Positions 1-64,000 of a stretch of DNA of 64,000 nt are shown here, one piece after another; within the stretch, counting starts at the first letter, position 1; the number at the start of each line of letters is the position of its first letter. This DNA comes from Tetraselmis striata (Eukaryota; Chlorophyta; Chlorodendrophyceae; Chlorodendrales; Chlorodendraceae). The notes beneath the pieces are model-generated. The model was not told the DNA's origin. It saw only the letters and a program-made list of their open reading frames with translations, and did not search any database. The translations under genes were made by a program, and so were the position numbers. The DNA lies in NCBI GenBank assembly GCA_006384855.1, contig VCJN01000544.1:124001-188000 (forward strand), written 5' to 3'.

Positions 1-701
1 GGCAGGTGGAGTTGCTTTTAATTGAAAAATCGTCTCGCAGACCCACTGTCGAGGATCTTCATTTCAGCACCCCGGTCGCACCAGACCACCGATTTGCATG
101 CGGTAATAAGCCCCAACGGCAGGTTACATATGACACAGGCAAGGTTTTGCCCCAGTCTGGGCTTCAGACCCGGACACATACCCAGGTTTAGGGGTGCTCC
201 AAGCATTTTGAATGATGCCCTAGTGATACTAACTAAAAGGGACAGGAAGCGACTACAAGTACCGTATCCGGTAGGGGGATTTTAGCAGTAGGTCGATTTG
301 AGACCGTCTTTTTTGGAACTCACACCAGTACCGTATCCGTTCGCGAAAAATCACCCGTATGCGCCCTCCTAGCCTCCTCCTGGTGCTACCGGAAGTACCG
401 GTACCGGTACCAAGGTACCAGATACCAGCAGAAAAGCATCAAGCAGTATAGGAGATCAACGCTGCAAGGCGGAGAGATCAGCGCACGCGAGGGTTTCACT
501 GTAGCCAGTTCTGTCCCGGGGACGAAAAAAAACATCCCCGCGCACGCGAGGCGGGACGGATGGGTGATGCGCGACGACCGGTTGAGTACCGGTCCAGGCG
601 GCCACGCGACCATATACTACGAGCACCGCTGTACTGAGGTAAACTTTACAACTTCTGCCGCTTCGCGCCGGCGGGACAAATAACAATCGTCGAGTTCGAA
701 G
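1..701. other. 5' flank without a recognised gene
   Basis: I see no convincing gene here. Short open frames on both strands lack recognisable domains. The stretch around 256-345 holds two copies of a 12-base phrase, AGTACCGTATCC. Around 390-425 there is a run of overlapping GGTACC/ACCGGT motifs. The 60-100 bases before the start at 702 may be the 5' leader of the next gene, but I find no clear TATA box. Confidence 0.5.
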
Positions 702-3700
702 ATGGGCTGTCCACCTACGCCGCCAGTGGCCCTTCCCGTTCTGCTGGCCCTGCTCGCCAGCCTGCCTTGCCTTGATGCGCTTGCCCGCACCATCCTCGAA
801 GATGCGGCTGGCGCGCCACCGCGAGACGACCTGTCCTCATCTCGGGCGAAATACGGCCGTTTCGAACCGCCGCCGCCGTTTGGCAGTCGCTGTTTGATCG
901 CTCTTCACGATTGCGTATCTCCACTCACAGACACCACCCGCCCTCTGTCGGAGTGGGAACCACGCGCGGGAAGGAGCCTCACTTCATCAAATCCCGTGTC
1001 CTCTTGCTGCTTGTGCTCCGTTGCTGTGCGCTGCTTCAAGCCGGACGGCACCCTCGTGGTCAACGGCGGCGCAGATCTGCTCGCGGACGACGCTCCACTC
1101 TACGCCGCCTGGTGTACTGCGCTGGCGACCCACTTCGAGGAGCTCTTCGACAGAGGTGGGCCAACAGCGTGCTCCTTCGACGATGTAGCGGGCACCGGAA
1201 TCGAGGATTTTTATGGCTTGTATGTATCGCCGTCTTTGCCCTACGAGCTGGTCAGGGAGGCCGATGTAGTCGTGGCTGCTGCGCCAACCCTCGCCACCCA
1301 AGCCGTCGAGGAGGGGACTGCCGCCGCTCCCACTGCAGCACTGCCTACACTGTTCCAGTCCCGAGCCGCGGAAGTGGACAGCCAGCCGCTGCCGGAAAAC
1401 CAACCTGCATCAAACTCGGCCGACGAGGCACAAGATTCACCTCTGCAATCGCCCTCGGCGGAGGACGCGAGCCCCCCATCAGCTGGAGAGGAACCCAACG
1501 ACAGCGGCGGCGGCGGCGACAGCAACGACAACAATGCTGATACCAGCGGCGGCGACAGCAACGACGACAGTGATGATACCGGCGACGGTGACAGCGATGG
1601 TGGTGGTGACAACTCGTCACGGCCACAATCGGAGGAAACTGACACCGACTCCGAGCCTGACCAAAGCGAAGACACTGCGGATTCCGATACCGCTGACGAG
1701 TTTGACACATCACCGGATCCTCCACCTCCCAGTCAAAATCCACCGCCGTCAGCCCCATCCAACCCAGCAACGGACCCAACCCAGGCGCCGTTGCCAGACC
1801 GAACCCCAACTAGTGCTCCGGAGCCCGCGCCTACTCCCGAACCAACAACAGCACCTACTCCTCCTTTTTTGGCGCCAACCCCCCAGCCAAGTCCAGCCCC
1901 AACCCCAATCCCAGCACCGGCGCCCAGTCCCATGCCTACCCCAGTGCCCACACCTGCGCCTGCGCCCACCGCCCCCGCGAACACGCCGGACGGCGGCATC
2001 CTGACGCCCCTGCCGACAGTTGTGCTGACGTTGCCGCCCACGCCGGCGCCAACCGGTCCCGCCAGCTCCACCAACACCCCCGGCCCCGCAGAGACACCCA
2101 CAACCACCACCGCAGCCCCCGATGGCAGCTCCACGCCTGCTCCTGCAACCACCGCCCCCAGCACCACAGCGGACGGCGGCATCCTGACGCCGCTGCCGAC
2201 GGTTGTGCTAACGTTGCCGCCCACGCCGGCGCCAACCGGTCCCGCCAGCTCCACCAACACCCCCGGCCCGGCAGAGACACCCACCACCACCACCGCAGCC
2301 CCCGATGGCAGCTCCACGCCTGCTCCTGCCACCACTATCCCCCCAAACACGCCGGACGGAGGCATCCTGACGCCCCTGCCGACGGTGGTGTTCACATTGC
2401 CGTCCACGCCGGCGCCAACCGGTCCCGCCAGCTCCACCAACACCCCCAGCCCGGCAGAGACACCCACCACCACCACCGCAGCCCCCGATGGCAGCTCCAC
2501 GCCTGCTCCTGCCACCACTATCCCCCCCAACACGCCGGACAGCGGCATCCTGACGCCGCTGCCGACGGTGGTGTTGACGTTGCCGTCCACACCGGCGCCA
2601 ACCGGTCCCGCCAGCTCCACCAACACCCCCAGCCCGGCAGAGACACCCACCACCACCACCGCAGCCCCCGATGGCAGCTCCACGCCTGCTCCTGCCACCA
2701 CTATCCCCCCCAACACGCCGGACGGGGGCATCCTGACGCCGCTGCCGACGATGGTGTTGACGTTGCCGTCCACGCCGGCGCCAACCGGTCCCGCCAGCTC
2801 CACCAACACCCCCGGCCCGGCGGAGACACCCACCACCACCACCGCAGCCCCCGATGGCAGCTCCACGCCTGCTCCTGCCACCACTATCCCCCCCAACACG
2901 CCGGACAGCGGCATCCTGACGCCGCTGCCGACGGTGGTGTTGACGTTGCCGTCCACACCGGCGCCAACCGGTCCCGCCAGCTCCACCAACACCCCCAGCC
3001 CGGCAGAGACACCCACCACCACCACCGCAGCCCCCGATGGCAGCTCCACGCCTGCTCCTGCCACCACTATCCCCCCCAACACGCCGGACGGAGGCATCCT
3101 GACGCCCCTGCCGACGGTGGTGTTCACATTGCCGTCCACGCCGGCGCCAACCGGTCCCGCCAGCTCCACCAACACCCCCGGCCCGGCAGAGACACCCACC
3201 ACCACCACCGCAGCCCCCGATGGCAGCTCCACGCCTGCTCCTGCAACCACCGCCCCCAGCACCACAGCGGACGGCGGCATCCTGACGGCGCTGCCGACGG
3301 TGGTGTTCACATTGCCGTCCACGCCGGCGCCAACCGGTCCCGCCAGCTCCACCAACACCCCCAGCCCGGCGGCGGAGACACCCACAACCACCACCGCAGC
3401 CCCCGATGGCAGCTCCACGCCTGCTCCTGCAACCACTATCCCCCCCAACACGCCAGATGGAGGCATCCTGACGCCCCTGCCGACGGTGGTGCTGACGTTG
3501 CCGCCCACGCCGGCGCCAACCGGTCCCGCCAGCTCCACCAACACCCCCGGCCCCGCAGAGACACCCACCACCACCACCGCAGCCCCCGATGGCAGCTCCA
3601 CGCCTGCTCCTGCCACCACTATCCCCCCCAACACGCCGGACGGAGGCATCCTGACGCCGCTGCCGACGGTGGTGTTCACATTGCCGTCCACGCCGGCGCC

Positions 3701-6700
3701 AACCGGTCCCGCCAGCTCCACCAACACCCCCGGCCCGGCGGAGACACCCACCACCACCACCGCAGCCCCCGATGGCAGCTCCACGCCTGCTCCTGCAACC
3801 ACCGCCCCCAGCACCACAGCGGACGGCGGCATCCTGACGCCGCTGCCGACGGTTGTGCTAACGTTGCCGCCCACGCCGGCGCCAACCGGTCCCGCCAGCT
3901 CCACCAACACCCCCGGCCCGGCAGAGACACCCACCACCACCACCGCAGCCCCCGATGGCAGCTCCACGCCTGCTCCTGCCACCACTATCCCCCCAAACAC
4001 GCCGGACGGAGGCATCCTGACGCCCCTGCCGACGGTGGTGTTCACATTGCCGTCCACGCCGGCGCCAACCGGTCCCGCCAGCTCCACCAACACCCCCAGC
4101 CCGGCAGAGACACCCACCACCACCACCGCAGCCCCCGATGGCAGCTCCACGCCTGCTCCTGCCACCACTATCCCCCCCAACACGCCGGACAGCGGCATCC
4201 TGACGCCGCTGCCGACGGTGGTGTTGACGTTGCCGTCCACACCGGCGCCAACCGGTCCCGCCAGCTCCACCAACACCCCCAGCCCGGCAGAGACACCCAC
4301 CACCACCACCGCAGCCCCCGATGGCAGCTCCACGCCTGCTCCTGCCACCACTATCCCCCCAACACGCCGGACGGGGGCATCCTGACGCCGCTGCCGACGA
4401 TGGTGTTGACATTGCCGTCCACGCCGGCGCCAACCGGTCCCGCCAGCTCCACCAACACCCCCGGCCCGGCGGAGACACCCACCACCACCACCGCAGCCCC
4501 CGATGGCAGCTCCACGCCTGCTCCTGCCACCACTATCCCCCCCAACACGCCGGACAGCGGCATCCTGACGCCGCTGCCGACGGTGGTGTTGACGTTGCCG
4601 TCCACACCGGCGCCAACCGGTCCCGCCAGCTCCACCAACACCCCCAGCCCGGCAGAGACACCCACCACCACCACCGCAGCCCCCGATGGCAGCTCCACGC
4701 CTGCTCCTGCCACCACTATCCCCCCCAACACGCCGGACGGAGGCATCCTGACGCCCCTGCCGACGGTGGTGTTCACATTGCCGTCCACGCCGGCGCCAAC
4801 CGGTCCCGCCAGCTCCACCAACACCCCCGGCCCGGCAGAGACACCCACCACCACCACCGCAGCCCCCGATGGCAGCTCCACGCCTGCTCCTGCAACCACC
4901 GCCCCCAGCACCACAGCGGACGGCGGCATCCTGACGGCGCTGCCGACGGTGGTGTTCACATTGCCGTCCACGCCGGCGCCAACCGGTCCCGCCAGCTCCA
5001 CCAACACCCCCAGCCCGGCGGCGGAGACACCCACAACCACCACCGCAGCCCCCGATGGCAGCTCCACGCCTGCTCCTGCAACCACTATCCCCCCCAACAC
5101 GCCAGATGGAGGCATCCTGACGCCCCTGCCGACGGTGGTGCTGACGTTGCCGCCCACGCCGGCGCCAACCGGTCCCGCCAGCTCCACCAACACCCCCGGC
5201 CCCGCAGAGACACCCACCACCACCACCGCAGCCCCCGATGGCAGCTCCACGCCTGCTCCTGCCACCACTATCCCCCCCAACACGCCGGACGGAGGCATCC
5301 TGACGCCGCTGCCGACGGTGGTGTTCACATTGCCGTCCACGCCGGCGCCAACCGGTCCCGCCAGCTCCACCAACACCCCCGGCCCGGCGGAGACACCCAC
5401 CACCACCACCGCAGCCCCCGATGGCAGCTCCACGCCTGCTCCTGCAACCACCGCCCCCAGCACCACAGCGGACGGCGGCATCCTGACGCCCCTGCCGACG
5501 ATGGTGTTGACGTTGCCGCCCACGCCGGCGCCAACCGGTCCCGCCAGCTCCACCAACACCCCCGGCCCGGCGGAGACACCCACCACCACCACCGCAGCCC
5601 CCGATGGCAGCTCCACGCCTGCTCCTGCCACCACTATCCCCCCCAACACGCCGGACGGAGGCATCCTGACGCCGCTGCCGACGGTTGTGCTGACGTTGCC
5701 GTCCACGCCGGCGCCAACCGGTCCCGCCAGCTCCACCAACACCCCCAGCCCGGCGGGGACACCCACCACCACCACCGCAGCCCCCGATGGCAGCTCCACG
5801 CCTGCTCCTGCAACCACCGCCCCCAGCACCACAGCGGACGGCGGCATCCTGACGCCGCTGCCGACGGTGGTGTTGACGTTGCCGCCCACGCCGGCGCCAA
5901 CCGGTCCCGCCAGCTCCACCAACACCCCCGGCCCGGCAGAGACATCTTCGCCCTCCCCATCCTACGATGTATGCACGACCGCAGGCGAATTCTCCGCCGC
6001 ACCTAGTGCCAACGGGCTGTGTGTAGTCCCGGGTCGGTTGCGGCTCTGCCAGCTCTGGCACGTGCCAAGAGGTCAGCGGCACCAATCTTCTCCCAGGTTC
6101 AGACTGCGGGAGGGAACTCAGCTGCTGCGTGTGTGTGGACAACGGCGGGAGCCCCGCTGTATTTGATGGAACAGGTACTTGTGTCAGCGCAGCGCAAGCC
6201 GCATGCTCTGGCACCGACGGCAGCGAGACCTGCGCCTGTGTGGTGCAAACCTCCCGCCGCCGCCGCCACTTGTTGCAGTATGCGTCCCCAGGCGCCATCC
6301 GCAGCGTGGTGGCGAGTGAGTGCAGAGTACCGCCCGGCACGGTGGCCGTGTCCCAGCACGGCCAAGGCAGCTTCCTGGTGGTGGTTGACTACCCGGACGG
6401 CACATTGCCTGACGTGCAGGCGGCCTGTGAGGCGTGGCTGGACGGCGCTGCGGACAGCGACCTGACCCGCGCCGCCGAGGTGCCGCTGCGGGTGACCGTC
6501 GTGCTGTCCGCCAGCGACCTGTTCTTTGCGCCGCAGATCACCGATGCGCCGGAGGAGGATGAAGAGGCTGGCGCACCCGGCACAGCGTCCGCAGCCGCTG
6601 GATGCGGCGGGCCCAGCGGCCTGCCGCGCGTTGGGCTGGACCCTGGCAGCCGGCTGCGCGTGCCCATCTTCGGGCAGGGCCGCACAGGGCCCGGCGGCGG

Positions 6701-7793
6701 CGTGTCACTGTCAGACTTCAACGTGGACATTCAGGCCATCATTGCAAACGAGATCACCTGCGACCTGAACGACGTGAAGAACGCCATCGTGGGGTACTAC
6801 GCCACCTCCACCAACGCCAGCGCGGGCATCATCAGCACCGTCACCCGGCTGCGCACCTCCATGCTGCTGGCCATCTCCAACGTGGTCAACGGCAACGAGA
6901 ACTACATGCGCAACCTGGTCCAGGTGGCGCTGGCCAACAATGCCAATGCGACAGACCTGACGGCGCAGATGACAGGGTTCATCGCAAACAACATCAAGGG
7001 CAACCGCAACATGGTCGCCAGTGTCATCCGGGCCGCGCTCTACAATGGCGGCAGCTATGAGGATATTGCTGCCAACCTCACCGCCGTTATTGCCACCGAC
7101 GTGGTGGGCGACGCCAATGCGGTGGAGTCGCTGATCCAGATGTCCGTTGGCAACAACGCGACCATCGTCGACATGAAGGGCTTCTACGAGAGCATCATCG
7201 TCAACCAGCTGGAGGGGGACCGCAACAGCGTCAAGTCCATAGCCAGCCTTGCGGCCGGCAACAACGCCGACATCGTGAACTTCAAGGCCAACGTGTCAAC
7301 CATCATCGCCACCCTCATCGATGGCGATGACAACACCGTGGACAGCGTCGTGGACATTGCGCTGGGGAGCGACTGGAACATGTCGCCCCTGCGCAAGCAG
7401 GAGTGGGTTGCTGAGGTGACAGGCATCGTGGTGACGGACATCCTGGGCAGCAGCAACATCGTGAGCAATGCGGTGGCGCTGTCCGCGGGCAACGGTGCCA
7501 TCCTGGACAGGGTGGAGACCTCGATTTCAGGCATTGTGAGCACCGTGATCGAGGGTGACAGCAACACGGTGGACAGCACCGTCGATGTGGGCGTGTTCAA
7601 CGCTGGAAACATTGGCGCTGCGCTGTCAGTGCGTGACTCGATCGCCAAGGTGGACGCCATCATCGCGAACGTGGTGCGTGGCACCGGCAATGCTGTCGGC
7701 AACAACATTGACATCAGTGTCGGAGAACGCAATGGGGCCCGCGCTGGTGTGACATCCAGAGGGAGGACAGGGACCTTTTCCTTTCAGCCGTAG
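702..7793 (+). CDS. secreted Pro/Thr-rich repeat glycoprotein
   Basis: Likely an extracellular-matrix or cell-wall protein of the hydroxyproline-rich kind (inference). The start at 702 gives a signal peptide with a hydrophobic core near residues 8-26. A Cys-containing domain of ~180 residues follows, then a Ser/Asp/Gly acidic stretch (~240-340), a PTP-rich stretch, and about 22 copies of a 61-residue Pro/Thr repeat (1981-5945). Next come a Cys-rich module (~6035-6250), an RRRRHLLQ motif at ~6257, and eight degenerate ~42-residue repeats with a G-D-x-N-x-V core (6720-7760). The reading frame changes twice: once at a C run near 4357, where one C is missing relative to the sister copy, and again near 6020-6040, where either one base or a small intron is involved. 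Both ends are in the same frame, so the gene may be intact with a sequencing error. A TGTAA lies 139 bases after the stop. Confidence 0.72.
1981..5945 (+). repeat. 183-bp coding minisatellite (61-residue unit)
   Basis: Roughly 22 tandem units, each 183 bp and 61 residues. The unit runs from PDGGILTPLPTVV through PAPTGPASSTNT and PTTTTAAPDGSS to PAPATT. Two variants of the unit end exist (TIPPNTP and TAPSTTA), and some units carry an extra Ala codon. The unit length is a multiple of three, so copy-number change keeps the frame. The Pro/Thr/Ser content suits dense O-glycosylation. Confidence 0.95.
2161..5459 (+). repeat. 1.65-kb higher-order tandem duplication
   Basis: Inside the minisatellite, 2161-3810 and 3811-5459 are near-identical nine-unit blocks (9 x 183 plus one extra codon = 1650 bp). 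The order of unit variants is the same in both. I noticed about two differences: one substitution and one missing C in the second block. This is a recent unequal duplication of nine units, or an assembly artefact. Confidence 0.85.
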
Positions 7794-7931
7794 ACCCTTT
7801 ACCCCCTTTGCCTATTGTATATTTCTCCCATTTCCTTCTAGGCCTCTACATCTACACCTCCCGGGTAAAACAGCAATGATAGGAATGGCTGCCATCCATT
7901 CGTATCATGCTGCAGCGGCGTGTCTATAGCC

Positions 7932-7936
7932 TGTAA
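7932..7936 (+). promoter_or_regulatory. TGTAA polyadenylation signal
   Basis: TGTAA lies 139 bases after the stop of the secreted repeat gene. It is the usual poly(A) signal of chlorophycean algae. The assignment rests on position and motif only. Confidence 0.5.
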
Positions 7937-8361
7937 CTATTGTTCATAGAAACGCGCAATCTCCAACCTGTTCTGTGGGGGGGGGGGGGGGGGGGGGGGG
8001 GGGAGACTCTGCTCAATAGCAAGCCAACAAGGCACGCACGGTGGACTCGTGTTTATACCTGTTTTTTTGCAACTTCCCACATGCATTCTCACTGCACCAT
8101 GTCACGCAACAGCAATGTCAGAGTGTTCCTTCACTAGTTGTAGCATCCTAGTATTTGTCTGAAACCATGTACTCACTCTGGAGGCTACCTGCTTACTGGA
8201 TTTATCACTTCATATAGAAGTTGCTGGTTTAATATGGAATGCGTGGACATGTCGCTGCAGTTGTTTAACCCCCCCCCCCCCCTTCCCCCGCCCACCCGCC
8301 CCTCCTCCCTCTCTACAAGTAAAGACTGTATCGTCACTACCACACAAAATCTTCACGACTT

Positions 8362-8440
8362 ATGTATATGTATATATATTTATTATGTGTACATACGTAT
8401 TATATATATGTATGTATGTATGTATGTACATATGTATATA
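8362..8440. repeat. TA / TATG microsatellite
   Basis: Alternating TATATG and TGTA runs, including five consecutive ATGT steps. This is simple sequence with no coding content. Confidence 0.9.
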
Positions 8441-8687
8441 TCATGACGCGCTGCCATGGCCCACGATCCCCCGAGATATCGTTAATTTCGTGCAAACGGG
8501 CCGGTCCCCCAAGTTCCCCGCCACCACTGACGGGACTGCAGATGCCAAATGGCGCGACTGGCACATATAGCCAGGCCTGCAGGGACGGCCGAATAGTTTT
8601 TAAAACAATGCTATTGCTGCGACTGAAGTAGTCACCGCGCTCCGGGACAACTGCTAATATCGACGCCCGTACATAGTTGTTCCCCAG

Positions 8688-8805
8688 TGACGCGGATAGC
8701 AGCCGCGAGGAAGAGGATAGTTCCGACGGTGACGACGACTACTCCGACACGGAAGTCCTCGTGCTCACCGCTGGGACCTGCCTTCGCGTGTCCTGCTGGG
8801 ACCAG
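8688..8805 (+). CDS. orphan exon-like segment, acidic
   Basis: A pyrimidine-rich acceptor (TTGTTCCCCAG) precedes an open segment that encodes an acidic run (DADSSREEEDSSDGDDDY) followed by VLVLTAGTCLRVSCWD. It ends in a good donor, CCAG|GTGCG. I could not find partner exons. It may be a relic exon or chance. Confidence 0.25.
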
Positions 8806-10439
8806 GTGCGTCGTTATCATTGCACGTTGACTATGGAGCCTTACAGGCTGTGATTTTAAATCTACGGGTACCTGTAGTGATGACATTACTGTGAGATCCC
8901 TGCTTATATGATGAGGCGGTGCACTGTTGTTACCGCTACCTTGGTTAGTATAACAAGCTATAAAAATAGCCAGCAACAAGTCGTAATACCACCACTACCA
9001 GCGAATACGACTCCGACTACTATTTTTCATTTCGGACTTTTCTCTGGATCTCTATAAATGGCTGGTCATGGTTCTCTTTTATTCGCGCTGGTTCTGCTCC
9101 TTGGCTTATTGGTTGTTCCCAATTGTCTTATTCATTGGGCCGGTTCTTTAAGTGAAAGTTTAACTTTGAAAGTGTTGTGTGCACTATAAATTTGCGATTC
9201 ATGCTGTACTTTCAGCGGGTGACATAAATATTATCTTATATGTACATATCTATACATATATATTTGCTAATAATAAAGTGGAGTGTCGCTTCATCTGGCG
9301 CATTTAATCATTAAGCGCCTGCTTCTTTATTTCGATGAATACATATGCAGCTCCCTTCGATGTACCAAGTATTAAGATGTGCTATTAGTTATCTGGCAAG
9401 GTAATATTACTATCAATAAGGCGGGCTACTTTTAAACATCTATATATATAATAAGATATAGGTTTTCGCGGTCCGCGGTGGCTGCGCTGACGACGATGAT
9501 GACAAGGCTCAACGCAGCAGTGTGTAGTTATGGTCGCTATAGATAGGTAGCTGCTACTACCGCTAATCGTCTCTTCCATATTCATACAACATATATCCAG
9601 CATGCATATCATGCATAAACTGCATATACATACACCCGCCATACATGTATATCCGTACGACGTATATCCATACAATATTTTAGGCAGCAATCGCTTAGTA
9701 TGTGTGTTAAATATACTACGCAGCAGCATCAGGGGCATTGTCAGAGTCGTATCATGATAATAATAAGAGTACAACAAAACCAGCGCGTAGAAGTCAGTGC
9801 CGATACTTCTATGAAGTTTAGGCTTTATCACATCAGTGCTCCAGCATACTTATGTTACGTAGTCCAAATAATATGACTAATAAACAATAAAACAAGCAAC
9901 GGCGAGACAGTGATCCCTTACTTTCCTGTTTGATATCGACGCGATCCGTATAATAGACGACGAGCCGTAAAAATGACGTGGAGCCGTATAATAGCCGTAT
10001 AATAGCCGTATAATAGATCCCTAGCTGAGTACGCTTTTCCAGAGTCCGAAAATACATCCTTTTAGTGCGTACAGGGTAAAGGTAGGTAGCGCAAAGCTCA
10101 GTTTTGCTCAGGGTGTGCGCGCGGGAATTTGCCAAAAATCTAGGCTATTATGCGGTGAAGGACTCGCTTTAGTGGCTATTTTCGGACGACATTCACCGGG
10201 TCAATTAATAGACTAGTGGGGAAATATGTTGTATATTTTCAACTCTAAGCGGCGCTTCGCGCCGGAGATTTGTGGAGGTGCCCCTACCTCTTGGATGGGT
10301 TGAGCCTCGTGCGGGATGCGGGCCGCTTTCAGCCGGCTCTAAGTGTTGATCTTTAAGGTCAGCTTTTAGTGGTAGATTTGTTAATAATGGTTTACAAGAG
10401 AAGTATTAATTTTAAAAACGGATTAAATCTACTAGCCGC

Positions 10440-10776
10440 TCAGCAAAGCAGGGGGCTCGCAGTGTTGCCAAAAATGTGTCAGATCTCTTACAAAGTTTGG
10501 CACAGGGGCTCAAGCCCCAAAACACGCATGAAAGGGTTGGGAAGGGTGGGTTGCGCTAGCTGGAAGCTGGCGCAAGGGCAGAAGGTGGAGACACCGCCGC
10601 GTCGCGGGGCGTCATATCGGGGTGAGGGATGGACGTGGGCACACGGCATTAGCGTACTAGCCGCGTATGACGGAATTGTAACGTCGGGTAACACCCGTCG
10701 TACTTAGCCCCGTGCAATTAAAACCTCTATAATTCTCAATATGACCATTAGCAAACCATGGGGCTCGCAGTTGTGC
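10440..10776 (-). repeat. B2-A2-B1 terminal block of DIRS copy 1
   Basis: A2 (10551-10745) repeats A1. It is flanked by two short related sequences, 10440-10468 and 10748-10776, that share the core GGGGCTCGCAG followed by a GTTGCC/TTGTGCC variant. This A1...B1-A2-B2 order is the hallmark of Pat-like elements, in which an element circle is thought to be the replication intermediate. Confidence 0.65.
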
Positions 10777-13700
10777 CATCATGTCGCCATTTGGCGTGGC
10801 AGCCTGGCTAGTTGACCGTCCCAGAGTGTCTTCCAGCCAAAGAGGTGCCATGTTGCCGGACACGGCAGCACTGTTGGGTCGATGTAGTCGAGCACCACGC
10901 ACCACGATGTGTCAGACCCTAGAACCCGTGTCATGTACGGGCGCATCGAATCAGCCCATGGTGGCGTACAGCTCGCGACCTCGACGCGGTACTTCACCGC
11001 TGCAGTTCGTACTGGTGCCGCACGCACAGCCGGTAGTTGGTGGCCGTTGCCCGGAAACATGGATAGCGTAGCACTTACGGCCCCTCGGCGCAGGTAGACC
11101 CATGCCGGAAGGGAACGCGGAATACAGTTACGGGCCAGTGAGGCCTGCCGATCATACCTCGCCCGTCCCGCCGTCCCGGCCGGAACAAACCGGCGCGCAG
11201 CGCCACCATGAGCTCCTCCACTGCCATATCGGTGAGTGTTTGGTGCCACGCCTTGCCCTCCCATCGCGGGGCGACGACGGTCACCGCTGCGCCACTCTGA
11301 TGCAGCTTCTGCACGAGGTCGGGTAGCAGGGGCCAAGGTGCGTTGCACCAGTTGTTTTCGCGGCGCCGGTCCGCATCCGGCCGGTGCAACGAGTCCACCG
11401 CCTCGCACGTAGGGTCAAACCATGCCGCGTTGTAGCGGGGGAGCATGGTGTTGAGGGCGGACGCGAAGCGGTCGATGGAATGAGGGCCGAGCCGGCTCTC
11501 AAGTTCCGCGAACAAGAGGGGGTCGAGTTGCCAATCGTCGCTGTCGAGATGCCGGCTTAGACGGTCCGCCCATATATTCGCTGCCGAGCGAATGTACCGC
11601 GCGCGCAGGTGGATGCCGTGCGAGTCCAGCAAGCACCAGAGTCGTCGCAGCTCGGCCATCATCTCGAAAGAGCGTGAGGTTAGGCCCGACAGAGCGTGAC
11701 ATTCCGCCTGGTTGTCCTCGTGCAGGAGGACGTTGCGCCCGGCGAGGTGGGGGAGGAAGCTTTCCACGGCAAGTCGGACCGCTTTGAGCTCCTTCCAGGT
11801 GATGTGTTGGCGCTCGATCGTCCGCCGAGCTCCAGAATTCCCGCGCCTCCAGCATGCCGTTCAACATCCCACCCCACCCGTAGCATGAGCTGTCGGTGTG
11901 CAGATAAGCCGTCTCCATCGGGTGGTGGATGGGTTTGCCGTTGGACTGACTGGGCACGATGTCCACCACTGTAGGTCGCGGCGGAGCTGTGGCGTCATCC
12001 GGACGCGCCCGCCCCACTACCGGTCGCCGACCACGGAGTGGAGCTCCCGCAGGAAGAATCTTGAGGCCGGGATCGCCAAAAAGAGGTACTGCCCCTGCCC
12101 TGCCAGTGACTGCAGCTCGCGCACTGGGAGCCACCTGGCGTTCCGCGTGGCGCGGCCGATGAGCCGGGTGGCCTGCCGGGAGAGCCGGTTCAGCTTGTCT
12201 GCCGGTGCGTAGAACATGCCGGACGCTGAGTCGATCTCCACCCCCAGGTGCCTGCCGAACTGGCAGGGCTCCCAAAAGCCGTTTGTGGGGTTCCGCTGCA
12301 GCCCCAAGGCGTCGAGGAGGCTGGCGAGCCGTTGACGGAAGTGGAGCGCCTGCTCCATCGATGCGGAGAAGAGGAGGAAGTCGTCCACGTAAGGTAGGAT
12401 GCGCGCCCCCCTCCACGTGGTCCGCCGGAGGTAGCGCTTGCTCCGTGTGGGCTGCGTAGACGGTGAGGGGGGCTCGGGCTCGGGTTTCCGTAGGTGGGTG
12501 ATGAATACTTGGGTGAGCGTGACGAAGTAATAGGGCGAGAAGATCCAGCCCAATGGCAAACCCGCGAGCATGTAGAGCTGACCTCGGACGTTCACAATGA
12601 AGTAGTCTCGGTCCGCCTCCGCGATGCCTAGAGCATAGAAGCCGTCTTGGAGGTCGAAGGAGAACATGTAGTCTCCCTTTTTGGTTAGGTGGCGCACTCC
12701 CAATAGGGTCTCCATCTTGAGCCGCTTGCGCACACAGTAAGAGTTGAGCACGCGGAGGTCGATGATGCAGCGCCACTGGTTGACGCTGGGCTTGGGTACT
12801 AAAAATAGTCTTGACACCCACTTGCGGCAGGTACCAGGCTCCCACGCGCCGGACTCCACGAAGCGGGCAAGCTCGCCCTCGAGGAAGGTGAGCTGTGCTG
12901 GGGTAGCGTCATGCATGCTGATGCCGTTGTGGAAGTTGGGTGGGGGCCGGTTGTACTTGAAGGGGATCCGGACGCCCTCCTGGATCCACCGTAGGACTTG
13001 CTCGCTCGCCCGGATGTCTTGCCATTGCTGCCATTGCCGCCGCACGCGGTGTCGCATGTAGCTTGAACTTGGGTAGCATGACTCGGAACGGCGGGACACA
13101 CCGTCAGCTCCTCGGTCTGCGGGGTAGTAGTCTTCCTCGCAGGGTTGCCGGGCTGAGGCTTGCCCTTGATCTTGTCTTTGTCCTGGTTTTTGTCCGCCCT
13201 CTCCTTTGTGGCGCGGTCTACGTGTTTTGCGCGCTCTTGCTCCTTGATGCGGATGTTGCCGCTGCCGCCTCCGCTCCCTCCGCTACCGCTGCCCTTGAAC
13301 TGCGCGGCGGCTTGCGCCTTGGCCGCCTGGTGGAGGTTGACCTCGAGTCTTTTGTCGTCCAAGGCGTTGAGGAGGCCGTCGACACCATTGCAGGAGCGCT
13401 CGGCGGCGGTGGTGTCGAAGAAGCGGGAGTATACGAGGCGCTCGGCGACTCGCTCCTCGCCGGTAAGCGCCTTCTTGCACTTGAAACGCCGGAGGTAGGT
13501 GAGCCGGTCTTTAGCCTGCCCGCACGTGGCGATCGTGCGAATCGCGGAGTCGAGTAGGTCGTTGGCGTCCGCGGTGTCGCGAGCGGTGGCGTTTTTCGCG
13601 CGAAGCGGTGCCACAGCGTCCGTGAGCGCCGCGTGCGCGGCGCGTGGCGGTAAAGACTCCATATAGCACAACAGGTGGCGATACTCGTCGCGCGTCGCGT

Positions 13701-14214
13701 GCTTTTTCTCGTCGGTGAGGTAGTGGTCCCACTCGTCGTTGCGTGGGTTCCACAGCTTGGGGCTGGTGAGTCCTACAAGGGGCATAGACTCGGCGTATGC
13801 CCACGGCAGGTAGTCGATCCAGTCGCGCGGGTCGATGAACGCCGCGTGGCCTGGAGATTTGCAGGGAAACCGGGGGGAGGGTCGTCCTCCTCGTCGTCAC
13901 CCTCGAGGCCGTCGGCTGGCGTCGCGGGAATAGGTTTCTGCGGAGATGGTTGTTGAATGGAAGAGGTGCGGGAGTCTAGCTCGTCGAGTCGCGGCAGCAT
14001 CCGTTGCACCAGCGCAGTGAGGCCAGCGGTGTCAGTCGTCGAACTCGCGGCGTTGCCTCCACCGCACCCCTCCGAATCGTACATGTCGTCAGGCAACCGT
14101 GTGTTGTCCATAGTACGGCATGCTGTCGTTATTGCAGTCGCGGCGAGCGGCTGGCATCGAATGTCGTTTGTGAGATCGTGTGTCACCTTGCGAGACTCGG
14201 AGAGTCTCGATGCC

Positions 14215-14424
14215 GTAGCGCTAGCTGGAAGCTGGCGCAAAGGCAGAAGGTGCTGACACCGCCGCGTCGCGGGGCGTCATAATATTATCGGGGTAAGGGA
14301 TGGACGCGGGCACACGGCATGGGCAGTAGCGTACTAGCCGCGTATGGCGGAATTGTAACGTCGGGTAACACCCGTCGTACTTAGCCCCGTGCAATTCAAA
14401 CCTCTATAATTCTCAATATAACCA
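14215..14424 (-). repeat. A1 terminal repeat of DIRS copy 1
   Basis: It matches 10551-10745 in the same orientation. Both share GCTAGCTGGAAGCTGGCGCA, ACACCGCCGCGTCGCGGGGC, GTACTAGCCGCGTATG and CTCTATAATTCTCAATAT. They differ by several small indels and substitutions. Confidence 0.8.
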
Positions 14425-14776
14425 ACAAAAGCGGCCCGTTGAATACTGGTGTGCATTACAAAAGGCATGTAACAAACCCACCGCTAAAAGCAATATTAAA
14501 AGCTCCGCACTACAAGCCGCCTAAAAGCGGCCCTCATCCGGTCATTCCGCACGAGGCCGCGCCAGTCGGGCCGGTCGTCAGGTCTACGGAGCGGGCACGG
14601 CGCGAAACTACAAGCCCGCCGCGTGTACCGGAACCGGACGCCGGACGCCGTCGTTCGACCGTCGCCCGTCCGTCGACGGACGCCGGGCCCCGGGTCGGCG
14701 GACGCGGGGCTGTATATGTGAGTGACATGAGGCGGCTACACCATACCGGTACTAATATTAATCCTTACATACACCA

Positions 14777-14834
14777 TAATGGCCACATTGGTAATATAGA
14801 GGGTTGATTACACCGGGCTATTATGTCACCGGTA
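14777..14834 (+). repeat. DIRS-end-like fragment
   Basis: It resembles 20631-20690, the sequence just after B1 of the second DIRS element. Shared words include ATATAGAGG, CACCGGGCTATT and TGTCACCGGTAC. It abuts the start of the 184-bp minisatellite. It may be a relic end of another related copy. Confidence 0.5.
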
Positions 14835-15748
14835 CAGCAAGGAACAACGAGGGGCAGGCAACAGCACGCGGTCGGCAGCGAGCATAGGCACGCACCTTCA
14901 GCAGCAGGGCAGCGCCGCAGGCAGCGCGATGCCGGCGGGGAGAGCTGCGGTGGCAGGCGGGTCCGCACGGGCAGCCTGCGGCGAGGGCAGCCAGCCACAT
15001 CAGCGGAGTCAGCGTGGCCAGCAAGGAACAACGAGGCGCAGGCAGCAGCACGCAGACGGCAGCGAGCACAGGCACGCACCTTCATCAGCAGGGCAGCGCC
15101 ACGGGCAGCGCGATGCCGGCGGGGAGAGCTGCGGTGGCAGGCGGGTCCGCGCGGGCAGCCTGCGGCGAGGGCAGCCAGCCACAGCAGCGGAGTCAGCATG
15201 GCCAGCAGGGCGCAGCGCGGGCCAGGCAGCAGCACGCGGTCGGCAGCGAGCACAGGCACGCACCGTCGGCAGCAGGGCAGCACCGCAGGCAACGCGATGC
15301 CGGCGGGGAGAGCTGCGGTGGCAGGCGGGTCCGCACGGGCAGCCTGCGGCGAGGGCAGCCAGCCACATCAGCGGAGTCAGCATGGCCAGCAGGGAGCAGC
15401 GCGGGGCAGGCCGCAGCACGCAGACGGCAGCAAACACAGGCATGCACCTTCAGCAGCAGGGCAGCGCCACGGGCAGCACGATGCCGGTGGGGAGAGCTGC
15501 GGTGGCGGGCGGGTCCGCGCGGGCAGCTTGCGGCGAGGGCAGCCAGCCACAGCAGCGGAGTCAGCATGGCCAGCAGAGAGCAGCGCGGGCCAGGCAGCAG
15601 CACGCGGTCGGCAGCGAGCACATGCACGCACCTTCAGCAGCAGGGCAGCGCCGCGGGCAGCGCGATGCCGGCGGGGAGAGCTGCGGTGGCAGGCGGGTCC
15701 GCGCGGGCAGCCTGCGGCGAGGGCAGCCAGCCACAGCAGCGTCTCAAA
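14835..15748. repeat. 184-bp minisatellite, about five copies
   Basis: GGCAGCGAGCACAGGCACGC-like landmarks recur at 14874, 15058, 15242, 15426 and 15610, exactly 184 bases apart. The unit is GC-rich, and 184 is not a multiple of three, so the long open frames over it rotate among frames. I treat them as non-coding. Confidence 0.92.
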
Positions 15749-16059
15749 TAAAAGGGGGCGGCCGGCCGGCTGCGAAACGGCGCGAGCAGCCGGTCAAGGC
15801 GTAGGTGAGCCGGCACGCCGGGGCTGTACGGTGAAAACGTGCGGCCGGCAGGCAGACAGAAATGCAGCAGCAAGCGGGAAATATGTTGAGTAGGCTTACC
15901 TCGGCGCACGTTTACGGAGTGCTGCGATGGAGCGGCCGTGACGGTGGGATGCGCCAATGCGGCAGCGGGTTCGGTGGCCATGGTCGAAGGTACCGACGAC
16001 TACCGCCCGATCACCGCCCTCGCCCAGCCAACCGGTATCGTCGAATCTACTGTATTACT

Positions 16060-16205
16060 ATTAGATCTCAAAACATATGATCCCCGGGACATACTGTTCG
16101 CAAGATTACACGTTTTGAGATATAATTATTTATATCTCAAGACGCATAGGCGTCAGGTGGTCGCGCTCTATATCTCAAAAGGTATAAAATTATATCTCAA
16201 AAACA
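16060..16205. repeat. cluster of TATATCTCAA motifs
   Basis: Near-identical copies of TATATCTCAA occur near 16062 (as AGATCTCAAA), 16130, 16170 and 16191, plus one reverse copy (TTGAGATATA) at ~16113. The reverse copy and the next forward copy form a 10-bp inverted repeat with a 6-base loop. The cluster lies directly before the left end of the second DIRS element. Confidence 0.6.
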
Positions 16206-16212
16206 AACATTC

Positions 16213-16298
16213 CATGCGACAGCCCTGCTACATGACGCACCCGCACCACGAGGGGATTCCACCTTCTGCACTTGCGCCAGCTGACCAGCTAACGCAAC
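16213..16298 (+). repeat. A1 terminal repeat of DIRS copy 2
   Basis: This 86-bp sequence starts CATGCGACAGCCCTGCTACA and recurs at 20798-20883 in the same orientation with only a few differences. Confidence 0.85.
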
Positions 16299-19200
16299 GG
16301 CGTCACACCTCTCGTAGGTGTGCAAGGTGTGAATATCTCTACGAGTGGACGGTCTCGGCGACTAGTCTTCCACCACGACACTTGCGCACGCTACGATGGC
16401 AGGCGGCAAGAAGGCGGCAGACCCTACGAAGGCGATGCCAGCCGACAGTTTGGCAGAAACGCCCGCGGAGCCGACAAAGACGACACGGGACACGACAACG
16501 CTTGCGTGACTTCAAGTGTTGCCGTTGAAGATGGACACTTTATCGACCCGCTTGAACGAACATGACAACAACAAGCACAAGGAGCAGCGCGACATTCCCT
16601 CAGATGACGACGAAGTCGGCGAGGGTGGCAAGGAGCCGGAGCACGATGCCCGGACAGCCGCTACTACGGGGGGCGCGCGCGACGCCGCGGCCGTGTTCAT
16701 CGACCCTCGGGATTGGGAAGACCTCTTGCCCCGGGCGTACCAAGACTGCCCCCCTCCCCCCCCCCCCCCCCCCCCCGTCGGGCGCCACACGCCCGAGCCT
16801 CCGGCCGCCCCGTAACGACGAGGCCGACCGCTATCTCACTGAAGCCAACAAGACTGTGTCGCGCGACGAGTACCGCCACCTGCTGTGCTATGGCGTCTGC
16901 CGCGCCGCCGCTAACGCGGCGGCTAAGACAGCTCTGGCTACACTTCGCGCGCCCGATACCCCCACCCAAGACCGCGTCGACGCCCTCGACCTACTCGACG
17001 CCGCGCATCGCACGCTTGAAGCAGTGGGCGACGCGGATGAGGCCAGGCTCACCTACCTTCGACGTTTCAAGGCCAAGAAGGCCCTCACCCCCGAGGAGCA
17101 AGTCGCCGAGCGACTCATCTACTCCCGAGTCTTCGACACCGCCGAGCATGAGCGCTCCGCCAACGTCGTCGACGGTCTCATGGCAGCGCTCGAGGACAAG
17201 CGCCACGAGGTCGGCCTCGCGGCTGCGGCCAAGGCACAGGCATCAGCGACCTTCAAGAGGCAAGCACCGGAGCGCGACACCGACCGCGACAAGGCGCGAA
17301 GGAAAAGGACAAGGCGGCGCGCGAGAGGCGGGAGCAGCAACGCCGCGAGGCGGACGCCAAGAACCGGACAAGAACGGCGGCAGGACCGGCGACAAGACAC
17401 GCGACTGACGGTGTGGCGCGCCGCGCCGACAGATGTTGCCCCGACTCCCACTATATGCGTCACCGCGTAAGGCGGAGTTGGCGGCACTGGCGAGACATCG
17501 GCTCGAGCGCGCAAGTGACGAGCTGGATACGGGATGGCGTACGCGTGCCTTTCCGCTACAACCGGCCACCCCCAAGCAAGGTTCAACCAAGGCGTCTCGT
17601 TCAACGACGCAACCCCTGCCCAACTCAAGTTCCTCACCGCCGAACTAAGACGCTTTACGGCGGCCGGCGCGTGGGAGAAGTCGTCGTGCGCATGGTGGGT
17701 GTCCCGGGCGTTCTTCGATCCGAAGCCCGGCGACAACCAGTGGTGTTTCATCATCGACCTCCGTGTGCTCAACACCTTCTGCGCGCGCAAACGACTACGG
17801 ATGGAGACACTCATGGGCGTCCGACGCCTGACCGCGAAAGGGGATTACATGTTTTCGTTCGACCTGCAAGACGGCTTCTATGCCATGGGCATCGCTTCTC
17901 CGACCGCGATTACTTCACGGTCAACATCCGCGGGACCCTCTACCGGCTGTGCGGCCTTCCCATGGGCCGGTTACTCAGCCCTTACTACTTCACGACGTTC
18001 ACGATGACGTTCGTCAAGCACCTACGCTCTCCGACTACCCCCGCTGCGCCTGGCAATGTCCCGCGGTCGCGCCGCTGGCTGCGCCGCAAGCGGTGGAGGG
18101 GAGCGCGTATCTTACCATACGTCGACGATTTCTTGCTGTTCGCCACCTCGGAGCCAGAGGCATGCTGCGCAACCCCGCCAAAGGGCTGTAGGAGCCTGTC
18201 CAGTACGGCCAGCAACTGGGGGTGGACATCGACACAGCCACGGGATATTTTTATGCCCCGCTGGACAAACTGCAGCGGCTCGCGCGCCAAGCCAAGCAAT
18301 TGCTGCAGCGTGCGGCCCGCGACTCACGCCCGTTGGCTACCCGTGCGGGAGCTGCAGTCGCTCGCTGGGCGGGCTCAATACCTTTTCTTGGCAATCCCGG
18401 CCGCGCGCTTCTACCTGCGGGAGCTCCATGACGTGATGGGCTCCAAGTGAGGCGGCCGAGTGCGCATGACACACCAGCTGTGGCGCGACTTGCAGTGGTG
18501 GACCGCCGTGCCGACTCAGGCCAACGGCCGCCCTATCCACCGCCGTGCGGAGACGGCCCTACATGCACTGCGACAGCTCCGGCTACGGTTGGGGTGCGGT
18601 GCTGAATGGCAGGCTGGAGGCGCGGGGGTTCTGGGGGGCAGCCGACGAGCGCCATCACATCACCTGGAAAGAACTGAAGGCCGTCCGGCTGGCAGTGGAG
18701 TCTTTCCTGCCGCACCTCGCCGGTCGCCGCGTGTTGCTGCACGAGGACAACCATGCGGTGTGCAGCGTCCTTGCTGGCCTCACCTCCCGCTCTCCGGCAA
18801 TGATGGCGGAACTACGCAAGCTATGGTACCTGTTGGACAGCAACTGCGTACACATCAGAGCCCGCTACATCCGGTCCGCCGCGAACGTCTGGGCGGATCG
18901 ACTGAGCCGCCACCTCGACAGCGACGACTGGCAACTGGACCCCGTCATGTTCGCAGAGCTGGAGGCAATGTGGGGTGCGCACTCCGTCGATCGGTTCGCA
19001 TCAGCCATGAGCGCGATGTTACCACGCTACAACGCTGCGTGGTTGGACCCCGGCTGCGAGGCGTTGGACTCCCTGCACCTGTCCGATGCGGAGTGGCGTC
19101 GCGAGAACAACTACTGCAACCCCCCTTGGCCGCTTTTGCCGGACCTGGTCCAAAAGTTGCGCGAGCGCGGCGCGGCCGCTACCGTCGTGGCCCCTCGCTG

Positions 19201-20608
19201 GGAGGGCAAGTTGTGGCACCATGCACTTACCGAGATGGCGGTGGCGGAGCGCGTGGTACTGCCTCGCCGCGATCTTTGTCGGCCGGGGCGGAGGGCAGGG
19301 CGCGATATGTCCGGAGCGCCGGCAGTGAGTGTCTTCCGTGTGCCATACCGTCATGGCTGCACCTGCGCCGCGGAACAGTGAGCGCAACCTTGTCGCTGTT
19401 CCCGGTACGAGGTGCTACGCCTTGTCGTCAGGCCCGCGCGCGCGCCACAATACACGTGCCGCATGCAAAATATCTGTTGGACATCTAGATCAGCGGCACG
19501 AACCCGTGGGCAGCTTCTATGCGTCCGTACATGCGTTCAGTGCTAGGTAACGACCAACTTGGGGAAACGGCGCTTCATTTGTACGCGTCGGCGTGAACAA
19601 AGACTACCGCCAGTGCGTACGGCAGTGCCATCCGCCCATTCCTACAGTTCTACGCTGAGCAGGGTGTGCCGCCCCTGGGTGGCACGGCGGCAACCGTCGC
19701 GCGCTACATCGCGTGGTAGGGTTGCGGGGGACGGTCAAGGCAGCTAGTCTGCAGCCTTACCTTTCCGCGATCAACGGTTTCTACCGCGACCACGGCGCGG
19801 AGCCGGTGGCGCAAGGCGACCTCATCAGCAAGGTGAGAAAGGGCCTCGCGGCATCGCAAGTTGAGCCAGACCCGCCAGGGGTCCGCACCGACGTGCCCGC
19901 CCGGTTCATCACACGGACGTTGCGGCTGGCGGAGACCCTGCGTGAGGAGTTGGGACCCACATGGACCCGCGACCAGCTTCCTCGTATCCTCTTGTTCCAC
20001 GCCGCGATGGCGGTCGTTGCCATGTATGTGTTCTACGCGCGTGGCAAGGCTGGCGAAAGCCTGCCAAACGGGCGATTTGACGGTCACTGCAGATGGTACA
20101 ATCCTATTGTACCATCGGACCGAAAAGGCAGACGCGGGCAGCACCGTGACCGTAAGTTACAGTGCCAGATTCCGGCGCGCGCGCAGCCCCGGATTGCGGC
20201 TCTGCTGCTCTATTCTGATGCCGCACGCGCAGTTTACTGCGGTCAGCGCGGACTGCTAGCAGCCCGGTGGGCAGTGACCCACGACGAGCCGGCGGCATCG
20301 TGGACATCGGCCACCGTTACAGACTGGTTGAAGCTAGTGGCACATATGTTGGAGGAGCACCCGCCTCCCGGGTTTGTGTGGACGTCACACTCTCTCCGCA
20401 AGGGCGCGGCCATTGCGGCGTATGCCATCGGCGTGGTGCTGCAGAAGATCAAGCACTTTGGCGGTTGGGCGCAGTTGTCAAGCGTCGTTCTCGACTACAT
20501 CAATTCCACGGCGCTGCCGTGTGCGGCATCGTGGCAGCTCTTCGGCTGGCTTACCCCTTGGGGTGGGCCGCCAGCGACAGGCTGCCCGCCCATGCATGGG
20601 CGACATGA

Positions 20609-20999
20609 TGGCAAATGCGGCCCCACAATGGTTGAATGGTCATATTGGTGATATAGAGGTTTGATTTCACCGGGCTATTCTGTCACCGGTACTGGTAACG
20701 TTAAGATCCTAGTTTGAATGCTAGCTACCAGTACATGTACTCGCAGTACGCGTACCGCTTGGACTTCCCGATGTCTAGCGGCGCTAGCTAGCGACAGCAT
20801 GCGACAGCCCTGCTACATGACGCACCCGCACCACGAGGGGAGTCCACCTTCTGCCTTTGCGCCAGCTGACCAGCTAGCGCAACCCACCCACCCCGCTATG
20901 CTACCCTTTTCAATGCGGACAGTACGCCCCGTGGGCCTATTCACACCCAAAAAAGTAAGAGATTCACGTCTTTGGCAAATGCGGCCCCACAATGGTTAA
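20609..20999 (+). repeat. B1-A2-B2 terminal block of DIRS copy 2
   Basis: B1 (20609-20635) and B2 (20973-20999) share 27 bases around GGCAAATGCGGCCCCACAAT with one mismatch. A2 (20798-20883) lies between them and matches A1. This is the split direct repeat signature of Pat-like elements. Confidence 0.8.
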
Positions 21000-22201
21000 A
21001 TCAGCAGTAAAACGCGCTGCGGTACCGCGTTTTTTTGGCGTATCAGACGAATCTCAAGCGTGCCTGGGCTAGAATACACGCACGTCCATTCAGAAGCAAG
21101 CCGTACTCGTGTCTGTACCGTGAAATCAAACGACCGAATACCGAACGTATGACGGTTCATATACGAAGACGCAGCACGCGTGGAGGAGGAGGAGGACGCC
21201 TCAAAATTCGTTATGGAAACGCGATGCTACCGGTATTGATTCGCTCACTCTGCGGGAAATTCGGAACTGCCTCCGTTTTCTCCGCTCAACCTAGTAGGAG
21301 GTAGGGCAATATGTTCTATATTTGTAACACATGTTGTATATATACATATAGAAAGTATGGACCCAGTACTATGGGCAAAACTGGCATGATGACCACCAGG
21401 GCGTCAGGGGAGGTCCAATGGGCCCTAAATAGGATACTTAAGTTGGTCCGGGACCGCTCGGGTCGGCTGATCGGGCAGTGCAAAGCGGCCACCACTCCAA
21501 ACCCACCATTTCACGATGAGACAACCTATTCAGATCAAGAGCCGTGTAGCCGCTCGTCTTGGGCCGTATCAAGCCCCTGCCGTCCCCGGCAGATTACGCT
21601 AACATAGGGCTATGAAGTTTGGAGAAGTCGTGGAGTCTGTCGTGAACGACACATGCCGCATCAGGTGGGGGACCATGGCCCCGAGTCCCCTGAGACCACG
21701 TGCTAAAGCTGCAATCCACCGCCGCCGGCACCCTGCCTTAGGTATGACTCCCATACCACCCAGCACTCGTCTAATACCTTGCCTGGATGATATGTCGTCC
21801 GCATGTGATGATTATGTCGATGCGTGTGGGCGGCACGCCCGTGCGATCGCATCTGGCTGTTGATTCGGAATTCCTTTTTTTTGAAATAACACAACTACGG
21901 CCGACTGACCTGCGCCCAGCGGGCGCAGGTCAGTTAGCCATGCCGAGCAGCCCCGTCTCGAACTCGAGGCAAGCTACGCGATGCCCATGGCCTCAAGTTT
22001 CAGGACATCTCCGGAAGTGCCATGGTCGCGGCGCCGGCTGTCCCTGGTGTCCCTGTGCCGAACAACGTTGGTCCGATCGCCGTCCCTCTGTCGCGTTTCG
22101 CCGCCCCCCCCCCCAAAAAAGCGGCTACTGTTCCGTCCGACTGCAACAACTTGGCAAACGCCCCGGCAACGATAACGCCACCAAGCAAGCCCGCTGCACT
22201 G
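21000..22201. other. stretch between DIRS and LTR elements
   Basis: I see no recognised gene. Notable items are a perfect hairpin (21904-21934) and a coding-like Pro/Ala-rich stretch (~22020-22200) into which the LTR element appears to have inserted. Confidence 0.5.
21904..21934. other. perfect 14-bp inverted repeat, 3-base loop
   Basis: The left arm ACTGACCTGCGCCC and its exact reverse complement are separated by AGC. The stem is GC-rich and would form a very stable hairpin. There is no T run after it, and it does not lie at a recognised gene end. Confidence 0.85.
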
Positions 22202-22206
22202 TGTGC

Positions 22207-22730
22207 TGCGACAGACTTGGGTGCCTCACGCAGGTCAAGCAGACAAGGCTGTCGTAAACACACAGAAGGCAGCAGAGAGAGAAAGAAACAATGGTTACAA
22301 CGTTGTCACCACCCGCCGCTATTTATGCGTATGGCTAGCTCACAGCTAGCCACCACCAAGCGGCACGCGCACTGCTAAGCGCGTCACCGTGGAGAGTCGT
22401 GCCTTGAAGTGTCGAACAGGAGGTCGTCGCTTAGAGACCTCCGCACATGTAGTTGACACATCAGTTTATACACAAGTATACAACTGATGTTACAGAGGCA
22501 GGTGCATTATACATATATGCCCGCTACGGGTACGCACATGCGTATTATCCCGTAACTACTACTGAACATTGTACCGGTACCAGTAGGACTCATCTCATGA
22601 TTCATCATCCACCAGTACTCGTATTGTGGCGCGTGACACACGCGCGCACACATACGATACAGCAGGTACTCGTACATGAATGATGCTACGATCATACAGT
22701 ACCCGTACAGAGTATGCCATTATTGTCACA
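22207..22730 (-). repeat. 3' LTR
   Basis: 524 bp with terminal TG...CA on the element strand. It is identical in length to the other LTR, and I count four mismatches between the pair. Confidence 0.95.
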
Positions 22731-22782
22731 CTACATCTCTCCCCCCTTGACCAACAGTGTGAAATAGCATTCCACAGGCAGT

Positions 22783-24318
22783 TTAATTTGCAGTCGGCAC
22801 ACGTGCCGGGTATTTATGCATATGCTCCACAAATTCAGGTGACTTTACAAAGTCCAACCATTTGGGAGTAGCCATAAAATCCTGCAATGCTATTGTCCTT
22901 TTAACATCAAACAAACGATGCCAAACAGGGGCAATAGACTCATCCGCAAAGTGAACAAGAAATTGCATCTGAGTACCACGTAAACCGGGCATGGAACCGA
23001 TCTTAACGCTGGTAATCTTGTCAATCTCATACTCATCATCAGAGTCGTCACCGGTACCAACAACAAGAGGTACATGCGGGCGCAACGGCGCAGTGGGACA
23101 GGGTCTCAAGTTATTAACATGAAATACTGGGTGCCACTTAACACCAGCAGGTAATTTCAGTCGATAACTATGACCGCCAATTTTCTTTACAATAGAAAAT
23201 GGGCCAAGCTGCTTGTCCATCAGCTTTTTGCAAGGCTGACCTTTGACCTTAAGCAGACGGGTATCCACAGATACTCTATCTCCAACATTGAAGATAGGAG
23301 GATTGCGCTGTTGCCTAACACTAGGTCGAACAGTCAATTCATCTTTATGGACAGCCAACACTGACCGAACCAACTCGTGAATCTCCTTCATATCTTGGAT
23401 ACGTTGCTGAGCATCACGAGAGAATGCTATTGTTGGTCTCATACCAAACAATACATCCGGAGGCGTTTCAGGATTGAAACCATACATAACCTCAAATGGT
23501 GCATGCTCAATGCCAAGTGCTTTGTTGGAATTATACGCAAATTCCATCAATGGTAACTGGTCTACCCAGTTTGAACCATCGAAACAACAAAACGCACGAG
23601 CCAACTCAGTGACTATGGCATTAATGCGTTCGGTCAAACCATCTGTTTCAGGATGTTGGCCACTAGACATGTTCAATTTAGTGCCAAGTCTCCGCCACAG
23701 AGTTTGCCAGAATGCAGACAGGAACCGTGGATCTCTATCAGAGACGATCACACGAGGTATTCCATGCAGCCTGAATACTTCCTTCAGAAATAATTCAGCT
23801 GCCTGTCCACCAGTCACGTTGACTGTGGTTGGAATAAAATGTGCTTGCCGGGACAGATGGCAACACACAACCAACATAGTATTATAACCATTACTCTCAG
23901 GTAACTCGGTTATAAAATCCAAACCAACCGTATGCCATGGACGTGGCGGTACTGGTAAGGGCTGTGTTGGTGCAGGTGGCTGCGGACGTGCACGAACACG
24001 CCGGCACACCGAACATTGTTCACAATAGGTTTTCACGTCATGTCGTATGCGTGTCCACCAAAAACGGTCCAAGGCACGTGCCAAGGTGCTTGCATAAGCA
24101 CGGTGACCAACAGAATCATGTAGCTCATACAATATCTTATTGATGATGTCACGATTGGTTGGTATGCAAAGACGTCCATGTCTCCAAAAATAACCATCGT
24201 GCTCTACCACATGACCGGACTGCTTCCACCCCCCCCCATAAGGAGTAGAACGCGTCCTCTGCATATCCAGCCTTAATAAGGTGGAGAATATTGTCATCAA
24301 GGCTAAGTGACGACGCAC
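22783..24318 (-). mobile_element. integrase and chromodomain-like tail of the gypsy element
   Basis: An HHCC zinc-binding motif (HDSVGHRAY...CEQCSVC) is followed by the DDE core (GLDFITELP, VSDRDPRFLS, HPETDGLTERIN). The C-terminal region contains a chromodomain-like run (YEIDKITSVK ... FLVHFADESIAPVWH), which suggests a chromovirus-type element. Confidence 0.85.
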
Positions 24319-26365
24319 TTACAGCCGACAATACCGCAGTACATGGGCGATGTTCACTCACGAGTGATTCAGCCGCGTCCGGCACATCCCCGGTCCAATA
24401 TAAGCCACCGAAACCAATCGGCTTAAAATCCGGTCTACGCGACAACGGATCGGCTTCATTCCATTTGCCCTTTCGGTATGCAAGAGATATGGACCCAACA
24501 AACGGCTGCAAGTCGCGTACATAGCGCACTTGTCGCCGGTTCAACCTTTCTGCCGGTTGCCTGAGCAGATGACGCAGGGTGTCATGATCTGAGACAACAA
24601 GGAATCGACAGCACCCTTCAAGGTAACAACGCCAGTGCTTAATTGATTCACAGACAGCCAAAGCTTCCAAATCATAAGCACTGTAGGTATTACCACGCTC
24701 AGCTGCATTCAGCTTTCGCGCCCAGTAACTCACTGGTTGAGGACCTCCTCCTTGGTCCTGCAGTAGCACTGCAGCAAGCCCTACGTTGGACGCATCTGTC
24801 GCTACGGTGAACGTCGCATCCGCCCCCATGGAAGGAATGGAAAGACACGGAGCGGAAATCAGTCGCAGACGAAGGGTCTCAAAGGCTTCCTGACACGCCG
24901 GTGACCAGTCAACATGAACTGGTTTAGACTTACGCAATAAGTCAGTCAATGGTGCAGTTAAATCACTGAAATGATGAATAAACTTAGAGTAGAAATTGCA
25001 GAATTGTACAAAACTTCTGACTTCACTCTGAGTTTTAGGGACAGGCCAATCCCTAACTGCAGCTACTTTGGCCTCTGAAACAGACAACTTACCATCAGCG
25101 ACGGTATACCCCAAATAATCCATAGATTGCATGCCAAAGAAACATTTCTTTAATTGCAACCTCAGATTATATTCATTCAGTTTCTCAAAAACTAAACGAA
25201 GGTGCTTTATGTGGTCATCATAATTATCTGAATATATACATATATCATCCAGATACACCACCACAAAGTCACGCAAAAATGGTCTCAAGATGTCATTCAT
25301 CATGCGCTGGAAAGTGGCTGGGGCATTGCACAAACCAAATGGCATTGCAGTCCACTCCCATAGACCATCAGGTGTCTGAAACGCTGTCTTGTGGATGTCC
25401 TCCTCTGCAATGGCAACCTGCCAATAACCTGATGCTAAATCCAGATGGGTATAGCAACGGGCATTGCGGAGAGAATCCAACGTTTCATCAATTCGCGGCA
25501 AAGGATACATATCCTTTCGAGTGACCTCGTTCAGCCCACGAAAATCGACACACAACCGAAGGGATCCATCTGCCTTCTTAACAAAAAGAATAGGCGAACC
25601 AAACTCAGATTGACTAGGACGAACAAGTCCAGCGGCAATCGCATCTTTGAGTTGGCGATCCAATTCAGCACGTTCAGCGGGAGACAAACGATTAAGTCTT
25701 TGGCGTTTCATTTTGCCAGTTAACTCAATTTTGTGATCCCATGGCCGATGAACAGGCGGCCTGTTGACTGGACGCAAAATTTCAGGAAACTCGTCATACA
25801 ACAAATGACGAATAGCATCCTTTTGCTCTGGTGTCATAGCATTGTCTAAATGCAGGTCAGGATCATCCTTTATAACCGACATTTCAACGACATAGAATTC
25901 AGCCAAAGAATTATGCTTAGACGCACGAGCAGTTTTGCGCATCAACTTTTGTACCCTAGTGGAAGTAATCATGCTACATGCAGGAGTACGACCCACTATT
26001 ACAACAGGTACATGGGTTCCATCCATTAAAGTCATGATACGTTCCGTACCATACTTAATGGTAACTTGCGCTTCATCAAGCCAAGTTAAACCCAATACAA
26101 TGTCGGAGACTTTGAGCTCACGCAGTATATAAAATACTCGATTCTCAAATACATGTCCTCCAACAGACAGAGACACAACAGTTGTATGGCAACATGAGAC
26201 ACGTTGACCATTAGCCAAACGGACAGGTGTTCTGGCTTTCAACTTTTGTATCTGCAAGTTGTTTCTGCGCACAAAGTCCTCAGATATAAAATCTAAAGAT
26301 GCCGCATTATCAACCAGTGCATCCACAACGGCGTCATCGTTAATTGTCACATTAACTTTCAACAA
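24149..26365 (-). mobile_element. protease, reverse transcriptase and RNase H of the gypsy element
   Basis: Protease-like region around 26032-26365 (VDALVDNAASLDFIS). RT around 25072-25705, with the FGSPILFVKKADGS and VVYLDDICIYS boxes. RNase H around 24442-24925 (FTVATDASNVGLAAVL). The order fits Ty3/gypsy. Confidence 0.9.
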
Positions 26366-26586
26366 TGGCCTGGGGTCATCCCAACGAGTCAAAGAAGCAA
26401 TCTGAGGCAAACTTTGCCTTTGCATACTCCAAAATGATGGATCAGTCACATTGACAGCATCACACTCATTTATAGACTCAGATGCACGTTCACCAATACC
26501 AACGCTAGAATCCGCAACTTTTGCAGAGTCCACGTTAAAACTCACATTTGGACTTGTGACAGTTTTAGGTACAAAGTCATCAGGAA

Positions 26587-27004
26587 AAGCACAGTTAGCA
26601 TCAACTAACCAAATGTTAACCCCATACTTTGGCGGTCTAACATCTTCCTGGACTGTGGCATTTTTATGAGACCACCTGGTGAACAAAGGTGTCTTTGCCG
26701 GGTATTGCTGCAATAGTTTCCAATGCTTTGTCAAAGCACTGAATCTATCAAATGCAGGCAATACAAACACTCCTACAGTATGTTCTTTAGCCCTACTGCG
26801 GCATTGCTCAAAATGCCTCGCAATAGACTCAGTCATATGCCATGGAGGGTGAATAAACACACGTTCATTCGACAAGTCGCGCGATAATATCGAATCTTGT
26901 TCTGAACAGAACGGCAAGTTTCGATGGGTATTCAGACCCTCATTATCCGCACAGCCCTCCAGCGTAAACTGGAACATCTCATGTAAGGGATCGAAGACTC
27001 TATC
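26587..27004 (-). mobile_element. methyltransferase-like PPW segment upstream of protease
   Basis: Between gag and protease lies a ~140-residue segment. It has an FDPLHEMFQFTLEG start, an IHPPW motif and a later VGVFVLP strand. The order resembles the phage-Dam-like domain of DIRS elements (compare NPPWPLLPDLVQK and VVAPRWEGK in the neighbouring DIRS copy). The resemblance is by eye and homology is not proven. Confidence 0.45.
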
Positions 27005-27409
27005 GACCAGTCGCCACTCGGCACTGACTGCAGTCTTTCTAGGCATACGACGCCTCAGAGCCTTTACGCGACGATGAGTCGAAACTTTCCGAGCACCCGT
27101 TACACAGGCTACTGGCAAAGTCGTACCAGACTCGCGTACACTATTCGAGTTCTCATCAGTAGGCGACTCAACATAGTCGTTACTACTCTCAGAGATGACG
27201 ACATCGTCACTCGAACATGTACTCGTCACAGGTATATCGTCATTCAGACGTGCATTAGACAATAATGCGGATACCTCAGGTGCCAATGACATATCGGCAA
27301 CAGTAACTTCGCAGTCATGCGACTCGACAGTTACTGGACAGCATGATGTAACACAAACATCACTTACATCCCTATCTACTGAGCTGTCAGCAGCAGAATA
27401 AGGGCACCC

Positions 27410-29167
27410 CTATTTCATCTTAGGGCAGTCTTTCAGAAGGTGAGCCTCACCACACTTAAAGCATGTTTTAGCAGCCAGATGCTTAGCATACTTCTCAGGC
27501 TCATGCATTTTGACATGATTAAGATAATCTACTATCTTTCTGCCAGGTGTTGTGGTGTTATTACCCTTCTGCTTCCCGTCGCTGGACTTCTGCCTCTTGC
27601 CGTTGTTGGTGTGGCGTCCATTGGCTGCGACAGGTGGAGCATCATCTCCACGGTTGCGTTTGCTCATGTTGGCAGCCTTGGACTTCTTCCTGGAGTCATG
27701 TCCTCCATTGCCATTGCCAGCAGGATGTCCATTGGCCACAGGCTTAGCCGCATTGCCAAGCGCCTTGTTGCTCCCAACCATCGCCGTTGTATACTGCTGT
27801 AGCTCAGCGAGTGTCGATGGTTGTCCAGCTCGCTTCTGGTCAGTCACAAACTTATGGGCAATCTCTTTAAGCTTATTGTGACTCAATGCAGATGCAAACT
27901 TAAGGACCATGAACTCATCAGGAAGGGTTAGTCTGGTCCTTGCTAGGACATCGTTGAAGGTCTGCACAAAGTCCTTATAATCCAAGGGAGAGTCTTGGGG
28001 ACCAGCAGACACCTGCTTGATGCCATCAAGCTCTATGCATGCATCATGCACTATGTCATGCATCAATGGTGAGTCTCTAACTGCCTTCACAAACTCTGCA
28101 GCGTTGGTAGGACGCAGCGAAGGAGGCTTGGAATCAAATCCCTGCCACCAACGCTGGAACTTGCCACTCAGAGTCTGCACGGCATATGCAAGACCAGATG
28201 CAGTTGTGGACTTCAGTCCCACAGTGCCAAGCAGCTCCGGTAGTCCAGTCAGCCATACATCTAGCTTGAGGACATCCTGGCCATCTTGCTTGGGCTGGGT
28301 TTGAGCAGACTTCCTCTGGGACTCAGTTAGTTGTGCATCACGCGTCTCATACCATGGTATGTCAGTGATTGTTATATTGCTGAGGTCAGTTGCCATCGGA
28401 TCTACAACTAGATAACGATGCACAGCATGCCAGATAGGGGACTCACAAGAGTCATACCTAAATGCGAATTGTTGAGGAAGCTCAGGGTATGAACGGTTCA
28501 TCCAGAAACCATTCAACACAGACTTATAAATGGTTGCCCATGAATCACTTACCGCAGTATGAATCATGAACGGAGGGTACCACACAGTCGTCGGCACAGG
28601 CTTGCCTTGACTGTTCAATGCAATGCTCACGGAGTACGAATCCTCAGACTCCGGGTCTAGGGTGATACTCTCAGGGAAGGTGCGCGCGACGTCGGGTAAT
28701 GCAGCGCCGCCATCATCAGCATTTAGTTCTTCACCAGCTGCAACCACCGGTGCTACTAAATGCGACATGACTAAGGCGTGCGATCTCTCTGGTGTGCGCA
28801 TCTCCTTCGCTATCTGCTTCGCCGATAGCTTAGATGCATATAAGAAACAACGCATGCCCTCGATGGTGAGAATGTCAAACAATTCTAAATCATCTTCATC
28901 GACAAGCAAGCCAGTCTCTTCACGCAGTTTGCGCACCGCCGTGCCGCGCACAGACTTGTCAGACGCTATCGACTTTCCGACAGGTAAGAAGAGAGTCGAT
29001 CTAGCGTTCGGTTCAGTCGTCAGAATCACTTGGCGTTCGACCGAGTGACCCTTACCGTAAGTCACCACCACGGCTGCACAAACCTTGGTAGTCGACAGGT
29101 CGACAGAACTTTCCTCGTTGAGCAGCAGCTCTCGGCTCTTGCCAGCAGAATTCATCGACTCGGACAT
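27410..29167 (-). mobile_element. gag of the gypsy element, with Nudix-like N-terminus
   Basis: About 585 residues. Residues ~28-125 (28793-29086) look like a Nudix fold: a hydrophobic strand (AAVVVTYGKG), a G-K-S...RKLREETGLL helix box, then a strand-like FDILTIEGMRCFLYA. A gag-like helical region follows (~300-480) and the C-terminus carries a CCHC zinc knuckle (CFKCGEAHLLKDC, near 27425-27466). A Nudix module in gag is unusual. The Nudix call rests on motif resemblance only. Confidence 0.7.
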
Positions 29168-29246
29168 GTCGAACTGTTCAGTCGAGTTATCTCAGATAAA
29201 GCAGTGGAAGCTAGGATAAGGAGCGCAACAGTCGCTCCGAAACCAG

Positions 29247-29770
29247 TGCGACAGTCTAGGGTGCCTCACGCAGGTCAAGCAGACAAGGCTGTCGTAAACA
29301 CACAGAAGGCAGCAGAGAGAGAAAGAAACAATGGTTACAACGTTGTCACCACCCGCCGCTATTTATGCGTATGGCTAGCTCACAGCTAGCCACCACCAAG
29401 CGGCACGCGCACTGCTAAGCGCGTCACCGTGGAGAGTCGTGCCTTGAAGTGTCGAACAGGAGGTCGTCGCTTAGAGACCTCCGCACATGTAGTTGACACA
29501 TCAGTTTATACACAAGTATACAACTGATGTTACAGAGGCAGGTGCATTATACATATATGCCCGCTACGGGTACGCACATGCGTATTATCCCGTAACTACT
29601 ACTGAACAGTGTACCGGTACCAGTAGGACTCATCTCATGATTCATCATCCACCAGTACTCGTATTGTGGCGCGTGACACACGCGCGCACACATACGATAC
29701 AGCAGGTATTCGTACATGAATGATGCTACGATCATACAGTACCCGTACAGAGTATGCCATTATTGTCACA
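29247..29770 (-). repeat. 5' LTR
   Basis: 524 bp. Its outer end begins TGTGACAATAATGG on the minus strand and its inner end is CTGTCGCA, giving imperfect short inverted ends. It carries the presumed promoter of the element. Confidence 0.95.
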
Positions 29771-29775
29771 TGTGC

Positions 29776-30128
29776 CGTCATGGCGATGAGAAGTTGGGTT
29801 GGACGTCCCACAATTGTCCGGACTGGGACATACCGACTGTGCATTCCGAGCAAGAGACGCAAGGGCGTCGCATGCTGGACCCGGCACCGCCGCAGGACCG
29901 CCAAGGAGCTCGCGGTTTACACCGTCAACCGTCGCACGGACTAGGCCGCTAACGGGAAACCCACCCCGTACCCAAACCCCGTACCTCAAGACCTTCCTTT
30001 CACGGTCGATAGGCGGCTGATGGCTCGTCCTCCGCAGTGCCCTGGCCGGAACCGGTGGTGTGATGCTGGTTCAGCGAGCTACAGCAACTAAGAGGGCGGC
30101 GCTTCTGTTAAGAGCGCGGTCCGCGTAG
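29776..30128. other. flank between gypsy element and SINE
   Basis: The right flank of the LTR element begins in a coding-like stretch (~29776-29950) rich in Cys, His, Arg and Gln. After ~29950 I see no gene. Confidence 0.4.
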
Positions 30129-30143
30129 TATTAGAAGTATGTA
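30129..30143. repeat. SINE target site duplication, left
   Basis: TATTAGAAGTATGTA, matched by TATTAGACGTATGTA at 30395-30409 with one mismatch. Confidence 0.65.
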
Positions 30144-30394
30144 CATCCCTTGGTACATCCCTTGTCCGCTCGGTAGAGCGGTCGTCTCGTGTGCGAGAGA
30201 CCCGGATTCGATTCCTGGCCGATGTATTTCGGCCCGGCGTGTCCCGGGTTTACTCGGTTTATGCATTAGCCCTTCGGGGTTCGAATCAGGCAATGGTCTA
30301 CGGGCTATGCCAGACCTACGACTGCAGTTGGCGCACGAGGTCAAGTGCTGGGGAGGCTTCGGCCGATGTCCCGGGGCGAACTTTACTTTACTTT
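30144..30394 (+). mobile_element. tRNA-derived SINE
   Basis: The head resembles a tRNA gene promoter: an A-box-like CTCGGTAGAGCGG near 30170 and a B-box-like GGATTCGATTCC at 30204-30215. A second B-box-like word (GGTTCGAATC) lies at 30278-30287. The 3' end is a short A/C/T tail, AACTTTACTTTACTTTTA. A 15-bp direct repeat with one mismatch flanks the unit (30129-30143 and 30395-30409), as expected for a target duplication. The head lacks a full tRNA cloverleaf. Confidence 0.68.
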
Positions 30395-30409
30395 TATTAG
30401 ACGTATGTA
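30395..30409. repeat. SINE target site duplication, right
   Basis: TATTAGACGTATGTA, the partner of 30129-30143. Confidence 0.65.
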
Positions 30410-30661
30410 ATTCAAATGCCGACACGACCGGTGTTGTATACTCGTCTTGTACTCTTGACATATATACATACCATAAAACATATTTGCTGGCGGGGTGGGG
30501 GGGGGGGGGGGGGCGTGCGACTACATGATCGACTACGCGTGCGTGTCCTCCACGACCCCCACTTGGAGCAAGGACCCCCGCTAGTGCATCCCGGGAATCG
30601 CGGCGACCGAGGCGGAGCATGCTAAGTTGGCAGCGGACCGGGCGTCTTCCGCCCCAGTGCA

Positions 30662-31044
30662 GGGTGTTCACCGGTACTACGTACCCTTTTGTGGTTGAGG
30701 ACCGCAGCCGTCTCGGGAAGTCCGCTTTGACGGTGGTCTACATCTTTGCGGTGCTGTTGGCTGTGCGCAACTTCCCTGGCGGTCCTTCCACCCCGACCTC
30801 ATGCTTCCTTCGTGGTCAATCCGTTGAGGCACTTCGGAACTTTGTCGCTAGCCAACTTGCCGAGTTCCGCCGTCACCTGTCGCGCACACGGCGGGGGCTG
30901 TTGCAACGGGTCTCGGCTTGTGTGCATGGTACCCTGCTTGGCGGCATTCTCTCTGCCGGTGTGCAGATGGCCAAGTCTGATGCGTGGGCTCGTGCCCATT
31001 CTGCGTCTTCTCATGTTACTGCTTCCACCTCGCAGTCGTTGTAG
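30662..31044 (+). mobile_element. LINE open reading frame tail (truncated)
   Basis: The translation contains TYPFVVEDRSRLGKSALTVV, then a helical Arg-rich stretch (NFVASQLAEFRRHLSRTRRG). It resembles the region downstream of reverse transcriptase in algal non-LTR elements, where a PFV.E..GRLG-type phrase recurs. Only this C-terminal part is present, consistent with 5' truncation. A G17 tract (30497-30513) lies just upstream. Identification is tentative. Confidence 0.4.
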
Positions 31045-31670
31045 AGGACCTTTCTGATTGTCCTTTTTTTGGTGATTTCCTGATATCGCCTTTTGCTGCT
31101 AGCTCGTGTAATTATGAAACATATTTGCACGAGGCACGTGTGAGGATATATTCTATACCCTCACTAGCCCTAATCACCATAGCACAATAGGCGCGTAGCG
31201 CGCGCCCGTCAGAGGACGGGCTGCTTCCGCGCCCTGCCGGCCGCATCGCGCCGCTTGATATATGAGGCACGGCGCCTGACGGCTTGTAATCAGATCATAT
31301 TCAACCATCACCACAGTGGAATAGCACTGTCTCTCACCACCACGCGCATATTCCCTCACATTTGGTGCTTCTACCTACTCGATCGCTTCCCTGTGAGCTC
31401 TTCCAAATCATATATACCATAAGCGCCTGCCGCATTGCGACTGCAGGCGTTGGCAATTACCCCGCCGAAAAACTGTAACGGGCTTCGTCGAAAGCCACCG
31501 CTTCGCAACGATCCTGCCAACAGGCAGCATAGGGTAGTCGAAACTTCTCGACGGCTACCTTCATCGAATCATAACTCCACTCCCTCCGTCAGCGGAAGCC
31601 TACTATACTCGTCGCGCGAGTTCAACGCTGCAAAAGACACTGCGTTAACTCTATACCCATTAACCAGCCA
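31045..31670. other. stretch without a recognised gene
   Basis: GC-moderate sequence with short open frames only. I see nothing I can assign. Confidence 0.4.
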
Positions 31671-33010
31671 ATGGGTCTGCCATTTTACTCCATCATTCGC
31701 ACGATGGTAGCTCAGACGGCGTCTGGGCAACACATTGTAAACCTTGCAGACAAAGGCAAGACACCGGTGGAGATTGCTCCGGTGCGTCAACATAACCCAC
31801 CTGCAGGACAATATGACGGTAGGGCAGGCAAGCGTCCAATTGGAGAGCCAAGGAACAAGTCGCCCAGGCATGAAGCCCCTCCTTCGGTGAGTGGTTGGCT
31901 TGAGTTGGCTCCAACATATGCTGCCGTATCAGGAAAACAACCATATCTGCACTTGAAACCGACCCCGTTGGTGGGACAGGAAAAATTGCATGCCAGCCAT
32001 AACAATACTCTGTTCTTGACTGAAATCCTACAGTTTCTAGACAGAGTGGGACCCACCGTAACGGCACATGCCTATGGCTACATGTCAGAGAGATATGTGC
32101 TTGATTCCATCAACAAACAGTCCCAATACTATACAACGATAGAAACCATGTTTGCCCAGAAGCGAGGTATACATGGTACTGCCTGTGATGACTTTCATCA
32201 ATTCGCAAAGAACATAATATGCTACATCCAAAGTAACAACTGTAGCTATGATCCTCAGGATCTCTCAAGCATATTGGAATTTGGCCTGCAGACCATATTA
32301 TACAAATACTGTAACAATTTGGCCACATTTTTTCCTTTGGGTGCTGCAGTTGATTGGGTACAATGATACTCATCCCAGCACTCCAGAGTATGTCAAACAT
32401 TATTTGATCGGAACAATCCGTAAACATAACGAGCTGAAAATTGAGTTCCAAAGACAGCTCGAAATCCATACTGTAAGCCACCGGACATTAACCATAAGAA
32501 CCATACAGGAAATCATTGACATCATAGATTCGTGGAAGATACTCAGACGAGGTCAAATCCACCCACCGTATTCTAACATACAATACTCTTCCGTCAGGAG
32601 TCTCCCGCGTTGACATGACTACCTAGTCGAGGGTCTGGTCGAGGTTCCAGACCTCCAAGGCAATCTCATACTGCAGACCGGCATGGCCGTGGCGGCCGGA
32701 CTGCTGGCCGGGGTCGCACACTCGCACTCAAAGACAGGCGAACCCCAGAAAACTACGATATAATCCAGACTACCTTTGGATTCATCCTGCCGGTAGACCT
32801 GTTTGCTCATATTGCAATGGGTCTGATCACAATTTCTTGGCTTGCGAATGGAGAGCGCAAGAGGCAAGAGATCCTGCCCAGCCATCAAAGAAACACTATA
32901 ACGATCAAATGCTTAAGCGCCAAGCAGCCTGGAAACGGACACACCTGACCAGGACTGGGCACAAGCATGCCGTGAGGCTTATGATAACCTGAGCATACAT
33001 CTAGGCTTGC
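31671..33010 (+). mobile_element. gag-like fossil with CCHC knuckle
   Basis: A lower-GC stretch with coding-like segments in several frames, ending in a clear CCHC zinc knuckle (CSYCNGSDHNFLAC, near 32801-32842) followed by a basic run. The length and order fit a retroelement gag. It is broken, with several breaks, and no RT is seen nearby. A host nucleic-acid-binding gene is an alternative. Confidence 0.35.
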
Positions 33011-33834
33011 AGCCAGGCTCAGCGCAACTGCTGAACATAGCATTAAGACCAGATATGCTTCCAAAGCGTGATGGTGAAGGTGGCCGTGGTGATGGTCGAG
33101 GCCGCCGAGGCGGCCGACACTGTGAGATTCAGATGTGACATACAGGTGACGAAGCACTACTACTAGCGACTATTATTTATCCGTGAAGGCTGCTGCTGGT
33201 GGCGGCACGTCCATCCAGTTACGTGCGAGTACATCCGGCGTTATTGCCGGCGGGCGATAAATCCTTTTTGTCATCATTCTGGTAGTCGTACCAGCCCGGT
33301 GAAGCGTACATGGCACTGACGTACAAGGTACAAGGTTGTCCGTGTAGTACCGGGTAGTACGCGATATATTTATGACGCCGGTACCGGGGATGTAGTACCC
33401 GGTACCCGGTACCCGGGCACGAACCCTAGTCGTCCTGTGGATAAGTACGACTATTAGTACATGGGAGCGCAAATCGCAGCCGTACGTATTTGGTAACACT
33501 GGGGAATTTGCAGTACTAGTACTGCTGATCGGGCCTGCCAGCCGTCCGATCAAAGGTCATCAGATGGGCGGTTTGGCTGCCATGTTTTGCCAAAGAGTGC
33601 TCACGTTACATAAATATTCGCGAGGGGGAGGGCGGGGGCAGGCAGCGGTTTGCCGAAGAATGATTGAATTACAATATTCGCGACAGCTGCCATCGGGGGA
33701 TGTGGCCCGGGGGGGGGGGGGGGGGGGGGTGCGGGGGCGGGGGGACCACGCCCGCCCCGCCCCCCCCCCGCCCCCCCTCGCCGCCAGCCGCTCCCGCCTG
33801 GGGGGGGGGGGGGGGGGGGTAAAGGGGGCGGGGG
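33011..33834. other. non-coding, GGTACC-rich and G-rich stretch
   Basis: No gene seen. Between 33290 and 33420 there are many overlapping GTACC/GGTACC words. Two G tracts follow (33709-33729 and 33800-33819) with C-rich sequence between them. Confidence 0.5.
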
Positions 33835-34116
33835 CTACTGCTTGTTCTTGTTCTTGCGTGCCCGGGGGACCCTCCGCTTCGACGATCTCGCTGCCTCCGC
33901 CTCCGCCTCCGCCTCCGCCTCCGCCTGCGCCTCCGACTCCGCCTCCGACTCCGCGACCGTCAGTTTCTTACCTCGGCGTTTCTTCACTGGCCTCTTCCGC
34001 TTCTTGTCATCCGTCAGTGTCTTCACCACCCCGGGAGGCTGTGCCGTCGACGACGCCGCCATGAGCTTCCTTACCTTGGCGTCGGGACGCCCCCTGTGCC
34101 CAGACACCCACAACAA
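33835..34116 (-). CDS. hypothetical basic low-complexity ORF
   Basis: The 93-residue frame has a Lys/Arg-rich centre (KKRKRPVKKRRGKK), an alternating Ala/Glu run from a CTCCGC microsatellite, and a basic C-terminus. It has no homology I recognise. It could be the last exon of a nuclear protein or a chance frame over simple sequence. Confidence 0.22.
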   Translation of the reverse strand: MLWVSGHRGRPDAKVRKLMAASSTAQPPGVVKTLTDDKKRKRPVKKRRGKKLTVAESEAESEAQAEAEAEAEAEAARSSKRRVPRARKNKNKQ

Positions 34117-34134
34117 GCCACAATCGTTTCGCCT

Positions 34135-34506
34135 TTAAGCGGCTGAGGATGCGGCCTCCTCGGCCACCACGAGTTGCGCCGCTGGCACTGTGGAAGCCTT
34201 GGCGTTGAGGTGGGCCTTACGGCGCTCCCGGACGAACCTGCGCGCGGCACAAGTTAGCCACGAGTGGGTGCGTGCTAATGCGGAGGATGGAGTGTTTTGT
34301 TGCGCGCCCACCTTGTCACGGGTTTCCTCATGTCTTTCTCGTCCTCCTCGATGCCGGCGGCGCGGACACGCGAGACAACAAGGCTCGCCGCCCACTTTTG
34401 CCCGGGGGGGCGAGGTCGGCCATGGCGCTGTGAGCGGTGAAGGGGGGGGGGGGGGGGGGGCGGGGGGGGGGGGGGGGGGGGGCGGCCGAGGTGGAGAAAC
34501 TAACAC
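34135..34506 (-). CDS. exon-like segment, doubtful
   Basis: The minus frame has a plausible helical run (ARRFVRERRKAHLNAKAS) ending VVAEEAASSAA and a stop. Its upstream part runs into G tracts at 34442-34482, which cannot be coding. At best the last exon of an unrecognised gene. Confidence 0.18.
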   Translation of the reverse strand: MLVSPPRPPPPPPPPAPPPPPPSPLTAPWPTSPPRAKVGGEPCCLACPRRRHRGGRERHEETRDKVGAQQNTPSSALARTHSWLTCAARRFVRERRKAHLNAKASTVPAAQLVVAEEAASSAA

Positions 34507-34716
34507 CCAGTCGACGACCGCCTTCCGCAGCAGTCAACGACACATCGGAGGCGAGGAGCAGCGCGCCACTACTATTTATATGCACGTATTGTCAAGAGCT
34601 AGTCGGTGCGGCATTGTGTCGGTGTAATTTCGCAATGTTTATTGTTGAAGTAGCACGGCGTAATGGATACGGCGAGTGAATCCGGGATAATGTGTGCGAC
34701 GAATGTGCGCGCGCAG

Positions 34717-34757
34717 CGGTGTGCGGCGGTGTGCGGCGGTGTGCGGCGGTGTGCACC
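34717..34757. repeat. 10-bp minisatellite
   Basis: About four copies of GTGTGCGGCG in a row, just upstream of the 366-379 bp tandem repeat. Confidence 0.85.
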
Positions 34758-34877
34758 GATGTTAATATAGTGTGAATATTATATCGGCCGTAGACGATCA
34801 GGTCTGGCAGCACCGCCCGTGCTTGTAAATAAGCGACAATGGGTCTAGTCTCCCGCTAGTCTGTGCACCGCAAGTGC

Positions 34878-35996
34878 ACTCCGCAAGCCTCGCCTCCATC
34901 CGCGTCGGAACCGGTAGTAAGTGTTGTTGTGTGCGCACATCGTGACAACATTAAACGGTGGCAATTGCAATTATTAGCGGTGGATAATGTGAAGGCGTTT
35001 TCGAAATCGACAGAGAATGAGGCGGTGCTGGCGGAGTGCATTGGCGGTGCACAGAATAGCGTGTTGCTGGGGTTTTGGCTGCATCGGACGCCGTATTCCC
35101 ACCCATCCGGCACGGAATGTCCGGTTTTCACACATTTGTGTGTTAATAAAGCAGTGTGAATATTACGCGTCTTTTACGCCGGGTGGATGGGCATCCGGCG
35201 TCCGATGCACCCCAATTATTTGCAGCACGCTACTCTACGCACCCCCAACGCACTCCGCAAGCCTCGCCTCCATCCGCGTCGGAACCGGTAGTAAGTGTTG
35301 TTGTGTGCGCACATCGTGACAACATTACACGGGCAATTGCAATTAGCGGTGGACAATGTGAAGGCGTTTTCGAAATCGACAGAGAATGTGGCGGTGCTGG
35401 CGGAGTGCATTGGCGGTGCACAGAATAGCGTGTTGCTGGGGTTTTGGCTGCATCGGACGCCGTATTCCCACCCATCCGGCACGGAATGTCCGGTTTTCAC
35501 ACATTTGTGTGTTAATAAAGTGTGAATATTACGCGTCTTTTACGCCGGGTGGGTGGGCATCCGGCGTCCGATGCACCCCAATTATTTGCAGCACGCTACT
35601 CTACGCACCCCCAACTCACTCCGCAAGCCCCGCCTCCATCCGCGTCGGAACCGGTAGTAAGTGTTGTTGTGTGCGCACATCGTGACAACATTACACGGTG
35701 GCAATTGCAATTACCGGTGGGTAATGTGAAGGCGTTTTCGAAATCGACAGAGAATGAGGCGGTGCTGGCGGAGTGCATTGGCGGTGCACAGAATAGCGTG
35801 TTGCTGGGGTTTTGGCTGCATCGGACGCCGTATTCCCACCCATCCGGCACGCACGGAATGTCCGGTTTTCACACATTTGCGTGTGAATATATATAGTGTG
35901 AATATTACGTAGGCGTCTTTTACGCTGGGTGGATGGGCATCCGGCGTCCGATGCACCCCGAATCTCACCAACACGCTACTCTACGCACCCCCAACG
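34878..35996 (+). repeat. three tandem 366-379 bp units
   Basis: ACTCCGCAAG landmarks at 34878, 35252 and 35618, and the near-match at 35997, mark three units of 374, 366 and 379 bp. A fourth copy breaks off at once. Each unit carries an inverted pair of ~34-base arms: TGCATCGGACGCCG and, ~100 bases on, its reverse complement within GCATCCGGCGTCCGATGCA. Each unit also keeps a ~75-codon open stretch with a shared core (VKAFSKSTEN ... GFWLHRTPYSHPSG). I do not recognise the product. Confidence 0.9.
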
Positions 35997-36913
35997 CATT
36001 CCGCCAGCCCCCCCTCTTTCCGCGCAGGTCCTACGTTCCATTGTATGTATATACATACGTACATGTATTGCTCCGAAACCAGCCCAAACTTTATGAGTGC
36101 ACAAGTGTAAATGGGGGGGGGGGGGGGGGGGGTGGGGGGGGGGATGTGGCGGCGGGGCATCCACTCACACATACCCCAGCGATGCATGACAAATATTACA
36201 TGCCGTGGCGGGTCGGCGGGCCGACCCGGCGGGGGGGGGGGGGGGGGGGGGGCGTCTATTCAACTACACGTGCGACAGTGTCGTTTCGTGGAGCAGTATA
36301 TGTGCCCGGCCTCATTTATACCGCCCCCTACCTGCGCTGCATGGTCTACCCCTAAGAATTACTTAGCACAAACCGTCATTACTTAATAGGAACCTAGCAC
36401 AGCCAGGCTTATATGCCCGCTTTCCCGATCAACTTCTACGCACTTTCCGTCCCTCAACCGCCGGACATGGGGGTTAAGCCGCCAGCCTCGGCAGTTGCTT
36501 AGCCAGACTTGGCATCCCGTACCGTGTCCATGGCTTCGCAGCTCTGCCGCTGGCACACGCCGAGTCCGGCGCTTGCTGCCGCGGGGTTGCGCACGCATGC
36601 ACGCACGGTAATACGCCGCCGACGCCGCCACGCTTACTTCCACCACCTTCGCCAGCCGCAGCTTCGCACGCCTTTCCGCCGACATACGAAACGCACGAAT
36701 CCCCCCCCGTCCCCGCGTCATGTATATTATATTCGAGGCGACTATGCGGGGCGCAGCACACGCCGCGGCGTGGGTCGGCGGAGCGACAGGCGGCGGGAGC
36801 CCTAATGGCCGGGCAGTATCCACACCCACACAGGCACCGCCGCTCACCTCCGACGCGGATGAACCGCCTCCCAAAGGAAACATGCCGGTTGGTGGTAAGC
36901 CCAGCAGGCGTGC
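35997..36913. other. G-tract-rich stretch without a gene
   Basis: Contains G20 at 36113-36132, G10 at 36134-36143 and G22 at 36231-36252. Open frames around 36470-36880 are GC-driven and have no domain I recognise. Confidence 0.45.
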
Positions 36914-37615
36914 GTGGGGTGCCGGCGCCGGTACTGGTGCGACGGAGCTGTCGCGTCAGGAACCGCACCGCATGTGGAGCAACACATGGCGGTGCCGGCC
37001 CCACCTATGTCTAGGGCCACCTCCTCACAACACCCCGCCACGACGGCGTCGGCCACCGCCGACGGCGCCGTTGCGGGGGGGGACGCCCTGCCAGGCGACG
37101 ATGATGCGCCTGGTGCGCCGCGTCAGGAGGCAGAGGAGGCCGTGGTCGAGGCGACTGATCGGGCTGAGGGGGTTGTCGAGGCGAGCGAGGCTGCGCTCGC
37201 GCCACCCGCCCCGCAGCCACCTGCGGGACATGCCGACTTGCTCGTCGCCATGTTGACCGGAGCACTACGAGCAGTGGCGGGAGGCGGCCACATGCACTAT
37301 CATGTGCGTGTCCTGGCCGGACGCCCGTCATGCGTGGACTGCGGCCAACGGACGGACTGGGAGTGTTGCTGCGACGGCACCCCGGCTTTGTGCGGCCCCA
37401 AGTACCCATGCATGGCGACCCATCAGCGGGCAGTCCCCTGCCCGACCACGGCCACGAAGAGGGCGGAGTTCCGCCATGTCAGGGACGCGTTCCACGACGC
37501 GACTCGCGCCGCCGTGTGTGAGGCTTCCGAGAAGGCACGCGCGGCTGGTAGGGTGCGCAGGGTGAGGCGGCGGACGGCCCAGGAGCTGAAGGAGAGCGAG
37601 ACATGCCGTCAGTGA
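36914..37615 (+). CDS. ORF with Cys-rich C-terminus, possibly transposase-derived
   Basis: 233 residues. The first half is Ala/Glu-rich and helical. Residues ~137-175 hold C-x2-C...RTDWECCC...ALCGPKYPC...H. The spacing recalls the C-terminal zinc-binding end of piggyBac-type transposases, which comes after the catalytic core. A basic helix follows. No DDD core is seen upstream, so this may be only the tail of a decayed transposon. A host zinc protein is possible. Confidence 0.33.
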   Translation: MGCRRRYWCDGAVASGTAPHVEQHMAVPAPPMSRATSSQHPATTASATADGAVAGGDALPGDDDAPGAPRQEAEEAVVEATDRAEGVVEASEAALAPPAPQPPAGHADLLVAMLTGALRAVAGGGHMHYHVRVLAGRPSCVDCGQRTDWECCCDGTPALCGPKYPCMATHQRAVPCPTTATKRAEFRHVRDAFHDATRAAVCEASEKARAAGRVRRVRRRTAQELKESETCRQ

Positions 37616-38580
37616 GGTCGGGCGCAATGTCATTGGGTGGGGCACACGGACGTGTAACACTTGCACTTTGCGCGTACTGCTGGGTTACATCCAGGCTGCG
37701 TCACACTATGCAACCGGAAAGGCTGCGTTGCTACTGCAAACAATGCGACGCCTCACTCTGTAGCAACCGCTGCCGCGCCTATCCCACAGCCGCTGCCCCC
37801 CCCCCCCCCCCCCCCCCGCGCGGGATCCCCGCCATCAGCAGCTTGCACTTGCACTTTGCGCGTACTGCTGGGTTACATCCAGGCGGCGTCACACCGGAAA
37901 GGCTGCGTTGCCACTGCAAACGATGCTACGCCTCACTCGGTAGCAACCGCTGCCCCGCCCATCCCACTCGGGATGCTGAGAGCAGCTAAAGGGCACCGGG
38001 GGCGGGGCAAGAGGGAGCAGGGCCAATGATTGTGGAAGAGCGGGGACCCGCTTGCATGCCATCGTATTATATCTTGCACAATATCTGTTGCTGCACTCAT
38101 ATCTCACATCACTAGCTTAGCTATAGTGATTCCCCCCCCCCCCCCCCCCCCCCCCCGCACTGCGTACGCACAAGCCTGGGTATACGCATCAACTGCCCGC
38201 CGGGATGAGAAACTGGTATTGGTAGTGTGTCTGTGGGGTGGAGGGGGGGGGCAAAAGAGCTGCCAATTGCTGCCAAGCTGGTGCGTTACATTGGGGCAGG
38301 CGCTGGGCAGACAATTGGGGCTCGCTTCAGAGCATTGTCTAGTGCCTATGCGGCTGCGCCGCCTCCGCCGCATGCAGACTCTGCGGGCTCACCAGCACCG
38401 CCACCTCAGTCATGCGGCCCTGCATCCCGCAGCCCGCCGCCGTCAGCCAGATCAGAGGTATCCAGAAGCCAGTGCTGGGGTTGTTGCGGCATGACCGCAT
38501 AGTTTTCAGCGGCTGCCGTCCACAGCTTGTAATGCATCCCTTTCCGCCGATTCCGCTGTATGCGCTGTCTTAAAGCCGCG
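37616..38580. other. intergenic stretch with a local duplication and two C tracts
   Basis: Two related ~120-base segments (~37655-37780 and ~37845-37965) share GCACTTTGCGCGTACTGCTG and CCGGAAAGGCTGCGTTGC. C tracts lie at 37796-37817 and 38132-38156. No gene recognised. Confidence 0.55.
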
Positions 38581-39245
38581 CTGCCCCGGCCGCCGCGCCT
38601 TGGCGCCGCGCTGCCCCGGCCGCCGCGCCTTGGCGCCGCGCTGCCCCGGCCGCCGCGCCTTGGCGCCGCGCTGCCCCGGCCGCCGCGCCTTGGCGCCGCG
38701 CTGCCCCGGCCGCCGCGCCTTGGCGCCGCGCTGCCCCGGCCGCCGCGCCTTGGCGCCGCGCTGCCCCGGCCGCCGCGCCTTGGCGCCGCGCTGCCCCGGC
38801 CGCCGCGCCTTGGCGCCGCGCTGCCCCGGCCGCCGCGCCTTGGCGCCGCGCTGCCCCGGCCGCCGCGCCTTGGCGCCGCGCTGCCCCGGCCGCCGCGCCT
38901 TGGCGCCGCGCTGCCCCGGCCGCCGCTGTCTTGGCGCCGCGCTGCCCCGGCCGCCGCTGTCTTGGCGCCGCGCTGCCCCGGCCGCCGCTGTCTTGGCGCC
39001 GCGCTGCCCCGGCCGCCGCTGTCTTGGCGCCGCGCTGCCCCGGCCGCCGCTGTCTTGGCGCCGCGCTGCCCCGGCCGCCGCGCCTTGGCGCCGCGCTGCC
39101 CCGGCCGCCGCGCCTTGGCGCCGCGCTGCCCCGGCCGCCGCGCCTTGGCGCCGCGCTGCCCCGGCCGCCGCGCCTTGGCGCCGCGCTGCCCCGGCCGCCG
39201 CGCCTTGGCGCCGCGCTGCCCCGGCCGCCGCGCCTTGGCGCCGCG
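38581..39245. repeat. 30/31-bp GC minisatellite, 22 units
   Basis: Eleven 30-bp units (38581-38910) with GCGCCTTGGC, five 31-bp units (38911-39065) with GCTGTCTTGGC, then six 30-bp units (39066-39245). Units are otherwise near-identical (CTGCCCCGGCCGCCG...). The 31-bp version shifts the frame, and all frames stay open on both strands. Confidence 0.97.
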
Positions 39246-40833
39246 CGGGGTATCGAGTCCTCCCCTCCCTAGTGAGCGCGTCCACCTGCGCCTTGCGCTC
39301 GGGGCCGTCCTCCTCCGTCACCACATTCTGCAACCCCCACCGCGTGACGAACCACGCAGCTCCTTGCATGCGCTTGTACATGTGCCCAAGCACCGCCTAG
39401 GGACGCGAAGCTCCTTCTCGGTCATGATCGCCTTCACCCGGGCCTCCTCGAGCAGCGGACCGGCGTTAAGAATGGAAAACGTTTCCATGTGGTGCAAGCA
39501 GTCCTCCATGACCCAGCCGGACTGCACCGTCACCTTGCCTGACCCTGCAGTCATGGAGGGGAATGCCGTCACGCCCACGCCCACGCCCACGCCCACGCCC
39601 GGGGGGGGTGGGGGGGGGTTACCTTTCGATTCTTGGACACTGCAAACGAAGGGCGCAACCCGCGTTCAAAGTTGCTGGGTATCGGGACTAAAGCCTGGCG
39701 CCGGTCTTCCTGCTTCATAGCTCGGAATCCAATGTGGCCCTGCACGGTGACAAATTTCCTCCATAAGTCCCTTCCCAAGCCAAAAAAAAACAGGTGGAAC
39801 GGCGCGAGGGGGAAGAGGTTGATCATGCTGACATAGCCCAGGACCACATGCACATGGCACACGCCATGGCAGCCAGTGTTCTGCTTGGCCTCCGCCAGCC
39901 GGGTTGTGTTGAACGCACGCCGGGCAAGGTGCGTGATTCACTGGACAAGTCATCGCCTTGATGGACGGTTACCAAGCGAGCATCCCCGTCCGCATCCACA
40001 GGGGGGTGCTCCTGGGCAGCCGCCATAGCCTCCACAACCTGCCACGCCGACCGGGCGGGTGCGTGTGATTCCATACAACCGCAGTTGAGTGGTGCCACCA
40101 GCACGCAGGCCGGGCCCACTCACCTCTGAACGCAGAAGGTCCACAATGTCACCGTCCTCGAAAACAGCGCGCCACTGGGTCGCCCCGCCGTAGTCCTCCA
40201 ACACCCACTCGGTAACGACGCCGGTTATCACGCCGTAGTGCCATACTCCCCGGAACTTCTTGGCGATGACCTTCATGTAGAAGTCGCCGGGATCGCCTTT
40301 CCATATCACGCCCTCATCGCGGGTTCGACGCCCGCCGGCGGCCACGCAGGCGCGTCGATGTCCATACCGTCTTCGCCAACGGGGTCCTCCCCCACGCCCA
40401 TCACATCGTCCACCTTCGAGCCGCCGTCGTCCGAGACCGGCGCCCGCGGGCCGTTTCCGACGGCTGCAGCTACTCCTGCTGCCGCGCTTGTTGCTGCTGT
40501 TGCTGCTGCTGCTGCTGCCGCCCCTGCTGGTGCTGCTTGTGATAAGGCGGCCTTGCGGCGCAACTTAGCCGCACGCTTCAACGAGTGGCTACAGTTCGGG
40601 TATTTCCGGAAGTGCCGCTCTCGCGCCGTCCTTTCACTACTACCCGTCACGATGCCGTGGCAGTGCTTGCATGTGTACACGCCATCCTTCGACACACTCG
40701 CTATCCATCCCTTTGCCGGCATGCCTGCTGCCGCGCGCGGGGGGCGGGGGGGGGGTTGAGAGTTGGGGTGGATGTAACCCACCACCGGCAGGCAACACAG
40801 ATGCGAGTGCGCGGCTGTCCGCGCTTGATTCAA
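39246..40833 (-). CDS. multi-exon transposase-like gene with BED-type finger
   Basis: Minus-strand coding pieces. (1) 40346-40833: a finger-like CKHCHGIV...RHFRKYPNC, then Ala-rich and acidic runs. (2) 40124-40345: a Tudor/chromo-like fold (KKFRGVWHYGVITG...AVFEDGDIVDLLRSE) with a donor AG|GTGAGT. (3) ~39920-40038, in phase 0 after a CAG acceptor. (4) ~39620-39900: FPLAPFHLFFFGLGRDLW..., with donor AAG|GTAACC. (5) ~39280-39555: SGWVMEDCLHHMETFS... then LGHMYKRMQGAAWFVTRW, with a one-base frame change between them. The layout resembles a repeat-associated transposase-like family of green algae. Superfamily not certain. The 3' end runs into the minisatellite. Confidence 0.38.
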
Positions 40834-41400
40834 CGGTGAGCGGCGGTGACCGTGAGGCGACCCCGTACTTCATGCGCGTGCTGGGGCGTTACACAATCAT
40901 CAGCAGTTAGGGCGGCTGCATTAAAACGCGCACCTACGAACACCACCTACCGCCTACCACCTACCGTACCACCTACATCCGCCCACACCTCCGCCCGTCG
41001 TGCCGCACATCGCGGCACACCGCGGCGATGTGCAGCGATGTGCAGCGAGTACTTGCAGCCGCCTGTACTTAGCCCGGGTACTCCGCGTCGGCGGGCGACA
41101 CGCGAGCCCGCGTGCGCATATCAATTTGATGAAATTATGGAAACGAGAAATTCATATAGTACTTTACAGGTCGCGCGCGATAGTCGTCGCTACTGGGTAT
41201 GAAATCCACGTCCCTCGTCCGTCCCGTATCGTCCCCGTATGTCGTCGTTCGTCACCAGTAGGGCACATTTACGTCACATCTAAATCTCACAGTGAAGAGG
41301 GTTAGGCCGCATGTCGTAATGGGCGCGCCAGAAGGGGGGAACCGGTGTAGACTCGTGATGTGGAAAGACAAAATGAAGCCGGAGGGGTTGACTCAGGGAG
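40834..41400. other. stretch without a recognised gene
   Basis: No domain seen in any frame. Around 40935-40985 there is a short CACCTACC/CCTACCAC reiteration. Confidence 0.4.
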
Positions 41401-42800
41401 GTAGGGGTGGAGGACGACGACCCGGACATGTGGGACAGTGTTGAGGGGGTCCCGCTCATGCCGACGACTCAAGTGCAACTTTGCTTGGAAGGCACGCCCA
41501 AAGGCGTGTCCTCGAAACGCAGCTGCTTGGGGCCGGCACGGCGGAGCACGCCATCATTCGGCCTTGTCGGCCGTCGGGGCCTCGGCCTTCGCCTTGCCCT
41601 TACTAGAGTCCTTGGTGACGTCCTTGGCGAAGATGGTTCGCGGCGCCACCGTCCCGCGCGCCGGGCGCGCGTTTTTGAACCTGTCGCGGTTGCCGCCGCG
41701 CCGTCGTCCCGGTCGTGGTCGTTGTCGTTAAGCCGGAGACCACCGCCAAAGCGCTGACGGTCTAACTAATGTCTTCGCAGCGCCTGCGATATTCACGTCG
41801 TAGATCCGGTCCTTGTAGAGCTCCAGCCGCTCGGTGACCTCGGGCGACCCCAGGTTCTCAGTGCCATGGCGGAGGTAGCGCCCCACACGACATCAAGGGC
41901 GAGAGTGTCCCCGTTGTGCATCTGCGTGTCCAAGTGCTTGCGAAGGTAGGCCAAGCGAAACCGATGACAATCGTCGACGGCCTCCGTGGTGTAGACGATG
42001 GCCTTGAACCGCTGTCCGAAAGCCGGCGCAATCCCGTCCGTGACGCACGCCGCTGCCAACAGCTTGCGGAACTCGACGGCAAAGTCGACGATGAAGACTT
42101 CGAAGCACGTGGCGTGGTATTACTCGTCCGTTGCCGCCGGTTGCAGACTTGGGTTACCAAGCAGGTACTCGAGCACGCGGTCGAGGGTGACGGGGGAAAG
42201 CCCCCGGCGTCGCAGACTGTCGGGAGGCAATATGTTCTCGAAACCGGGCACAACAGTAGCGAGGGCGGTTTTCCAGTCATCACGGTGCAAAGGGCAATAC
42301 CAAAAGCCATGCACGGGAGGCTAAATAGACCGCCCTCCGCGCTATTCATCGCGCTTCCTGGCCGTTGCATTGATGACCTCGCTGGGGCCCTTTGGCGGCA
42401 GCGCAGCTCCATCCCTCTAGCGCATATAGCGGGGTTCGCTCGAGGAAGCGAAGGTCGCGCGGACGTCGTATGGTCCATACCATCGGCGTGGGACTCGTTC
42501 CCGCCCGGAATGGCGTCCTCGTCGCCGGCGGTAGCCGGCGGTATTGGAGTCTCCTTGGTAGCGAAGAACTTGGACAACTGCTCCTGGATGTGCTTTCTCA
42601 TTTTTCGCGTCTTCCGCCTCACGACACCCCGTCTTGATGCGTGCTTGAGCAGTGGTCAACGTCTCGACACCCTTGACAGCCGCCGCCTTGCCGGCGTCGA
42701 CCATCTTGGGGCCCGTGGGTGAGTCGCTGCCATGCATATCGAAAGGGTCGTCCGGGGGGGGCGCGGCGGGGGGAAGAGAGAGAAGAGCCTCGGCTAGAGT
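41401..42800 (-). CDS. unassigned coding-like segments
   Basis: On the minus strand several frames give protein-like pieces: KMVDAGKAAAVKGVETLTTA (~42650-42720), FWYCPLHRDDWKTALATVV (~42240-42310) and FKAIVYTTEAVDDCHRFRLA (~41930-42010). They lie in different frames and I could not join them by convincing splice sites. They may be a decayed or intron-rich gene. I recognise no family. Confidence 0.22.
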
Positions 42801-43081
42801 TGGTCATGTAGTAGCAGCGAGAGTGGAGGGTGGAGAGTTTTGTACCGTTTTCGGGGGGGGGGGGGGGGGGGGGGGCTGAGCACTATGCACGGTTTGAAAT
42901 CGCGTGTTAGTATTGTGCGGGCAGGAGGCTAGCATAAAACTAAGAGAGTGGTCCCATCCAGCGGACGATGATGGTTGTATACGATTCGACGGGCAGTGGG
43001 GTGACCGATGTTTTCGCCGAGGGCGGCACGCAAAGTGCCGCGTACTTCGGCATTTCAGTGCTAAAGCACTGAGCCTGCCTG
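42801..43081. other. spacer with a G24 tract
   Basis: The G tract is at 42853-42876. No gene seen. Confidence 0.4.
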
Positions 43082-43555
43082 GTGGGCGTGCATTGCTCTG
43101 TGGCTTCCACGTCAAATTGGCGTGGTGCGGAGGCCGTCGGGCAGCCCCTGTCGACATGGACCGCATACCCTAGGATTAAGGGAGGGAAAGGAAACCCCAA
43201 GAACGGAGCTCCATACATTTCAAAGGAAGGTAGCCAAGGCAGATTAGCCACCTCGGTCTTCAGGACTGCGGAGGGGGTGGGGCGGCGCCCGACGGAGCGG
43301 GGGCGCTGCCGAGAAGCTGCTGCAGTGGGCGAAGGAGCTCCGATGACACAGCCATATGGAAGATTACGTGGGGGTGCTGCAGTGGGCGAGGGATCAAGGG
43401 CGGGGTCAAGGCTATGCTTGAACGGATGCGCGGACGCAGCTAGCGGAGCGCAAATGGAAGTGATGGAGCGGCCAAAGGAGCATTGCTCTGCATGGGATGC
43501 TGAGCTCACTTGCGCTACGGGAGCAATGGGGAGTCAGGTGGGGATTGTGCGATAG
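43082..43555 (+). CDS. hypothetical ORF, doubtful
   Basis: 157 residues, Gly/Ala/Arg-rich, with no recognised domain. It includes a duplicated phrase (GCTGCAGTGGGCGA at ~43318 and ~43375). Probably a chance frame. Confidence 0.15.
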   Translation: MGVHCSVASTSNWRGAEAVGQPLSTWTAYPRIKGGKGNPKNGAPYISKEGSQGRLATSVFRTAEGVGRRPTERGRCREAAAVGEGAPMTQPYGRLRGGAAVGEGSRAGSRLCLNGCADAASGAQMEVMERPKEHCSAWDAELTCATGAMGSQVGIVR

Positions 43556-46035
43556 TCAAGGGAGCAAGCCTGTGCCCTTTGCCAGAATGCGCTAACCGCC
43601 CGCACTGGGGCAGCTTCATATGGGCACATGGACGTGTTGCGGTGCTGGGCGAGAGAGCGAGGCTGCCCCAGGGATACAATCAAGTGCTTGAATGCCGCCA
43701 ACTTGCGAAGGCAGATTGCCGCGGCAGAGTGAATAGCCAAGAATATGCGCGCAGGACGCCGAGCTCCATGCCGACACACGTTGCCATATAGTCCGTCGGA
43801 GTTGTTTGCTGCTTGATAGGTAATCAGTCTTACACTGCGTGTTGACAACTGTACATCTTCTCGGTATCCATGGCTGAGGGGGGGGGGGGGGGGGATAAGT
43901 GATAAAAGGGTTGCTGCCACCATGGGAGCCAATCTACCAAATTAAAATTTGTTACCACACCATCCCGGGGCTGCTGCCGGCTACCTGTTTCTCAGCCTCA
44001 CACCTCTCAACTTCATGAACCCGCAAAGTGTTAGACATGCCCGTTGCATGTCGTCCATGTTCGAAGGTCAATAAGTTCCTAACTCTTAAAAAGAGTCCCC
44101 CCCCCCCCCTTACTTGCCGGCCGCCCGGCAATCCGGGCGACGGGCTAAAGGGGTTTGTTGTTGTTTTTGTTTTGGGCTGTATGATTACCCCCCCCCCCCC
44201 CCCCCTTGGGGCTTGGCTTTCAGCTAGCGCGATTCTCATGGCTGTTGGTGGTGAGTCCGGCGCGGGGGCGGTGCTTCAACCCGTAGATTTGCTGCATCTG
44301 ATGTGTGTGCCTAGCCATTGTACTATGTGTATGTGCATACACTCAATCCACCATACAGAGTGAAGCGTGCGCGTAGCTGTGTTATTCCAGTCCCGCAAAC
44401 ATACAACACGCGTGGATGGGCGCACCTGTTTGTGGTGGAGGACGGGCAAGGAGTGACTGAGACTACGCCAGCACAATGGTGACTACTGCTACTAGCGATG
44501 GCTGCTGTTGCTAGTATTTAACCAGAATTCCGGGCCGGTCGATGGAACGGTACACTAATACACGTGAGTCGTACAGGGTTTACGACGCTCGTACAAAGGG
44601 CACAAGTCTGTACTCGCTGTAGCCCAACCGCAGCAACCCGCGACCACGTGACCGCACCGTATGCGCATGTTCCCGCCATTTAGCATCCCCCGGGAGTCGC
44701 AGCGTGATCGAGCGCTGCGCTCCACTGGTTAAGGCCGAGCAGCGAGCACGTCGCGGTGCTGGGATCAGGCCCCGCCTTGAGCTGCTGCCAGCGGTGTCCC
44801 CGGACAACCTCGGAGTTCGGATGTGAAGGCGGGGAAAACACCGCTGGCCGTATGCTCTCCGATCCTGTGCAGCTCACCAGTGCCTGATCGCCGAACGCGC
44901 GGCAGCCACCTGCCCACTCTCCTGGCCCAGGTCACCGCCCGAGGGAGGCTTCCTGAGCCCCGTGCACAGTTGGATTTGTTTCAGCCGCCACCGTGCAAGG
45001 CTGTGCCGAGAGAGTATTGTAACGCCCCCCTTACCGGGCGGTAGGGAAGGCAATACAGTCCCCAAACAGATGCTGAGCGAGAACCGCCCACGCTACGGCG
45101 ACATGACAAATCCATGATGCGAGCATTCCTTGCGATACACTGTGCGCGCAGATTTTAAGATCTAGTCATATTGTGATTAGGCATACTCGCAATGCTCCTT
45201 GCTAATAATCATAACCGGGACTCAGATGATTGCCCTCAACCCTCACAACGCCAACTGACCGACAGGGTTGGAAAACCCTGTGGGGTAAGTGATACGCTCC
45301 TGGTGCCGCGGCCTCGGCCACAACTTCTTGGGAAATGACCTACGTTTCAAACAAAGTATTGACAAAGCAAAATTAGCTGACCAACTTTCAAGGGAGAAAG
45401 TCAAGTCGTGCGGTGCTGAAAATCCTGACACTTTGTACCATCAATTGAGAAATCCTGACTGGAGGGTTCGGTGGGGACTAGCGGACCAAATACAATTTAG
45501 GGCTAGGTCTATGGTTGGGGCGCATGTTAGGGTTAGGTACAGTGTTAAGGGCTTATGCTAGGTTATTTGGGCTTATGGTTTGAATTTTGGTTTAGAGGGA
45601 CATACATCTCCGAGATCTGGATTCACTCTTCCTAATTATATGTAAATATGTACATTATATTCGTATTCACATGTGTATGTAGTACATATAAGCCTGTATA
45701 TGCATTGTACATTTAAACCTGTGTCAGTAATGCCTGAAAATGGCACATGCGCAGAGCTGGTAAGAAGGTACACGCAATTATGGCTTGCAAGCCACGTGAT
45801 ACAAGTAGCAGCAAATCTGCCCACCATCTAGGTGGACCACTATCATGAAACGAATCAGCGCGATATATCTGTAGAATAGCGTGGTTTACCCCTTTGGGGC
45901 GTTTCACGGATGAGGTCCTGTGCCAAGTGTTGACATGGCGCCAGATGTATTGTTAGTTTCATTTTGCGCACGTTATGGCTTTGCTATGGAGCACATGCCG
46001 CGCGGTGAGCGGGATTCAAGTGATGTGTTCCTGCG
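43556..46035. other. intergenic stretch
   Basis: Holds G17 (43878-43894), C12 (~44098-44109) and C18 (44188-44205) tracts. Open frames are short and show no domains. I see nothing assignable. Confidence 0.45.
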
Positions 46036-49000
46036 TCAGTAGCCCTGCCGGGGCTCAGGATTGAGAGTGTACTGCAGCATGCGCCGCTCCGGGCCCTTCC
46101 CCCGCCCAGCCGGGTTTGGCAGCTCCGGCAGAGCGGTCTTCTCCCCGGTTTTCCGCGCGTGGCTGGCCTTGGACTGCGTCCTGGAGCTGGCGCCCCGCTC
46201 CGCGCTACCATAACGCACCGGCTTCAGGTCCGGGTACACAAAGCGATGGGCGACTCCCGAGGACGGACTGCTGGCTTCCTTGCTTGATGCGTGGTTGCTG
46301 CCAGGGGGCGCCTGCGAGCTGCTTTCCGGCTCTGACGATGCCTGGAATGTGGCGAGCTGATCATGCCGCCCGTAGTCTTCTGCCCGAGCGTGCGTGTGCC
46401 GATGCTGGCCCTCCATTCTGCGTGCCCCCGCAGGCGTCAGGTCCTGCAGCGCGCTGCAGACCTCATGCAGCGTGGCCTTCATCATCCCCATCTCCGTGGC
46501 CACCTCGCGCCGCACCTCCAGAATCTCCAAGGTGACCTGCTGCCGCATGTGCGACATCTCCGCCGTGACCTGCCGCTGCATGACGGCCAGGTCGCTGGAC
46601 AGCCCCTGGCGCACCTGCTGCAGCTCGGACACGTTGGACGCCATCAGCTGCGTCTGCATCTTGGAGTACATGTCCACAAAGGATGCCTGCACGGCGCGGC
46701 CACACACCCTCAGTCAGCCTCTCCGCCAGCTCCCTCTGAGATGCACCTCCGCGCTCGTCCAACGTGCACAGGCACACAGACAAGCAGAGAAAACATGTGG
46801 CTTGGGCAGTGATTGCGTCAGATCCCCTCCTCAGCTTAATACTGACCTGCCCAGAGCCCTATTTAATTTGTGGTTGGTGTATCGTGGCCACGATTTGGGT
46901 CTGCGCGCGGGTCTATTGTCATTGTATTTATATAACGTAGAATTAATGTAAAGACGGTCCGCGGGGACAAAGAGAATAAATTGTTTTGCACCTTCGCGTC
47001 GGAATATTGGCGCTATATTCGTGCTGGATTCCGAGTTTCTTCTCCGTTTGAGTAATAGCTATATTTCCCTATTCGCACCGGGGGGGGGGGGGGGGGGGGG
47101 GGCATTATTTATCCGCAGACAGTTGTGTTTGCTCGGCACATGTTCGCTTTTGACGAGCGTGCACCTGCGAAGAGAGCAGAAAAGCTACATCTATCTTTGT
47201 TGAACTGGGAAATGTATCAGAGTACAAGACGAACGCTGCACGAATATTGCGACTCGATCTGGCAAAAAAACGATTCTTTATTTTTGACCTGCAAACCGGC
47301 GCCAATTAAAAAATCGTGTTACCTCGTACGACGACCTCGACCCCGTCGTCTCATCCGCCCGTCCCAAGCGCCAACACATTCAGTCGGCCAGCCGGGACTC
47401 GATCGTACCTGTAGACGGTCCGTGGCTTCCATGAACACCTGGTGCGTCGTCTCCATCAGCTGCGAGCTACCGACTGCGCCAGCAGCCGATATGTGGCTCG
47501 CAGGCCTCACAGGCGCACCGCTCGTGCTGTCTCTCCGCCGCCCCACTGGGACCGGCCACTGCTTTGTGGTATTTGTCCCGGCACGCGTCGTGTCCATGCC
47601 TCCGCTGGCTGCCCCCTGGCCTTGCTGCTCCTCCGTTGGCTGCACGAGGCGGTCCATTATCTTCTCCACAAATGACTGCGGGGTGCGCACAACAAGTGAG
47701 AGCAGTGAGGAAACTTCGAGCCGCGCTCAGCAATATCGTTCAGGCTAAATTCTGAGGTGGGTCTATCCGCTGGAAGTATAAGGATCGACAACATCATGTA
47801 TATATATTAGCAGAGGTTGATGAGTAGCAAGCGGAATGAGGCTCCGTCCGGCTCTCTAATCCAGGATACAAAAGTCGACAACAGCTCTGTACATCCGTGA
47901 GTAAAGAATGCATATTCAGCAAGAGTGTAAGTCTTGTACATGATGTTGTTTTTGAGTGATTGCGCAAGTACCCGGTACACGACCGTCAGTTGTTCATAGT
48001 CATATAACCTGCAGCAACAAACGTATACAGTATATACATGCGACATTGCAACGGTAGGTCGATGATATATTAGGGTATGGCATGGTATCCTAGTTCAACG
48101 CGCCATGCCTGGTTTTACAAGGGTAGCTGAGGTGCGGTAGCCGAGGTAGCTGAGGCGCCATGCCTGGTTTTGTAAGGCATCACTCTGTCCTAGAATAAGT
48201 TGGTGCTTGCTGCCTATAGCCTGATGCTCGCGGCGAGCGCAATTTATCCATTGCATTCGATGTACACGTATGTAGTGCATGTGAAACGCACGCATAATTG
48301 TTGGAAAATCCTTAGTGTATACCTTATGTTATTATCGCAAAACAATATTATTGATTGTTTTTGCCGCGATGGGTAATGTACTGCGAGAGGTACTGTGGCT
48401 TGTGACAAAAATGCCCACACCGGCATGCATCACACGAATATAATAACGCGAAATAATAACGCGAAATAAGTTTTTTGTAGTATATGAATAACAATATATC
48501 CAACGTATGGTATGGTATACGGGATGTGGGTTGGATCCATGCTTTGCAATTCCCGGCCGGCGGGCATGTCCGCTTATTGAGCGTCATCCCCGCAGTAGCA
48601 CACCTGGTAGTACTCATCGGAGTGCTTGATGGCCACGTTGTTCGCAAACACCTTCTGAATCTCGTCGGGGAGGGCGGTGATCAAGTTGGAAGGCGGAAAC
48701 TCGTACACATCCTGCAAGCCAAGCATCCCAACATCAGTGAGCCTGTCACTGGCGGCGCAGGGAAACAGCGCCTACCTGATACAGGCACCAAACTCCCTTT
48801 CAAGCCGCAGTGAATGAAACTCGTATATAACAGCCCGGTGTCGCTACTTAGAAAGTCCTGCCTGCCATGCATATATGTGATGATGCATAGGCGCACAGTG
48901 TTGTCTTTACTTTTAAAAGTCATTCAATTCCAGGCAGATATTTATCCTTTCTGGCGGTGCAGCGTCTTGGCCATCTGGTGAACTCTAGTAGTGAACAACA

Positions 49001-52000
49001 GTACAACACAAATACCACGAAGCAACCCCCCAACTCACGTTTCACAAGTTACAGTCGTCCACTACTTGTCATTCCTCATTATTCTTCATCACGACTCGAA
49101 ATCTCGATTATTTCAACTTTCTATTCCCAGTTTTATATCCGTAACAGTGAGACTATTGTCGTTTCTGAGCAATGGTTACGTAGCACTAAGTCACGGACAG
49201 TCTGTGCGCGTTTACTACAGTATCTTCATTTCCCAGTGCGGTTTGGTTCATTGCTGTACGAGTATGGGGCTCCCTGAGCTCCCCATCATCGGTGTGCTAC
49301 GAGCATATACCCTCACCTGGCCGTCACTGTTAATCCACTTGGAGCCCTCTTTGACAATCAGGATGATATTGCAGCCGCTCCGCACCGCCGCCAGCAGCTC
49401 CTCCTTGCACCAGAAGCTGTCAAAGATGTGGTCGGAGAGGATGAACACAAAGTTTTGGCTCCTGGCACCCATCGGACGTGCCACACATGAGGCCAATTCA
49501 GTGTCAGCATACAGCCAACCTTTTTCACACACTACATCATTATCTTTTATCAGATGTAATAACACTAATATATATAGCTATATTAAATATATACAATAAA
49601 TTTTGATATTTCACAATATACAAATATATATAGGTTACATATCTACAAAGGACAACGCAGTAAATAGTTTCAGTTCCGCCGTGCAGTCACTTCACATGTA
49701 CTGCAGCGAAGCGGTAAGTTCCGTCTATTCGATAGTACTGATTATCTACAACATTGCTAACCCTAATATCGCCTCGGACAACCAAAATAGTCATTCTGCG
49801 GTGCAGAACCATGCTGTATGATAATCATCATATAATAATAGTATTAGTCAAATTCATTTTAAGCAAATTCGTATTGTACTTTGAATTGAATAAAAAACCG
49901 GTTTCTGACAGCATGCTTCCCTGCAGGGGAACTGACGCACCTCGCCACCGCATCCTGCAGGTCGTTCAGCTCTTTGAGGTACTCAAAGTCCAGGTACGTG
50001 CTGTAACCGCGCTGAGTCAGGAGATTGAACAGCGCTCTGGCAAAGTCCTGCGATTAACAGAGGAAGGCGACAATATGAGCGCCGGGGGGATCTCGGGGGG
50101 GGGGGGGGGGGGGGGGCGTTGATTGAGGATTGCGATAGCTAGATATTGAAACATGTCATTAAGAACTAATGAAACTGTTAGGGGCCTTTTGTTGGACGAA
50201 ACATTTTAATGTAGGACGAAGAAATGACTACGTTATCACCTGATGTAGATGGCATCCAAAACCTGAGAGCAGAACTCGAAGCCCTAGCCAACATGAGCCG
50301 CCACCGGGTGCTATCCCTGGATGAGTAAGAGGCCCAGTATGTATGAGGCAACAGCGCCGCTTGCGTGCCCGGGGCTGTCGCACCTTGGAGTCTGCCCGCC
50401 GATGGCTAAGGAAGACATTGAAACCGATGCTGGCCTGCTCGTTCTGTGACATGCGCTCCTGCATTGACCGCGAGTCGAAGATGTTCCGCTTCATGTCATA
50501 ACCCAGCTCCGTGAGGCAGGCCTTCGCGGCGTCGGAGACGCGCATGTCGGGCGAGCTGGTGAGGGGCACCAACTTCCCCGTCATCTTGGCGGAGCGGATG
50601 GCTTGTGCGATCCCCGGGCTGTACGCGAGATTGAGCAGCGTGCGCACGCACGGCAGCGTCCAGTCCGCCACCTCGTTCATCATCTGCGCACGCCACCGCC
50701 TCGATTGTCAGCCATGCGCTGCACTCGAGTACCGGTAGCGTGCGGTACCGAAAGGATGCCAATGAGTCGTCATTGAAATGCGTTTCTTAAACCCTGAAAA
50801 CCCTCAAAAACGCATGTCATTCATGTGTCATAGTTGAGGCAAGATCTCAGCATTGAGTCGATCGTTCACGGCATTGCCATACTATCCATACATCGCCAAT
50901 GTGCCCCCCATTGCGCGCGCCTGCCCCCCCACAGCCTGGTTCTTGCCTGATCGAGCGCATCCAGCAGGCCGGCGTCCACCAGCTGCTTGTTGAAGGTCCC
51001 GTGCTGGCTGAGGCAACACGCCATGAACGCCACCTCCTCCCCCGACACATCCCAATCCTGCACGTGCGGGATGGCGTCCAGGCCGCTCAGCGCGTTGTTC
51101 ATCATGTCCACGACCTGCGCCGCCACGTTCTGCTGCGACAGAAACGCTTCCGCCTCTCCCGCGTTGGATGCGTCTGTGCCGTATACGTTGGCAACGGCGA
51201 GGGTCAGCGACAGCTGAACGACGGGATCGCTCGTGGGGCCCACTCCCTTGTTGATCGCCACCAGCTTCTCCGCCGCAGCTGCGATGGCCACAAGGGGTGT
51301 CATTGCTGCGATGGCGCAGCTTTGGCAGAGTACATTCAGGAGGAGGGTGGGGGAGGAATGGGGGGGGTCGCCGTGCACCATGAGTTGCTAGGGGAAGGCC
51401 ACACATTCACCTAGCAGCTCGGCATCCCGCATGCTGTTGTGCGTGCTGACGGAGCGCGACATGTTGTACAGCAAGATGCTGCACATGCGGAAGTTGGGGT
51501 TGCCCGCCAGGCGGGAGCTGGCCAGCATAATGACGCCCGACTTGCGCAGCTTCTCGCGGAACTTGGTCTTGGGGCAGTCCGCCACGCCCTGCAGCAGCGT
51601 CGCCGCGACCTGGGTGACCTCCGTCATGGGGCCCGCCCCAAAAATCTGCACCACTTTCGCGTAGAAGCCAATGTTGAACAGCGTGCTGTGCGCCTCGTAC
51701 AAGCTCTCCACCTGCCGCATGCCGGTCGTGACTGTCAGGGATGCTTCCTGGGCCTCCTCTATGTATCCCAACAGCTTTACCGCCCCTGGTATCGCATCCA
51801 TGCAGAGGGTCCTCCGTTGAGCCAGACATCGATGACAGAGCCACGAGGGCCATCCGGCTCCAGCGGCAGGGCAACCCAAGGATTGTTAGGCCAGCGCACC
51901 TTTCCGACCTGACACGTCTTGTCCTGCCGTGCAAGGGCAGGGTGTCAGAGAGGACAGTACGCAACGCACGCTAGGCCAGCCACAGCATGCGCCCGCACAG

Positions 52001-52709
52001 CATGGCGTGGCATGGCATGGCGTGGCGAGGTACGGCATACGTAGTTGTAGCACCACCGCACGATGGTCATCAGCCAGCTGCGCAGCTCGCCCTCCCCTGG
52101 CTGCCCAGGCAGCTCCGCCTCCTCGTCAGGGCCGTCAATGAGCGCGGTGAAGCACGGGAACATGTCGCTACTTGTGAGGATGGAGGCAACCTACACGCAC
52201 AAAGGGGCCGCAGCGATCGCCGCCTCAGTTCCGGCCGTCCATGCAGTACCCTCACCGGCGACTAGCTGCCGCAGGGGCGATGTGGTCGCGCCAGGAATAC
52301 ATCGGGAATTGAGACAAGGATGCACGACAGAACTGCATGCCTCCGCAGCGCATCGACCGACCTTGTACAGCTCGCGCTCCTTGTCCACAAGCCTCTCCAC
52401 CAGCCGCTTCAGAAGGCAAACGCTCCATACGAGCTCGACGCCGCCGGCGAGCAACTTGCGGCTGCCCTCGCGACGGCGCTGCGCCTCGCTGGCGCTGCGC
52501 TTCATCTCTGAGCACAGCGTAGGCACGAACAGCAGGTTCCTCGTCACCAGCAAGTGCACCGCGACGCCCGGCGTGAAGTCCGCGCCCCCGGAAAGCTCCA
52601 CCAGCTCCCGCAGCGCTTCCGGGTTCGCGGCCGCGTGCGCGCCAGCGCTGGCAAGCTGATCCACCAGCTGGTCCAAATACTGCAGTAACGCCTGGTCCAA
52701 CACCACCAT
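46036..52709 (-). CDS. ARM repeat - TIR - coiled-coil protein (SARM1-like)
   Basis: Likely a TIR-domain NADase or signalling adaptor. Exons: 52362-52709, 52041-52190, 51411-51908, 50947-51305, 50384-50683, 49941-50047, 49317-49461, 48604-48711, 47409-47675, 46036-46686. Splice phases agree at every junction; only inside exon 3 is a frame change unresolved (small intron or error). Exons 1-5 are alpha-helical repeats typical of Armadillo (LLNLAYSPGIAQAIRSAKM, TLAVANVYGTDASN). The TIR domain runs from FNVFLSHRRADSK through GYSTYLDFEYLKEL, SQNFVFILS and WCKEELLAAVRSGCNII to LPDEIQKVFANN, HSDEYYQ and SFVEKIMDRLVQ. The Glu at 49398-49400 aligns with the catalytic Glu of SARM1. Exon 10 encodes a ~75-residue coiled coil and a Ser-rich tail. 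Without splicing at 48604, the TIR exon would instead stop at 48574. Confidence 0.75.
49317..50683 (-). other. TIR domain core exons
   Basis: Exons 5 (end) to 7 carry the first half of the TIR fold. Boundaries are CAAG|GTGCG / TCGCAG|GAC (phase 0), GCGAG|GTGCG / GCCAG|GAGC (phase 2), then CAG|GTGAGG. The residues joined across the second junction restore the A-R-S-Q-N-F-V-F-I-L-S strand, which closely matches the GARNFVLVLS strand of SARM1. This supports the exon model. Confidence 0.78.
50684..50946 (-). other. probable GC-AG intron
   Basis: Exon 4 ends GATCAG followed by GCAAGA, and the next exon starts after GTGCGCAG. No GT donor fits the frame nearby, while the GC donor keeps phase 0. GC-AG introns are a known minority class. 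Confidence 0.55.
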
Positions 52710-53872
52710 CGTGTCGTGTCGCAGCCTCGTCTGCAGACTGTGCCGCTCGCTGCCGCTGCTCCCCCACCTGCCGAACTTCCCGCCACCTCACCCTCACCCC
52801 GGCGAGCTCCTCCTCCCCCGACTCCCGTCGATCGTCAACAGTGGCGCCCCAGCGCCCCGAGTTTTGGACTGTGTGGGATCGCTGTGCGCGCGAGCTCGTA
52901 TGCTGTGTTGACGTCTGTTGTTTCGGAGGGGCAGGGGAGCTTGCTGTTTCACACCAGACTTGGTGCTGTGGTGAGGCGGCGCCGAGACGCATGCTGCACA
53001 CATGCGCGCTGCTGTGATATGAAGCACGCCGCCGGCCCATAGCAGATCGTACCGGTACGTTGCTGTACAGGTACACCGTACCCGTTACACGTTTCGTTAC
53101 ACGGGGTAGAGTCGTCGGGCGCGGCGCGCGCGCATGCTGAGCTCATCCCACACCAGTCCAGCACATTCTAGTTAGAACGCTGATATCCAGGCTGCCGGAG
53201 CACGTGAATAGTCCTATTGAAGTACTTCGAAAAAAGCTTCGTGTTTACGAATATCGGTGCGGTCATACGAGGCTTGCCAGAGTGGAGCACTTTTCCCAAA
53301 AGTGCTATGTATCGTGTCCCCTCGTAAACCGAAAGTGAGCAAAAAGGTGAAATTTATGAAATTTACATATCTTCGTATGATAAAGCGTATTTTCACATAT
53401 CAGAAAAGGTTAAATTGTAGCTATACGCGCAAAATATATGTGCCATTAAGTATCACTGCGTCGCGGATGCAGCGCGAGGTGTACGAGGTCGGTGATGACC
53501 GGTATTTATGCGGATGAATGTACTAAGATTGAGATACAGTTCCTCGCTCGCTTTGCGCGGTGTGATCGTTATGTATACGCATATTCGCGTGTACGTGCTA
53601 CGACGAAATGACACATCCAAGATGTGATCGTGCTGAGTTGGTTTTTTTCGACATTTTGATTGGTGTATATCATACGGCATATCCGGACGAGGCAGTCGCA
53701 ACGAACGCGCACCGTTCCCAACCTGCTGGTCGGGCTACAGTATGGGTCATTACTATTTTTCCCAGCAGGATCTTCCAGGACGATAGCCTTTCTCTCCCAC
53801 CGCGCACACACCCAGCACTTGCGCATATATCCCTGTGGCATTGTTCGACGAATTTTCCGCGGTCGGGCGTGC

Positions 53873-54606
53873 GTGCAGCAGCGATTTCCACCACTTGTCG
53901 CCTGTCGCCGTTCTGATCGGCGACGTACTTGTCGCGCCAGCTTGCATCGCCGCGCAGCTGTATGATGAGGTTCGCTACCGCCGCCACTTTGTTTTGTGAC
54001 GCCTCGAGCTACCAGCTTTCTGTGTCTATTGTCCCGGTTCGCGTATTCGGTCGCTCGGCTCGGGCGCTGCGTGTGTACGTCCTGTGCCGAGTCGTCGTTA
54101 ATCTGTCAACCCGCCGTACAGGTAGAGCGGGCACCTGTGGCGGTGTTCGACGAATTTGAAGCGCTCGTCCTGGAGGTGAGACGTTGGCCGCAGCTGTGCG
54201 TGGTTCCCCTTTTACGGTATCTTTCTCGTTCCCTTGTTATCCCTCTCCTGCAGCGCCAGCACTGCCTGCATACAGAGGCATAGCAGGACAAGTTGGGAAG
54301 TACCTAGTCACCTAACGTGTGTTGTGTGTTTATTGGTTACGACAGGCACCGCTAGTGGTTTGGGACCTGTGTGGAGCGCGGTTTCCGCGGTCGGGCGCGC
54401 GTGCAGCAGCGATCCCTACCTCTGCGCGGCCTGTCGCCGTTCTGATCGGCGACATACTTGTTGCACCAACTGCATCGCAGCCCAGGTGTATGACAAGGTT
54501 CGTTACCGCTGCCACTGTTTTTTGTGGTGCCCGTAGCTACCACCTTTCTGTGTCTATTGACCCGGTTCACGTATTCGGTCGCTCGGCTCGGGCGCTGTGT
54601 TTGTAG
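53873..54606 (+). repeat. diverged direct duplication (~200 bp, 529 apart)
   Basis: 53873-54074 and 54402-54606 share GCCTGTCGCCGTTCTGATCG, TTTCTGTGTCTATTG and TATTCGGTCGCTCGGCTCGG. The translations include paired Cys residues (CRRSDRRHTCCTNC in the second copy), but frames are broken. These are old duplicates of an unidentified sequence. Confidence 0.75.
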
Positions 54607-55084
54607 GTAATGTGCCGAGTCTTATTGTCTCATATCGAGCTTTTTAGTTGCCCCATACAAGTAAATCCCCTTGCACATACAAGTTAGGTTTACATCATGA
54701 GTACGGTCTATCTATCATCGAGTACTTAATCTAATTATGTGGTTGTGATCTGTGCAGGACATGGCTGCCAACACAATGGAGAAAATGAAATTTATCAGCT
54801 GACATATTTGACTCGGGCTGAAAGACCGGGATTGCCTTGGGGCTGTGTTCCACGCAGTCACCGGAAAATCCTAGAACATCGTACATCGCCCTCAGCTGTG
54901 TTTGCCCTTGGGAAAGGCACGCAGTCTGTTGTAGTATTAGTAGTTTTGCCGTTTCAGCCCGGTAAACACTACTGTACACCTTATTCCCTGCCCGGGTCAA
55001 AAGGCCGCAACTCCTGGACGTCGTGCACCCAGTAGTCCCGCATTAGTGCACGCGGTTTGCAGTGGTGTGTGTGTTTCCTGCATT

Positions 55085-55237
55085 CCGAAGCCTGGACTGG
55101 CCTGCGACTGGCTTAGGGCCAAGCAAAAAATCCAAACCTCACGAAAAGTTGACCAAAGCTGACCAAAGTTGAAGCCTGGACTGGCTTGCTCCGGCATTGC
55201 GCCAAGCAAAAAATCCAAATTTGACCTAAACTTGACC
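55085..55237. repeat. 68-bp direct repeat before the Helitron gene
   Basis: 55085-55153 and 55170-55237 both start GAAGCCTGGACTGGC and share GCCAAGCAAAAAATCCAAA and TTGACC. They lie 120 bases upstream of the Rep/helicase start. They may belong to the element's 5' region. Confidence 0.75.
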
Positions 55238-55357
55238 GTATGGTGACGGAATTCCTGAGAGATTAAAAGATATCTGAAGTGGCTGAACGTATGACGTGCT
55301 GAATGGAATACTTGTATTTGATTCCTACCTACCATATCCTAGCATTCTGCAATATTT

Positions 55358-58300
55358 GTGCCTGACATGGCAGATATATCATTGGAAGAATACGGCTTAC
55401 CAAGCATTCATACAGACATAAACCATTTGAATGCAATATGGGAGTACTTTGATCGGACATTATTCAGAGACATGCTTGTATGCCCCTGCTGTGGCACCAC
55501 TGTAATATCAACTTTTGACCCTCGTACAGAAGCGTATGATTTCAATGGCTTTACCCTACGTTCAATTGATTTATGTGACATGCCGTTTTATACTGCTCAT
55601 CACCATTTGCATAAATTTTGTAATGTTCAACCATGCAACACATGTGCATATATATGCAAAGACTGTGTAAATACCGAAGTAAGAGAAGAGAAGAGAAGAT
55701 ATGTTGTTGCAATGCCAAGCAAGACATACATGTGTGATATAACTCGAACTCCCCTTAGTGTATTGCATTTCTTACCTGTGGTGGATGTCCATATCGAAAT
55801 GACCAGGAGATATTTCGGATATTTTGAAGGGAATTTGCAAGAGCGATCATTGATACATGCACCCCTCGTGGCTAATGATCGTAACACATATGAGTCAACA
55901 AGCCGCAATTTCCTACCACACATGCAACGAGTCATAAATATTTTGTATGACGTTAATCCTCTTTATCACATGTTTGTTCCTTTTATTGAGCGAGATATGG
56001 AGAAGGCGGCTGTGCCAATCGTTTACTATAGCATCATTGAAAATATATTGAGAAAGGCAAGCACTCGTGACCCTCATTTGTCATGCTCGACTGCGATTCA
56101 TGCAAGTATTAACGACATCATTGAGGACGCGCAGAATTCAAGTAGTGAACAAAATCGTAATTTACACACAGTATGCGTGGATTTTGATGCGCATCATGGT
56201 GATGACGACAGTAGTGACGATCGTGAATTCGTGATAGGTGAAGCATATCTGCGTGACAACGGTGCGTTGCAAAGACTACATGTAGGTAGTAATGGAGATC
56301 CCAAGCGGTATGTGCAAAGGAATGCTGTTACAATGGAAAGCACATGTTTTCCGCATTTATTTCCGCATGCAAAAGGACAATTTGAGGGTGAAATGACTCT
56401 TAATAAATACACAAAACAAAGAATCAGGTCGCTGTTTACTTGCCATAGTTTGAACGCCCCCTACATGTTGATGCTTTACCAGCAATATACACACATCCGG
56501 TTGGCGAAAAATGTTCAGAAAGGCATGCTATCCCGAGATATATCGCGATACCAACGACGGCACCCAGACGCTGCAGAAGAAGAAGTTTATGCCAATGTTG
56601 TGAAACACTCAATACCGCACACTATATCTGGGTCACCTTCGTGGTATCGGAACCATTTGAATGATCTCATTACCGGTGTTGACACGTATGGCATGCCGTC
56701 AATCTTTGTTACTTTGACAGAAGATGAAATATCTGAAACTAAGTGGGAGGCATTTCGAAACATGCAAAATGTATTAAATGAATTCAACACCAATTTGACT
56801 TGGCAAGATGTTCCGATTGAAAGCGCCGAAGCATTTTACAAACGAACCATGACTTTCTTGAGAACACACATCGCTCCGAAGCAAATGTATGCATCAAAAG
56901 GTATATTTGGTAGAGTGAAGCATTGGATAATAAAATTTGAAGTGCAAGGTCGCGGATCGCTACACGCTCACATTAGCATATGGATACACGACGATGATGT
57001 TGAGAGTGTTTGGAACAAAATAACAGCACATCTACCAGGGAAAACTTGCGAAAGTGGAAGTAATATCCCGCCCGAATCCGACCAGGAATTAGTGCAGAAA
57101 TTGTATAAACTCGTGGAGCGCAAGCAAATACACAGGTGCAAAAACGGTGTCTGCATGGAGGACGGACGTTGTCGATTGCACTTTCCTGTCTTGCGAACGC
57201 ACGAACAACATGAACCACAATACAACGAAACAACGAGTCGATACGAATATTACCGCCCCAGACGCTGCGACCGAAATGTTGTGCCATACCACCCTGAACT
57301 GTTATTGTTATGGGGAGCTCATGTAAATGTGCAGAAAGTAACCAACGAAGCATGGAGCCTGTATTTGTTGAAATACCAAATGAAAGCAGAAGCACATGGT
57401 TGTCTATGTATTGATGACGACAACAGTCGCATTCTTGGGCTACAGAGCATGACAGAAGAGCAACGGAAATGCGCTGGTGCCATGTACCTATCCCGGCCAG
57501 TATCTATGGCTGAAATTGCGATGACCTTAAACGAGCGACCCATGATTGCCCGCAGTCTCTCTTTGTGCACTACTTTCGTGTCAACACAACCGCCGGCCAA
57601 CAGAATCACAATGTATAACTCTATGCATTCTGGGAAGTCTTCCAACATAGCATTGAAACACGTTGATAAATACACCTGTCGACCGGATGTATTAGAAGAG
57701 GTCACATTTGTCCATTATTGTAAATACTATACAGTCCGCAAAAACATGTACGCACGAAGCCATGCTTTTGATGGGAACCTGGTAAGTGCTTCCACAGGTG
57801 GCACTTGGCATTCATACGTTGGAGTCGATCGATTGGGCCGCCACGTGTATAAATTCCTGACCCCACGTTTGATCCGTTTCAGTGATTACCACCCCTCATA
57901 TAGCCTAGAAGGTTTCTACTACAACAAAATGCTGAAAACGAAACAATTCCGGCATGAGGATGAACTATTGTGTGGACGGTCGTCGTATTTTGAGGCCTAT
58001 TGCATACATGCCAACATTCGTTGTGTTCATACTTTATCAACTGTGCTAGAAGACGATATCGCGGAATATACAAGAAGGCACTTATACACGAGGGCTGATC
58101 ATGATAAGCTCCTAGGTGAAGCATTCAACGCAATAGTGAACGCTTTTTCCACCGACCGTCTCAGAGCCCTATTTCCAGGCGATGAAAATAGCGACACTTT
58201 GTCACAATACATCGCGAATCGGACTAGAACGCCATCTAGCACCGTAGACGATCCATCTACATTCACCCAATTCTTTGTTGCTACTCCGGTGCCCGTGCCT

Positions 58301-59620
58301 GATGGTGATTTAGACGCGGACCAAAAACAAATCTTAGACATTTTGTTGTGTGAAGCACATGGTTGCGATCGTATCTCCGATTACCACCTGATTTTGGGAA
58401 AACCGGGGACCGGAAAGACATTTCTCACCAAGCATATGACGAATGCCTTTCTCCATGCAGGATATACAATTTGCCACGCTGCTTCAACCGGTGCAGCTGC
58501 TCAGCGGATGTCGAAATATGCATCAACGGTACATAAACTGTTCAACATAAATCCTGCAAACACATTTCTAACACCTATGTCTTTTCTATCTTCGTCATAT
58601 CAAGCACTCGTTGACTGTGGAGTAATAATAATAGATGAAGCTAGTATGCTAACGTCGGAATTGGTCAACCTCGTGTACCACAGATTGCGCTGCATTGCTC
58701 ACGTACAAAGGGCGCAGAATCCGGAGTATCGGCACCCTCTCGTTATTTTTGTGGGTGACTTCAAGCAACTACCGCCTGTCTGCAAATGTAGGTTGATTCA
58801 TGGCCAAGTTATATGCCGCTCGTGCCATTTCGTGTCATCGATGTTATATTTGAATAGCATACAAAAGCATTCCCTGCTAACGCCGCATAGATGTACCGAT
58901 AATGCTTTCTTGTCTTTCTTAACGAAAATAAGGGTTGAACTACCCACTTCAAGCGACATACGATCACTTTTCCAGCCATCTCAAATTATCGATGACAAAC
59001 ATATTCTTAACAATGTTTCGGTAAATGTAACGACGCTGTGTTCTCACGTCAAAGATACCGCTGTTGTAAATGACCATGTCATTACAACCACCTTTCACTC
59101 TGCCAATATTGTCCACATTACTACGCCTACGAACGTTATGGATGGTTCCCATCTATGCAATTGGAGGGACAAAGTCATTCATACTTGCATTCAAAGTTTT
59201 GCTATAGGTGCGAAAATTATTGTCATATCGAATAAAGTGGCAAACGCAACAAACGGTTCAATGGGTCGGATTATTGATTATCGACGCAGAGCGAATGATA
59301 TTACTTCCTTGCTCATAAAATTGGACGATAATGATGAAGAAGTGTGGATTCGTCGATCGATGGCATACTACAAATATCACCGCGGCACTCAATACTATGT
59401 CCGTAGCTTCCCTATCTTGCTTGCATACGCAATCACTATCCATAGGGCTCAAGGTGCTACATTCCCTGGCAAAATACTGATTCACATCGCTGAAGGATTC
59501 GCGCCTGGTTTGGCGTACGTTGCTTTTTCTAGGGCTGCAAATCCGACGCTCATTACCCTCACCACATCGACGATCAACCCCAATAATTTCACACCGATTC
59601 CATCATGGATTACAGATTGA
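55358..59620 (+). CDS. Helitron Rep/helicase transposase
   Basis: 1420 residues, uninterrupted. The N-terminus has Cys pairs (CPCCG, CNTCAYICKDC). The Helitron-like N region (~360-500) includes SPSWYRNHLNDL and GMPSIFVTLTEDE. The HUH nuclease box (GRGSLHAHISIW) lies near residue 531. The paired catalytic tyrosines lie in YLLKYQMK near 668. A Pif1-type helicase follows: Walker A GKPGTGKT (~1013), DEASM (~1091), FVGDFKQLPP, and the late motif AITIHRAQGATF (~1357) with YVAFSRA. No endonuclease or RPA domain is seen. The protein nicks and rolls out element DNA. The gene is AT-richer than nearby host exons. The element ends (5' TC and a 3' hairpin with CTRR) were not found, so its borders are open. 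Confidence 0.93.
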   Translation: MPDMADISLEEYGLPSIHTDINHLNAIWEYFDRTLFRDMLVCPCCGTTVISTFDPRTEAYDFNGFTLRSIDLCDMPFYTAHHHLHKFCNVQPCNTCAYICKDCVNTEVREEKRRYVVAMPSKTYMCDITRTPLSVLHFLPVVDVHIEMTRRYFGYFEGNLQERSLIHAPLVANDRNTYESTSRNFLPHMQRVINILYDVNPLYHMFVPFIERDMEKAAVPIVYYSIIENILRKASTRDPHLSCSTAIHASINDIIEDAQNSSSEQNRNLHTVCVDFDAHHGDDDSSDDREFVIGEAYLRDNGALQRLHVGSNGDPKRYVQRNAVTMESTCFPHLFPHAKGQFEGEMTLNKYTKQRIRSLFTCHSLNAPYMLMLYQQYTHIRLAKNVQKGMLSRDISRYQRRHPDAAEEEVYANVVKHSIPHTISGSPSWYRNHLNDLITGVDTYGMPSIFVTLTEDEISETKWEAFRNMQNVLNEFNTNLTWQDVPIESAEAFYKRTMTFLRTHIAPKQMYASKGIFGRVKHWIIKFEVQGRGSLHAHISIWIHDDDVESVWNKITAHLPGKTCESGSNIPPESDQELVQKLYKLVERKQIHRCKNGVCMEDGRCRLHFPVLRTHEQHEPQYNETTSRYEYYRPRRCDRNVVPYHPELLLLWGAHVNVQKVTNEAWSLYLLKYQMKAEAHGCLCIDDDNSRILGLQSMTEEQRKCAGAMYLSRPVSMAEIAMTLNERPMIARSLSLCTTFVSTQPPANRITMYNSMHSGKSSNIALKHVDKYTCRPDVLEEVTFVHYCKYYTVRKNMYARSHAFDGNLVSASTGGTWHSYVGVDRLGRHVYKFLTPRLIRFSDYHPSYSLEGFYYNKMLKTKQFRHEDELLCGRSSYFEAYCIHANIRCVHTLSTVLEDDIAEYTRRHLYTRADHDKLLGEAFNAIVNAFSTDRLRALFPGDENSDTLSQYIANRTRTPSSTVDDPSTFTQFFVATPVPVPDGDLDADQKQILDILLCEAHGCDRISDYHLILGKPGTGKTFLTKHMTNAFLHAGYTICHAASTGAAAQRMSKYASTVHKLFNINPANTFLTPMSFLSSSYQALVDCGVIIIDEASMLTSELVNLVYHRLRCIAHVQRAQNPEYRHPLVIFVGDFKQLPPVCKCRLIHGQVICRSCHFVSSMLYLNSIQKHSLLTPHRCTDNAFLSFLTKIRVELPTSSDIRSLFQPSQIIDDKHILNNVSVNVTTLCSHVKDTAVVNDHVITTTFHSANIVHITTPTNVMDGSHLCNWRDKVIHTCIQSFAIGAKIIVISNKVANATNGSMGRIIDYRRRANDITSLLIKLDDNDEEVWIRRSMAYYKYHRGTQYYVRSFPILLAYAITIHRAQGATFPGKILIHIAEGFAPGLAYVAFSRAANPTLITLTTSTINPNNFTPIPSWITD

Positions 59621-59652
59621 ATGCATAACACCACACTGGTGGGGAACCTCTT

Positions 59653-59657
59653 TGTAA
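59653..59657 (+). promoter_or_regulatory. TGTAA polyadenylation signal
   Basis: TGTAA begins 33 bases after the Rep/helicase stop. It fits the chlorophycean signal, and a further TGTAA occurs at ~59936. Position-based inference. Confidence 0.45.
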
Positions 59658-59814
59658 CACTGCAGCTGAAATACACATCTCACACATGTCTGCCTTCACC
59701 GGTTGTGACGCATGACCTGCCGCCAGGCAAGATCTCCTTACCGCTACGACCACTACGGCCCTCGCAGGGACAGAGACTTCACAGATAAGCCGTCCCTACA
59801 TTCCTGCCTACATC

Positions 59815-60326
59815 GAATGCAGTCCTGTGCAGGTGAATTAATATTCTCTTGCTGCGCCACCGCTATATGCTGGAACATGTCTTCATGAAAAATCGCCTTT
59901 CCTTTCCCGGTGCGCTCCCAAGGGCACCTATCATTGTAAAAAATATTCTTTCCTCAAAATATTGCTAACAATGCATTTCAATTATCTCCGACACCTTGTT
60001 CACTGCATCGACTCGCATGGTATTCATAGCATTCGTAGGTGTGTGCCTTCATGAAGTGATATAGCCTCTATTTCTTATTGCCAACACAAAATCCACCTGC
60101 AAACCATACTTTGCTTGCATGTTATTATTTCACTACATGTAAACTAGGATAATGATCATATTGCACATATGTGAATGCATTCCTGCGCAGGCAAATCGGT
60201 CGTCATAGTTTATGTTCCACTGCTACATATGTTCATACATTTCTAAATAAAATCGCCATTCCTTGCCGATTCGCGCCCCTATCATTGAAAAAGTACTCTA
60301 TTTTCAAAAAATTGCTAGCAATGCAG
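59815..60326 (+). repeat. diverged direct duplication (~160 bp)
   Basis: 59815-59975 and 60170-60326 share GAATGCA...CCTG.GCAGG, AAATCGCC.TTCCTT, CCTATCATTG.AAAAA and ATTGCTA.CAATGCA, in the same order and spacing. Similarity is roughly two-thirds to three-quarters by eye. Confidence 0.7.
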
Positions 60327-60816
60327 GTAAGAACAAGGCCGACACCTTACTAGTGCATTGCAGTGACTGGCATGCGTGTTCATTGAAAACATACGGTTTT
60401 CCTTTTCATCCACTGATAACAGATCGCCTCCAATTGAATTTCGTTACTAGCACATACTCTACGCGCAAATATACCAAATGAATTCAGCGAGTTATCTTTG
60501 GCGCAGGATCACAATCCTTGTCGATCTCCCGCGTGAGATCACATCACATTATTTATGGCAGCACACTGTGACTCACCGACCTGCCAAAGTGCCACCTCAG
60601 CGATAATATTAATTCACAAAGCGCCCAAGGGACTAATGCACATCATATCCACACACTCCCAAAATCTTCATGGTCCCACGTCGTCACATTTGTCATGTTT
60701 ACTGTTCCAGGTCAGCCATGACGTTGTAGCGACCCGCGCGCGACATTTTACCGCAACGCACCTCGGCGCCGTGCGCGGGCCGACGCCGCACGCCGCAAAC
60801 GGTACCCGCTGTGACA

Positions 60817-60825
60817 TATAAATAT
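60817..60825 (+). promoter_or_regulatory. TATA box of the GIY-YIG gene
   Basis: TATAAATAT lies 92 bases before the start codon at 60909. A pyrimidine-rich leader (CTTTCACTCTCGTTCC...) follows, as expected for a ~60-base 5' UTR. Confidence 0.55.
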
Positions 60826-60908
60826 CACCATCCTGTCACAAAACTATCGTCACACTTTCACTCTCGTTCCACACCCTCTGCCTCTGCTCTTCGCCCCAAT
60901 CACGCACG

Positions 60909-62065
60909 ATGGACGACCGCATCAGTAACCTCATTGACAACATTGACGCCATATCATCCGACGATGACGCCGGCCGCTTGCGCATGTCTCCCAAACAGAG
61001 CAGCCTAATCTCCAACCTGTCTCCGCGCTGCTACGACCCACACATGACATTCGCCAACAAGCAGGACATAAGTGACTACATCGACGAAGTCGCCAGGCCT
61101 CAGTCTGAGCTCTTCAATAAGAAGCACGGCTACGACCGCGTGCAAGGCCACTGCCTGTGGCTCATGACCCCCTTCCTGGACAACCTCAGCGAGGACGACA
61201 AGAATAGCCTTGAGACGTGCCCTCGGAAGGACGGGTACAGAATCTTCGCCAAGATCTACAAGAAGAACCCCAACACCTACGAGGCTATGGAACTCGCCAT
61301 GAACTTCGATGTCCCGCGCGAGAAGCTCGTAACCCTGTCGGACAAGAAGGTAAAAGCCGTGCTACATCAGTCCTACGCCATGTGGGACAAGGATGGCGCG
61401 TTTCGCGACTCCCATCCCATCGTCTGGTCGCGTGGAAAGTATTTCACTGCTTCCACCGACTTCCCAACCACTCCCTCCCCAGCCAAGGCCCCCCGCAGAG
61501 GTACGCCTCGTCCTCTCACTCCTACACAGCTATGTCACGCATATCTCGCGTCACGCACGCACTTACAAATCTCCGAATGTGCCCAGACAACAAATCCAGG
61601 AAGGTCATCACCGAGGAGGAGTCCGACGAGGATATCGATGACGCCGACGCAGACGACACCACACCAATCGCGAAGGCGGCAGGCAAGAAGAGGACTCCTC
61701 ACAAGCCGAAAAAACTCTCCCTATGAACTATCTACGAGATCAAGAACCTCACGACCCTCAAGACCTACGTCGGCCAGACCCGGCAACCCCTCAAGCGCCG
61801 AGTCCAACAGCACCTCTCGAAGCCTCCTCCCAGGATGCGCGACGACATCCTTCACTTCACTCCCTTCCATGACAACTTCACAGTTACTATGTTCGCCACC
61901 GCACTCTCTCAGGCAGACGCTAACTCTCTCGAGGAGGGTCGCGCCACTTGGTTGAGAATGCAAGGGGTTCCTCTGTATAACGTTTTCGACGGAGCTCCGG
62001 GTAGCAACCGACCGCACTGCCTGCTTCGCAGAATGGCGAGACAAAAACATCCCAGAGCATTGTAA
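60909..62065 (+). CDS. two-exon gene ending in a GIY-YIG nuclease domain, in-frame TGA
   Basis: Exon 1 (60909-61500) encodes ~197 residues I do not recognise: an acidic start, then a charged alpha/beta region with DISDYIDEVARPQSELFNKK and DGYRIFAKIYKKNPNTYEAM. It ends at donor AGAG|GTACGC. The acceptor GCCCAG at 61586 keeps the phase, giving an 86-base intron. Exon 2 starts with an acidic/basic linker (EEESDEDIDDADADD ... KKRTPHKPKK) and meets TGA at 61724-61726. The same frame then runs on through a complete GIY-YIG domain: IYEIKN, YVGQTRQPLKRRVQQH, E in LEEGRATW, and PLYNV, to a stop at 62063-62065 that overlaps TGTAA. So either a recent nonsense mutation, recoding, or an error. Such domains occur in homing nucleases and mobile elements. 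The role here is unknown. Confidence 0.65.
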
Positions 62066-62484
62066 CTTCTTCTTTCCCAGTTTACTGGCGTTATCATGTT
62101 TACTTTTGCATGGGATTGGCCTTATCATGTTTACTTATGTATGGGATCGCTCTTGAAGATCCATGCACACTCACACAAGCATATATACATAACAATAGAT
62201 GCATGCACATAATATCTCATACAGCCTCCTTTACATTACATATACATTCTCAACATTTCTCAGACCGGAATTCTCGGGGTCTGCCACCTTAACATATCAT
62301 CACACTCTCCCGTTATTCACTTTGTACAATCACGTCACATGTTTGTATAAACATTGTACAAACACTAAATGCACCATCACATGTTTGTACAAATGTCTAC
62401 ATATTCCATTTCCCTCAAAACATTTCACAATGTAGGCACGAATACTTCAACTGCTTCCAAAATACATGCTCATTCAGCCAAGAA
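62066..62484. other. AT-rich spacer
   Basis: No gene seen. Two copies of TTATCATGTTTACTT lie at ~62090 and ~62121, and CACATGTTTGTA is repeated near 62337 and 62379. Confidence 0.45.
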
Positions 62485-63260
62485 GTGCCGATTGCAACGT
62501 GCAGCGCGAATATCAGGCAGATTCTAAAATACTCGCCTTCACCTCCCGTTAGTGAACATTGCATGGAACACCTGTGGTGTCAACGCTTCCACGCACCTCT
62601 CCTTTCACTCCAAATCGCACTAGCCAACGCTGTACAGGAGCAGCTCGTCCCTGCAGTCTTGCTCTTGTCCCTTTAAATGTTGGTGACTACTCTCCACCCC
62701 ACCCACCCGCCCTGCAGGCACTGCGTGACCTTGGTTTGCATTCACTCACAACTTCGATGCCCTTCCAGCAGGAGCATGCACAAAATCAGACCACCTGCAC
62801 CTCAAAGCATGTCGCTTTTGTCACAGAAGGCGCTCTCTGGACGGTGCTCGAAATGGAGTGGACTCCATTACATGCAACCTCAACCGCATCCTGATCGCGC
62901 TGCGCTCAAGTGCGAGCCCCGAACACACTTGCTCCAGGGACGCCTTCCTCACCCCCCGCCAAGTCCACCACTGCCACCTGCAGGTTTGTAACTACTGTCA
63001 TGTGAACTTGTGCAAGTGGTTTCATGCTTGGCGAATTTCGTGGACAAAGGGCGAAGATCTAGCGCGTGTCTAAAGTGCTTGTGCTTGCAGTTGTGAGGAC
63101 ATTGTAACCATCCTACGCCTGCCATCCAGGATGGTGCAGGAAGTGAAGCCGTGCATCAGGTGGGATGTGGGTATGTATGCCACACACCCTCTTCAAACCA
63201 GCATAACCCTGTTTAAATTGCAGGGAGGACCAGGATAGAGCCCTCTACCCACCCTGTGCC
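62485..63260 (+). CDS. exon-like segments of an unrecognised gene
   Basis: Pieces flanked by plausible CAG acceptors: ITCNLNRILIALRSSASPEH (~62865-62975), VCNYCHVNLCKWFHAWRISW (after CTGCAG at ~62985), CEDIVTILRLPSRMVQEVKP (after TTGCAG at ~63092) and REDQDRALYPPCAKG (after TTGCAG at ~63224). I could not join them in one consistent frame and recognise no family. Confidence 0.22.
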
Positions 63261-64000
63261 AAGGGGAATGATCCTTGCAAGGCCGAAACTGGTCTATCCC
63301 GATGATTGATGGAATAGCCAACACCCATGTACCCTCTGGTCTAACCTCTCTTTGGTATGCCCTGTTCCATACTTATGCCCCCATCCAACTTGGCTTCTCA
63401 CTAGCTACCATTCTGTGGTGTATGGCCATATGGTCCCACACAGGGAGAAGGTTTGTGGGAGAAGGTCCCACAAAGAAAGGAGGTCGGCGTGGTCCTGAAG
63501 GCCGCCGCCAAATGTGGCCCACGACCACAGGCCTGTGTTCCTGTCGTATGCGTCATGTGTGTGGCGAAGAACACGTCATGTTTCTATGGGAAGAAACAGT
63601 GTAAATCAGGGAGTGTTAAACAGGAGGGGGGCGGGGGAGAGGGGTGGTTACCTCCAACCAAACCCTATTGTATCTGAACCCTCCGCCCACCGCTTGTCGG
63701 AGGAAGTATTGCACTTTGCCAAGTAGTTCTCCAGGGCTTACTCATATTAGCATATTGATATATATGCGCAGTGAGATCCTGGCGCGCCGACTTCTGCAGG
63801 GCCCTCGTGTGGTAGCTTACTGTGGTTCTCGGAGGGCAGGAAACACCGGTGTGGCTGCCCGGAGGGGGGGCAGAGAAAAAAACACAGTACTCCGAGCGAG
63901 GGCACAGGCCCTGACTGTCGTCGCGGGGGTGTGCTCTGCGAAGAAAGAAGAAGAGAGGGTGTATTCGGCTGCCATGATATGCGCCTTCGTCCTCTGTACT
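63261..64000. other. right end without a recognised gene
   Basis: Open frames around 63453-63680 are Lys/Cys-containing but show no domain. The last 200 bases are GC-rich with no coding signal I trust. Confidence 0.4.

Follow-up and report, generated by a model that had tools for sequence, protein, structure and literature searches.

A conserved algal ARM-TIR-coiled-coil gene encoding a putative NAD+-consuming switch analogous in build to SARM1

A ten-exon gene predicted in the analysed window (a stretch of 64,000 nucleotides of Tetraselmis striata DNA) was found to be real and conserved, and encoded a protein in which Armadillo-like (ARM) repeats were followed by a TIR domain and then a coiled coil, an arrangement new among ARM-TIR proteins. 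The protein is probably an NAD+-consuming switch, and the algal ARM-TIR proteins most likely represent an independent fusion, separate from SARM1, the principal effector that kills axons. This family bears on how TIR NADases were first brought under the control of ARM: a separate lineage with the same ARM-TIR core and another candidate oligomerisation module would make it possible to test directly which elements such a switch requires, and could show if ARM acquired NAD+/NMN sensing on two occasions and if unicellular algae use NAD+ depletion for death or defence. One family member is present in Chlamydomonas reinhardtii, in which knock-outs are routine, so direct testing is possible.

The coding sequence ran on the minus strand from an ATG at 52709 to a stop at 46036 and, once the ten exons were spliced (Table 1), comprised 2745 bases including the stop (914 residues). 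Donors were GT except in intron 4 (GC-AG), acceptors were AG, and all junctions were in phase 0 except those of intron 3 (phase 1) and intron 6 (phase 2). The start and stop proposed by the sequence-only reading were exact, its count of ten exons was right, and all borders were kept in both copies of the gene (see below). A correction was necessary for the “GAR” of its motif GARSQNFVFILS, part of which is intron: the acceptor (CAG/G) is at 49461, and exon 7 reads AVA-R-SQNFVFILS. Exon 3 was started at 51747, and the longer open frame upstream (DAIPGAVKLLGY...) was assigned to the intron, because this frame is interrupted in the second copy (TAC to TAG stop, by eye from the alignment). The BLASTP match with the annotated orthologue P0011 was unbroken for residues 210-764 (E 3e-70), crossed seven of the nine exon junctions and reached the coiled coil. 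Residues 1-175 gave no BLASTP match below E 0.5; exons 1 and 2 (residues 1-166) were supported by their frame, their borders and the second copy. It is most improbable that the model is an artefact joining two adjoining genes, one for the ARM and one for the TIR part: introns reach 928 bases and the exon model was derived exclusively from DNA, but exon 5 runs in a single frame from the final ARM-like helices into the opening strand of the TIR, and database orthologues carry ARM and TIR in one protein.

Table 1. Positions of the exons (window numbering) and of the duplicated stretch that contains them.
Feature	Position	Strand	Content
Exon 1	52362..52709	-	ATG; helical N-terminus, residues 1-116; donor AAG/GTCGG
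Exon 2	52041..52190	-	Residues 117-166; borders in phase 0, unchanged in the second copy
Exon 3	51411..51747	-	ARM; upstream frame stopped in second copy
Exon 4	50947..51278	-	ARM; GC donor; homology spans junctions
Exon 5	50384..50683	-	ARM end and TIR start (from about 50425)
Exon 6	49941..50047	-	TIR
Exon 7	49317..49461	-	TIR; W542 and catalytic-type E546 (codon 49398-49400)
Exon 8	48604..48711	-	TIR; LPDEIQKVF...HSDEYYQ
Exon 9	47409..47675	-	TIR end (about 47643), linker, coiled-coil start (about 47456)
Exon 10	46036..46686	-	Coiled coil to about 46426 (end by eye), low-complexity tail, stop
Duplicated stretch	window 41295..53173 and C2373:36798-48514		Contigs C427 and C2373

The duplicated stretch (11.9 kb) consisted of four aligned pieces with 93.4-97.8% identity and unlike flanks, and may be a recent segmental duplicate or else an allele, in which case large insertions would set the two apart. 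Outside it, no further match of at least 400 bases, the minimum length counted, was found between the window and the compared part of C2373 (60,000 of 62,311 bases). The second copy kept the ten exons with all frames and all borders intact. The two copies differed in 30 coding bases (15 synonymous and 15 non-synonymous) and in 14 residues (dS 0.023, dN 0.007, dN/dS 0.31), and this ratio, together with the conservation of all ten frames and borders in both copies, places the gene above chance. Synonymous and non-synonymous changes numbered 7 and 5 in the ARM part, 7 and 2 in the TIR, and 1 and 8 in the tail, a pattern that suggests constraint on ARM and TIR but none on the tail taken together; the coiled-coil part (about residues 683-785) had a single residue change, at 782.

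The Armadillo-like repeats proposed from the letters were supported through the family: an ARM fold was seen in the AF2 model of orthologue P0001 and its comparison with PDB, and residues 177-450 of the window's protein were homologous to this part (E 7e-38 with an ARM profile built from orthologues; best orthologue match of the ARM part by itself, E 8e-20, BLASTP). The structures compared were those of family members (P0001 and P0016), not of the window's own protein; they placed the helical part in the ARM fold and the TIR of P0016 nearest to SARM1/TIR-1 among the 50 entries listed. Neither of the outcomes that the sequence-only reading had named as refuting it was observed. The two-domain SARM1 matches obtained with Foldseek had rmsd values of about 18-24, so SARM1 was matched domain by domain. 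SARM1 was absent among the 50 VIA matches listed for the ARM part, which does not show that the folds differ.

No SAM domain was detected by Pfam in the window's protein (searched in two pieces, with draft letters), P0001, P0002 or P0003, and in the P0001 model the TIR came directly after the ARM part, in agreement with the lack of SAM noted in the sequence-only reading. The coiled coil that this reading placed after the TIR was examined with a heptad test: the value of the window's protein was reached in 7 of 500 shuffles (modest evidence), and coiled-coil-like tails were present in 13 of the 14 members (at most 11 of 500 shuffles; 57 of 500 for P0009). In the P0001 model, the candidate coiled-coil helices were 695-740 and 747-786, at moderate confidence (pLDDT of about 51-81).

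The active site was analysed in 14 algal and pelagophyte rows aligned with the human SARM1 TIR piece, whose residue numbers (E642, W638, D594, etc.) are used here. The glutamate aligned with the NADase catalytic residue, already pointed out by the sequence-only reading, was kept in 14 of 14 rows, as were W638, D594 and W662, and R570 was kept in 13; in the window's protein, E546 and W542 aligned with E642 and W638 respectively. The BB loop, an element of TIR assembly in SARM1, was shortened (G601 kept in none of the 14 rows; F603 a gap in 11 and Leu in 3), and the H685 position was Asp in all 14. On this alignment NADase chemistry would be plausible, with a BB-loop geometry unlike that of SARM1, and the alteration of G601, F603 and H685 calls for caution on a SARM1-like mechanism. 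A glutamate of the NADase type is common to other TIR groups and is no proof of activity. The TIR might instead be a non-enzymatic assembly module in a scaffold or adaptor with a signalling, vesicle or ciliary role, a possible but rather doubtful reading. It would fit the shortened BB loop, the replaced H685 and the frequent use of ARM proteins as adaptors (Vac8, importin and a cilia doublet ARM chain were among the structural matches of the ARM part), but the active-site Glu and Trp were kept in all 14 rows, from green algae and pelagophyte, and the TIR fold of the family member was nearest to an enzymatic TIR.

SARM1 was rejected as the nearest TIR by sequence, its top-ranking PDB match with draft letters (1.6e-7) having been inflated by five intron residues. 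With the corrected letters, the window's TIR scored 45.9 and 34.9 bits with Bernardetia, 33.4 with a half-length ROQ1 piece and 31.7 with SARM1; on these scores it is about as near to the plant TIR piece as to SARM1, and nearer to the Bernardetia TIR. The algal TIR profile gave 46.2 bits for Bernardetia, 40.1 for Kovacikia, 39.2 for ROQ1 (half length) and 37.3 for SARM1, and the TIR of orthologue P0001 matched plant TNL TIRs by sequence at 2.1e-7 (first half) and SARM1 at 4.3e-3. A TIR that, as in plants, made signalling nucleotides (isomers of cyclic ADP-ribose, products of the ribosyl-AMP type) and did not deplete NAD+ would agree with this first-half preference, with the motif S.WC..EL common to algal TIRs and plant pieces, and with an algae plus plant clade that the AU test did not reject (p 0.352). 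We consider it unlikely: the whole-domain structure of the family member was nearer to SARM1, and neither NB-ARC nor LRR was over the Pfam cut-off in the window's protein, where only TIR families passed. An NAD+-consuming TIR stays the preferred reading.

Besides P0020, the trees included the window's protein and 12 of the remaining 18 A1 rows; P0005 (truncated TIR), P0010 (unusual gene model), P0016 (a near copy of P0014), and P0002, P0018 and P0019 (TIR cut at an intron) were omitted. The bacterial SARM1-like rows came from 17 of 35 loci, and human SARM1 was the sole animal sequence. From the 22 plasmid records, seven plus P. caribensis were retrieved and six used; Sphingobium (L029) and Indioceanicola (L030) were omitted as near copies of Rhizobium. 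Of three records obtained separately, PGU19 (L032) was left aside and Streptomyces (long branch) was included in the first tree alone. In the 32-row tree, the algal clade was placed beside SARM1 and one Paraburkholderia TIR (P. caribensis) with support of 91/85. In the 48-row tree (17 bacterial loci added, one row dropped), SARM1 fell inside a bacterial clade (98/92) and the algal clade stood apart with Aureococcus (98/94), its relation to the SARM1-bacterial clade being left open. The AU test, with one animal sequence in the tree, rejected algae plus SARM1 without bacteria (p 0.0126); besides algae plus plant, it did not reject algae plus SARM1 plus bacteria (p 0.288) or algae plus Bernardetia/Kovacikia (p 0.154). 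Placement is uncertain because of the single animal sequence, the plant rows (half-length pieces) and the about 150 columns retained.

Descent from SARM1 with loss of the SAM domains, which would make the gene a true orthologue, would account for the shared order of ARM and TIR, and for the position of the algae beside SARM1 and one bacterium in the smaller tree. The addition of the 17 bacterial TIRs moved SARM1 within bacteria, however, and the grouping of algae with SARM1 was rejected, in a tree with only one animal sequence; such descent is highly improbable, and an independent fusion is the preferred origin. The sequence-only reading had stated that the gene mirrors animal SARM1. This likeness held for the ARM fold and for the TIR, nearest to SARM1/TIR-1 by the structure of family member P0016, and was not supported as close kinship, so “mirrors” means an analogous build and not orthology.

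A close prokaryotic source for the TIR was sought by pattern or tblastn searches, in which distant sources could be missed, and none was confirmed in prokaryote genomes, IMG/VR, phages or plasmids. Pattern scans matched 210 stretches in 84,980 prokaryote genomes and 75 in IMG/VR, with 0 confirmed in both cases; the phage search gave no match, and the plasmid search gave distant TIRs only (22 records, best E 2e-8, Bernardetia).

By analogy, we lean slightly towards an ARM-restrained, coiled-coil-assembled TIR that would consume NAD+ on activation, SARM1-like in its working and built independently. We infer catalysis, autoinhibition and trigger of the algal ARM-TIR protein as follows. The coiled coil would hold the protein in oligomers and, in the resting state, the ARM domain would bind the TIRs or keep them spaced until a ligand or partner engaged ARM and set them free. 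The freed TIRs would then assemble and use E546 to cleave NAD+ (or NADP+), with a fall in NAD+, the release of an ADP-ribose signal (cyclic or linear), or both, putatively in response to stress, damage or infection. More tentatively, algae from chlamydomonadaleans to pelagophytes might have evolved, independently of animals, an ARM-gated TIR switch for NAD+ destruction, with a coiled coil replacing the SAM ring, for cell death triggered by metabolism or infection.

Orthologues in related algae, suggested as a check by the sequence-only reading, were found in several green algae including C. reinhardtii. Residues 120-630 matched a Tetrabaena socialis protein (TSOC_001876; 34% identical over 89%, E 1.9e-62) and, less strongly, two others. 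The Tetrabaena protein retrieved 20 proteins (itself counted) from C. reinhardtii (CHLRE_06g278186v5), C. incerta, C. schloesseri, Edaphochlamys, Volvox reticuliferus, Gonium, Dunaliella (three) and Aureococcus (two; pelagophyte), together with several metagenome or unnamed proteins; the Aureococcus TIR retrieved 11 (itself counted): three from Aureococcus, one from Pelagophyceae sp. CCMP2097 and seven from metagenomes. ARM followed by TIR in one protein was found in the window's protein and its algal family. Green-algal ARM-TIR proteins had the same part order, with TIRs 42-58% identical in the eight rows compared (some of them unnamed metagenome proteins). In both trees the window's TIR branched outside the other green-algal members, and indeed outside all other algal rows plus Aureococcus, unlike simple chlorophyte descent. 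The pelagophyte TIRs (Aureococcus and CCMP2097) were 40-46% identical to that of the window, their ARM part being taken, for CCMP2097 only, from the source's name “armadillo-type protein”. They differed in a hydrophobic C-terminal stretch, tail-anchor-like by eye; a hydrophobic end resembling a C-terminal membrane anchor was seen, also by eye, in the pelagophyte/metagenome TIR proteins P0020, P0023, P0030 and P0017.

Among known systems, SARM1 and C. elegans TIR-1 share with the algal protein an N-terminal ARM part followed by a TIR with the active-site W and E; the algal protein differs in the absence of tandem SAM, the coiled coil after the TIR, a shortened BB loop without G601/F603, Asp in place of H685 and a separate lineage in the larger tree. 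SARM1-like TIRs of bacteria (among them Anaerolineae, Acidobacteria and Bacteroidales) resemble the algal TIR in the catalytic Glu, present in 17 of the 17 rows used, and most have a C-terminal EY(F/Y)-like motif; they group with human SARM1 and not with the algal clade. In plant proteins (RPV1, RUN1, ROQ1, RPS4) the TIR leads, whereas the algal TIR follows ARM, without NB-ARC/LRR. Choanoflagellates have, according to passages of PMC6040629, SARM1 homologues with the conserved Glu and TIR proteins with Arm domains, the latter resembling the algal protein, by description, in the joining of TIR to Arm. Passages of a 2026 preprint mention SARM1-like green-algal TIRs, architecture not given (PMC13142454); those of PMC7075850 place seven green-algal TIRs in a mixed group, and those of PMC9806590 report TIR-only proteins in green algae and the exclusion of algal TIRs as long-branched. 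The corresponding parts of PMC8635717, PMC9153377 and PMC7145615 contained nothing on algal ARM-TIR proteins. No description of an ARM-TIR-coiled-coil protein in algae was found in the titles, abstract openings and passages of the open-licence literature, and no paper was found under the gene name Cre06.g278186.

TIRs had been expected to be sparse, and this was contradicted by the same genome: the TIR_2 profile detected 15 further loci in 224 Mb (2903 contigs), 12 of them over the Pfam cut-off, though some are perhaps mutual alleles. Six of the 15 (L010-L013, L015 and L017) had a TIR frame followed by ARM-like repeats within about 3.4 kb (by eye), with LRRK2-type ARM and Arm over the Pfam cut-off in L010 and L012, the two checked. 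The stretch between TIR and repeats looked weakly SAM-like (Pfam SAM_TNK at E 0.05, short of the cut-off, in one of the two loci examined), without PDB match up to E 10. Of five copies of this second, expanded family that were tried, four were aligned, and in these a phase-1 intron could join the TIR frame to the ARM frame (by eye). With respect to SARM1, the parts of this family are in reverse order (TIR first), and from the opposite part orders TIR and ARM may have been fused on two or more occasions in this genome. In three other loci (L014, L018 and L019) the TIR frame preceded, as judged by eye, what is probably a membrane helix and then WD40-like repeats (WD40 Pfam E 5e-73 in L014, the one checked).

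Elsewhere in the window, a 1425-residue Helitron open frame (55343-59617, plus strand; Helitron_like_N, PIF1 helicase) adjoined the gene. Retroelement frames (reverse transcriptase, RNase H, aspartyl protease, integrase zinc-binding domain) were present at 22786-29191 on the minus strand, the frame 27413-29191 being without Pfam match. Long proline-rich open frames of about 72% GC at 684-6163 (plus strand; no Pfam match for 684-4382, the one tested) presumably resemble an algal wall or pherophorin-type protein.
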